This document shows, piece after piece, positions 1-34,588 of a stretch of 34,588 nucleotides of DNA; position 1 is the stretch's first letter; every line of letters begins with the position of its first letter. Position numbers and translations under genes: made by a program. The stretch comes from Candidatus Cloacimonadota bacterium. Its GTDB lineage: Bacteria; Cloacimonadota; Cloacimonadia; Cloacimonadales; Cloacimonadaceae. The DNA lies in assembly GCA_017995405.1 (NCBI GenBank), contig JAGOIY010000001.1:1-34588 (forward strand). Reading direction: 5' to 3'. The notes below the pieces were generated by a model. The model made no database searches. It saw nothing but the letters and a program-made list of their open reading frames with translations, and was not told where the DNA came from.

Positions 1-380
1 TTCTTGTGAGAAACCAGGTGAGTGGCTTGGTTCAGGTTGATAAACAGGGCAAAACGGCGCGGATCGCTCAGGACGCCAAGCTCTTGAGTGATAGCATCGA
101 GATTTCTGCCTTCTCCATCGGATAAAACCTTCAGAGCGCTTTCCAGGACATCACGGTTTTGGTGGACCTGCTCTTGGAAATCACCAAGCGTTCTTTGCTG
201 GTCAGAGCTATCGTAAACCTCAGTCCCTCTGAGACATAGTCTTGCAGCAGGAAGGGCATGGGAAGCTCCGTCAGTGCTGACGATCTGTAGCAAAGTACCC
301 TCGATGCCTGTTACTAGCCCGGTGACAAGTAAGCCGGCTTGATAGAAGAGGGCCATGCAGCCGGGCTGGATTGTATTCAT
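1..380 (-). CDS. Probable RNB-family exoribonuclease, N-terminal fragment (runs off the left edge)
   Basis: Reading the minus strand from an ATG at 380 gives an open frame of about 126 codons to the window edge, beginning MNTIQPGCMALFYQAG. AAGGA lies about 6 nt before the ATG. The first 50 residues look like the small beta-barrel (SH3-like) that opens some RNase II/RNB proteins, with alternating hydrophobics around VTGIEGTLLQIV and SHALPAARLCL. They are followed by a helical segment (about 60-126) ending in a winged-helix-like stretch FALFINLNQATHLVSHK. The catalytic RNB domain would lie outside the window. The gene begins 16 bp after the 3' end of tRNA-Arg, so the two are probably co-transcribed. 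The family assignment rests on overall pattern only; an unrelated hypothetical protein is possible. Confidence 0.5.
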   Translation of the reverse strand, partial: MNTIQPGCMALFYQAGLLVTGLVTGIEGTLLQIVSTDGASHALPAARLCLRGTEVYDSSDQQRTLGDFQEQVHQNRDVLESALKVLSDGEGRNLDAITQELGVLSDPRRFALFINLNQATHLVSHK

Positions 381-396
381 ATCATCCTTTATCAGA

Positions 397-472
397 TGGC
401 GCCCCAGGGATGATTCGAACATCCGACCAACGGTTTAGGAAACCGCTGCTCTGTCCCCTGAGCTACTGGGGC
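397..472 (-). tRNA. tRNA-Arg (anticodon CCU)
   Basis: A 76-nt cloverleaf folds on the minus strand. The acceptor GCCCCAG pairs with CTGGGGC. The D arm is GCTC/GAGC. The anticodon stem GCGGT/ACCGT (one G-T pair) closes the loop TTCCTAA, giving anticodon CCT, which reads AGG (Arg). The T arm is GGATG-TTCGAAT-CATCC, the discriminator is G, and CCA is encoded. The short variable arm (TGGTC region) fits a class I tRNA. The 3' end lies only 16 bp from the next ATG, so the tRNA must be cut out of a longer transcript. Confidence 0.97.
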
Positions 473-484
473 ACGATCTTGCGC

Positions 485-513
485 TAAATTTGAGTGGGGC
501 CGTTTTTTGTCAA
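485..513 (-). promoter_or_regulatory. Candidate promoter for the tRNA-Arg transcript
   Basis: On the minus strand a perfect TTGACA (513-508) is followed after 17 nt by AATTTA (490-485), about 13 bp before the tRNA 5' end. The -35 is convincing and the -10 is weak, so this is a position-based suggestion. The same AAATTTAGC string occurs upstream of proS. Confidence 0.35.
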
Positions 514-587
514 GTTTTGCATTGACAAAAGCCCCCAAGCGATAGAAAAGGCACGCTCAGTTAATACTAACTATAAGGATATCATAA

Positions 588-1568
588 ATGAAGATAGCCA
601 TCGTTGGCGCCACTGGTGAAGTGGGCAGAATGATGATCCGCAATCTGGCGGAATTCAATGTGCCGATCTCCGAACTCGATCTCTACGCGTCCAGACGCTC
701 AGCCGGCGCGACTCTGTATTACGTGGACCATGCCATCAAAGTGCTGGAACTTACCGAAAGCTCCCTGCTCAAACATTATGATTATGTGCTTTTCTCTGCC
801 GGGGCCGGAGTGGCCCGCAGCTATGCCCCCCTGGGGCTCAACTCCTGCGACGTAATCATTGACAACTCCTCCGCCTTCCGCAAAGAAGAGCATATTCCTC
901 TGGTGGTACCCGAGATCAACGGTGACCTGCTGGAAGGCTATGAGGGCATCGTCGCCAATCCTAACTGCTCCACTATCCAGATGGTGCTGCCGCTGGACGT
1001 TCTGGACAAGCTGTTCGGGCTGCGCAAAGTGGTGGTGGCCACCTATCAAAGCGTCTCGGGCAGTGGTCACAAGGGTGTGCAGACACTACAAGAACAGCGG
1101 GACGGATCATCCTCACCTGGAGAGTATTCCTCCGTCATCGATTTGAACGTGATCCCTCAGATCGGAGCTCTGCAAGACAGTGGATATTGCTCGGAAGAGG
1201 AAAAAATGCATTGCGAGACCCGCAAGATTCTGCGCAATAGTGAGATTGCCATCTCTGCCACCACCGTTCGCGTCCCCGTGATCTATGGCCACAGCCTGGC
1301 TGTCTATGCCGAGTTTGAACGGGAAGTAGATCTCGCCGTGGCGGAAGATGCCCTCTCCAAAGCTCCGGGTATCAGTTTTGCGGCCAATACCTACACCACT
1401 CCCCTGGATTTGGGAAATTCCAACGAGAGCCACGTTTCCCGTCTGCGTTACGGCACCGACCTTCACAGCCTGAACTTTTGGAACGTGGCCAATAACGTGC
1501 GTCTGGGAGCCGCTACCAACGCGGTCAAAATCCTGATGAAGCACGCCGTCTTCAGTGGAAAAGTATGA
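588..1568 (+). CDS. asd: Aspartate-semialdehyde dehydrogenase
   Basis: This enzyme reduces beta-aspartyl phosphate to L-aspartate 4-semialdehyde with NADPH, the branch point to lysine/diaminopimelate, threonine and methionine. The 326-aa protein opens with the nucleotide-binding loop GATGEVGR (residues 8-15). It carries the PNCST motif with the catalytic cysteine at about C127, then SVSGSGHKG (about 155-163), and RVPVIYGHS with the substrate-binding Arg (about 228) and catalytic His (about 235). Length and motifs are those of the cytosolic USG-1/Asd family. The ATG is preceded by AAGGAT at a normal distance. The stop overlaps the start of the M20 gene by 4 bp (ATGA), so the two are translationally coupled. 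Confidence 0.96.
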   Translation: MKIAIVGATGEVGRMMIRNLAEFNVPISELDLYASRRSAGATLYYVDHAIKVLELTESSLLKHYDYVLFSAGAGVARSYAPLGLNSCDVIIDNSSAFRKEEHIPLVVPEINGDLLEGYEGIVANPNCSTIQMVLPLDVLDKLFGLRKVVVATYQSVSGSGHKGVQTLQEQRDGSSSPGEYSSVIDLNVIPQIGALQDSGYCSEEEKMHCETRKILRNSEIAISATTVRVPVIYGHSLAVYAEFEREVDLAVAEDALSKAPGISFAANTYTTPLDLGNSNESHVSRLRYGTDLHSLNFWNVANNVRLGAATNAVKILMKHAVFSGKV

Positions 1569-2710
1569 GCTGGCTGATAGAGCTGCGCAAGAAACTGCAC
1601 CAAATTCCCGAGATCGCTTTCGAAGAACATCATAGCTCCGCGCTGCTGCGAGAGCAGCTAAACATTTTGGTCAAGAACCACTTAAGCCCTGAGGCTATCA
1701 GAGCCGGAAGCGTGGCGCCGCTAGTGCATGGATTTGAAAACAGCAGCGGCTTTTTGGTGGAATACACCTGCGGGGACGGTCCCTACAGAATGTTTAGAGC
1801 GGACATGGACGCCCTGCCGGTCTCGGAGGATACAGCCTGCGATTTCAAGTCGCAAAGGCCTGGCATGATGCACGCCTGCGGACATGATATCCACATGAGT
1901 GTATTGATGGGTTTGATCGACCGGGTGCTCAGAGAACAGCCCAGGCGCAATCTGCTCTTTCTGTTTCAACCTGCCGAAGAAGGCAAGGGAGGGGCCGAAT
2001 CCGTGTTGGCGGAAGGTATTCTCCAGCAGTTTCATATCGAAGCAGTATTTGCCCTCCACGTGGCCAGCGGGCTTCCGGTAGGCACAGTTTCCAGCCGGCC
2101 AGGGATCTTTTTTGGCATCCCGCAGGAGTTTGACGTACGTTTCCTTGGTAAAAGCGCGCATGTAGCCTTTCCGGAGCAGGGCATCGACGCCCTCGCCCCC
2201 GCCACCGATTTTATCCAGATGATGCGTGAGGATATTGCTGAGCTATCAAGACGGCACCGGGTGATCTTTCACATAGGGAAAATCGAGGGTGGCAGCATTC
2301 GCAACGTGATCGCGGACCAGTGTATCCTGGAAGGCACCCATCGCAGCCTTGTAAAGGAAGCCAGGGACAGCATGAACCGCCTCATCGAGAGCAACGCTCA
2401 CAAAGCCGCCGTAGCTTATGGCGCTGGCTATGAGAGCGATTTTCTCTGCAGCTACGATCCGGTAGTCAACGATGCCGGCCTGGTGTCAAAGCTGCAAAGC
2501 GCTTGCGGTCGTTTGGGCTATCGTTTTGAAGAAGCAGCGGTCGCCATGACCGGAGAAGATTTTGGGTTCTTTACATCCATCTATCCGGGTTTGCTCTTCT
2601 GGCTGGGTTCCGGCTGTGATCAGCCACTGCATTCACCCCGTTTTTTACCAGCTGAAGAATGCATAGAAGTGGGCGTGAACGTGATGTGGGCCCTCGCCGA
2701 GGCTGAATAG
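1565..2710 (+). CDS. M20D-family amidohydrolase (N-acyl-amino-acid / N-acetyl-diaminopimelate deacetylase type)
   Basis: This 381-aa metal-dependent amidohydrolase of peptidase family M20, subfamily D, cleaves N-acyl groups from amino acids. Visible signatures are FRADMDALPV (about 77-86), MHACGHDIHMS with metal ligands C105 and H107, the acidic pair in QPAEEGKGG (about E138/E139), ALHV (about H165), and a late His in LHSPRFLP. Between these sits the usual lid/dimerisation insert (about 185-290). It starts inside the asd stop codon (ATGA). The pairing with asd suggests N-acetyl-LL-diaminopimelate deacetylase in lysine or cell-wall synthesis, but M20D substrates cannot be read from sequence. 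Hippurate hydrolase or indole-acetyl-amino-acid hydrolase activity is equally compatible. Confidence 0.88.
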   Translation: MSWLIELRKKLHQIPEIAFEEHHSSALLREQLNILVKNHLSPEAIRAGSVAPLVHGFENSSGFLVEYTCGDGPYRMFRADMDALPVSEDTACDFKSQRPGMMHACGHDIHMSVLMGLIDRVLREQPRRNLLFLFQPAEEGKGGAESVLAEGILQQFHIEAVFALHVASGLPVGTVSSRPGIFFGIPQEFDVRFLGKSAHVAFPEQGIDALAPATDFIQMMREDIAELSRRHRVIFHIGKIEGGSIRNVIADQCILEGTHRSLVKEARDSMNRLIESNAHKAAVAYGAGYESDFLCSYDPVVNDAGLVSKLQSACGRLGYRFEEAAVAMTGEDFGFFTSIYPGLLFWLGSGCDQPLHSPRFLPAEECIEVGVNVMWALAEAE

Positions 2711-2782
2711 CAGCCTGTCACATTGGGTTTGACGGACCTGCCTGCCCTCCAGAAATGAATCCTGTTAATCCCTGAGTGTGCT

Positions 2783-2807
2783 TTCCCCGGCTCCCGATAC
2801 CGGGGAA
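2783..2807. repeat. Short perfect inverted repeat in the asd-M20 3' region
   Basis: TTCCCCGG (2783-2790) and CCGGGGAA (2800-2807) form an 8-bp perfect hairpin with a 9-nt loop. It has no T-run on either side, so it is more likely an RNA-stabilising or repeat element than a terminator. Confidence 0.4.
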
Positions 2808-2863
2808 TTGATGAATTGATCAAATCGATGCGCTGAGCCATAACTCAGCCATAAAATAAAGGA

Positions 2864-2897
2864 AGCGGCCGCGTGACAAACACACGGCCGCTTTTGT
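2864..2897. terminator. Bidirectional intrinsic terminator between convergent operons
   Basis: AGCGGCCGCGTG (2864-2875) and CACACGGCCGCT (2881-2892) form a 12-bp stem with a single mismatch and a 5-nt loop. The plus strand continues CTTTTGT. The minus strand continues TCCTTTATTTTAT. It lies between the M20 stop (2710) and the lipoprotein stop (2916), so it can end both transcripts. Confidence 0.75.
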
Positions 2898-2915
2898 ATA
2901 TCAACTTGTTTGGGT

Positions 2916-5303
2916 TTAGATCTCGCTGAGGATTTTGTTCATCATGGCTTTGGAATCGGCGTCCACCATGTAGGAGAGCGGGAAACCAAACATCCAGGTG
3001 CGGTTGTTGGTATTCACTCTGCGAATCCCCACAGGCTTGTTGTTGTAGAGGTCATAATCAGCCTGACTGGGCGGGAAGTTTGGATAGGTGGTGGGTTTAG
3101 CGCCCAATCTGTAGGTAACGCTGTTGCCAGGGGTGCTGCCGATCGCGTCTCCAAAATAGGCAATCGTCGAGAGACCGTGTCTGATATTTACCAGGTTGTT
3201 GAAGCTGGGATTCTCGGTGCCAAACTGCAAGGCCATGTTGGGATACACGTCTCCGGTCCCCAAATTCTGGCCAACAGCACTCTGGAAGATCGGCCGGGTG
3301 ATAAACGACGAGCTCATGAAGCTAGCCGGATTGCTCACAAAGGGCAGGCCAAAATAGCTGAGGAAGGATTTCTGATTAGCCAGAGCGAAGGCCTGCAACA
3401 CTTCTGCCAGCTTGGCAGCGTGTGAGACCACCACGTTTCCTCCCTTGGCCATGTAGAGGCACAGTCCATCGTTTTCCACCTTGAGGTTTCCCGATTCGGT
3501 GGGACGGTCACTGTGATAGATTACCAACTCATACTTTTGGAGCTCTGTGGGTGAAAGATGACGCATGCGCTGATCCTGGAAAGTGACTCCAGCCGCGCCG
3601 CGTTTCTTGAATACCTTGTTCCCGCTGTAATCTGAGATCATATTGGCATACTTACCATCCACGATCGCCTCGGGAGACTCGCTGGCGTTATCGGAATCAT
3701 CGTCAATCACCAGAATTCCTTGCCGATTGGCCTTGGGGATCAAGGGTTCCAGCGTGAAGGTGAACTCGGCCGGAATCGGATCTACTTCACCTTGCAGGTC
3801 CACGCAGCGGACTTCAAAGGTGTGGGTGCCGTCACTGATCCTGGGATAAGTGAGCACCACGGTCTGGCCCATGGGAGAATTAAGCGGAATACGCAGCCAT
3901 TTTTTGCCATCTGTGTCTGTAATATGGCGGCTGGGATCGTTTTCATAGGGAGCGTATTCATATTCGTCGCCGTCGTAACGGAGGTCGAAGTGGGTGATCT
4001 CACTGAAATAGTTCAGATCAGTGGTGCGATCGAGTACGGTGTCTACTTTTTTGTCGTAGGGATTATCTGTATAGTTGATAGGACCGGTAGCAGGCACCTG
4101 ACCATACTCACCTCGCCATCCCCATCTGATCCAGACTTTCATGTTGCTGCTGTTGATGGCCACGCGATTATTGGTGAAGTCACGGAAGAAAGGTGTGGCA
4201 AACCGCTGCGCGCCACCTACGATCGTGAAGGGCAGGATCTCCGGAGTGGATTCATCGGTGTAGTCGATAAAGTGATTGTCACCCAGCGCGTAGGCCTTCT
4301 GTGGATAGACCAGGGTCTTGGGACGGAAACCAGCTTTCACGGCAAAAGTGATGGCAGTGGAATCGCTGACGGTGGAAACCACCCCGGCCATATCGTAAAC
4401 TCTGGCAATGACTTTGGTCTTGGAATTGGTCACATTGTTTTCGATATCATAGGTCAAAGCCGGCTGGGTATAACGGGTCAGGAGGAAATGCCCGATATCG
4501 GGATCGGAATTGGCGACGGAATTTATCCAGGCTGTCTCGGTACCGGCAATAGTGGCCCCAGTGGTGGGATGCACCTTCATCATCTTAAACTCGTATTTGA
4601 ACGGAATTTCAGGGATGAAAGGATCGGTGTCTTTCATGGAAAAGCTCAGCCTGATGCCAGAGCCAACTTCGCTGCCATTGGGATTGCCTTTCGTGGTTGA
4701 AATGAAGCACTGCGGGCGGGCTGAGGTGGCGTTGAAGCTCCTCCAGGCCAGAGTCTGAGTCACTTCACCACGATTATCCACCGCGATCACTTCAAAGGTG
4801 CTGAGCAGCGTGATGGGATTACCGTTGGCATCGGAAGCCGGGAGATTGATCACCGCGTACTTCTGGGAAGTCCAGATGGTGCGACGGGCCTGAGGATCGT
4901 CCAGTGGCAAATCCTGAGGAGCGTTGGGCAGATAATGCATCACCCAGCCGGGACCGTACTTGGTGAGCACGTTCTGGGGAGTGATGGCTCCGGTGGCGTC
5001 GATGAAGTGATTTCCCGGAGTGGCGATGGGATTGCCGTTTTGGTCTTTGACCCGATAGGCAAAGCCCGCGATCACACCGTCGGGATCGGTGGCATTCCAG
5101 TAGATCTTCTGCTGGAATAAAAACAAGGAATTGGCATAGGGTGACAGCAAATCACTGTCATCAAAACCTTCATATGACGTGATGGAGATCGAGGGTGCTA
5201 CATTGGCTTTCATCGTGCCGGATTTACCGCAGCCGGTGATTCCCAAAACGACCGCGATCACCAACAGTGATAGCGTAAGGACCTTAATCCTTTTACTTTG
5301 CAT
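2916..5303 (-). CDS. Large exported lipoprotein with Ig/FN3-like modules, function unknown
   Basis: Starting at the ATG at 5303 gives 795 aa. This start is preferred over a TTG 12 bp upstream because GGGAGG sits 6-7 nt before the ATG. The N-terminus MQSKRIKVLTLSLLVIAVVL followed by GITGC is a lipoprotein signal peptide with the lipidated Cys at about residue 25. The middle (about 40-530) is beta-rich, with several Ig/FN3-like repeats visible as WNATDPDGVIAGFAYRV and ISDGTHTFEVRCVDLQGEVDP. Residues of about 535-640 open with GILVIDDDSDN and contain a KGGNVVVSHA stretch, resembling an alpha/beta domain related to class I amidotransferase folds. No catalytic residues can be assigned and there is no C-terminal sorting domain. 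It lies 26 bp after folD and probably shares its transcript. It could be a surface binding or scaffolding protein. Confidence 0.85.
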   Translation of the reverse strand: MQSKRIKVLTLSLLVIAVVLGITGCGKSGTMKANVAPSISITSYEGFDDSDLLSPYANSLFLFQQKIYWNATDPDGVIAGFAYRVKDQNGNPIATPGNHFIDATGAITPQNVLTKYGPGWVMHYLPNAPQDLPLDDPQARRTIWTSQKYAVINLPASDANGNPITLLSTFEVIAVDNRGEVTQTLAWRSFNATSARPQCFISTTKGNPNGSEVGSGIRLSFSMKDTDPFIPEIPFKYEFKMMKVHPTTGATIAGTETAWINSVANSDPDIGHFLLTRYTQPALTYDIENNVTNSKTKVIARVYDMAGVVSTVSDSTAITFAVKAGFRPKTLVYPQKAYALGDNHFIDYTDESTPEILPFTIVGGAQRFATPFFRDFTNNRVAINSSNMKVWIRWGWRGEYGQVPATGPINYTDNPYDKKVDTVLDRTTDLNYFSEITHFDLRYDGDEYEYAPYENDPSRHITDTDGKKWLRIPLNSPMGQTVVLTYPRISDGTHTFEVRCVDLQGEVDPIPAEFTFTLEPLIPKANRQGILVIDDDSDNASESPEAIVDGKYANMISDYSGNKVFKKRGAAGVTFQDQRMRHLSPTELQKYELVIYHSDRPTESGNLKVENDGLCLYMAKGGNVVVSHAAKLAEVLQAFALANQKSFLSYFGLPFVSNPASFMSSSFITRPIFQSAVGQNLGTGDVYPNMALQFGTENPSFNNLVNIRHGLSTIAYFGDAIGSTPGNSVTYRLGAKPTTYPNFPPSQADYDLYNNKPVGIRRVNTNNRTWMFGFPLSYMVDADSKAMMNKILSEI

Positions 5304-5329
5304 CGTTCCTCCCAAACAAGTAGGTGGTA

Positions 5330-6250
5330 TTAATCATTATGATTTTCATTAAAAATCAATCCTAGAAAATCGTCAATACTTTTATTGTCTTTTTTCAAGC
5401 CCATACAGGCCCTCAACAGGTTTACAAACAGCAAGGCGGAGGTAACGGTACCTATTCCTCCCGGTACGGGTGTGATAGCTATAGCTTTGTCATAGCAGGA
5501 GTTATAGTCAATATCACCCACATACACAGGCTTGCCATCGGAACCAGGAACTTCGTTTATGCCCACATCGATCAGCACCGAGTTTTCTTTTATCATTCCG
5601 GCATTCACAAATCCCGCTTTGCCCAAAGCAGCCACCAGGATGTCTGCCTGCCTGCTCAGTTCTTGCAGTTGAGCGCTGCGACTGTGGACCACGCTCACGC
5701 TGGCATCGGCGAAGGGTTTTTTCCAGAGCAGCATATTGGCCAAAGGTTTACCAACCACGGCACTGCGACCGATGATGACCACATGTTTGCCGCGCGTGGG
5801 AATGCCATAGAAGCGCAGAAGCGCGTAAACGGCTGTTGGAGTCGCGGGCGTGAGACCGTTCATATCCATCATAATGCGACCCAGATTCACCGGATTAAGG
5901 CTGTCGAGGTCCTTATCGGGATCGATAGCGCTGCCGATTAGGGCTTCGTCTATATGAGAGGGCAGCGGTTTCTGAATCATGATGCCATGCAGGTCCGGAT
6001 CGCTATTGGCGCTTGCAATGAGGTTCAGCAGTTCCGTCTGATCAGTTTCCGTGGGCAGTTTGCGTGATTCTACCGCAATGCCCAATCGGGCACCGTTGCG
6101 AATGATGTTTTGCACGTAATAATCGGACGCGGAATCCCCTTCCAACTGCACCAGGAGCATGCGTGGCGTCAGTCTCAGAGTTTGCACCTGTTCTTTGATA
6201 AAGGCTTTTATCCGTTCGGCTACCGGTTTTCCCGATAATACTTTTTCCAC
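5330..6250 (-). CDS. folD: FolD-type methylenetetrahydrofolate dehydrogenase/cyclohydrolase with an altered active site
   Basis: FolD normally interconverts 5,10-methylene-, 5,10-methenyl- and 10-formyl-tetrahydrofolate. The 306-aa protein has the full fold: the N-terminal YV motif (Y45), IQKPLPSHID (about 92-101), DPDKDLD (about 110-116), the Rossmann motif GRSAVVGKP and TPVPGGIGTVT near the C-terminus. Compared with E. coli and human enzymes, the YVxxK motif reads YVQNI. The lysine required for cyclohydrolase chemistry (Lys56 there) is Ile49 here. QLPLP is QKPLP and KDVDG is KDLDS. Dehydrogenase-linked residues Y45, Q93 and D114 remain. Translation starts at GTG, one base beyond the ymdB stop, with AGGAG inside the end of ymdB. 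Fold assignment is firm; bifunctionality is doubtful. Confidence 0.9.
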   Translation of the reverse strand: MEKVLSGKPVAERIKAFIKEQVQTLRLTPRMLLVQLEGDSASDYYVQNIIRNGARLGIAVESRKLPTETDQTELLNLIASANSDPDLHGIMIQKPLPSHIDEALIGSAIDPDKDLDSLNPVNLGRIMMDMNGLTPATPTAVYALLRFYGIPTRGKHVVIIGRSAVVGKPLANMLLWKKPFADASVSVVHSRSAQLQELSRQADILVAALGKAGFVNAGMIKENSVLIDVGINEVPGSDGKPVYVGDIDYNSCYDKAIAITPVPGGIGTVTSALLFVNLLRACMGLKKDNKSIDDFLGLIFNENHND

Positions 6251-6251
6251 T

Positions 6252-7055
6252 TTACTCCTGCTCCCTGGCGTGATTGATTTCCACCCAGCGTCTGATTCTC
6301 TGGATGCTCAAGGCTTTGCCGCTGTCAGGATCGATATCCACGCAGACGGCGTTGATCTGATTGCCCCTGTCAGAAGCTTCATAACGGATGGGTATCGCGC
6401 TCCGCAGCTTTTCGAGGATAATGTTTTTGCGCATGCCGATTACACTGTCATGCGGGCCAGTCATTCCCACATCAGTGATGTAAGCCGTTCCAGAGGGAAG
6501 AATCTCCTCATCGGCTGTCTGGATATGAGTATGAGTACCCAGCAGGGCACTGATCCTGCCATCCACATGCCAGCCCAGCGCTCTGGTTTCAGCGGTCGAT
6601 TCGGCATGAAAATCCAGCAAAACGCAAGCCCCTGGCAGGCTGTGTTCATCGTGCCACTTGTCGAAAGCGGCAAAAGGAGAATCGCAGGGCGGCATAAAGA
6701 TTTGCCCCGAAAGGCTGATCACCGTGAGCCTCAAATCCTGCTTGACGATCGTGTAACTCATGCTGCCTGGAGTGGTGACTGGATAGTTCATGGCTTTTAC
6801 GATCAAAGGGGTAGAGCGGATAAAATCCAGAGATTCCGCTCTATCCCACAGATGATTACCTCCGGTGACGGCATCCACTCCAGCTCTGAGGAGCGGTTTG
6901 AGGGTCTTTTCTGTCAAACCTTTGCCGTCGGCCAGGTTTTCGCCGTTGATGACGATAAAATCAGGCTGGAACTCGGCTTTCAAAGCTTCCAGTTGCTCGG
7001 CCAGGACAACGCGTCCGGCTTTGCCAAACACGTCGCCAAAGAATAGCAGCCGCAT
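6252..7055 (-). CDS. ymdB: YmdB-family metallophosphoesterase (2',3'-cyclic-nucleotide phosphodiesterase type)
   Basis: The 267-aa protein begins MRLLFFGDVFGKAGR and matches the YmdB family along its whole length: GDVFGKAGR (metal-binding Asp), INGENLADGKGLTEK, GGNHLWD (family form GNHTWD), DFHAESTAE, and GTHTHIQTAD with the GMTGPHDSVIGM block. Family members hydrolyse 2',3'-cAMP-type substrates with a binuclear metal centre, and in Bacillus subtilis the protein is linked to RNase Y. The ATG at 7055 is chosen because it aligns with the family start. A GTG one codon upstream (7058) is also open. Its start overlaps the rny stop, and folD follows with no gap, so rny-ymdB-folD is a tight operon. 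Confidence 0.93.
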   Translation of the reverse strand: MRLLFFGDVFGKAGRVVLAEQLEALKAEFQPDFIVINGENLADGKGLTEKTLKPLLRAGVDAVTGGNHLWDRAESLDFIRSTPLIVKAMNYPVTTPGSMSYTIVKQDLRLTVISLSGQIFMPPCDSPFAAFDKWHDEHSLPGACVLLDFHAESTAETRALGWHVDGRISALLGTHTHIQTADEEILPSGTAYITDVGMTGPHDSVIGMRKNIILEKLRSAIPIRYEASDRGNQINAVCVDIDPDSGKALSIQRIRRWVEINHAREQE

Positions 7056-8626
7056 CACTTGGCCATTGCCACCTGGCGTGTCTCACGGATCACCGTGACC
7101 TTGATTTGCCCTGGATACTGCACTTCACGCTCGATCTGAGCGGCAATTTCGGTGGCCAGCAGCGAGGTCTGAGCGTCTTCCACCATGGCGGGTTCCACGA
7201 TGATGCGAAGTTCTCTGCCAGCTTGAATGGCGTAGGATTTGTTGACACCATCGACGGCGTTGGCAATCTGCTCGAGCTTGGCCAAACGCTGCATATAGGT
7301 CTCCAGCATTTCACGTCTGGCACCGGGACGGGCACCAGAAATGGCATCCGAAGCCTGCGTGAGACCAGCATAGACGGAAATCGCTTCCACTTCTTCGTGG
7401 TGGGCCTCGATGGCATTCACGATCAGCTTGTTCTCACCGTTTTTCCTGGCAAGGTTGGCACCGATAATGGCATGGGTACCGTCAAATTCGTGATCAACCG
7501 CTTTACCAATATCGTGAAGCAAGCCGGCCCGACGGGCCAGTTCCTGGTCCAGATTGAGTTCCGCAGCCAGGATGCCACAGATCCAGGCAGCCTCGATGGA
7601 ATGCTGTAAAACGTTCTGACCATAGCTGGTACGATAATGCAGCCGGCCCAGAATCTTGATCAGATTCGGAGAGATGTTATGAATGTTAGTCTCAAGCACA
7701 GCCTTCTCCCCTATCTTCATGAGGGTCTCTTCCATTTCTTTGCCGGTCTTGGAGATCACTTCTTCGATGCGACCGGGGTGGATACGTCCGTCCGCGATCA
7801 ATTTTTCCAAAGAGAGGCGGGCGATTTCACGCCGGACGGGATCAAAGCAGGACAGCACGACCGCTTCGGGAGTGTCGTCTATGATCAAATCTACTCCGGA
7901 GGCTTTTTCAAAGGTGCGGATGTTGCGGCCTTCGCGACCTATGATGCGTCCCTTCATCTCATCTGAAGGCAGTGAAACCACAGAGACAGTGGTCTCGGAG
8001 ACGTGATCGACGGCCATTCTCTGGATCGCGGTAGCCAGAATTTCAGCCACTTTTTTACTGGTATCCAGTTTGATCTGATCGATAGTCAATTTGGCATCGT
8101 TGGCGGCCACCTGTCTGGCTTGGGAGATCAGCTCTTCACGCATACGCGCTACAGCTTCGTCTCTGCTGAGGCCGGCAATCTCAGCCAGACGATCACGCTG
8201 TTCCGCGATTAATCTGTCCACATCCGAGTTGCGCTTCAGGAGCTCTTCTTCTTTTTGTTTAAGTTTGCGTTCCTGATCGCTGAGGTTGCTTTCTTTTTTA
8301 TCCAGGGAATCCAGGCGCTTGTCCAGACTACCGAGCCGTTCATTGTATTTCTTTTCCTGGATTCGAAGCTCTTTCTGGCGTTCGCGGATTTCGTCTTCCA
8401 TGCCGCGTTTTTGCTTGAACCACTCATCCCTGCCTTCCAGAATGGCAGCTTTTTTGGCGGTCTCAGCTTCCGTCTTGGCGTTACGTTTGATCTCTTCCGC
8501 GATTTCCTGGGAATGAGCGATCATCCGGAAAGTGGTGCCGCGACGGATCAGATAAATAATCAGCGCCACGCCAAAGCCCAACAGAGCCCCCAGCGTCAGC
8601 GCTATGATAACTTCTTGAGTAAACAT
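7055..8626 (-). CDS. rny: Ribonuclease Y
   Basis: This is a membrane-anchored endoribonuclease that initiates mRNA decay. The 523-aa protein shows the standard architecture in order: one N-terminal transmembrane helix (about 5-27), a long charged coiled coil (about 35-200) rich in Lys/Glu/Arg, a KH RNA-binding domain with GRIIGREGRNIR (226-237), and an HD domain with the metal-binding HD pair in GLLHDIGKA (H371/D372). Start: ATG at 8626 with AAGGAT upstream. An overlapping out-of-frame ATG lies 4 bases earlier. It is immediately followed by ymdB, as in Firmicutes. The structured RNA at 8680-8855 ends about 50 bp upstream with a U-run, so rny may have its own promoter or depend on read-through. 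Confidence 0.97.
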   Translation of the reverse strand: MFTQEVIIALTLGALLGFGVALIIYLIRRGTTFRMIAHSQEIAEEIKRNAKTEAETAKKAAILEGRDEWFKQKRGMEDEIRERQKELRIQEKKYNERLGSLDKRLDSLDKKESNLSDQERKLKQKEEELLKRNSDVDRLIAEQRDRLAEIAGLSRDEAVARMREELISQARQVAANDAKLTIDQIKLDTSKKVAEILATAIQRMAVDHVSETTVSVVSLPSDEMKGRIIGREGRNIRTFEKASGVDLIIDDTPEAVVLSCFDPVRREIARLSLEKLIADGRIHPGRIEEVISKTGKEMEETLMKIGEKAVLETNIHNISPNLIKILGRLHYRTSYGQNVLQHSIEAAWICGILAAELNLDQELARRAGLLHDIGKAVDHEFDGTHAIIGANLARKNGENKLIVNAIEAHHEEVEAISVYAGLTQASDAISGARPGARREMLETYMQRLAKLEQIANAVDGVNKSYAIQAGRELRIIVEPAMVEDAQTSLLATEIAAQIEREVQYPGQIKVTVIRETRQVAMAK

Positions 8627-8679
8627 TCATTTATCCTTGTATCTATTGAGGATGGACCGAAAGGGACCATGCCTGGTTC

Positions 8680-8855
8680 AAAAAAAGGCCCGCGTGAACC
8701 GTGTATGCTTGTCTGTCAAAAGCCAAGCATGAGGTGGGCACCTACCTTGTGGGCTTTATGTATCCGGAACCAGCCGGCTCGCATGCCACCCATGGCTCGG
8801 TTCCCATGATTTTTATAGCTTTTATGCAATCCATATCACGGGTTCCGCAGGCTAA
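8680..8855 (-). ncRNA. ssrS: 6S-like structured RNA (ssrS candidate) between zapA and rny
   Basis: The minus-strand RNA (about 175 nt) folds as one long rod. The closing stem pairs GCCUGCGGAACCCGUG (8852-8837) with CACGGUUCACGCGGGC (8703-8688), with two small bulges. A large asymmetric bubble follows. The apical arm GGAACCGAGCC/GGCUGGUUCC has one bulged G. The 3' side of the bubble holds its own hairpin (AAAGCC...GGCUUU with CAAG/CUUG and AGGU/ACCU inside). A run of seven U follows the closing stem. A closing stem, central bubble with 3'-side hairpin and apical arm are the hallmarks of 6S RNA, and 6S genes often lie just downstream of zapA, as here. A different structured RNA is possible because no primary-sequence motif proves 6S. 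Confidence 0.6.
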
Positions 8856-8857
8856 GA

Positions 8858-9127
8858 TTAATTCTCCCCGATGATTTTTCCAATCATCAGGTTTAGACGC
8901 TCCAGATCGGAGCTCAATTGGATATTCTGGCTTTGCAGCTCCAGCACCTGTTCCTGCTGCTGCAAGGCCAGAAGGAGCAGCAGCTTGGTAAAATCAAGGC
9001 TTTCGTAGAGGATTTGCAGATCAGATAGCTGGTTGTTGATCTCGGCTACGATTGTCTGGGTCTTTTCCACGTCATCGGTGCGCAATCTAAACTTGCGGCC
9101 AAAGATCTCCACTTCCACGGATTGCAT
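8858..9127 (-). CDS. zapA: Cell division protein ZapA
   Basis: This 89-aa protein has the ZapA pattern: an N-terminal beta hairpin VEVEIFGRKFRLRTDD (residues 4-19), then a helix with INNQLSDL and a C-terminal coiled coil built on repeated Leu/Gln (QQQEQVLELQSQNIQL). ZapA bundles FtsZ filaments at the division site. It begins 3 bp after the stop of the small coiled-coil gene, and its stop is within a few bases of the start of the 6S-like RNA. The SD is weak, which suggests translational coupling to the preceding gene. Confidence 0.85.
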   Translation of the reverse strand: MQSVEVEIFGRKFRLRTDDVEKTQTIVAEINNQLSDLQILYESLDFTKLLLLLALQQQEQVLELQSQNIQLSSDLERLNLMIGKIIGEN

Positions 9128-9130
9128 TGC

Positions 9131-9451
9131 TTAGAGCTCGTCCAGGTCCGGGAAAATGCTGTCTATCTTGCTGATGGCGTCAGTAGCTATGTCCTGGAAT
9201 CCGTCCATGGCGGCCTGGAGTTCAGCGCACTTCTGCTCCAGGGATTTGACTTTTTCTTCCAGCTCGCGGTTCTTTTCCTGCATCAATGCCTGTCCGGCGT
9301 TACCACTGTCGATTTGACCGATAAGCTGTACGTTCTCTTCCGTGAGTTCGTTCACCTGCTGTTCCATCACGCTTAGCCTGTTTTTGGCTTCCGTGTACTG
9401 GTCGATCAGCTTTTGTATCTTTTCCTGCAAGCTAATGGCTTGTATTTCCAT
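9131..9451 (-). CDS. Small coiled-coil protein, ZapB-like candidate
   Basis: The 106-aa protein MEIQAISLQEKIQKLIDQ... is predicted almost wholly alpha-helical from heptad spacing through about residue 82. An acidic tail DSIFPDLDEL follows. The ATG at 9451 is chosen because GAGG (in the pheT stop region) lies 7 nt upstream. An in-frame ATG at 9475 lies inside pheT with no SD. It sits between pheT and zapA and nearly touches both. Size, coiled-coil content and position next to zapA suggest a division-associated factor analogous to ZapB. Coiled coils carry little family information, so the role is inferred from context. Confidence 0.75.
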   Translation of the reverse strand: MEIQAISLQEKIQKLIDQYTEAKNRLSVMEQQVNELTEENVQLIGQIDSGNAGQALMQEKNRELEEKVKSLEQKCAELQAAMDGFQDIATDAISKIDSIFPDLDEL

Positions 9452-9453
9452 GA

Positions 9454-11970
9454 TTACCTCATTTGTATCTGGCATTCTTGAATGAGTAGTTTCACTACCG
9501 AATCAACGAGCGCGTCAATGCGCTCATCTGTCAATGTTTTTTCTTTGTCCCGCATGGTGAGCCTGATAGAAAGGCTTCTGAATCCTTCGGGTATCTGCTT
9601 TCCGCGGTATTCGTCAAATACTTCCACGGATGTAATCAGTTCCACATCCACCGATCGCACCAGCCTGGAGATATCTGCCCAACTGACTTGACTTGGGATC
9701 AGGAAAGAAAGATCTCTGCTCACACCCGGAAAGCGAGGAAGTTCCTTGTAGATCACCGTCTGATTTCTGGTCAGCTCGATCACCTTCTCCAAATCGATAT
9801 CGATAAACCACAGTTCCTGGCCCAGCAGTGAGAGATCAATCCCAAATCTATCTGCCACCAGAGGATCCACAGACCCGATCATGGCTACAGCCTGATCTTC
9901 CACAAACCATCCCAGGTTGTGAGACTTCATCAACCACGGTCTGGGGCACGCGGAAATTCTGTCCGCTGAAAGGTTAAGCATCTCAAACAGCCCTTCCACC
10001 ACCGCTTTGACATCATAAAAGCTTGTCTGACGGGGAGGGTTTTGCCACTGCGCGGCCCGTAGATTCCCGGTCAGGAGAGCTGTGCATCTGAGAGGTTCGT
10101 GGTCCATACCGGCCGGATAGGTCCTGGCCAGTTCCATCAGCTTGAGATCACGCTCGCCATGATTGAGATTATAACGCACGTGTTCCATAAGTTGTGGCAA
10201 CAGAGAGACGCGCATCAGGGCCTGATTACTGCTCTGGGGATTCAGGAGTTTTTGAGTATTCTCTTCCGGATCGATGCCCAGCATCTTTATCTGCTGAGGA
10301 TCGTTGAAACTGTAGCTGAGCGTCTCGAAAAAGCCCAGCCCGATGAGATATTCCGCCACCTTGTTCCTGATCTTGTAGGCATGGCGGTCCATGATCATCG
10401 ATGGCAATGTCTTGACTGGCACTTTGTCATAGCCATCCAGACGGGCCAGCTCTTCCAGGAGGTCTGCCTCCCGGGTGAGGTCCACTCGCCAGGGAGGAAT
10501 GGCAAACCAGAGGGCGTGATCACACTCGATGGACATATCAAACTCTGTGACTCCGGCTTTTTCCTGTTCAGCGTGATAACAGGTTATCTGGCTGGGATCA
10601 GTAACGGCCGCGTCCTGCCAATTGCCATATTGCATGAATTTCAGTCCCAGTTTGGCAAGAAAGTCGATGATCCGCTTCTCTTCCATCTTATAACCGATCA
10701 GCAGTTCGAAGCGGCAGGGTCTGAGGCCAAGCATCCATGGTTTGAGTGGAGCGGGGTAGGCATCGATCAGATCGCCAACGGCTTCTCCACCAGCCACCTG
10801 GACAAACAGCTCAGCTGCCCTGGCACTCACGTGGGGAGCCATGACGGGGCTGAGATGCCTTTCAAAACGATAGGAAGAATCGGTGCTGATCTTATGCTCG
10901 TAGGAGGTCTTTCTGATCGTCCCGGGATGAAAGGCTGCGGCCTCCAATACAACGCGGGAGGTCTGATCTCCGATCGCGGAGAGCTTGCCACCCATCACAC
11001 CCGCCAGGGCGGAAGGTTTCTGGCCGTCGGCGATTACCAGGTCGCGGGTCTCCAAGGAGTGTTCTTTGCCGTCCAATGCAAAAAATGTCTCTTTCTCTTT
11101 GGCGCGTCTGACAATGATGGCCGGGCAGGCATCGTTTTCGTGTTCACCTGCCAGCACGTCATAATCAAACGCGTGCAAGGGATGACCGGTTTCCAGCATC
11201 ACATAGTTGGTGATATCCACCACATTGTTGATAGGCCTGAGGCCGGTTTTAATCAGGGCGCTCTTGATCCAGAGAGGGGATTCGCCAATCTGGATATGAT
11301 CAAACAGCCTGGCTGTGTAACGAGGACAGAGCTCCGGGTCCCTGATCTCCAGTTTGAGGGCCATTGAGCCATCCTGGCGTCCGGGGGTAGTGACAAGTTC
11401 CGGAAAGCTGAGTGGCAGTCCCAGTGAAGCACTGAGGTCTCTGGCAATGCCAAAGTAGCCCAGCAGATCAGGCCGGTTGGGTGTGATCTCCAGTTCAAAG
11501 ATGGTATCAGGCAGTTCATAGAGATCATTGACGCTCACACCAAGCGGGGTGCCTTCCGGCAATTGGATGATGCCGGAGTGGTCATCAGATATCCCCAGTT
11601 CCCGTTCGGAGCAGAGCATCCCATGGGATTCCGCTCCCCGCAGTCTGGCACTTTTGATGGTCAGATCACCCAATACGGCCCCCGGCATGGCCAGCACGGC
11701 CAACATGCCACTGTGGCAATTGGCTGCTCCACACACCACCTGACGAGGTTCAGATCCATCTCCCGTATCGACTTTGCACACCTTGAGATGGTCACTCCCA
11801 GCCAGAGCTTCGGCATGGACCACGCGGGCACTGATCACTTGGGGAGGCAGGGCCGGAAGGTGTTTAACGGCTTCCACTTCAATCCCGGAGAAAGTGAGGG
11901 CTTTGTTTAAAGCCGCGTCATCGATATCTAACTGGACATACTTGGCCAGCCAGCGTCTGGATATGATCAT
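9454..11970 (-). CDS. pheT: Phenylalanyl-tRNA synthetase beta subunit
   Basis: This is the editing/tRNA-binding subunit of the heterotetrameric PheRS. Length (838 aa) is near the usual 790-830. Domains in order: N-terminal EMAP-like tRNA-binding domain (about 40-150, VVCGAANCHSGMLAVLAMPGAVL), B3/B4 editing domain (about 215-390, INNVVDITNYVMLETGHPLHAFD), B5 domain (about 410-510), the pseudo-catalytic core with the GLGFFETLSYSF block (about 540-700), and the C-terminal anticodon-binding FDX-ACB domain (about 745-838, PRFPGVSRDLSFLIP). Its ATG overlaps the pheS stop (ATGA) and has AGAGGAGAG upstream. The stop lies in the SD region of the next gene. Confidence 0.97.
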   Translation of the reverse strand: MIISRRWLAKYVQLDIDDAALNKALTFSGIEVEAVKHLPALPPQVISARVVHAEALAGSDHLKVCKVDTGDGSEPRQVVCGAANCHSGMLAVLAMPGAVLGDLTIKSARLRGAESHGMLCSERELGISDDHSGIIQLPEGTPLGVSVNDLYELPDTIFELEITPNRPDLLGYFGIARDLSASLGLPLSFPELVTTPGRQDGSMALKLEIRDPELCPRYTARLFDHIQIGESPLWIKSALIKTGLRPINNVVDITNYVMLETGHPLHAFDYDVLAGEHENDACPAIIVRRAKEKETFFALDGKEHSLETRDLVIADGQKPSALAGVMGGKLSAIGDQTSRVVLEAAAFHPGTIRKTSYEHKISTDSSYRFERHLSPVMAPHVSARAAELFVQVAGGEAVGDLIDAYPAPLKPWMLGLRPCRFELLIGYKMEEKRIIDFLAKLGLKFMQYGNWQDAAVTDPSQITCYHAEQEKAGVTEFDMSIECDHALWFAIPPWRVDLTREADLLEELARLDGYDKVPVKTLPSMIMDRHAYKIRNKVAEYLIGLGFFETLSYSFNDPQQIKMLGIDPEENTQKLLNPQSSNQALMRVSLLPQLMEHVRYNLNHGERDLKLMELARTYPAGMDHEPLRCTALLTGNLRAAQWQNPPRQTSFYDVKAVVEGLFEMLNLSADRISACPRPWLMKSHNLGWFVEDQAVAMIGSVDPLVADRFGIDLSLLGQELWFIDIDLEKVIELTRNQTVIYKELPRFPGVSRDLSFLIPSQVSWADISRLVRSVDVELITSVEVFDEYRGKQIPEGFRSLSIRLTMRDKEKTLTDERIDALVDSVVKLLIQECQIQMR

Positions 11971-12998
11971 AGTGACTCTCCTCTGAACTGGCGCAGCATT
12001 CTCACATCGTTCTCAAACAGGATGCGCATATCGGGGATGCTGTATTTGAGCATGGCGATGCGTTCAATCCCCAGCCCAAAGGCAAAACCGGTGTAGAGTT
12101 CCGGATCGATACCCACCATTTTGAACACGGCGGGGTCCACCATTCCGGCTCCACCCATTTCCAGCCAGCCGGAGTTTTTGCATACCCGGCAGCCTTGTCC
12201 GCCACAATTCACACAGCTGATATCCATCTCAGCGCTGGGCTCCGTAAAGGGAAAGAAATGAGGCCGGATGCGGGATTTGACCTCGGGACCAAACATCGCC
12301 CGGGCAAAGTTTTGGAGGGTGTCCCTCAGATCGGACATAGACACTCCCCTATCCACCACCAGAGCTTCAACTTGTTGAAAGACAGGCGAATGGGAGGGAT
12401 CAGGCTTGTCGTTGCGATAACAGCGTCCGGGAGAAATGATCCGGATAGGAGGTGGAAAGCTTTCCATCACCCTGATCTGCACCGTGGAGGTCTGAGTCCG
12501 CAGCAATTTACCATTCTGCAGATAGAAGGTGTCTGCCAGGTTGCGGGATGGATGGTCCGCGGGAGTGTTGAGGGCGTCGAAGTTGTGAAATTCATCTTCG
12601 ATCTCTGGTCCTTCGGCAATCTCGAAACCCATGCCCAGAAACACCTCTTCTATCTGCCGCCGTACCAGGGTGACAGGATGAAATGATCCTCTCTGCCAGA
12701 CCGCGCCAGGCATGCTGAGGTCCAGGGCCGCGCCGCTCTTAGCTTCCCAGGCGGCACTCTTGATCTCCTGTTCACGCTGAGCGAGCAGGTTTTCCAGGCT
12801 GGTCCTGGCCTCATTGATCAATTGCCCAAAGGCGGGCCGCTCTTCGGCTGGCAGTTCTCTCAGCCGGGCAAAAAGACCATTTAGCATGCTCTTTTTGCCC
12901 AGATAGGCAGCCCGGGCATTGAGGATATCATTGGGAGTCCGGCAGGCGGCGATGGACTCGCCTGCCTGCTCTACCAGTTCATTCAGCTGTGATCGCAC
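11967..12998 (-). CDS. pheS: Phenylalanyl-tRNA synthetase alpha subunit
   Basis: This is the catalytic subunit of PheRS and forms Phe-AMP and Phe-tRNA. The 343-aa protein has the N-terminal coiled coil that binds tRNA (about 1-90) and class II motifs: motif 2 around PGRCYRNDKPDPSHSPVFQQVE (about 190-211) and motif 3 around GFAFGLGIERIAMLKY (about 309-324). A CVNCGGQGCRVC cysteine cluster precedes the GGAGMVDPAVF block, a common variant of this family. The start is GTG at 12998 with AAGGAT upstream. It follows rplT by 162 bp and overlaps pheT. Confidence 0.96.
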   Translation of the reverse strand: MRSQLNELVEQAGESIAACRTPNDILNARAAYLGKKSMLNGLFARLRELPAEERPAFGQLINEARTSLENLLAQREQEIKSAAWEAKSGAALDLSMPGAVWQRGSFHPVTLVRRQIEEVFLGMGFEIAEGPEIEDEFHNFDALNTPADHPSRNLADTFYLQNGKLLRTQTSTVQIRVMESFPPPIRIISPGRCYRNDKPDPSHSPVFQQVEALVVDRGVSMSDLRDTLQNFARAMFGPEVKSRIRPHFFPFTEPSAEMDISCVNCGGQGCRVCKNSGWLEMGGAGMVDPAVFKMVGIDPELYTGFAFGLGIERIAMLKYSIPDMRILFENDVRMLRQFRGESL

Positions 12999-13160
12999 CG
13001 CTTATCCTTATGTGTTGATGGAGCCGCAAACGTCAGCGTTTGCGATAGTTGATACGCATTGGCCGGAGCGGAATCCAAGTCTCCGGAATCATACGCATGG
13101 CTTGGATCAGTTTATAAATTTCCAGAACGCGCCGATGTGCAAATCGACGCTGCCAGTCAT
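12999..13160 (-). other. Intergenic leader between rplT and pheS with two hairpins and a 17-codon ORF
   Basis: The 162 bp contain a perfect 8-bp hairpin with a 4-nt loop (CGCAAACG-TCAG-CGTTTGCG, 13025-13044) and a 6-bp hairpin CCGGAG/CTCCGG (13063-13086). Directly after the rplT stop, an ATG at 13160 opens a 17-codon frame ending GAFWKFIN on the minus strand, with AAGGG 4 nt before it. Two Phe codons in a short ORF ahead of pheST recall phenylalanine leader peptides. No T-run follows either hairpin, so a classical attenuator is not shown. Confidence 0.35.
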
Positions 13161-13508
13161 TCAGCCCTTGGCGATTTCCACCAGCTTGGCAAAAGCTTCG
13201 CTATCGTGCCAGGCAAGGTGAGCCAGGGTCTTGCGGTTGATCTCGATATTGGCTTTGTGAAGGCCATTGATAAACTTGCTGTAGGACATATCGTTCAAGC
13301 GGCAGGCCGCGTTGATGCGGATGATCCAGAGTTTGCGAAATTCTCTTTTCTTCTGTTTGCGATGAGCAAAGGAAAAGGCCATACCGCGTTCCACGGTTTG
13401 ACGGGCGGCACGATAGATGGTACCGCGACGACCAAAAAAGCCGCGGGCGGCCAGCATATATTTTTTTCTTCTGCGATGGGCAGCTACATTATTGGCTGAT
13501 CTTGGCAT
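13161..13508 (-). CDS. rplT: 50S ribosomal protein L20
   Basis: The 115-aa basic protein binds 23S rRNA early in 50S assembly. The start MPRSANNVAAHRRRKKYMLAARGF is a variant of the usual RRRHKKVLKLAKGY-type N-terminus. The globular part contains RKLWIIRINAACRLNDMSYSKFINGL, the L20 signature. AAAGGAG precedes the ATG. It follows rpmI by 12 bp in the conserved infC-rpmI-rplT order. In several bacteria L20 represses this operon. Confidence 0.98.
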   Translation of the reverse strand: MPRSANNVAAHRRRKKYMLAARGFFGRRGTIYRAARQTVERGMAFSFAHRKQKKREFRKLWIIRINAACRLNDMSYSKFINGLHKANIEINRKTLAHLAWHDSEAFAKLVEIAKG

Positions 13509-13520
13509 GGTATATCTCCT

Positions 13521-13715
13521 TTATAGTCCCAGCATCCGCTGAATTCTTCCCTCGTCAGCCTTGCGGACGATGGCACTGGCGCGCAGATGGCGTTTCAGCT
13601 TGGGTGATTTCTTGGTTTTGATATGCGCGCTCTTGGCATGGTGACGCACAATCTTGCCGGAACCGGTAACCTTGAACCGCTTGGCCGCGGAACGGTTTGT
13701 CTTGATCTTTGGCAT
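13521..13715 (-). CDS. rpmI: 50S ribosomal protein L35
   Basis: This is a 64-aa, very basic protein. The start [20 protein letters not shown] and the central KRHLRA match L35 along its full length. The ATG is preceded by AAGGAG at a normal distance. It is separated from infC by 131 bp, which holds a 6-bp hairpin CAAGCC/GGCTTG (13746-13764) about 30 nt before the start. That is the position where translational control of rpmI by L20 is known in other bacteria, but no L20 site can be demonstrated here by eye. Confidence 0.98.
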
Positions 13716-13846
13716 CTTTATCTCCTTATTTTATATCAATTTATGCAAGCCTTGGCTGGGCTTGGCGATCAGAATGAATCCGCAAACATCTTCGTCCGCG
13801 GTGTCTGGCTTTCTGGAATCGCCACTGCAGCCTGGCAGGGTTGGTT

Positions 13847-14491
13847 TTAGCTTTCGGGCTTGGGTTCTACGGTCTCAGGAACGGCTGGAGCGGCTTCTTC
13901 GGCCACTGGAGTGGCTTTCTTCTCCCCGCCCAGGATCTTGTCTATTTCCTTTTTGGGGCTCATCACCAGAAACAGCAGATTGCGGTCTGACACGGGCTCG
14001 GCATCGACGTCCGCGATGTGCGCAAGATCGGCTTTGATGCGTTCCAACAGGTTGAATCCCAATTCCTTGTGAGCCATCTGACGTCCCCTGAAGCGCACCG
14101 TGAACTTGACCTTGTTGTGCTGCTTGAGAAACTTGATGGCATTGTTCTTTTTGAAGCCGTAGTCATGATCTTCAGTGTTGGGACCGTATTTGATCTCCTT
14201 CACTTCCACTTCATGCTGTTTTTTACGGGCTTCCTTGGCTTTTTTCTCTTTCTGGAAATAATACTTGCTGAAGTCCGTTATACGGCACACGGGAGGATCC
14301 ACGTTGGGGGAAATCTCCACCAGGTCCAGATCCTGCTCTTCGGCTCTGCGTAATGCTTCACGGATGGACACGACACCCACCTGACGTCCGTCAGCTCCGA
14401 TCAGACGTACATTGGAAGACGTGATCTGGCCGTTTATCCTTTCCTTCGGCACTACCTCTTTGGTACGTGCCTTTCCACGCTTTATCCGGAT
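13847..14491 (-). CDS. infC: Translation initiation factor IF-3, probable non-AUG start
   Basis: IF-3 binds the 30S subunit and checks start-codon/initiator-tRNA pairing. The N-domain starts around RINGQITSSNVRLIG, the linker is rich in Lys/Glu (KEKKAKEARKKQHEVEVKEIKYGPN), and the C-domain contains NKVKFTVRFRGRQMAHKELGFNLLERI. A 25-residue acidic Pro/Glu tail extends the C-terminus. The first conventional start, GTG at 14452, has its SD only 2 nt away. In contrast, a perfect AGAAGGAGG (14508-14500) is followed, 8 nt later, by in-frame ATC at 14491 (or ATA at 14494, 5 nt). I therefore place the start at ATC, giving 214 aa. A rare start codon on infC is a known autoregulatory device in E. coli. 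Confidence 0.9.
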   Translation of the reverse strand: MRIKRGKARTKEVVPKERINGQITSSNVRLIGADGRQVGVVSIREALRRAEEQDLDLVEISPNVDPPVCRITDFSKYYFQKEKKAKEARKKQHEVEVKEIKYGPNTEDHDYGFKKNNAIKFLKQHNKVKFTVRFRGRQMAHKELGFNLLERIKADLAHIADVDAEPVSDRNLLFLVMSPKKEIDKILGGEKKATPVAEEAAPAVPETVEPKPES

Positions 14492-14518
14492 TATAAGAAC
14501 CTCCTTCTTACCGGAAAT

Positions 14519-14548
14519 GAAAAAGGCGAAACCTCATCGGCTTCGCCT
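14519..14548 (-). terminator. Intrinsic terminator-like hairpin in the infC leader (candidate attenuator)
   Basis: Read on the minus strand, AGGCGAA (14548-14542) pairs with TTCGCCT (14530-14524) across an 11-nt loop and is followed by TTTTT. Only about 11 nt separate the end of the hairpin from the infC SD, leaving no room for a promoter. Any transcript translating infC must pass this hairpin, so it is best read as an attenuator. Confidence 0.6.
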
Positions 14549-14589
14549 GCTTCACGATAAATATCTATGATATTCGCTTTTATTTCATG

Positions 14590-14673
14590 GCCTTACGCGC
14601 GCCTTTGCGGTAAGGCAGAAGCAGACAAGCTTCGTTTGTAGTTCCACAAATCTCAGGGCGCTGTTTCTGTCAA
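14590..14673 (-). promoter_or_regulatory. infC-rpmI-rplT leader: candidate promoter and upstream hairpin
   Basis: A perfect minus-strand TTGACA (14673-14668) has only a weak -10 (TTTGTG, 17 nt away). Downstream, GCCTTAC/GTAAGGC (14616-14590) forms a 7-bp stem, and then the attenuator-like hairpin follows. The arrangement of promoter, upstream structure, terminator and SD is that of ribosomal-protein leaders sensing L20 or IF-3. No L20-binding pseudoknot could be confirmed by eye. Confidence 0.35.
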
Positions 14674-14699
14674 CCAGTATTCTTCCCCCGGGACATATA

Positions 14700-15321
14700 C
14701 CTCAGTTTTCAATGATTCCTGCTATCAACGATAGACCGTTGCACATAGCCGTAATACTGGCTTCAGAGCTTGTGCAAAAACTGACTAAACAAGAGACTAA
14801 CATAAGCCCCGTTGGAGTTCAAGCGGCCACGATAACTGTATGCGTGGCAGCGAGTTTGCGGGCCGATTGGACTTCAACCAGTACACCCGCGAGATATATG
14901 TCTTCGAAGTACTGCACGTAAGTCCAACGCCCCATCAGGTATAGAGATAAACGTACAATTTGTTTGGGGCTTCGAACTCCAAGACGGTCAAGGTGATGTT
15001 TTTCACTAGCTCTGAAGCCAGTGATACCGATTATTCAATGGTCTCGACGAGTTCCTCAGGTTCCTTGCTGGTTACCCGCCGTAGAGATACCGTGCCTCCT
15101 CCCCCGAAAAACGCCGGAGAGCGCACGGCATCTCTACGGCGGGTAACTGGGAACGAATGGGAGGTGTGTTTCTGAAACTCAGCTTCCCGGCACGGCTATG
15201 GTCTTTAGCTCAACCATAACCGTTGAGCACATCCTTGCCCTGATCACATCGGACCCATCCCCAATTTGTTGGGCTTGGGTGGGAGATGCCTGTTCGCATG
15301 ACGGCTCTTATGAATAAGTAA
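14700..15321. other. Gene-poor interval with palindromes and decayed coding-like fragments
   Basis: No intact gene is convincing in these 620 bp. Short open stretches in several frames read like protein but are broken by stops. Examples are a plus-strand fragment near 14820-14940 containing EFAGRLDFNQYTREIYVF, and one near 14960-15060. Palindromes include the large one at 15071-15147. Two mutually exclusive hairpins lie at 15193-15228 (CGGCTATGGT/ACCATAACCG, and GCTCAAC/GTTGAGC). The region is best described as repeat-rich intergenic DNA that may include a pseudogene. Confidence 0.4.
15071..15147. repeat. Large near-perfect palindrome, MITE/REP-like
   Basis: The left arm 15071-15095 and right arm 15123-15147 are 25 nt each and complementary at 24 of 25 positions. 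The left arm begins GTTACCCGCCGTAGAGAT. The 27-nt loop can pair further (CTCC with GGAG). No T-run follows, and it is far from any gene end, so it is unlikely to be a terminator. Palindromes built on GTAGAGAYG are widespread mobile-looking repeats in some other bacteria, which is why a dispersed element is suggested. Confidence 0.6.
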
Positions 15322-15407
15322 CTAATAGTCGCGCATAAGTTTATTAGCCATTGCAACGGCGGTATGCACAGGTTTTTCCATGAAGTTCTGTTCGTCGGCA
15401 TAATAGA

Positions 15408-15435
15408 GAAGCGGAGCAGTCTCCCGCTCCGCTTC
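15408..15435 (-). terminator. Terminator-like hairpin downstream of the first C25 protease gene
   Basis: GAAGCGGAGC (15408-15417) and GCTCCGCTTC (15426-15435) form a perfect 10-bp stem with an 8-nt loop. It starts 26 bp after the protease stop. The following minus-strand sequence TCTATTATG is only weakly U-rich, so termination efficiency is uncertain. Confidence 0.55.
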
Positions 15436-15461
15436 ATTGTATTCTTTTGATCCCTAATGAA

Positions 15462-18400
15462 TTACTTCATCATGATCATTTTCTTGGTGCTGGTGTATTT
15501 GCCGGAATACATCTTATAGAGATAGATTCCGCTGGAGACCTGACGTCCATTATCATCATCGCCTTCCCAGACCACAGTGTGGTCTCCGGCAGCTTTGGCT
15601 TCGCTGACCAGGGTCTTGACGAGCTGGCCTTTGAGGTTGAAGATGCCGATGGAAACGGGACCTTGCTCTTTGACGCTGTAGCTGATCGTGGTGCGGGGAT
15701 TGAAGGGATTGGGGTAGTTGCCCTTGAGAGCTGTTACAGCTGGCAGGATGGGATCGTCGTTCGCGACTGGATTGGCGGTGCCGCTGAGGGTGATCACGAT
15801 GCTAGGATTGGCAGAATCATCTGTATTGATAATCAGACTGCCATCGAAGCTGCCAGCCGCGCTGGGAGCGAACCGCAGATCGAACTGGAGGAAGCTGGAA
15901 GGCTGGATCACCACATTCATCTGTTCGAGTAGGTTGCCTCCACCATCGACAATGCTGAAGGGAGCGGATGTTTCCACCGTGCCGATTAACACCGCGTCAC
16001 CCACGTTGTTGATCGTGACGGGCAGGACAGGAGTCTCACCCAGGAGGATGTCACCGTAATCCAGGCTGGTGATATCCATGGATATCATGGGAGCTCCGGT
16101 GGTCCCACCTGTGGAGGGGAAGATGATGTCGTCGATCCAGGCGCAATCGTCACCACTGGAGACCATACTGTCTTTGACATACTCCCACTTGTAGGTGTTG
16201 GTGCCAGCGTTGACGGGATAGGTGAGCTGGCTCCAGACGTCATTGGTGCCGCTCCACTGGTTTTTGAGGGTGTTGTTGATATAGAATTTCAGATAGTCAT
16301 AGTTCTGCTCGGAAGAAACCTTCTTCCAGAATGAGATGTTTCCGGCAGCCTGACTGACCATGGTCACAGACATCGAAGTATTCTGGTTGTGTGAGATCGT
16401 GGCCGACCTGGCAGCCGTGGTGCCGTTGTAGCTTCCCGGAACGGTAGTCCAGTTGCCGTTGGCAAACACCCAGTCATAGCCACCAAAACCTCCTTCGAAG
16501 CCTTCCATCACCTGGCCCACGTTCATCGTGTAGGTCTGCATGGCGCTGTACATTCCGCTGAATACCATGGCAGTCATATTGATGGTGGTACCTACCGGGA
16601 TCTGTGAACTGAAGGTGACGGTGTAAATCATATTGACACTGCCACCGGCCGGAAGGGCTGTGAAGGTGGTCTGCACAGGGTCTGAGACGTTGGTCCCGTT
16701 GTTGATTGCCAAAGCGCTGATCAGATCGTTGGCCTGAGCACCACCGAGGTTGTTGATCGGAAAGCTCAGAGTGACGGTTTCGCCAGCTTCGACCCGGCCA
16801 TTGTTGTTGCCCACGCTGTCATCCACCAAAAGGGCACCCCATTGCATGTTGGGAGCGTTGACAGTGAGGTTGCGGGTGTAGGCATAGGTGGTGTTGTCGC
16901 TCAGGGTGATCAACAGGTCCAGAGGGGCCACATGCTGATCGGGTGCGTTGGCAGCGATTTGAATTGTGAAGCCGGTGACAGTACCGCCGGTAGTTTCAGC
17001 CGGGATGTCACCGATGCTGTCCTGTCCACTCAGGACGGTCAAATAAGGGCTGGTGGTGCTGAGATTCATCACCACTCCCTGAGCGGCACCGGAGCCCACG
17101 TTGTTGAGGCCAAAGCCGATGTTGACGGTTTCGCCAAAGTCAGCCTGGTTGTTGTTGTTGTCCGTCACGGTCATTCCGGTAACCACCACATAAGGTCCAG
17201 TGGAGGGAAGCACCTGAACGGTGGCGATATGGGCTTCACGGTTGAAAGCTGTAATGGTGAGGGTGAGGTCCATCGGTTCCACTGGAGGGGTGGGAATCGA
17301 AACCACCGCGTTTCCAGTCAGATCGGCTATGGCGTGACCATAGACGGTACCATTGGCTGAAAGGGTCACTCTGGCCCCGGCGATAGTATCCACGGTGAAG
17401 CTGTTCATTCCCATGAAGAGGATGGGATTGTAGTTGGCAGTCAAGGGCATGGGGTCTTTGGTGCGCACCATTAGAGACGCGTCTCCAAAGATGGTCCAGT
17501 TTTTATACTCACTGATGCCGCTGGTGCCATATACTTCTATCATTTTGGAGGAGCCGTTGAAATAGAGGCCGCCGATGGTCTTTTTGGCTTCCGCGACCAG
17601 GAGGTCGGTGACTTCATCCTGTCCGCGCATGGGAGGATTCCAACCCTGGTTGACGGTGCTGGCATACATTGCTACAGCGCCAGTGGGCTCGCCGGTGCTG
17701 TTGTTTTTTGCTCTCAGCCACGCTTCGGCAAAACAGGTCTGGCTGGTGAAGTTGCCATTTACGCAGGCTACCGAGACGATGACGGGCAGCATGTTGTCGT
17801 TGGTGAGAGCGTTGACGTGGGTGTTGCTGAAACCTGTGGTCACCCAGGAGGTGTCAGATCCGTGCCCCACATAGTTGATAAAGCCCCGTCCCTGGTTGAG
17901 ATTGGCGCTCACCTGTGCGGCTGTGGCTCCCTGGGTCTGATACATTTGGTCCACGGAAGTATAGCCATAACCAAGCAAGTCCGTGCGAATCAGTTCCATG
18001 TGGGCCTGATCGCTTTCTCCCATATCGCCTTGTGAGCCGCCGCCTTCATTGGAAGCGATGCCCATTGCCTTTTGGAGCCAGACATTGCCGGCTACGCGAT
18101 CTCTTTCGTATTCCACGGCTTTGGTGACCTGGGTCTGAAGCTCCGTGACGGTCTGGGCTGAGAAGCGGCCCACATAGATATCGGGATAGCTGTCGCCTCC
18201 TGCCAGAAGCGCGAAGGAAGGATCAGAGCCTCCTCCACCCGAAGTGAGGGTAGGCACCTGAGGAGCGTCGCCCACGATCTGGACAAACATCAGGCCATTG
18301 TTGAGGTCATACTGGCCTTGAATATAGGTTTTGATATTGTTGGCGGTAGGGCCAGCCACGCTGACATCCACCACGTCCACCTGATAGCCGTTTTGACGCT

Positions 18401-19157
18401 TCCAGTTCACCCAGGGCATGATATCAGCGTCAAACATGTTGTGCTTGATCACCAGAATGCGTCCCTGTTCTGCCAGAGAGGGATACTTGGCCTGCTGGAA
18501 GTTGAGGAACATGTTTTCGTAGATGCCCTCAAACTCCTCGCTATAGCTGTTCTTGGGAACGGAAAGGGAATTGGTGAGGTCCGTGCCGGTGTTGTTGAGC
18601 GCTACCTGGATTTTGGTGTATACTCTCAAAGTTCCGGTGGAGGGGAAATAGCTGAAAGGCACGAAGCGGACCGTGATGCCACGATAGTCCCTGAGGATAA
18701 ATGGCTCAGTCAATTCGGAGTTGCTCTGGGGCCATGCTTCGGTCCCGGAGTAGAAGGGTGCAAAGCTGTAGGGGACGCTGTCCGGATCGATATCACGGGT
18801 CAAATTGCCTTTGGAGGGTGCCACCTGCATGGGAATATCCACATACTCGCTGAGGACGGTGCTGAGCTCCATCCTGGCCGTGTTGGGGATGATCACACTG
18901 CCGGCCATCACAGGAAGCTGAGGCAAACCGCTCTCCAGAGTCAAGCCAGCTTTTTTAAGATCGATATGATACCAAGTGCTGCCGTTGATTTGAACGGCTT
19001 CCCGGTTGAAATGGCCCAGAGTGAGCTCCAGGACCATGTTGTCGGACTGGCTTTGGACAAGCCGAACCTGGTTTTGATTGGGTCCGACGGTCACCTGCTC
19101 CGCTGTCAGTCCCAAAAGGGTGAGCAACAGGGTCAGGGTCAGTATCAAATGTTTCAT
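15462..19157 (-). CDS. Gingipain-like C25 cysteine peptidase with adhesin modules and C-terminal sorting domain
   Basis: This is a secreted cysteine protease of family C25, 1231 aa from the ATG at 19157 (GGAGG 5 nt upstream; an in-frame ATG at 19169 lacks an SD). Layout: signal peptide MKHLILTLTLLLTLLGLTA; pro-region with beta-strands (about 20-230); C25 domain (about 233-565) with catalytic His432 in YVGHGSDTSW and Cys465 in IVSVACVNGNF; Ig and CARDB-like repeats (about 570-900); a jelly-roll/cleaved-adhesin-like domain (about 908-1043, ISFWKKVSSEQ and DDCAWIDDIIFP); an ASH-like domain; and a C-terminal domain opening GNYPNPFNP and ending KKMIMMK. The C-terminal domain is the type recognised by type IX secretion, consistent with porU-porV nearby. 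It is probably a single-gene unit with its own promoter and terminator. Confidence 0.92.
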   Translation of the reverse strand: MKHLILTLTLLLTLLGLTAEQVTVGPNQNQVRLVQSQSDNMVLELTLGHFNREAVQINGSTWYHIDLKKAGLTLESGLPQLPVMAGSVIIPNTARMELSTVLSEYVDIPMQVAPSKGNLTRDIDPDSVPYSFAPFYSGTEAWPQSNSELTEPFILRDYRGITVRFVPFSYFPSTGTLRVYTKIQVALNNTGTDLTNSLSVPKNSYSEEFEGIYENMFLNFQQAKYPSLAEQGRILVIKHNMFDADIMPWVNWKRQNGYQVDVVDVSVAGPTANNIKTYIQGQYDLNNGLMFVQIVGDAPQVPTLTSGGGGSDPSFALLAGGDSYPDIYVGRFSAQTVTELQTQVTKAVEYERDRVAGNVWLQKAMGIASNEGGGSQGDMGESDQAHMELIRTDLLGYGYTSVDQMYQTQGATAAQVSANLNQGRGFINYVGHGSDTSWVTTGFSNTHVNALTNDNMLPVIVSVACVNGNFTSQTCFAEAWLRAKNNSTGEPTGAVAMYASTVNQGWNPPMRGQDEVTDLLVAEAKKTIGGLYFNGSSKMIEVYGTSGISEYKNWTIFGDASLMVRTKDPMPLTANYNPILFMGMNSFTVDTIAGARVTLSANGTVYGHAIADLTGNAVVSIPTPPVEPMDLTLTITAFNREAHIATVQVLPSTGPYVVVTGMTVTDNNNNQADFGETVNIGFGLNNVGSGAAQGVVMNLSTTSPYLTVLSGQDSIGDIPAETTGGTVTGFTIQIAANAPDQHVAPLDLLITLSDNTTYAYTRNLTVNAPNMQWGALLVDDSVGNNNGRVEAGETVTLSFPINNLGGAQANDLISALAINNGTNVSDPVQTTFTALPAGGSVNMIYTVTFSSQIPVGTTINMTAMVFSGMYSAMQTYTMNVGQVMEGFEGGFGGYDWVFANGNWTTVPGSYNGTTAARSATISHNQNTSMSVTMVSQAAGNISFWKKVSSEQNYDYLKFYINNTLKNQWSGTNDVWSQLTYPVNAGTNTYKWEYVKDSMVSSGDDCAWIDDIIFPSTGGTTGAPMISMDITSLDYGDILLGETPVLPVTINNVGDAVLIGTVETSAPFSIVDGGGNLLEQMNVVIQPSSFLQFDLRFAPSAAGSFDGSLIINTDDSANPSIVITLSGTANPVANDDPILPAVTALKGNYPNPFNPRTTISYSVKEQGPVSIGIFNLKGQLVKTLVSEAKAAGDHTVVWEGDDDNGRQVSSGIYLYKMYSGKYTSTKKMIMMK

Positions 19158-19274
19158 TGGATCCTCCATGGATTCACGACTTTTATTTAATGTATGAGGA
19201 GCGTAGGATTCCGATCCGACGAAAGTCTGAGACCGGCATTCTCCGCTTCAGTGTTAATCTCTGCTAAAATGAGT

Positions 19275-19302
19275 AGATTATGTGGACCGCAAAATCTGTC
19301 AA
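19275..19302 (-). promoter_or_regulatory. Candidate promoter of the first C25 protease gene
   Basis: Minus-strand TTGACA (19302-19297), 16-nt spacer, TAATCT (19280-19275). This leaves an untranslated leader of about 110 nt before the ATG at 19157. The -35 is perfect and the -10 moderate. Confidence 0.45.
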
Positions 19303-19344
19303 CCAAAAAAAACGGGCCTCATGATCAACTCATTTTCCAAAACA

Positions 19345-19374
19345 TCCAGGCGGCACCAATTGATGCCGCCTGGA
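19345..19374 (-). terminator. Intrinsic terminator downstream of the second C25 protease gene
   Basis: TCCAGGCGGCA (19345-19355) and TGCCGCCTGGA (19364-19374) form a perfect 11-bp GC-rich stem with an 8-nt loop, 9 bp after the protease stop. On the minus strand it is followed by TGTTTTGG, a short U-tract. Confidence 0.75.
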
Positions 19375-19383
19375 CAGATTGAT

Positions 19384-22300
19384 TTATTTCATCAACATCA
19401 TTTTTAGGGTTTTTGAGTAACCGGCCGCTTCCATGCGATACATATAAATACCGCTGGAGACGCTGCGCCCGCTCTCGTCTTTGCCGTTCCAGATCACTCT
19501 GTGATTGCCGGCTGGCAGGTTTGAATTGAGCAGGGATTTCACGAGCTGACCTTTCAGGTTGTAGATACTGAGCCTCACGGGACCAGCTTCACGGGTCGAG
19601 AAGCGGATGGCAGTCTCTGGATTGAAGGGGTTGGGATAGTTGCCTTCCAGCTTGGTGACGGCTGGAATCACAGGATCATCGTTTGCTACCACCGCGCTTA
19701 CTGTGATTGGGATCATCACAGCAGGATTGTTGGCATCATTGGATGAAACGATGATCACATCGTCGAGGTTGATGGCTGGAGTGGGAGCAGTGTAGCTGAC
19801 CATAAACACCTGATTGAGCCCGGCCTCAAGGTTGTAGGAATAATCGGGAGGCAGGACGGTGCCGTTCATCGAGAGCACGAAACCAGTGGGCATAGTGATC
19901 ATGCCACTCATAGTAATATTGCCCAGATTGCGAATCACCAGGTCGGCACTCACAGTGCTGCCAGCGGCAACTTCCGTGAAAGAGATGGCCTCATTGGGAC
20001 AATAGAAAATGGCCGCGCTGGAACTGCCAGCCATCGGGAAGATGATATCGTCCACCCAGCCGCAGTCGCTTCCGGAACTCACAGATCCGTCCTTGGTGTA
20101 TCTCCAGCTAAAGGTATTCGGACCAGGCTGGACTGGATAGCTCATCTGGGTCCAATCCTGAGTTCCGCTCCATGAGGCCAATTCAGTACCGTTCATCAGA
20201 AAGCGCAGGAAATCGTATCCGCTCTCGCTGGAGACCTTTCTCCAGAAGCTGATGTTTCCGGCCGCGCCAACGTTGAGGGTCAAAGACAGCTCTGTGGTAC
20301 CATTGTGCGATATGGTGCCGGATTTGGCACCGTAAGTGCCACCATGGGAGTTGTTTGCACCGCTCTGAATGGTCCAGGGAACGGGGCTGTTGTTAGTCCA
20401 GGGATAGTTGTTGAAGTTTCCGGCTTCAAAATCCTCGCCAGTCATGCCAATCGGCATAGAAATGGTGTGGTTGATCATCTGCGCGCCGGCATTGATAGCA
20501 ACTCCCAGAGAAATCACCGTTCCTGTCTGCAAGTCACCAGCCAAAAAGGCGATCACGCTGATTTGAGCGCTGGCCCCAATCGACATAGGGGGCAGGACAA
20601 AGCTTTCGTTGTCCAGAGTTACGCCAGGATGGTTGGGCACGATCACCATGCTTCCACCGCTGATGGGCATGTGGCCGTTGTTGGCTAAGGCCATCTGGAT
20701 GGTAACTACTTCACCGGGCTCGAGGAAGCCATTGGTGTTGCCGTCGTTCATGGTCACGCCAGTAATTTGAAGATCGGCAGCGTATGCAGTGATACTGCGG
20801 CTTGAGGACCAGGTATTGCTGCCGTCTGTGATGCTTATGTCGAAATTGATGACCTGCTGATCAGGAATCATGGGACTGATTTGAACGCTGAACAGGTCTG
20901 TGACATCAATGCTGCTGCCTGCTGGCACGTTTGGAATCGGGGAACTGGCCGTTAGTAGTGATACCCAGGGATTGGTGGTAGTGAGGCTGGCAGTGAGGCC
21001 AGTGGCTTCCACTACTCCTACATTGTTAAAGCTGATGTCCATGGATATGATCTCACCGGCTTCGGCCAGGCCATTCTGGTTAGGATCGTTGACGGTGATG
21101 GGACTGACGGTCACATAGGGCCCGGAATTGGGAATCACCTGGATGTTGGCGATCAGGGGTTTACGCATGGAGCGCGTGATCACCAGCTGGGCTGTTCCCG
21201 GCTCCGTGAAAGGAGTGAAGCTCAGGGTCATATTGCCAGTGGCATCCACCAAACCGGTACCGTGCAAAATGCCATTCATCGAAATGGCCACATAGCTGTA
21301 GGGGTCAGCGATAATATCAGCACTACCCATGCCGAGGAAGATCGTCTCGGGAACCACAGCAGAATTCAAAGCGGGAATCCCAAGATATGGGATCAGGCTG
21401 GCATCGCCCATCACGGAATAGATCTCCCAATAATAGTTGATGCGGGCGCTGTTTGACTGCACCACAGCCATATTGCCCATGAAAGTGGCGGCGCCGACAC
21501 TCGTAGCCCAATCGGCCAGGGGCTCGTTATGTTCGTGGAACATCGAGTCGTAGGCACCGGTCCGGCCAGCGATGAAAGGAGAGCCGGAACCTACCACGGG
21601 GGGCTTGTAACCTACTCCCCACCAGTAATCTTCGTCCCAATAGGTGCTGTTGGTGCCGCCGATATAGATCACTCCGCCCTTGTTTTCGGCTCTCAGCCAG
21701 GCTTCCGCGAAGCAGACGTTGGTGTTGAAAGCGCTGGTGAGACAGCAGTTGCCAACCACAACCGGGCATTCGTTGACGTTTTGAAGCCCGTTGACGTTAG
21801 CTACTCTGAAAGTGGGATCGGCCCAGCTGGTCTCACTGCCGTGGGCAGTGTAGTTTACATAGCCCACTCCGTTGGAGACGTTCTGGATGATCTGGCTGTC
21901 TGAGGATCCTGAAGCCGGATACATGTAGGTGAAGCTATTGATTCCGTGAGCGGGATTGAAATAGTTGTTGACCCCGTAGTTGATCTGGCCATTGGCATGC
22001 GTGGGGGCCCAACTGGGATCGGCACCAGCGATCATGACCACGTCGCCAAGATAGGCATCGCTGGGCATGGTGTACATTTCATGCATGAGAGTCTTATTGA
22101 CCTGGTTGGTCACCTGGGCTTCGGTGGTGGCGGAAAAACGACCAAAGTACATTTCTGGCACAAAGTCGGTGCCCTGAAGGCGGACATACGTGAGGTCCGT
22201 CACGTGGGAACCGGTTGTGCCTGTATTTGATGGCACCTGAGCGACATCACCAACGATGAGCAGATAACTGGGTGCGGGGTTGGCGGTTGTGGCGTTGTTC

Positions 22301-23178
22301 CAGATATTCTGAAGATAAGTTTTGATCGCGTTTGCGGTGGTACCCGTCTGAGTTGTGGTAGCCACGATCACGTTGAAGCCTTCCTTGATCTTCCAATCCA
22401 CAAAGGGCTGCAGGGCAGTCACAAAGTTGGGAGGTGTGATGATCAGATAGCTCATGGGATAGCGGTTCAGAGTAGCCCTGTTGTCTAATGGGTTAAGCAG
22501 GCTTTTCTGGTAAATGCCATTAAAAGCGGGCGAGTAATAACGTTCTCTGAGAGCTTCGGTGGCAGCCAGATCGGCCCCGGCGAAGTCCACTCTGATCTCA
22601 GCTTCGACGATCACTTCGATCTCGCCCTGAGCGGGATTGTAACGCACAGGCATAAAATCCAGGGCAAAAAGTCTGACACCACGCATGTAACCGATCTCTT
22701 CCACCCGGACGAAGGGTTCCTGAGTCCAGGCTGAGCGGTTGTAGAAATCGCGGTTGACCTCAAAAGAAATGTCGGCAGGATTAGCGCTCTTGGAGACGGA
22801 TTCCTGGCGTGGCATGATCGGATAATTGATCCCGCGGGAAGCCAACGCAATAATCTGTCTTTGTGCGGTTACGATGCTGGGCACCACGGTGGCACCTTCC
22901 GGGACGGCAATAATCTGCCTCTGCAATGGCAGCTTTGGCAGGCCGGTCAGATTGGTGCTGGTATAATGCTGAACAGACAGGTCTGTAAATCTTCCTTCAG
23001 GGGTGTCCATATCCTGGTAATCCAATTTGTCCAGGGTGTAGCGTACGCTCAACCCATTCTGCGCTTCACGCAGAAGCTGCACAGAACTGGGATTCTGAGA
23101 AAACACGATGCTTCCCTGCGCTGCCATTAATAAGGCCGCAAGGCTCAGTAGCATGAGTAGTATGAAGTGCTTCTTCAT
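19384..23178 (-). CDS. Second gingipain-like C25 cysteine peptidase with C-terminal sorting domain
   Basis: 1264 aa from the ATG at 23178, chosen because AAAGGAG lies 5 nt upstream; an in-frame ATG at 23193 precedes the SD. Layout: signal peptide MKKHFILLMLLSLAALLMAA; pro-region (about 22-240); C25 domain (about 243-640) with His446 in YTAHGSETSW and Cys479 as the second Cys of VVGNCCLTSAF, spaced 33 residues; two Ig/CARDB-like repeats each with a NGxxExGE-like turn; a jelly-roll domain (about 930-1065, SFWRKVSSESGYDFLRF); an ASH-like domain; and a C-terminal sorting domain with GNYPNPFNP and terminal LKMMLMK. It is a clear paralogue in architecture of the neighbouring C25 gene but diverged in the catalytic domain, so likely a different cleavage specificity. 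Protein export by a type IX-like route is inferred from the C-terminus. Confidence 0.92.
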   Translation of the reverse strand: MKKHFILLMLLSLAALLMAAQGSIVFSQNPSSVQLLREAQNGLSVRYTLDKLDYQDMDTPEGRFTDLSVQHYTSTNLTGLPKLPLQRQIIAVPEGATVVPSIVTAQRQIIALASRGINYPIMPRQESVSKSANPADISFEVNRDFYNRSAWTQEPFVRVEEIGYMRGVRLFALDFMPVRYNPAQGEIEVIVEAEIRVDFAGADLAATEALRERYYSPAFNGIYQKSLLNPLDNRATLNRYPMSYLIITPPNFVTALQPFVDWKIKEGFNVIVATTTQTGTTANAIKTYLQNIWNNATTANPAPSYLLIVGDVAQVPSNTGTTGSHVTDLTYVRLQGTDFVPEMYFGRFSATTEAQVTNQVNKTLMHEMYTMPSDAYLGDVVMIAGADPSWAPTHANGQINYGVNNYFNPAHGINSFTYMYPASGSSDSQIIQNVSNGVGYVNYTAHGSETSWADPTFRVANVNGLQNVNECPVVVGNCCLTSAFNTNVCFAEAWLRAENKGGVIYIGGTNSTYWDEDYWWGVGYKPPVVGSGSPFIAGRTGAYDSMFHEHNEPLADWATSVGAATFMGNMAVVQSNSARINYYWEIYSVMGDASLIPYLGIPALNSAVVPETIFLGMGSADIIADPYSYVAISMNGILHGTGLVDATGNMTLSFTPFTEPGTAQLVITRSMRKPLIANIQVIPNSGPYVTVSPITVNDPNQNGLAEAGEIISMDISFNNVGVVEATGLTASLTTTNPWVSLLTASSPIPNVPAGSSIDVTDLFSVQISPMIPDQQVINFDISITDGSNTWSSSRSITAYAADLQITGVTMNDGNTNGFLEPGEVVTIQMALANNGHMPISGGSMVIVPNHPGVTLDNESFVLPPMSIGASAQISVIAFLAGDLQTGTVISLGVAINAGAQMINHTISMPIGMTGEDFEAGNFNNYPWTNNSPVPWTIQSGANNSHGGTYGAKSGTISHNGTTELSLTLNVGAAGNISFWRKVSSESGYDFLRFLMNGTELASWSGTQDWTQMSYPVQPGPNTFSWRYTKDGSVSSGSDCGWVDDIIFPMAGSSSAAIFYCPNEAISFTEVAAGSTVSADLVIRNLGNITMSGMITMPTGFVLSMNGTVLPPDYSYNLEAGLNQVFMVSYTAPTPAINLDDVIIVSSNDANNPAVMIPITVSAVVANDDPVIPAVTKLEGNYPNPFNPETAIRFSTREAGPVRLSIYNLKGQLVKSLLNSNLPAGNHRVIWNGKDESGRSVSSGIYMYRMEAAGYSKTLKMMLMK

Positions 23179-23276
23179 CTCCTCTCCTTTCATTCTTCTT
23201 AGTTATATTTGGTTAACAAAAATTCCAAGCTCAATTCATTGTCCTTATAAGATAAGCAAGATTGATACCTAAGCCC

Positions 23277-23298
23277 AAAAAAGCTGATGTCCTTCAGC
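23277..23298 (-). terminator. Weak terminator-like hairpin upstream of the second C25 gene
   Basis: On the minus strand GCTGA (23287-23283 on the 3' side, 23298-23294 on the 5' side as GCTGA/TCAGC) closes a 6-nt loop and is followed by TTTTTT. The stem is only 5 bp. It may be a second stop for the porUV-lipoprotein transcript or a leader element of the protease gene. Confidence 0.35.
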
Positions 23299-23397
23299 CC
23301 GTAAAACTATGATTCCCAGCCTAATCATCCAGCCCACAGACGCTTAGAAAGTCGCAATAATAGTCTATTTCTGCCGAAATTCCTTACTTAACAGAAA

Positions 23398-23431
23398 CGT
23401 GAAGCCCTGTCCAAGATGGCAGGGCTTCACG
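23398..23431 (-). terminator. Intrinsic terminator of the porU-porV-lipoprotein operon
   Basis: CGTGAAGCCCTG (23398-23409) and CAGGGCTTCACG (23420-23431) form a perfect 12-bp stem with a 10-nt loop, 12 bp after the lipoprotein stop. On the minus strand it is followed by TTTCTGTT. Confidence 0.8.
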
Positions 23432-23443
23432 TAGAGGGTTAAA

Positions 23444-24211
23444 TCACTGGATATAGACGATCCGTTCCAAAGATTCAGCACCCAGATACTGCTGACGTTC
23501 TTCATCCCAGTCAAAGGAATCAATGCGCCAGTAAATCCCTTCGCCGGAGTGCTGAGTGAGCAGATTTACCGGAATGTCCATAAAGAGCTGTTCTTCCATC
23601 GCAGTGGGGAGGTCCTGATGCCACAGATAGTTATGATTGGAATCAAACAAAACCAGCCTGTAAATGGAGGCAAAACCGCTGCTGTTCCAATATACTCTGG
23701 CCCCTACCGGAGAAATGGTGGCCCCATTGGGAGGGTCCAGAAGCACCGGTTTGGCCAGGAGGGCATAGGATACAGTGTCAGACCGGGCTGTATTGCCGGC
23801 AAAGTCTACTATGTCAATGAAATATGAATACCAGATTCTCTCGGGTAGTTGATCCCGGCTGTCCAGATAGTAGTCATTGTTGGGAGCGATGGAATCAATC
23901 TGCACCGGAGTGGGATTGAATTCGTCAAAGCGCCAGATCCGTACCAGGTTCAAATCTTCATCTATAAAGGGTTTCCAGGCAATCCTGATCCAGTTTCCGT
24001 CGGCAACCGTGTCGATGCCGTTATTGTCTTCCGTCAGAATCGCCGATTGTCCATAATAGGTGGTGGGTGGATCTCCCACGTCTCCCAGGTGGGGAACCAT
24101 GGTGGGTGGAAAAGGTGGAGTGGTGTCTTCTTCCGGTTTATCAGTGCCGGAGCATGATATTAAAATCACGGTTAACATGAGCAGGGCAATAAGTTGCAGG
24201 GTTTTGGACAT
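23444..24211 (-). CDS. Lipoprotein with FN3-like region, in operon with porU and porV
   Basis: The 255-aa protein begins MSKTLQLIALLMLTVILISC, a lipoprotein signal with the lipidated Cys at residue 20. A Thr/Pro-rich linker (about 25-45) follows. The body has FN3-like character: WIRIAWKPFIDEDLNLVRIWR (about 70-90), RIWYSYFIDIVDFAGN (about 125-140), and a second half with PPNGATISPVGARVYWNSSGFASIYRLVLFD (about 160-190). GGGAG lies before the ATG. It starts 14 bp after the porV stop and is followed by a strong terminator, so it is the last gene of that operon. No family name is recognised. Its place suggests an outer-membrane-associated partner of PorU/PorV, which is inference only. Confidence 0.85.
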   Translation of the reverse strand: MSKTLQLIALLMLTVILISCSGTDKPEEDTTPPFPPTMVPHLGDVGDPPTTYYGQSAILTEDNNGIDTVADGNWIRIAWKPFIDEDLNLVRIWRFDEFNPTPVQIDSIAPNNDYYLDSRDQLPERIWYSYFIDIVDFAGNTARSDTVSYALLAKPVLLDPPNGATISPVGARVYWNSSGFASIYRLVLFDSNHNYLWHQDLPTAMEEQLFMDIPVNLLTQHSGEGIYWRIDSFDWDEERQQYLGAESLERIVYIQ

Positions 24212-24225
24212 GGTATTCTCCCGGG

Positions 24226-25320
24226 TCAGAATCTCAAGCGCAAACCCAGACGGTTTGTGACACCGACCGGATTGGTAACCAGCGCGTAATCGAGATTTAC
24301 GTCGTAGATCTTTACTGAAGCACCCAGGCTGATATTCTTGTCATAATATCCCGCCCGTAGGCTTCCTTTGTTGTTATAGTCCCACTCCACGCCATAGTGG
24401 CTGGTGCCTTCATATACATAGTCATAATCGTAGGCCAGTTTGAGTTCTGATTTCAGAGGGGGTATGGGTTGACGGATGGCGAGGCCCAGTTTGGTGTTGA
24501 AAAGCACTTCGTCCTTGATCTTGTTCACCGTGTCCCACGCGATATCGGTTCCGGCTACATCCTGGAAATTCATGGCAAAATCCAGCTTCCCCAATTCCTC
24601 CACATCGAAGATCACGCCCATATCTGTAGTGATCTTAAACGACAGGTCCACACCAGTCCCGGTTCCGTAGTTTGTCCTCAGTTTCCGTTTGATAAACTTG
24701 ACGTTACCGCCCAGGTAGAAATCAAAGGGAATTTCAAAGAACAACCAGCCCATATTGGCGTCATAGCGAAAATGCTTGGCAAAGGCAAACTGATAAAGAT
24801 CATCGGTACTGTCAAACTCGCTGTCCGGGACTCCAGGCAAGTGGTAGGCGCTGTTGTTGATACGTTGGTCCACATTCGTCCCGATCAGATAGCTTTCCGA
24901 AAAATACGGGATATCGCTTACCGTGAGTCTGGTGAGATTGAGACCAATGCTCACCCCGTTTGGCAGTGGCTGGATATAACTGAGATTGTCATAGGATGCC
25001 AGCCCTCCATACAGAAAAGCGTGCATGGCCGCCACTTCCCTTTCTGTGATGCCTGCAATACCGGAAGCATTCCAAAAGATCGCGGAACCGTCATCAGCCA
25101 AGGCTGAAAACGCTCCTCCCATTCCAAGCGGCCGGACTCCGGCCCCGATCATCATAAAGTCTCCCGCATAGCGTCCAGCGCTCAAAGAGAGAATGGACAC
25201 ACAGGCCAGGAATATCAGAAGGAGTCTGGGGGCATGGAAGGGTGGAAGGGTTCGAGGGCTGTGACAACCAGTCATCTCAGCTCTCTCATCCTGCTCAGTT
25301 ATGATAAATTGCTGCTTCAT
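24226..25320 (-). CDS. porV: PorV/PorQ-family outer membrane beta-barrel protein
   Basis: PorV is the outer-membrane shuttle that carries type IX substrates from the translocon to the PorU sortase. The 364-aa protein has the family's N-terminal block AGDFMMIGAGVRPLGMGGAF (about 52-71) followed by ALADDGSAIFWNASG. The rest alternates amphipathic strands with aromatic ends and finishes in a Phe (GLRLRF), as outer membrane barrels do. AGGAG precedes the ATG at 25320. That start gives an unusually long 30-residue charged lead before the hydrophobic LLLIFLACVSILSLSA; an ATG 15 codons later (25275) would shorten it. The gene follows porU by 8 bp. PorU-PorV adjacency is common where type IX secretion exists, supporting PorV over PorQ. 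Confidence 0.85.
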   Translation of the reverse strand: MKQQFIITEQDERAEMTGCHSPRTLPPFHAPRLLLIFLACVSILSLSAGRYAGDFMMIGAGVRPLGMGGAFSALADDGSAIFWNASGIAGITEREVAAMHAFLYGGLASYDNLSYIQPLPNGVSIGLNLTRLTVSDIPYFSESYLIGTNVDQRINNSAYHLPGVPDSEFDSTDDLYQFAFAKHFRYDANMGWLFFEIPFDFYLGGNVKFIKRKLRTNYGTGTGVDLSFKITTDMGVIFDVEELGKLDFAMNFQDVAGTDIAWDTVNKIKDEVLFNTKLGLAIRQPIPPLKSELKLAYDYDYVYEGTSHYGVEWDYNNKGSLRAGYYDKNISLGASVKIYDVNLDYALVTNPVGVTNRLGLRLRF

Positions 25321-25328
25321 CTGCTCTC

Positions 25329-28300
25329 CTATTTGAGGATGGCCATTTTCATGGTCTTCTCAATAGTCTTGTTGCCTTTACGGGCAATCACTTTGTAAAA
25401 ATACACGCCATTAGCCAGCGGGAAGCCTGCTTCATCCTTGCAATCCCAGGCATAGAGCGTGCGGGGATATTCATGATAACCCACTCCCGTGGGCAGATTG
25501 GTAAAGGTTTTCACCAGACGTCCGGCTACCGTGTAAACTTTGATGGTAACCTGATCGGCATCGTCGGTCAGCACATAGGTGAATCTGGTGCGACCGTCAT
25601 TTTTGGGGTCTTCTGCTCTTCCCAGTATGGGATTGGGATAATTGCCGATCTTGGTGATGTTGAAGGTTTCGTTGACAATAAACTGAATTTCGCGGGTGTT
25701 GAAGTTTCCGTTCACGTCCTTACAATCCACCACCAGGGTGTAGTTGCCCCTTTGTAGATTGAGCTGATACTTGATCGGGATGCGGTTGATATTATCCAGA
25801 TTTATCGAAGCCACATACTCGTTATCCTGCACTTGGGTGCCGTTGAGGTAGAGTTTGATCGAGTTGTCAAACACGTCGATCCCGTTGGCATCGCTGAGCA
25901 GCAGAGAGATCGTGCCTTTCCCGGAAACATAGCCGCCGATGGTAAACTCCTGGTCCTGCACATTTACGTCGATAGTAGGCCTGATCAGGTCCCGGTTGCG
26001 GAAGATAGTGTAGATGCCGTGTCTTCTGACTTCAAAGACGACTCTATCCTCTGACGCGGAGATATTACCACCCTGGAGGATCCATTTTCTGCCAGAAGCG
26101 TCCCAACGGTATATCTTGTAGGAGTTTTCTGCTTCCTGGCTCTGAGTGGTCTGGTCCAGAGCGCTGTAGAAGAAGGTGAGTTTCATCCTTTTTCCACCCA
26201 CAAAGGTGCCGGTGGAGTCCACGAGCGCTTCGTTCAGGGTCTTGATCTCATATGCCAGAGAGGATACCGGATTGGCAGCCCCGTCTGAAGAAAGAAGTTT
26301 TATGGGGTGGATATCTGGCTGGTTGCTGGCAGTCAGGGTGCCCACGCTGTTCACATAAAAGACTGCTGAGCTTCCGGATGGCACCAGGTCCGCGGGAATT
26401 TCACAAAGGACATTGGCATCCACGGAGGGAATGACCAGACCATTGGAATCGACACTATGGTAGTTATAAGGCAGCGTCAAAGTGATGATGTTGTTGGTAT
26501 TATAGAATAGATGCCATTCCGGGAAGCTGTTGCCCCAATTGGCCCGGACTTCAAAATTGACGTTTCCGCTGGGCAGACCTGCCAGGGGAATGGATTCCCA
26601 GCGCATTTCTTCTACCGCCAATGGACCAAGCACCTGGGTGCTGAACTGTGTCTGGTTTGCGCCATTGATGCTCACATACAAGCGCAGATCGGTGTCTGCC
26701 GATTCCGCATTACCCACATTGGATACCAACACCTTGAGCGCGAACTCGCCATCCTCATTGTCCAGTTTGATGTCTCGGAGAAAAAGGTCGGGCCCCGCGT
26801 ACACCAGATTACTCAGAAAGGATTCATAAACCACGGTCCCGGTGCTGTCCTGGGTGCTGATCGAGTATTTATAAAACACTTCTTTTCCAGTTATTTGGGG
26901 ATCCAGGCGACCTGTGGTAGTCCAGGTATTGTTGTCAGGGTCAGTAAGCTGCATAGGCAGATCGACCCAGTTGATCGTAGTTCCCACACTATCGGTGCGC
27001 ACTTTGCAGGTCATGGAAAGAATTGGCGTCGAGGAAAAAGCCCTGGCCATAAAGGCCACGGAATCTCTCCAGGCCGGGGTCGCAGGTTCTATGGCATGAT
27101 GAAAAACGGCTGGCCGTCCCACTCCAAATGCCGATACACCCACATACTCGTTCTGAGAGGAATATCCAGCCACATAGATTTTGCGGGTATAGGGATCTTC
27201 GCCTGTGGCGGGGACCACATAGCTGGCATTGTAGTTGCCATTGATCACCGGAAGGTCGAAGGGGACGTTGATCACCTTCTCGTTCTCTTTCATGATATAC
27301 AGACGCGCCGCGGTGACCGTGCTTGGAAAAACCGCGTTCACTCTGAGCGTATCGCCATGAGCGAGCACGTGGGATACCGCGCCAACCTGAGCGTCTCTTA
27401 CCGGCTTTCTGGGTTTGATCGTCGGATCTCCCATATATGAAGCTCCGTTTGTGAGGGCATAACGGGCCGCGGTGGAAGTCGTTGTGGTGAAGAATCTTGC
27501 CAGGGCAAATTGGACCGCTTCGCCCGCCGAAGGAAAGTCTTCTTTGAAAAGAGCTTCCGTCAAGGCCAGGCCCCAATCTTCATCCTGGTCCAGATAACCC
27601 AGGCCGCTGAATCCCAGAGTGGCAATCGAGCCTTTGTCGGCCTGCATGATAAGGGCTTCACTGATAGACGCGGAGCCGTTGGTATCAAAAGCCGAGGCAT
27701 AACAAGCCAGGCTCACCACGATCGGATAAGTCTGATTGTTCAAAGTGGCCACGTCGTTGAAATTGAAAAGGTTATAATCCGCCCAGATACGACCTCCGCC
27801 ATGGCCCATAAACTGCACGTACTGGGTGCCGCTGTTGATGGCATCCTTGAGGGCAAAGGTGCCGCCAAAGTAATCCGGGCTCACGGTTTGCGTGGAAGTA
27901 TAAACCCGGGTGACGCGATAATCGTCTGATACGTTCCTGCGTTTGATCCGCTCGGACTGCTGGGCAAAGATATCATTGGAATCGGTGATCTTCCCTCCGG
28001 AAGTGAAGGTGAGATGGCTGTTCCAGAGCCGATTGGGCAGAGGATTGTTGTGGTAGTTTTCCATTTTTGTAACCACCGCAGGGATCTGGTCTGTCCTCCA
28101 CACTCCCACTCGGGCTATGGATATGTCTGGCACCGTATCATTTCCGACAATGCATGCATACCAGTTGTCTGAAGCCGTTGCGCCATGCTTGTAGGTCCAG
28201 GTCTTTTTGACCGGGATTACTGCATACTGTCTGGAAGGGCTGTTGTCACGCTCATCATCTACTCCTTCACCCAGTAACAGCACATGCCGCAGTTGCGGTT

Positions 28301-30353
28301 CCGCCCAGTTGTTGTAAGCGTAGGATAACAAGCTTTTAATGGATTGTGCGTCCCGGATACCGCTGTTGAACTCGTCAAACACGTCCTGGATATCCACCAT
28401 CATGACGGTGTATCCCTTGCTCTCGTAGAGGTCTTTAATCCTGGTACCGCCCTCGGAATTCAAGAGGTCCCGCCTGCTGATCACGATGATCTCAGCTTGA
28501 TTGGAAGGATCCCTAAGATCGGATGGGATATCCAGCCTGGCCAGCTTGGGAATCATCTTCTGGCTCTCGGTGCATGCGTAATATTCAATAGCCGTGGAGG
28601 CTACGCTGTCCTGCATAGTAACGGTCCAGGGAGCCATGCCGTTGAGGTCGAAAGATTCGATCTGGACGCTGTTGAAGACGCTGGAACCGATTTTGTAAAC
28701 CGATATGTCCCCGCTCGAAAAGCCTTCCAGGGCAAACTGATAGAGGCCTCCAGGGCGGTTGGAGGGTTTGGTAAACTTGATAAAGTCTTCGGTGGTCTTG
28801 TATTGCCGCCAATACTTGACCTCCACGTAGTCCAGCAAGACCTGTTCCCTATCCCCCATCACGGTGTTACCAGACAGGCTGATAAAGAGGTTGTTGGTGC
28901 CGTTCCGGATAAAGGAATTGGGTATGGGGTTGGCGTTTTGGAACACTTGCTCTGTTTGGCCTACCCAGGTATGAGTGTTGATCATTGCCTGGTTCAAGCG
29001 CACAGATGCTTCGTGGTCCCACTGGCCAGGGATCAGGGTTTCTGAATAGGTGAGGCCATGCAGGGCAACCTTGGCACTGGCAGTACGGATAGTGCTGTCG
29101 ATCGGAAACTGCAGTTCGATGGGCACGATTTCCAGATTGGGAGCGCTGATCTTTTTCCAAAACCACACGTCTTCTTTATAATAAGTGGGGTTGGCGGCAC
29201 TCCACCCTCTGCCAAGTTTGTCACTTACAGACTGCTCCTGGAATATCGCGGTGTATTCATAAGCGTCGGGAGATATGTAATTACCGCTGCTATACTCGAT
29301 CAAGCCACCGTTTTCAACCGCCATCCTGGCACCCAGAGTGTCCTTAAGATAAAGCGTGTAAACGTTTTCGGCGGTGTAATCGTCCATGTAGCCAGTATCT
29401 CCAGCATGACGACGGCCATAAAACTCAAAGTAGTCGCCACTGTTGAACGCCCCATCGGTTTCGCCCACAAAGTGGATAGGGACCGTCCCGTTCTCATCAC
29501 TGAGTTCCAGTCTGCGGGGATCAAGAGCACTGAGGTCCCAGGCCATGGTCAGGCCCAGAGAGTCCGTCTCGGTGCTGATCAGGTTTTGCAGAAAGGCCTT
29601 GTCTACTTTATAGATCCCATCTTTATCGACGATCAGCTGGATCCGTGAAACCTGACTGCTGCCGTTTTTGGGGGACTGATAACTGCCGTCTCTGGTTTTT
29701 TCCAATCTCCAGGCTTTGGAACTGGCATTGTTCAGAAAAAACCTATCCGCCACATTATCGATGGGATTCTGCGAGAACTGCCAGTTTTTGGCCTGGGATT
29801 TATCACCGATGATACTCACGCGAATCCTGATCGAGCTATGCACCGTCAACTCTTTGAGGGCCGGACGGTATTGAAAAGGATTGATCCGGATGGGAATAAA
29901 GCGCCGGTCACCGATAAAAGCCGCTTCGCTTTTGGAGGCAATGCTTTCAGGATATAGCTGTTTGCTGTTGTATATCCGGGGGTCCTGGAAAAACTCGTAG
30001 TCCACTTCCCAATCGCCCACCACCATCTTTTTGGCGGGGTAGAGATTGATGTTTTTGATGACGCTGCTTTTTGAGCTCAGCACCTGAATGCTGATGTCTC
30101 CATCCACCGGAACGGCTATCGCCTCCGAGTAAGCTCTCAGCTCAGGATAACCTTCCTGAGCATCCACGTTGCCGTAATCCGACACGATTCTCTGCCAGGT
30201 GGTACTGCCGTCTCTGCTGTGCTCGATGCTGTATTCCGGAAGCTGGAACTCCAGAATCAACTCATCAGGTGTCTCGCTGCTCACACTGATGCCAGTGGCA
30301 GAAAGTGCCAATGGCAGGACCAGCAGGAGCGGCAACCATATATGTAGCTTCAT
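25329..30353 (-). CDS. porU: PorU-type C25 peptidase (type IX secretion sortase)
   Basis: PorU cleaves the C-terminal sorting domain of type IX cargo at the cell surface and couples it to an anchor. The 1674-aa protein has a signal peptide (MKLHIWLPLLLVLPLALSA), a long N-terminal beta-rich region (about 20-610), and the C25 catalytic domain (about 620-960) with His851 in QFMGHGGGRIW and Cys884 in VSLACYASAFD. Ig-like and CARDB-like repeats follow (about 1010-1270), then a region with GGKRMKLTFFYS and an IYTIF strand. The C-terminal FlgD-like domain opens GNYPNP and ends KTMKMAILK. Compared with Porphyromonas PorU (about 1160 aa) it is longer by some 500 residues, mainly after the catalytic domain. 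SD AAGGCGG precedes the ATG. porV follows at 8 bp. A secreted C25 protease rather than the sortase is the alternative; adjacency to porV favours PorU. Confidence 0.88.
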   Translation of the reverse strand: MKLHIWLPLLLVLPLALSATGISVSSETPDELILEFQLPEYSIEHSRDGSTTWQRIVSDYGNVDAQEGYPELRAYSEAIAVPVDGDISIQVLSSKSSVIKNINLYPAKKMVVGDWEVDYEFFQDPRIYNSKQLYPESIASKSEAAFIGDRRFIPIRINPFQYRPALKELTVHSSIRIRVSIIGDKSQAKNWQFSQNPIDNVADRFFLNNASSKAWRLEKTRDGSYQSPKNGSSQVSRIQLIVDKDGIYKVDKAFLQNLISTETDSLGLTMAWDLSALDPRRLELSDENGTVPIHFVGETDGAFNSGDYFEFYGRRHAGDTGYMDDYTAENVYTLYLKDTLGARMAVENGGLIEYSSGNYISPDAYEYTAIFQEQSVSDKLGRGWSAANPTYYKEDVWFWKKISAPNLEIVPIELQFPIDSTIRTASAKVALHGLTYSETLIPGQWDHEASVRLNQAMINTHTWVGQTEQVFQNANPIPNSFIRNGTNNLFISLSGNTVMGDREQVLLDYVEVKYWRQYKTTEDFIKFTKPSNRPGGLYQFALEGFSSGDISVYKIGSSVFNSVQIESFDLNGMAPWTVTMQDSVASTAIEYYACTESQKMIPKLARLDIPSDLRDPSNQAEIIVISRRDLLNSEGGTRIKDLYESKGYTVMMVDIQDVFDEFNSGIRDAQSIKSLLSYAYNNWAEPQLRHVLLLGEGVDDERDNSPSRQYAVIPVKKTWTYKHGATASDNWYACIVGNDTVPDISIARVGVWRTDQIPAVVTKMENYHNNPLPNRLWNSHLTFTSGGKITDSNDIFAQQSERIKRRNVSDDYRVTRVYTSTQTVSPDYFGGTFALKDAINSGTQYVQFMGHGGGRIWADYNLFNFNDVATLNNQTYPIVVSLACYASAFDTNGSASISEALIMQADKGSIATLGFSGLGYLDQDEDWGLALTEALFKEDFPSAGEAVQFALARFFTTTTSTAARYALTNGASYMGDPTIKPRKPVRDAQVGAVSHVLAHGDTLRVNAVFPSTVTAARLYIMKENEKVINVPFDLPVINGNYNASYVVPATGEDPYTRKIYVAGYSSQNEYVGVSAFGVGRPAVFHHAIEPATPAWRDSVAFMARAFSSTPILSMTCKVRTDSVGTTINWVDLPMQLTDPDNNTWTTTGRLDPQITGKEVFYKYSISTQDSTGTVVYESFLSNLVYAGPDLFLRDIKLDNEDGEFALKVLVSNVGNAESADTDLRLYVSINGANQTQFSTQVLGPLAVEEMRWESIPLAGLPSGNVNFEVRANWGNSFPEWHLFYNTNNIITLTLPYNYHSVDSNGLVIPSVDANVLCEIPADLVPSGSSAVFYVNSVGTLTASNQPDIHPIKLLSSDGAANPVSSLAYEIKTLNEALVDSTGTFVGGKRMKLTFFYSALDQTTQSQEAENSYKIYRWDASGRKWILQGGNISASEDRVVFEVRRHGIYTIFRNRDLIRPTIDVNVQDQEFTIGGYVSGKGTISLLLSDANGIDVFDNSIKLYLNGTQVQDNEYVASINLDNINRIPIKYQLNLQRGNYTLVVDCKDVNGNFNTREIQFIVNETFNITKIGNYPNPILGRAEDPKNDGRTRFTYVLTDDADQVTIKVYTVAGRLVKTFTNLPTGVGYHEYPRTLYAWDCKDEAGFPLANGVYFYKVIARKGNKTIEKTMKMAILK

Positions 30354-30375
30354 TTAGACCGCCTTGTTCATTCTT

Positions 30376-30446
30376 GGTTACGCGTTACGCGTTATGCGTT
30401 ACGCAATGTGCAGGCTGCGGGTCTCGCGTAAGGTAAACGCGTAACC
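30376..30446. repeat. Heptameric tandem repeat with inverted copy
   Basis: Four direct 7-bp units GTTAYGC lie at 30377-30404 (GTTACGC, GTTACGC, GTTATGC, GTTACGC). About 30 bp on, inverted units GCGTAA and GCGTAAC occur. GGTTACGCGTT (30376-30386) and AACGCGTAACC (30436-30446) form a perfect 11-bp inverted repeat. It fills most of the 98-bp gap between porU and purD. It may act as a purD terminator-like stem or be a repeat insertion. Confidence 0.75.
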
Positions 30447-30451
30447 CTAAA

Positions 30452-31726
30452 CTATAGATCATTCTTGCGCAAGCCTATGTCCTTGCGGAAGTGCATGTTC
30501 TGGAAATGGATCTGATCAATATCCCGGTATGCCTGAGCGCGGGCAGAATCTTTATCTGGCCCCGTGGCCGAGACGCAAAGCACTCTGCCTCCACTGCTTA
30601 CCAGCATGTCGTCTTTACTCTCAACCCCGGAGTAGAATAGCCTGGACTCCAAAATGGCCGGTATCTGCAGTTCATATCCTTTGGCAAAGTTGCCTGGATA
30701 ACCTCCGGAAGCCATCACTACCGCCACGCAGGATTGATCGCGCCAGTGTAGTTTCAGGTCTCTGACCTGCCCAGTCACGATGGCCTGGCAAATCTCCACC
30801 AGGTCCGTATCCAACAGAGGGAGCAGCGCTTGTGTCTCGGGATCGCCAAACCGGCAGTTGAATTCTATCACTTTGGCCCCCTCAGCGGTGATCATCAATC
30901 CGCAATACAAAATCCCGGAAAATGGACAGCCTTCGTCGCGAAGGGCTGCCAGAACGGGACTTATAATGCGGGATTCGATTTCCGACCTGTAGGGCTCGGC
31001 TTCCGGGACCGGAGCGTAGGCACCCATACCACCGGTATTGGGGCCCGCGTCATGGTCCAGCAGTTGTTTATGATCTTGGGAAAACAGGGTCGTTACATAA
31101 TCCTGTGAATCGGTTATGGCAAATAAAGATACTTCCCAACCGCTCAAGTATTCCTCGATCACTACTCCTTTTTGAGGTTTGGAAGGAGAATTGTATGCCC
31201 TCCCATCGGTTTGGACGCCCATCAGGGTCTCTAACGCGGACCTCGCTTCGATGGCATCCCGCACTATGATAACTCCCTTCCCCGCGGCCAGTCCATCTGC
31301 TTTGATCACAGCCGGATACTTGCAGTCAACGGCGCAATAGCTCAAAGCTTCGTCCAGTGAAAAGGTGTGAAAAAAAGCCGCGGTGGGAATAGAGTATTTT
31401 TGCATGAGTTGCTTGGCGAAAATCTTGCTGGTTTCGATTCTTGCGGCTGCCTGTGAAGGGCCTACACACGGAATGTCCAATTCTCGAAGTCTATCCGCCA
31501 GGCCTCGTTCTAAAGGCTGTTCAGGACCCACGAAGACAAGATCGGGACGATATGTGGCGCAATAATCAATCTGCTCCTGAAGCGTGCTTAGTGGAAGGGT
31601 ATCAAAATCTTTAGCGATGCCAGCATTACCGGGGGCCACTAACACATTTGAGACTTTGGATGAGCGCGCGAAGGCAGACGCGATAGCGTGTTCTCTGCCA
31701 CCGCTGCCTATCACCAATACTCTCAT
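30452..31726 (-). CDS. purD: Phosphoribosylamine-glycine ligase (GAR synthetase)
   Basis: This is the second step of purine synthesis: ATP-dependent joining of glycine to phosphoribosylamine. The 424-aa protein matches PurD throughout. It has the N-terminal loop [12 protein letters not shown] (about 4-15), then APGNAGIA, and an ATP-grasp domain with [17 protein letters not shown] (about 136-152). The PurD signature [18 protein letters not shown] (about 226-243) follows, then [16 protein letters not shown] (about 288-303). Its ATG overlaps the cinA stop by ATGA, so purD is translationally coupled to cinA. It is not next to other pur genes in this window. folD, which serves the one-carbon supply of the same pathway, is in another operon. 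Confidence 0.97.
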
Positions 31727-32976
31727 TGGTCGCGTCCCATGATCTTTTTTGCCAAAGTCAGGATTGCCATTTCAGCCGCCTTATGTCTGATAATCTCTCT
31801 GGAACCCGTAAATACATGGCGCTGAGTCCAGACTTCAGCAAGATAAGAAAACCCAAAATACACGGTACCAACAGGTTTGGAATCGCTTCCACCGGAAGGT
31901 CCGGCTATACCTGTCACAGAAATAGCACAAGCTGAATCTGTCAACCTTTTTATTCCGGTCACCATTTCTAATGCTGTTTCTTCGCTCACGGCACCATGCT
32001 CAGCAAGTGACGTTTCACTAACGCCCAATATATTGTGTTTTAGCTGATTATGATAGCTAACCACGCCTCCCAGCAGGTAATCCGAAGCTCCGGCTTCATC
32101 GCTCAAAATCTTGCTGACCAGGCCTCCCGTACAGGATTCCGCCAGGGATATTGTCAAGTTTTTATCTCTGAGCAAGCGTCCCAACACCCCGGCGGGAGTG
32201 TCTTCATCGATGCCCCACACCAGTTCAGGAATTTGGGCTATCAGTTTGTCCGCGGTATCATTTATCATATTCTCGTCGTGCCCATAGACTCTCAGGTCCA
32301 CCCTGCCCGTCTGAGGCAGCCAGGCAAATCCCAAGTCCTTGGGAATTAACGATGTATCCAACCTTTCTGCCAAAGCGGATTCCGAAATCCCAAAGGTGTG
32401 GATGCTGCGCTGAATCACTTTGCTGAGATGAGGATAGCGCGCGTGAACGATGGAACTGATATGGTTATCAAACACATGTCGCATTTCCACTGGAACTCCG
32501 GCGAGTGCAAAAAAGCACTTGCCGTCCCACTCGTATTGCAGCCCGGGAGCCGTTCCCATCTGGTTTTCAAGCGCGACAAAGTCCCGCGGGACCATAGCCT
32601 GACAGCGATTGATCTCAGGAGCTTTCAGACCCCGTCTGGCAAACAGAGACTGCACAAACTCCCAGATATCTTGATGAAAGACAAGCTCTTTGCCAAAGAA
32701 AGACGCGATCGTGGCTTTGGTGATGTCGTCCGCGGTGGGACCCAATCCCCCCGTGCTGATCACGATGTCATATCTGCCAGTGCAGTATTCCAGCGCTCTG
32801 GTGATCTCATCGGCATCGTCTCTGATCGTGACGCTATACAGCACCGGAGCTCCCAAAGCGGCCAGTCCCGCAGCCAGATAAGCCAGGTTGGTATTGACCG
32901 TCTTACCCAGCAGAATCTCGTTTCCGATGCTGATGACGGCACTGCTGACCGGCTTCAAATCAATAGGCTTTGGCAA
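31723..32976 (-). CDS. cinA: CinA-family protein (MoCF-like domain plus NMN-deamidase domain)
   Basis: The 417-aa protein has two domains. The N-terminal molybdopterin-binding-like domain (about 10-175) carries [15 protein letters not shown] and [14 protein letters not shown]. The C-terminal PncC domain (about 255-412) carries [22 protein letters not shown] and [11 protein letters not shown]. CinA proteins are associated with pyridine-nucleotide salvage (NMN deamidase, ADP-ribose pyrophosphatase) and, in some species, with competence; DNA uptake cannot be inferred here. The start is taken as TTG at 32976, 17 bp inside the proS end, where AAAGGGTG gives an SD. A TTG six codons later is the alternative. 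Confidence 0.94.
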
Positions 32977-34483
32977 AGATCACCCTTTTATGAGAGGCTT
33001 TCCCGCAACACACGCAGTTCCCGTCTTCCGCTTCACCGTCAAAGGGTATGCAGCGCACCGTGACCTTGAGATCGTCCTTGATCTGCTCTTCACAGGCTAC
33101 GTCGCCACACCAGTGAGAAAGCGCGAAACCGCCATGAATCTCAGGCTGCTCGGCATTTTTGGGGGTAAAATAGCTGTAGAACTCGTCGCGGCTGTCGATG
33201 CGGACGGTATTGGCCTTTCGGAAAGCCACCGCGTTCTGATAGATGGAGGTTTGCATATCCAGCATCGCCTGGATGGCATGCTCTCTGAGCTCTACCAGCG
33301 GAACGGACTTTTTGTCTCTGGGCTCCTGATCGCGACGGGCCAGCATCACAGCCTGGGAAGCCACATCGCGGGGTCCGATCTCGATGCGGAGCGGGATGCC
33401 TTTTTTGATCCAATACCAGTTACGTTCACCGGAGGTGAGGTCTCGATCGTCCAGTTCTGTATAGATTCTGATATCATCCAGCATGGCGCCACGGAACATT
33501 TCCACGATCTGATTGGCCATATCCAGCACGGCCACTTTTTCCTGATCGTCTTTATATATAGGAACGATGGCAATGTGGGAAGGCGCGATCTTGGGAGGAA
33601 GCACCAGGCCGTTGTCATCGCTGTGGGCCATGATCAGAGCTCCGATCAGACGGGTGGAAACACCCCAGGAAGTCGTCCAGGCATAGTCAAATTCGCCGGC
33701 GCGGTTCTGATAGCGGATGTTTGAGGCTTTGGCAAAATTCTGGCCCAAGAAGTGGGAAGTACCGCTCTGCAAGGCTTTTTTATCCTGCATCATGGCTTCG
33801 ATGCAATAGGTGCTCACGGCCCCGGGAAACTTCTCGCCTTCCGTCTTTTCACCTTTGATCACTGGAATGGCCAGATAATCTGAAGCGAAGCGGGCATATA
33901 CATCCAGCATCTTCATCGTCTCATCCATGGCCTCAGTTTCAGTTTCATGCACGGTGTGGCCTTCCTGCCACAGAAATTCCGCGGTCCGTAAAAACAGCCG
34001 GGTGCGCATTTCCCAGCGCACGATGTTGGCCCACTGGTTGATCAACAGCGGCAGATCGCGATAGGAATTGACCCACTTGGAAAAAGAAGCGCCGATGATC
34101 GTTTCACTGGTGGGACGCACAATGTAGGGCTCCGTGAGCTCTCCCGCCACTTTCAAACCGCCGTTTCCATCCGGTTCCAGACGGCTGTGAGTCACGATCG
34201 CGCATTCCTTGGCAAAGCCTTCCACGTGTTCGGCTTCTTTTTCGAAATAGCTCTTGGGGATAAAGATTGGAAAGTAGGCGTTGCGATGACCGGTCTCGCG
34301 AAACATCTGGTCCAGCACCCTCTGGATGTTTTCCCAGATGGCATAGCCCCAGGGCTTGATCACCATACAGCCTCTCACATCGCTGTTTTCAGCCAGGTCG
34401 GCGGCCCGGATTACCTGCTGATACCACTCCGCGTAGTTTTCCTCGCGGGTCGGTTCTATCGCCGTGCGTTTATTCTTGCTCAT
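32960..34483 (-). CDS. proS: Prolyl-tRNA synthetase, archaeal/eukaryotic type
   Basis: This class II synthetase charges tRNA-Pro. The 507-aa protein is the short form lacking the bacterial editing insert. Motifs: YFPIFIPKSYF (about 70-80); motif 2 region RWEMRTRLFLRTAEFLWQEGHT (split here as RWEMRTRLF then LRTAEFLWQEG, about 155-176); motif 3 WGVSTRLIGALIM (about 275-287); the anticodon domain; and a C-terminal zinc-binding domain with HWCGDVACEE and NCVCCGK. It ends in Tyr (FAKAY), as in this subtype. GGAG lies 5 nt before the ATG at 34483. It overlaps cinA and heads proS-cinA-purD. Confidence 0.97.
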   Translation of the reverse strand: MSKNKRTAIEPTREENYAEWYQQVIRAADLAENSDVRGCMVIKPWGYAIWENIQRVLDQMFRETGHRNAYFPIFIPKSYFEKEAEHVEGFAKECAIVTHSRLEPDGNGGLKVAGELTEPYIVRPTSETIIGASFSKWVNSYRDLPLLINQWANIVRWEMRTRLFLRTAEFLWQEGHTVHETETEAMDETMKMLDVYARFASDYLAIPVIKGEKTEGEKFPGAVSTYCIEAMMQDKKALQSGTSHFLGQNFAKASNIRYQNRAGEFDYAWTTSWGVSTRLIGALIMAHSDDNGLVLPPKIAPSHIAIVPIYKDDQEKVAVLDMANQIVEMFRGAMLDDIRIYTELDDRDLTSGERNWYWIKKGIPLRIEIGPRDVASQAVMLARRDQEPRDKKSVPLVELREHAIQAMLDMQTSIYQNAVAFRKANTVRIDSRDEFYSYFTPKNAEQPEIHGGFALSHWCGDVACEEQIKDDLKVTVRCIPFDGEAEDGNCVCCGKASHKRVIFAKAY

Positions 34484-34515
34484 TGAAACTCCATGCTAAA
34501 TTTATGCGAGTGTCA

Positions 34516-34542
34516 ATTATCCGGGGGCGGGATGCTTGTCAA
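34516..34542 (-). promoter_or_regulatory. Candidate promoter of the proS-cinA-purD operon
   Basis: Minus-strand TTGACA (34542-34537) and GATAAT (34521-34516, 5 of 6 to consensus) are separated by 15 nt, slightly short. It lies about 35 bp before the proS ATG. A second TTGACA overlaps immediately downstream (34516-34511). Confidence 0.45.
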
Positions 34543-34570
34543 CCCAAAAGGCGGAGCTGAGGGACGCAGA

Positions 34571-34588
34571 AATTGAGAATTGAGAATT
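34571..34588. repeat. Heptameric tandem repeat cut by the right window edge
   Basis: AATTGAG, AATTGAG, AATT run to the last base, so at least 2.5 units of a 7-bp repeat are present and the true length is unknown. The period equals that of the unrelated GTTAYGC array at 30377-30404. Confidence 0.55.

Follow-up and report, generated by a model that had tools for sequence, protein, structure and literature searches.

A porU-porV-lipoprotein operon in Cloacimonadota: probable attachment end of a divergent type IX secretion system

Introduction

The stretch of DNA analyzed here (the window) comprises 34,588 nt of a contig from a Candidatus Cloacimonadota bacterium and contains an operon encoding a large C25 protein, an outer membrane beta-barrel, and a lipoprotein. 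The locus raises two questions, namely, whether these genes form the surface end of a type IX secretion system and what the lipoprotein might do there. A preliminary description of the locus named the first two genes porU and porV and suggested that the lipoprotein is a lineage-specific replacement for PorQ or PorZ. The Cloacimonadota are a little-studied phylum. The possible occurrence of type IX secretion in this phylum has been mentioned in passing (PMC11285876), and C25 and dockerin proteins have been reported, apparently with no accompanying type IX analysis (PMC8542988). Beyond the passing mention, our searches found no literature on a motor-less type IX system or on the composition of such a system in Cloacimonadota.

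Results

As first described, three open reading frames on the minus strand correspond to porU, porV, and the lipoprotein gene, separated by gaps of 8 bp and 14 bp, and each of the two genes directly downstream encodes a C25 protease that carries a sorting domain (Table 1). The three-gene arrangement recurs in 73 genomes and is therefore not a product of chance. A 71-nt stretch after the lipoprotein gene folds at -33.1 kcal/mol (z = -6.5 against shuffled sequences) and is dominated by a single hairpin. The hairpin has a weak T-run (TTTCTGTT) and is absent from the list produced by a consensus terminator scan. The earlier designation of a strong terminator is thus accurate for the stem, while termination itself is only plausible.

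Table 1. Features of the porU-porV-lipoprotein locus and its surroundings (window positions)
Feature	Position	Strand	Evidence or remarks
Second C25 protease, probable cargo: propeptide, Ig-like, type A sorting domain	15462..19169	-	His436, Cys469
C25 protease, probable cargo: propeptide, Ig-like, type A sorting domain	19384..23193	-	Pfam/NCBIfam; His451, Cys483/484
Hairpin, probable terminator	23397..23432	-	After lipoprotein gene; z -6.5 vs shuffles
Two-FN3-domain lipoprotein, 255 aa	23444..24211	-	Conserved beside porUV and/or SLBB-Wzc
Lipobox Cys20 of lipoprotein	24152..24154	-	Invariant in 37/37 aligned sequences
porV, PorV/PorQ-family outer membrane beta-barrel, 364 aa	24226..25320	-	NF052325, NF033709, PDB profile, Foldseek
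porU, type IX secretion sortase homolog, 1674 aa	25329..30353	-	NF033707, Peptidase_C25, 6za2
PorU C-terminal sorting domain (CTD), 104 aa	25332..25643	-	FlgD_ig 4.8e-9; aligns with 6za2 CTD
PorU CARDB-like beta domain, in region longer than P. gingivalis PorU	26490..26747	-	Pfam PF07705 1.6e-5
PorU C25 catalytic domain (residues 625-980)	27414..28481	-	Pfam PF01364
PorU catalytic Cys884	27702..27704	-	Invariant in 32/32 full-length PorU; aligns with 6za2 Cys
PorU catalytic His851	27801..27803	-	Invariant in 32/32 full-length PorU; aligns with 6za2 His
PorU gingipain-type propeptide domain (residues 52-208)	29730..30200	-	Propeptide_C25 1.6e-18; 4ief pro-domain match
proS-cinA-purD	30452..34483	-	Usual upstream neighbors of porU in the family (synteny)

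The first gene encodes a PorU. Its best NCBIfam model is NF033707 (PorU, 273 bits, below the cut-off of 420), followed by NF052324 (PorU2) at 173 bits; Peptidase_C25 is matched at 7.8e-74 in Pfam, and the best PDB match is Porphyromonas gingivalis PorU (6za2), with which the invariant His-Cys dyad aligns. The protein is, as had been noted, about 500 residues longer than its Porphyromonas counterpart (1674 versus 1156 aa in the 6za2 structure), with approximately 215 additional residues on the N-terminal side of the catalytic domain and approximately 320 on its C-terminal side, ahead of the CTD. Residues 1 to 237, which include the propeptide domain, fall outside the NCBIfam PorU model. The conservation profile peaks in the CTD, which exceeds in length the 85-aa CTDs of both neighboring C25 proteases. 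The same kind of difference is found in P. gingivalis, where the uncleaved CTD of PorU spans 108 aa and cleaved cargo CTDs span 67 to 88 aa (PMC11285876). Searches with PorU as the query gave matches in 118/118 genomes of the phylum, the best match in some genomes being only a remote C25 protein.

The identification of the second gene as porV was borne out by its fold. The AlphaFold2 model of the barrel (pLDDT 84) retrieved the PorV chains of solved type IX translocons, 8gl6_F and 6h3i_F, as the top Foldseek matches (TM 0.64 to 0.69), with FadL relatives ranking behind them, and a PDB search with a 30-sequence PorV profile returned a sole match, 6h3i_F from the Flavobacterium johnsoniae translocon. 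The highest-scoring NCBIfam model is NF052325 (PorV2; 84.6 bits, cut-off 325), followed by NF033709 (PorV_fam; 69.7 bits, cut-off 90); both scores are below cut-off, and both models are matched by all 30 of the 30 PorV relatives. PorU2/PorV2 was considered as a name for the pair and rejected for PorU on the scores given above; for the barrel, the name PorV2 may still apply. PorV relatives are about 336 aa long, so the protein in the window has some 28 extra N-terminal residues.

The third gene encodes a lipoprotein that is modeled with high confidence (AlphaFold2 pLDDT 94) as tandem FN3 domains by Foldseek comparison, and the lipoprotein was found in 96/118 genomes of the phylum. It matches no Pfam or NCBIfam family. 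Searches of 37 family members against Pfam gave only six scattered weak matches, and the family profile retrieved nothing from the PDB besides one match at an E value of 0.14. Membership in a known family was rejected on these grounds, as the Foldseek matches are to generic tandem FN3 structures only. The original characterization of this gene as an unrecognized FN3-like lipoprotein stands.

Type IX genes are also found outside the operon. The genome that contains the window encodes a full-length Sov/SprA of 2,064 aa that scores 479 bits against TIGR04189 (cut-off 200) and matches SprA in the PDB at 3e-42, together with 68 Por_Secre_tail matches. A core component thus exists beyond the operon, which supports the presence of a type IX system. 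SprA_N was found in 106/118 genomes of the phylum and in every one of the 71 genomes with completeness of at least 90% and contamination of at most 5%. Compared with the F. johnsoniae translocon (6h3i, 8gl6), the system here has in common a full-length SprA over the TIGR04189 cut-off and a PorV fold match, but its SprA is shorter (approximately 2,000 to 2,200 aa versus 2,403), and in the genome of the window the sprA neighbor is coaX rather than a type IX gene. Likely substrates lie next to the operon, where both downstream C25 proteases carry Por_Secre_tail/FlgD_ig sorting domains and candidate catalytic His and Cys residues.

Gene order was compared across the phylum. In all 73 genomes with porU and the lipoprotein gene on one contig and strand, the distance between the two corresponds to one porV gene (1,029 to 1,208 bp). 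In 20 further genomes the two genes are on different contigs, and in several of these one gene is near a contig end. Twelve of the 20 belong to a single family (f12), and genome G061 of family f5 is also split. In the f12 loci that were read, porU-porV stands alone and the lipoprotein gene is directly upstream of SLBB-wzc (porU-porV loci L088, L096, and L115-L117 versus lipoprotein loci L097, L108-L113, L131, L132, L134, and L135). Conservation of the lipoprotein beside porUV thus holds for every testable genome and most of the phylum but not for f12. The usual order in most other families is proS-cinA-purD-porU-porV-lipoprotein-SLBB-wzc-ispE-prs. In the genus of the window, the SLBB-wzc-ispE-prs block is found just across proS in the opposite orientation, and the C25 pair follows the lipoprotein gene instead; in the window itself, this block would fall past the contig end. 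Loci from families f4 and f9 (L099 and L101) have no SLBB-Wzc after the lipoprotein. With exceptions in both directions, the lipoprotein bridges two neighborhoods, and neither link is absolute. The link to SLBB-Wzc is one of gene order, within a long conserved string that includes ispE, prs, and ribosomal genes, all of them unrelated housekeeping genes, and so could be incidental.

PorZ-like proteins were detected in at least 33/118 genomes of the phylum, some of them from genera in the family to which the window belongs. The genome of the window itself, which is 83% complete, gave no PorZ match in a search with a weak Pfam profile. The matches that were read are propeller proteins of about 800 aa with a CTD. 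They match the NCBIfam PorZ model NF052228 with E values of 1e-37 to 1e-49, under its cut-off of 260, and PorZ in the PDB (5m11) at 3e-15, where two-component sensor propellers score better. Several of the genes directly follow one for a Glycos_transf_4 enzyme and are near glycosyltransferases. In P. gingivalis, PorZ delivers an anionic glycolipid to PorU (PMC8545088). Taken with that role, the position of these genes argues for a glycan anchor in the phylum, and their existence argues against replacement of PorZ by the lipoprotein.

Type IX secretion is described as proton driven, with the PorLM motor at its center (PMC8754138, PMC12421860). PorL, PorM, and PorN, which the preliminary description had proposed to look for, were not detected in the 118 Cloacimonadota genomes. 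The GldM_1st profile gave no match over cut-off. Its one weak match (G011, E = 7.5e-4, 20 bits) is surrounded by ordinary genes (L086), outside any gldKLMN operon, and was taken as chance. The Pfam profiles GldL_N and GldN each found 0/118, and the GldN search gave no match of any kind. Full-length GldM and GldL profiles, each built from 30 Bacteroidota sequences, produced isolated weak matches only (E of 3e-5 or worse), and no motor genes were seen among the neighbors of sprA in the loci read. The positive control covered GldM, which was detected in 15/15 Bacteroidota genomes; these were taken from a GldL-motif scan that gave at least 80 loci, all of them from Bacteroidota among the matches listed. 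Detection of the PorZ N-terminal domain in 33/118 genomes serves as a yardstick of sensitivity within the phylum. As judged from sequence profiles, recognizable PorL, PorM, and PorN are probably absent from Cloacimonadota, although extreme divergence could also account for the result.

Discussion

On this evidence, the operon is likely to encode the outer membrane attachment end of a type IX secretion system that is divergent yet genuine, with the lipoprotein placed between PorUV and polysaccharide export. Cargo with a CTD, such as the two neighboring C25 proteases, would reach the periplasm via Sec and pass the outer membrane by way of Sov/SprA, a barrel whose gene is at a different genomic location, after which the PorV barrel would carry it. 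At the surface, PorU would remove the sorting domain and join the cargo to a surface glycan, both the sortase reaction and the glycan acceptor being inferred. The lipoprotein would be an outer membrane-anchored rod of two FN3 domains, most likely located between PorUV and the SLBB/Wzc side, where gene order suggests that it may hold or present the acceptor glycan or scaffold the complex.

Compared with the PorU-PorV-PorQ-PorZ complex of P. gingivalis, the Cloacimonadota system has the same PorU His-Cys dyad and longer CTD of its own, a PorV barrel, C25 cargo that resembles gingipains and carries type A CTDs, and, in part of the phylum, a PorZ-like propeller protein. It differs in the length of PorU and its gingipain-type propeptide domain, in a PorV closer to the NCBIfam PorV2 model, and in having an FN3 lipoprotein as the third gene. 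As in Wzx/Wzy-type polysaccharide export, most families have an SLBB protein and a Wzc-like kinase (Wzz, GNVR, and ATPase domains), here encoded after the lipoprotein; the differences are that this SLBB protein is about 165 aa long with the SLBB domain as its sole Pfam match and that the export genes are linked to a sortase operon.

Other placements of the lipoprotein were weighed against this one. Membership in the attachment complex in place of PorQ or PorZ, as suggested originally, would suit its invariant lipobox and its position third after porU-porV in all testable genomes, but PorZ-like proteins coexist with it in the phylum, in f12 it is separated from porUV and has SLBB-Wzc as its neighbor, and its tandem FN3 fold is shared with neither the PorZ propellers nor the PorQ barrel. 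Its partnership is wider than porUV, and we regard a replacement as unlikely. The f12 loci raise the opposite idea, that the lipoprotein belongs solely to SLBB-Wzc polysaccharide export and is behind porV incidentally, since in all of those examined it stays with SLBB-Wzc while porUV is elsewhere. This would not explain why the window's genus keeps the gene behind porV although SLBB-Wzc lies beyond proS or why the f4 and f9 loci have the lipoprotein with no SLBB-Wzc following; such a restricted role is somewhat doubtful, if easier to entertain than the replacement of PorQ or PorZ. A role as a glycan-side partner appears to fit better than replacement does. It is very improbable that the operon encodes a PorU2/PorV2-type sorting pair uncoupled from type IX secretion. 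The PorV2 model is the best match to PorV and is matched by all 30 relatives, but PorU scores 100 bits higher with the PorU model than with the PorU2 model, and Sov/SprA and many CTD proteins are encoded in the same genome.

The PorKLMN trans-envelope motor and ring are central to the type IX systems studied to date, and the failure to detect PorL, PorM, and PorN can be read in two ways. The PorL/PorM motor and PorK/PorN ring may be present and too diverged for sequence profiles, a reading that is consistent with SprA_N scores that drop to approximately 29 to 120 bits in the phylum and with PorU and PorV scores under the curated cut-offs. This reading must accommodate negative results for three independent components in 118 genomes, the lack of a convincing match to full-length GldM and GldL profiles, and the fact that the domain of a peripheral protein, PorZ, is still detectable; it has somewhat less than an even chance of being correct. 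We put forward, equally tentatively, that type IX secretion throughout the phylum may rely on Sov/SprA, PorV, and PorU with neither the PorL/PorM rotary motor nor the PorN ring, to which the power and organization of the system are ascribed in Bacteroidota. Secretion would then draw on a different energy source or on none, and the FN3 lipoprotein would link the sortase to Wzc-type polysaccharide export.

As far as our searches go, neither the phylum-wide lack of a recognizable motor nor the linkage of the lipoprotein with SLBB-Wzc has been described. If the phylum keeps a translocon, a shuttle, and a sortase without a motor, then the motor would be separable from secretion itself, and whether its role is in power, cargo supply, or gliding would become testable, provided that it is truly absent. 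The conserved linkage between the lipoprotein and SLBB-Wzc gives a tangible starting point for finding the glycan anchor outside the Bacteroidota.

In the window's genus (loci L285, L286 and L287 from relatives' genomes), two C25 proteases are encoded 3' of the lipoprotein gene, and the SLBB-wzc-ispE-prs block lies immediately beyond proS in divergent orientation. The window PorV (24226-25320) has about 28 additional N-terminal residues ahead of the signal peptide compared to its relatives, and a good ribosome-binding site is present at the porV start (25320). The PorU homologue of genome G048 (G048:C16:19583-24592) contains one TAA in frame. Genes for PorZ-like proteins in relatives are adjoined by a Glycos_transf_4 (WecA-like) gene and glycosyltransferases. 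The 799-aa ORF in the window had no Pfam match.

PorZ-like proteins at relatives' loci and an additional window ORF
Feature	Location	Strand
PorZ-like propeller protein with CTD	L277:5154-7577	
PorZ-like propeller protein with CTD	L278:3527-5896	
PorZ-like propeller protein with CTD	L279:2545-5079	
PorZ-like propeller protein with CTD	L280:4629-7121	
PorZ-like propeller protein with CTD	L281:2345-4786	
PorZ-like propeller protein with CTD	L282:4015-6447	
799-aa ORF	window 2916-5315	minus

A second lipoprotein match in G101 falls within a 563-aa ORF (L133:8189-9877) that is apart from both porUV and SLBB-Wzc. Single open frames of 484 aa in G050 (G050:C7:8740-10155) and G077 (G077:C130:10260-11678) each hold the lipoprotein twice, probably by tandem duplication.
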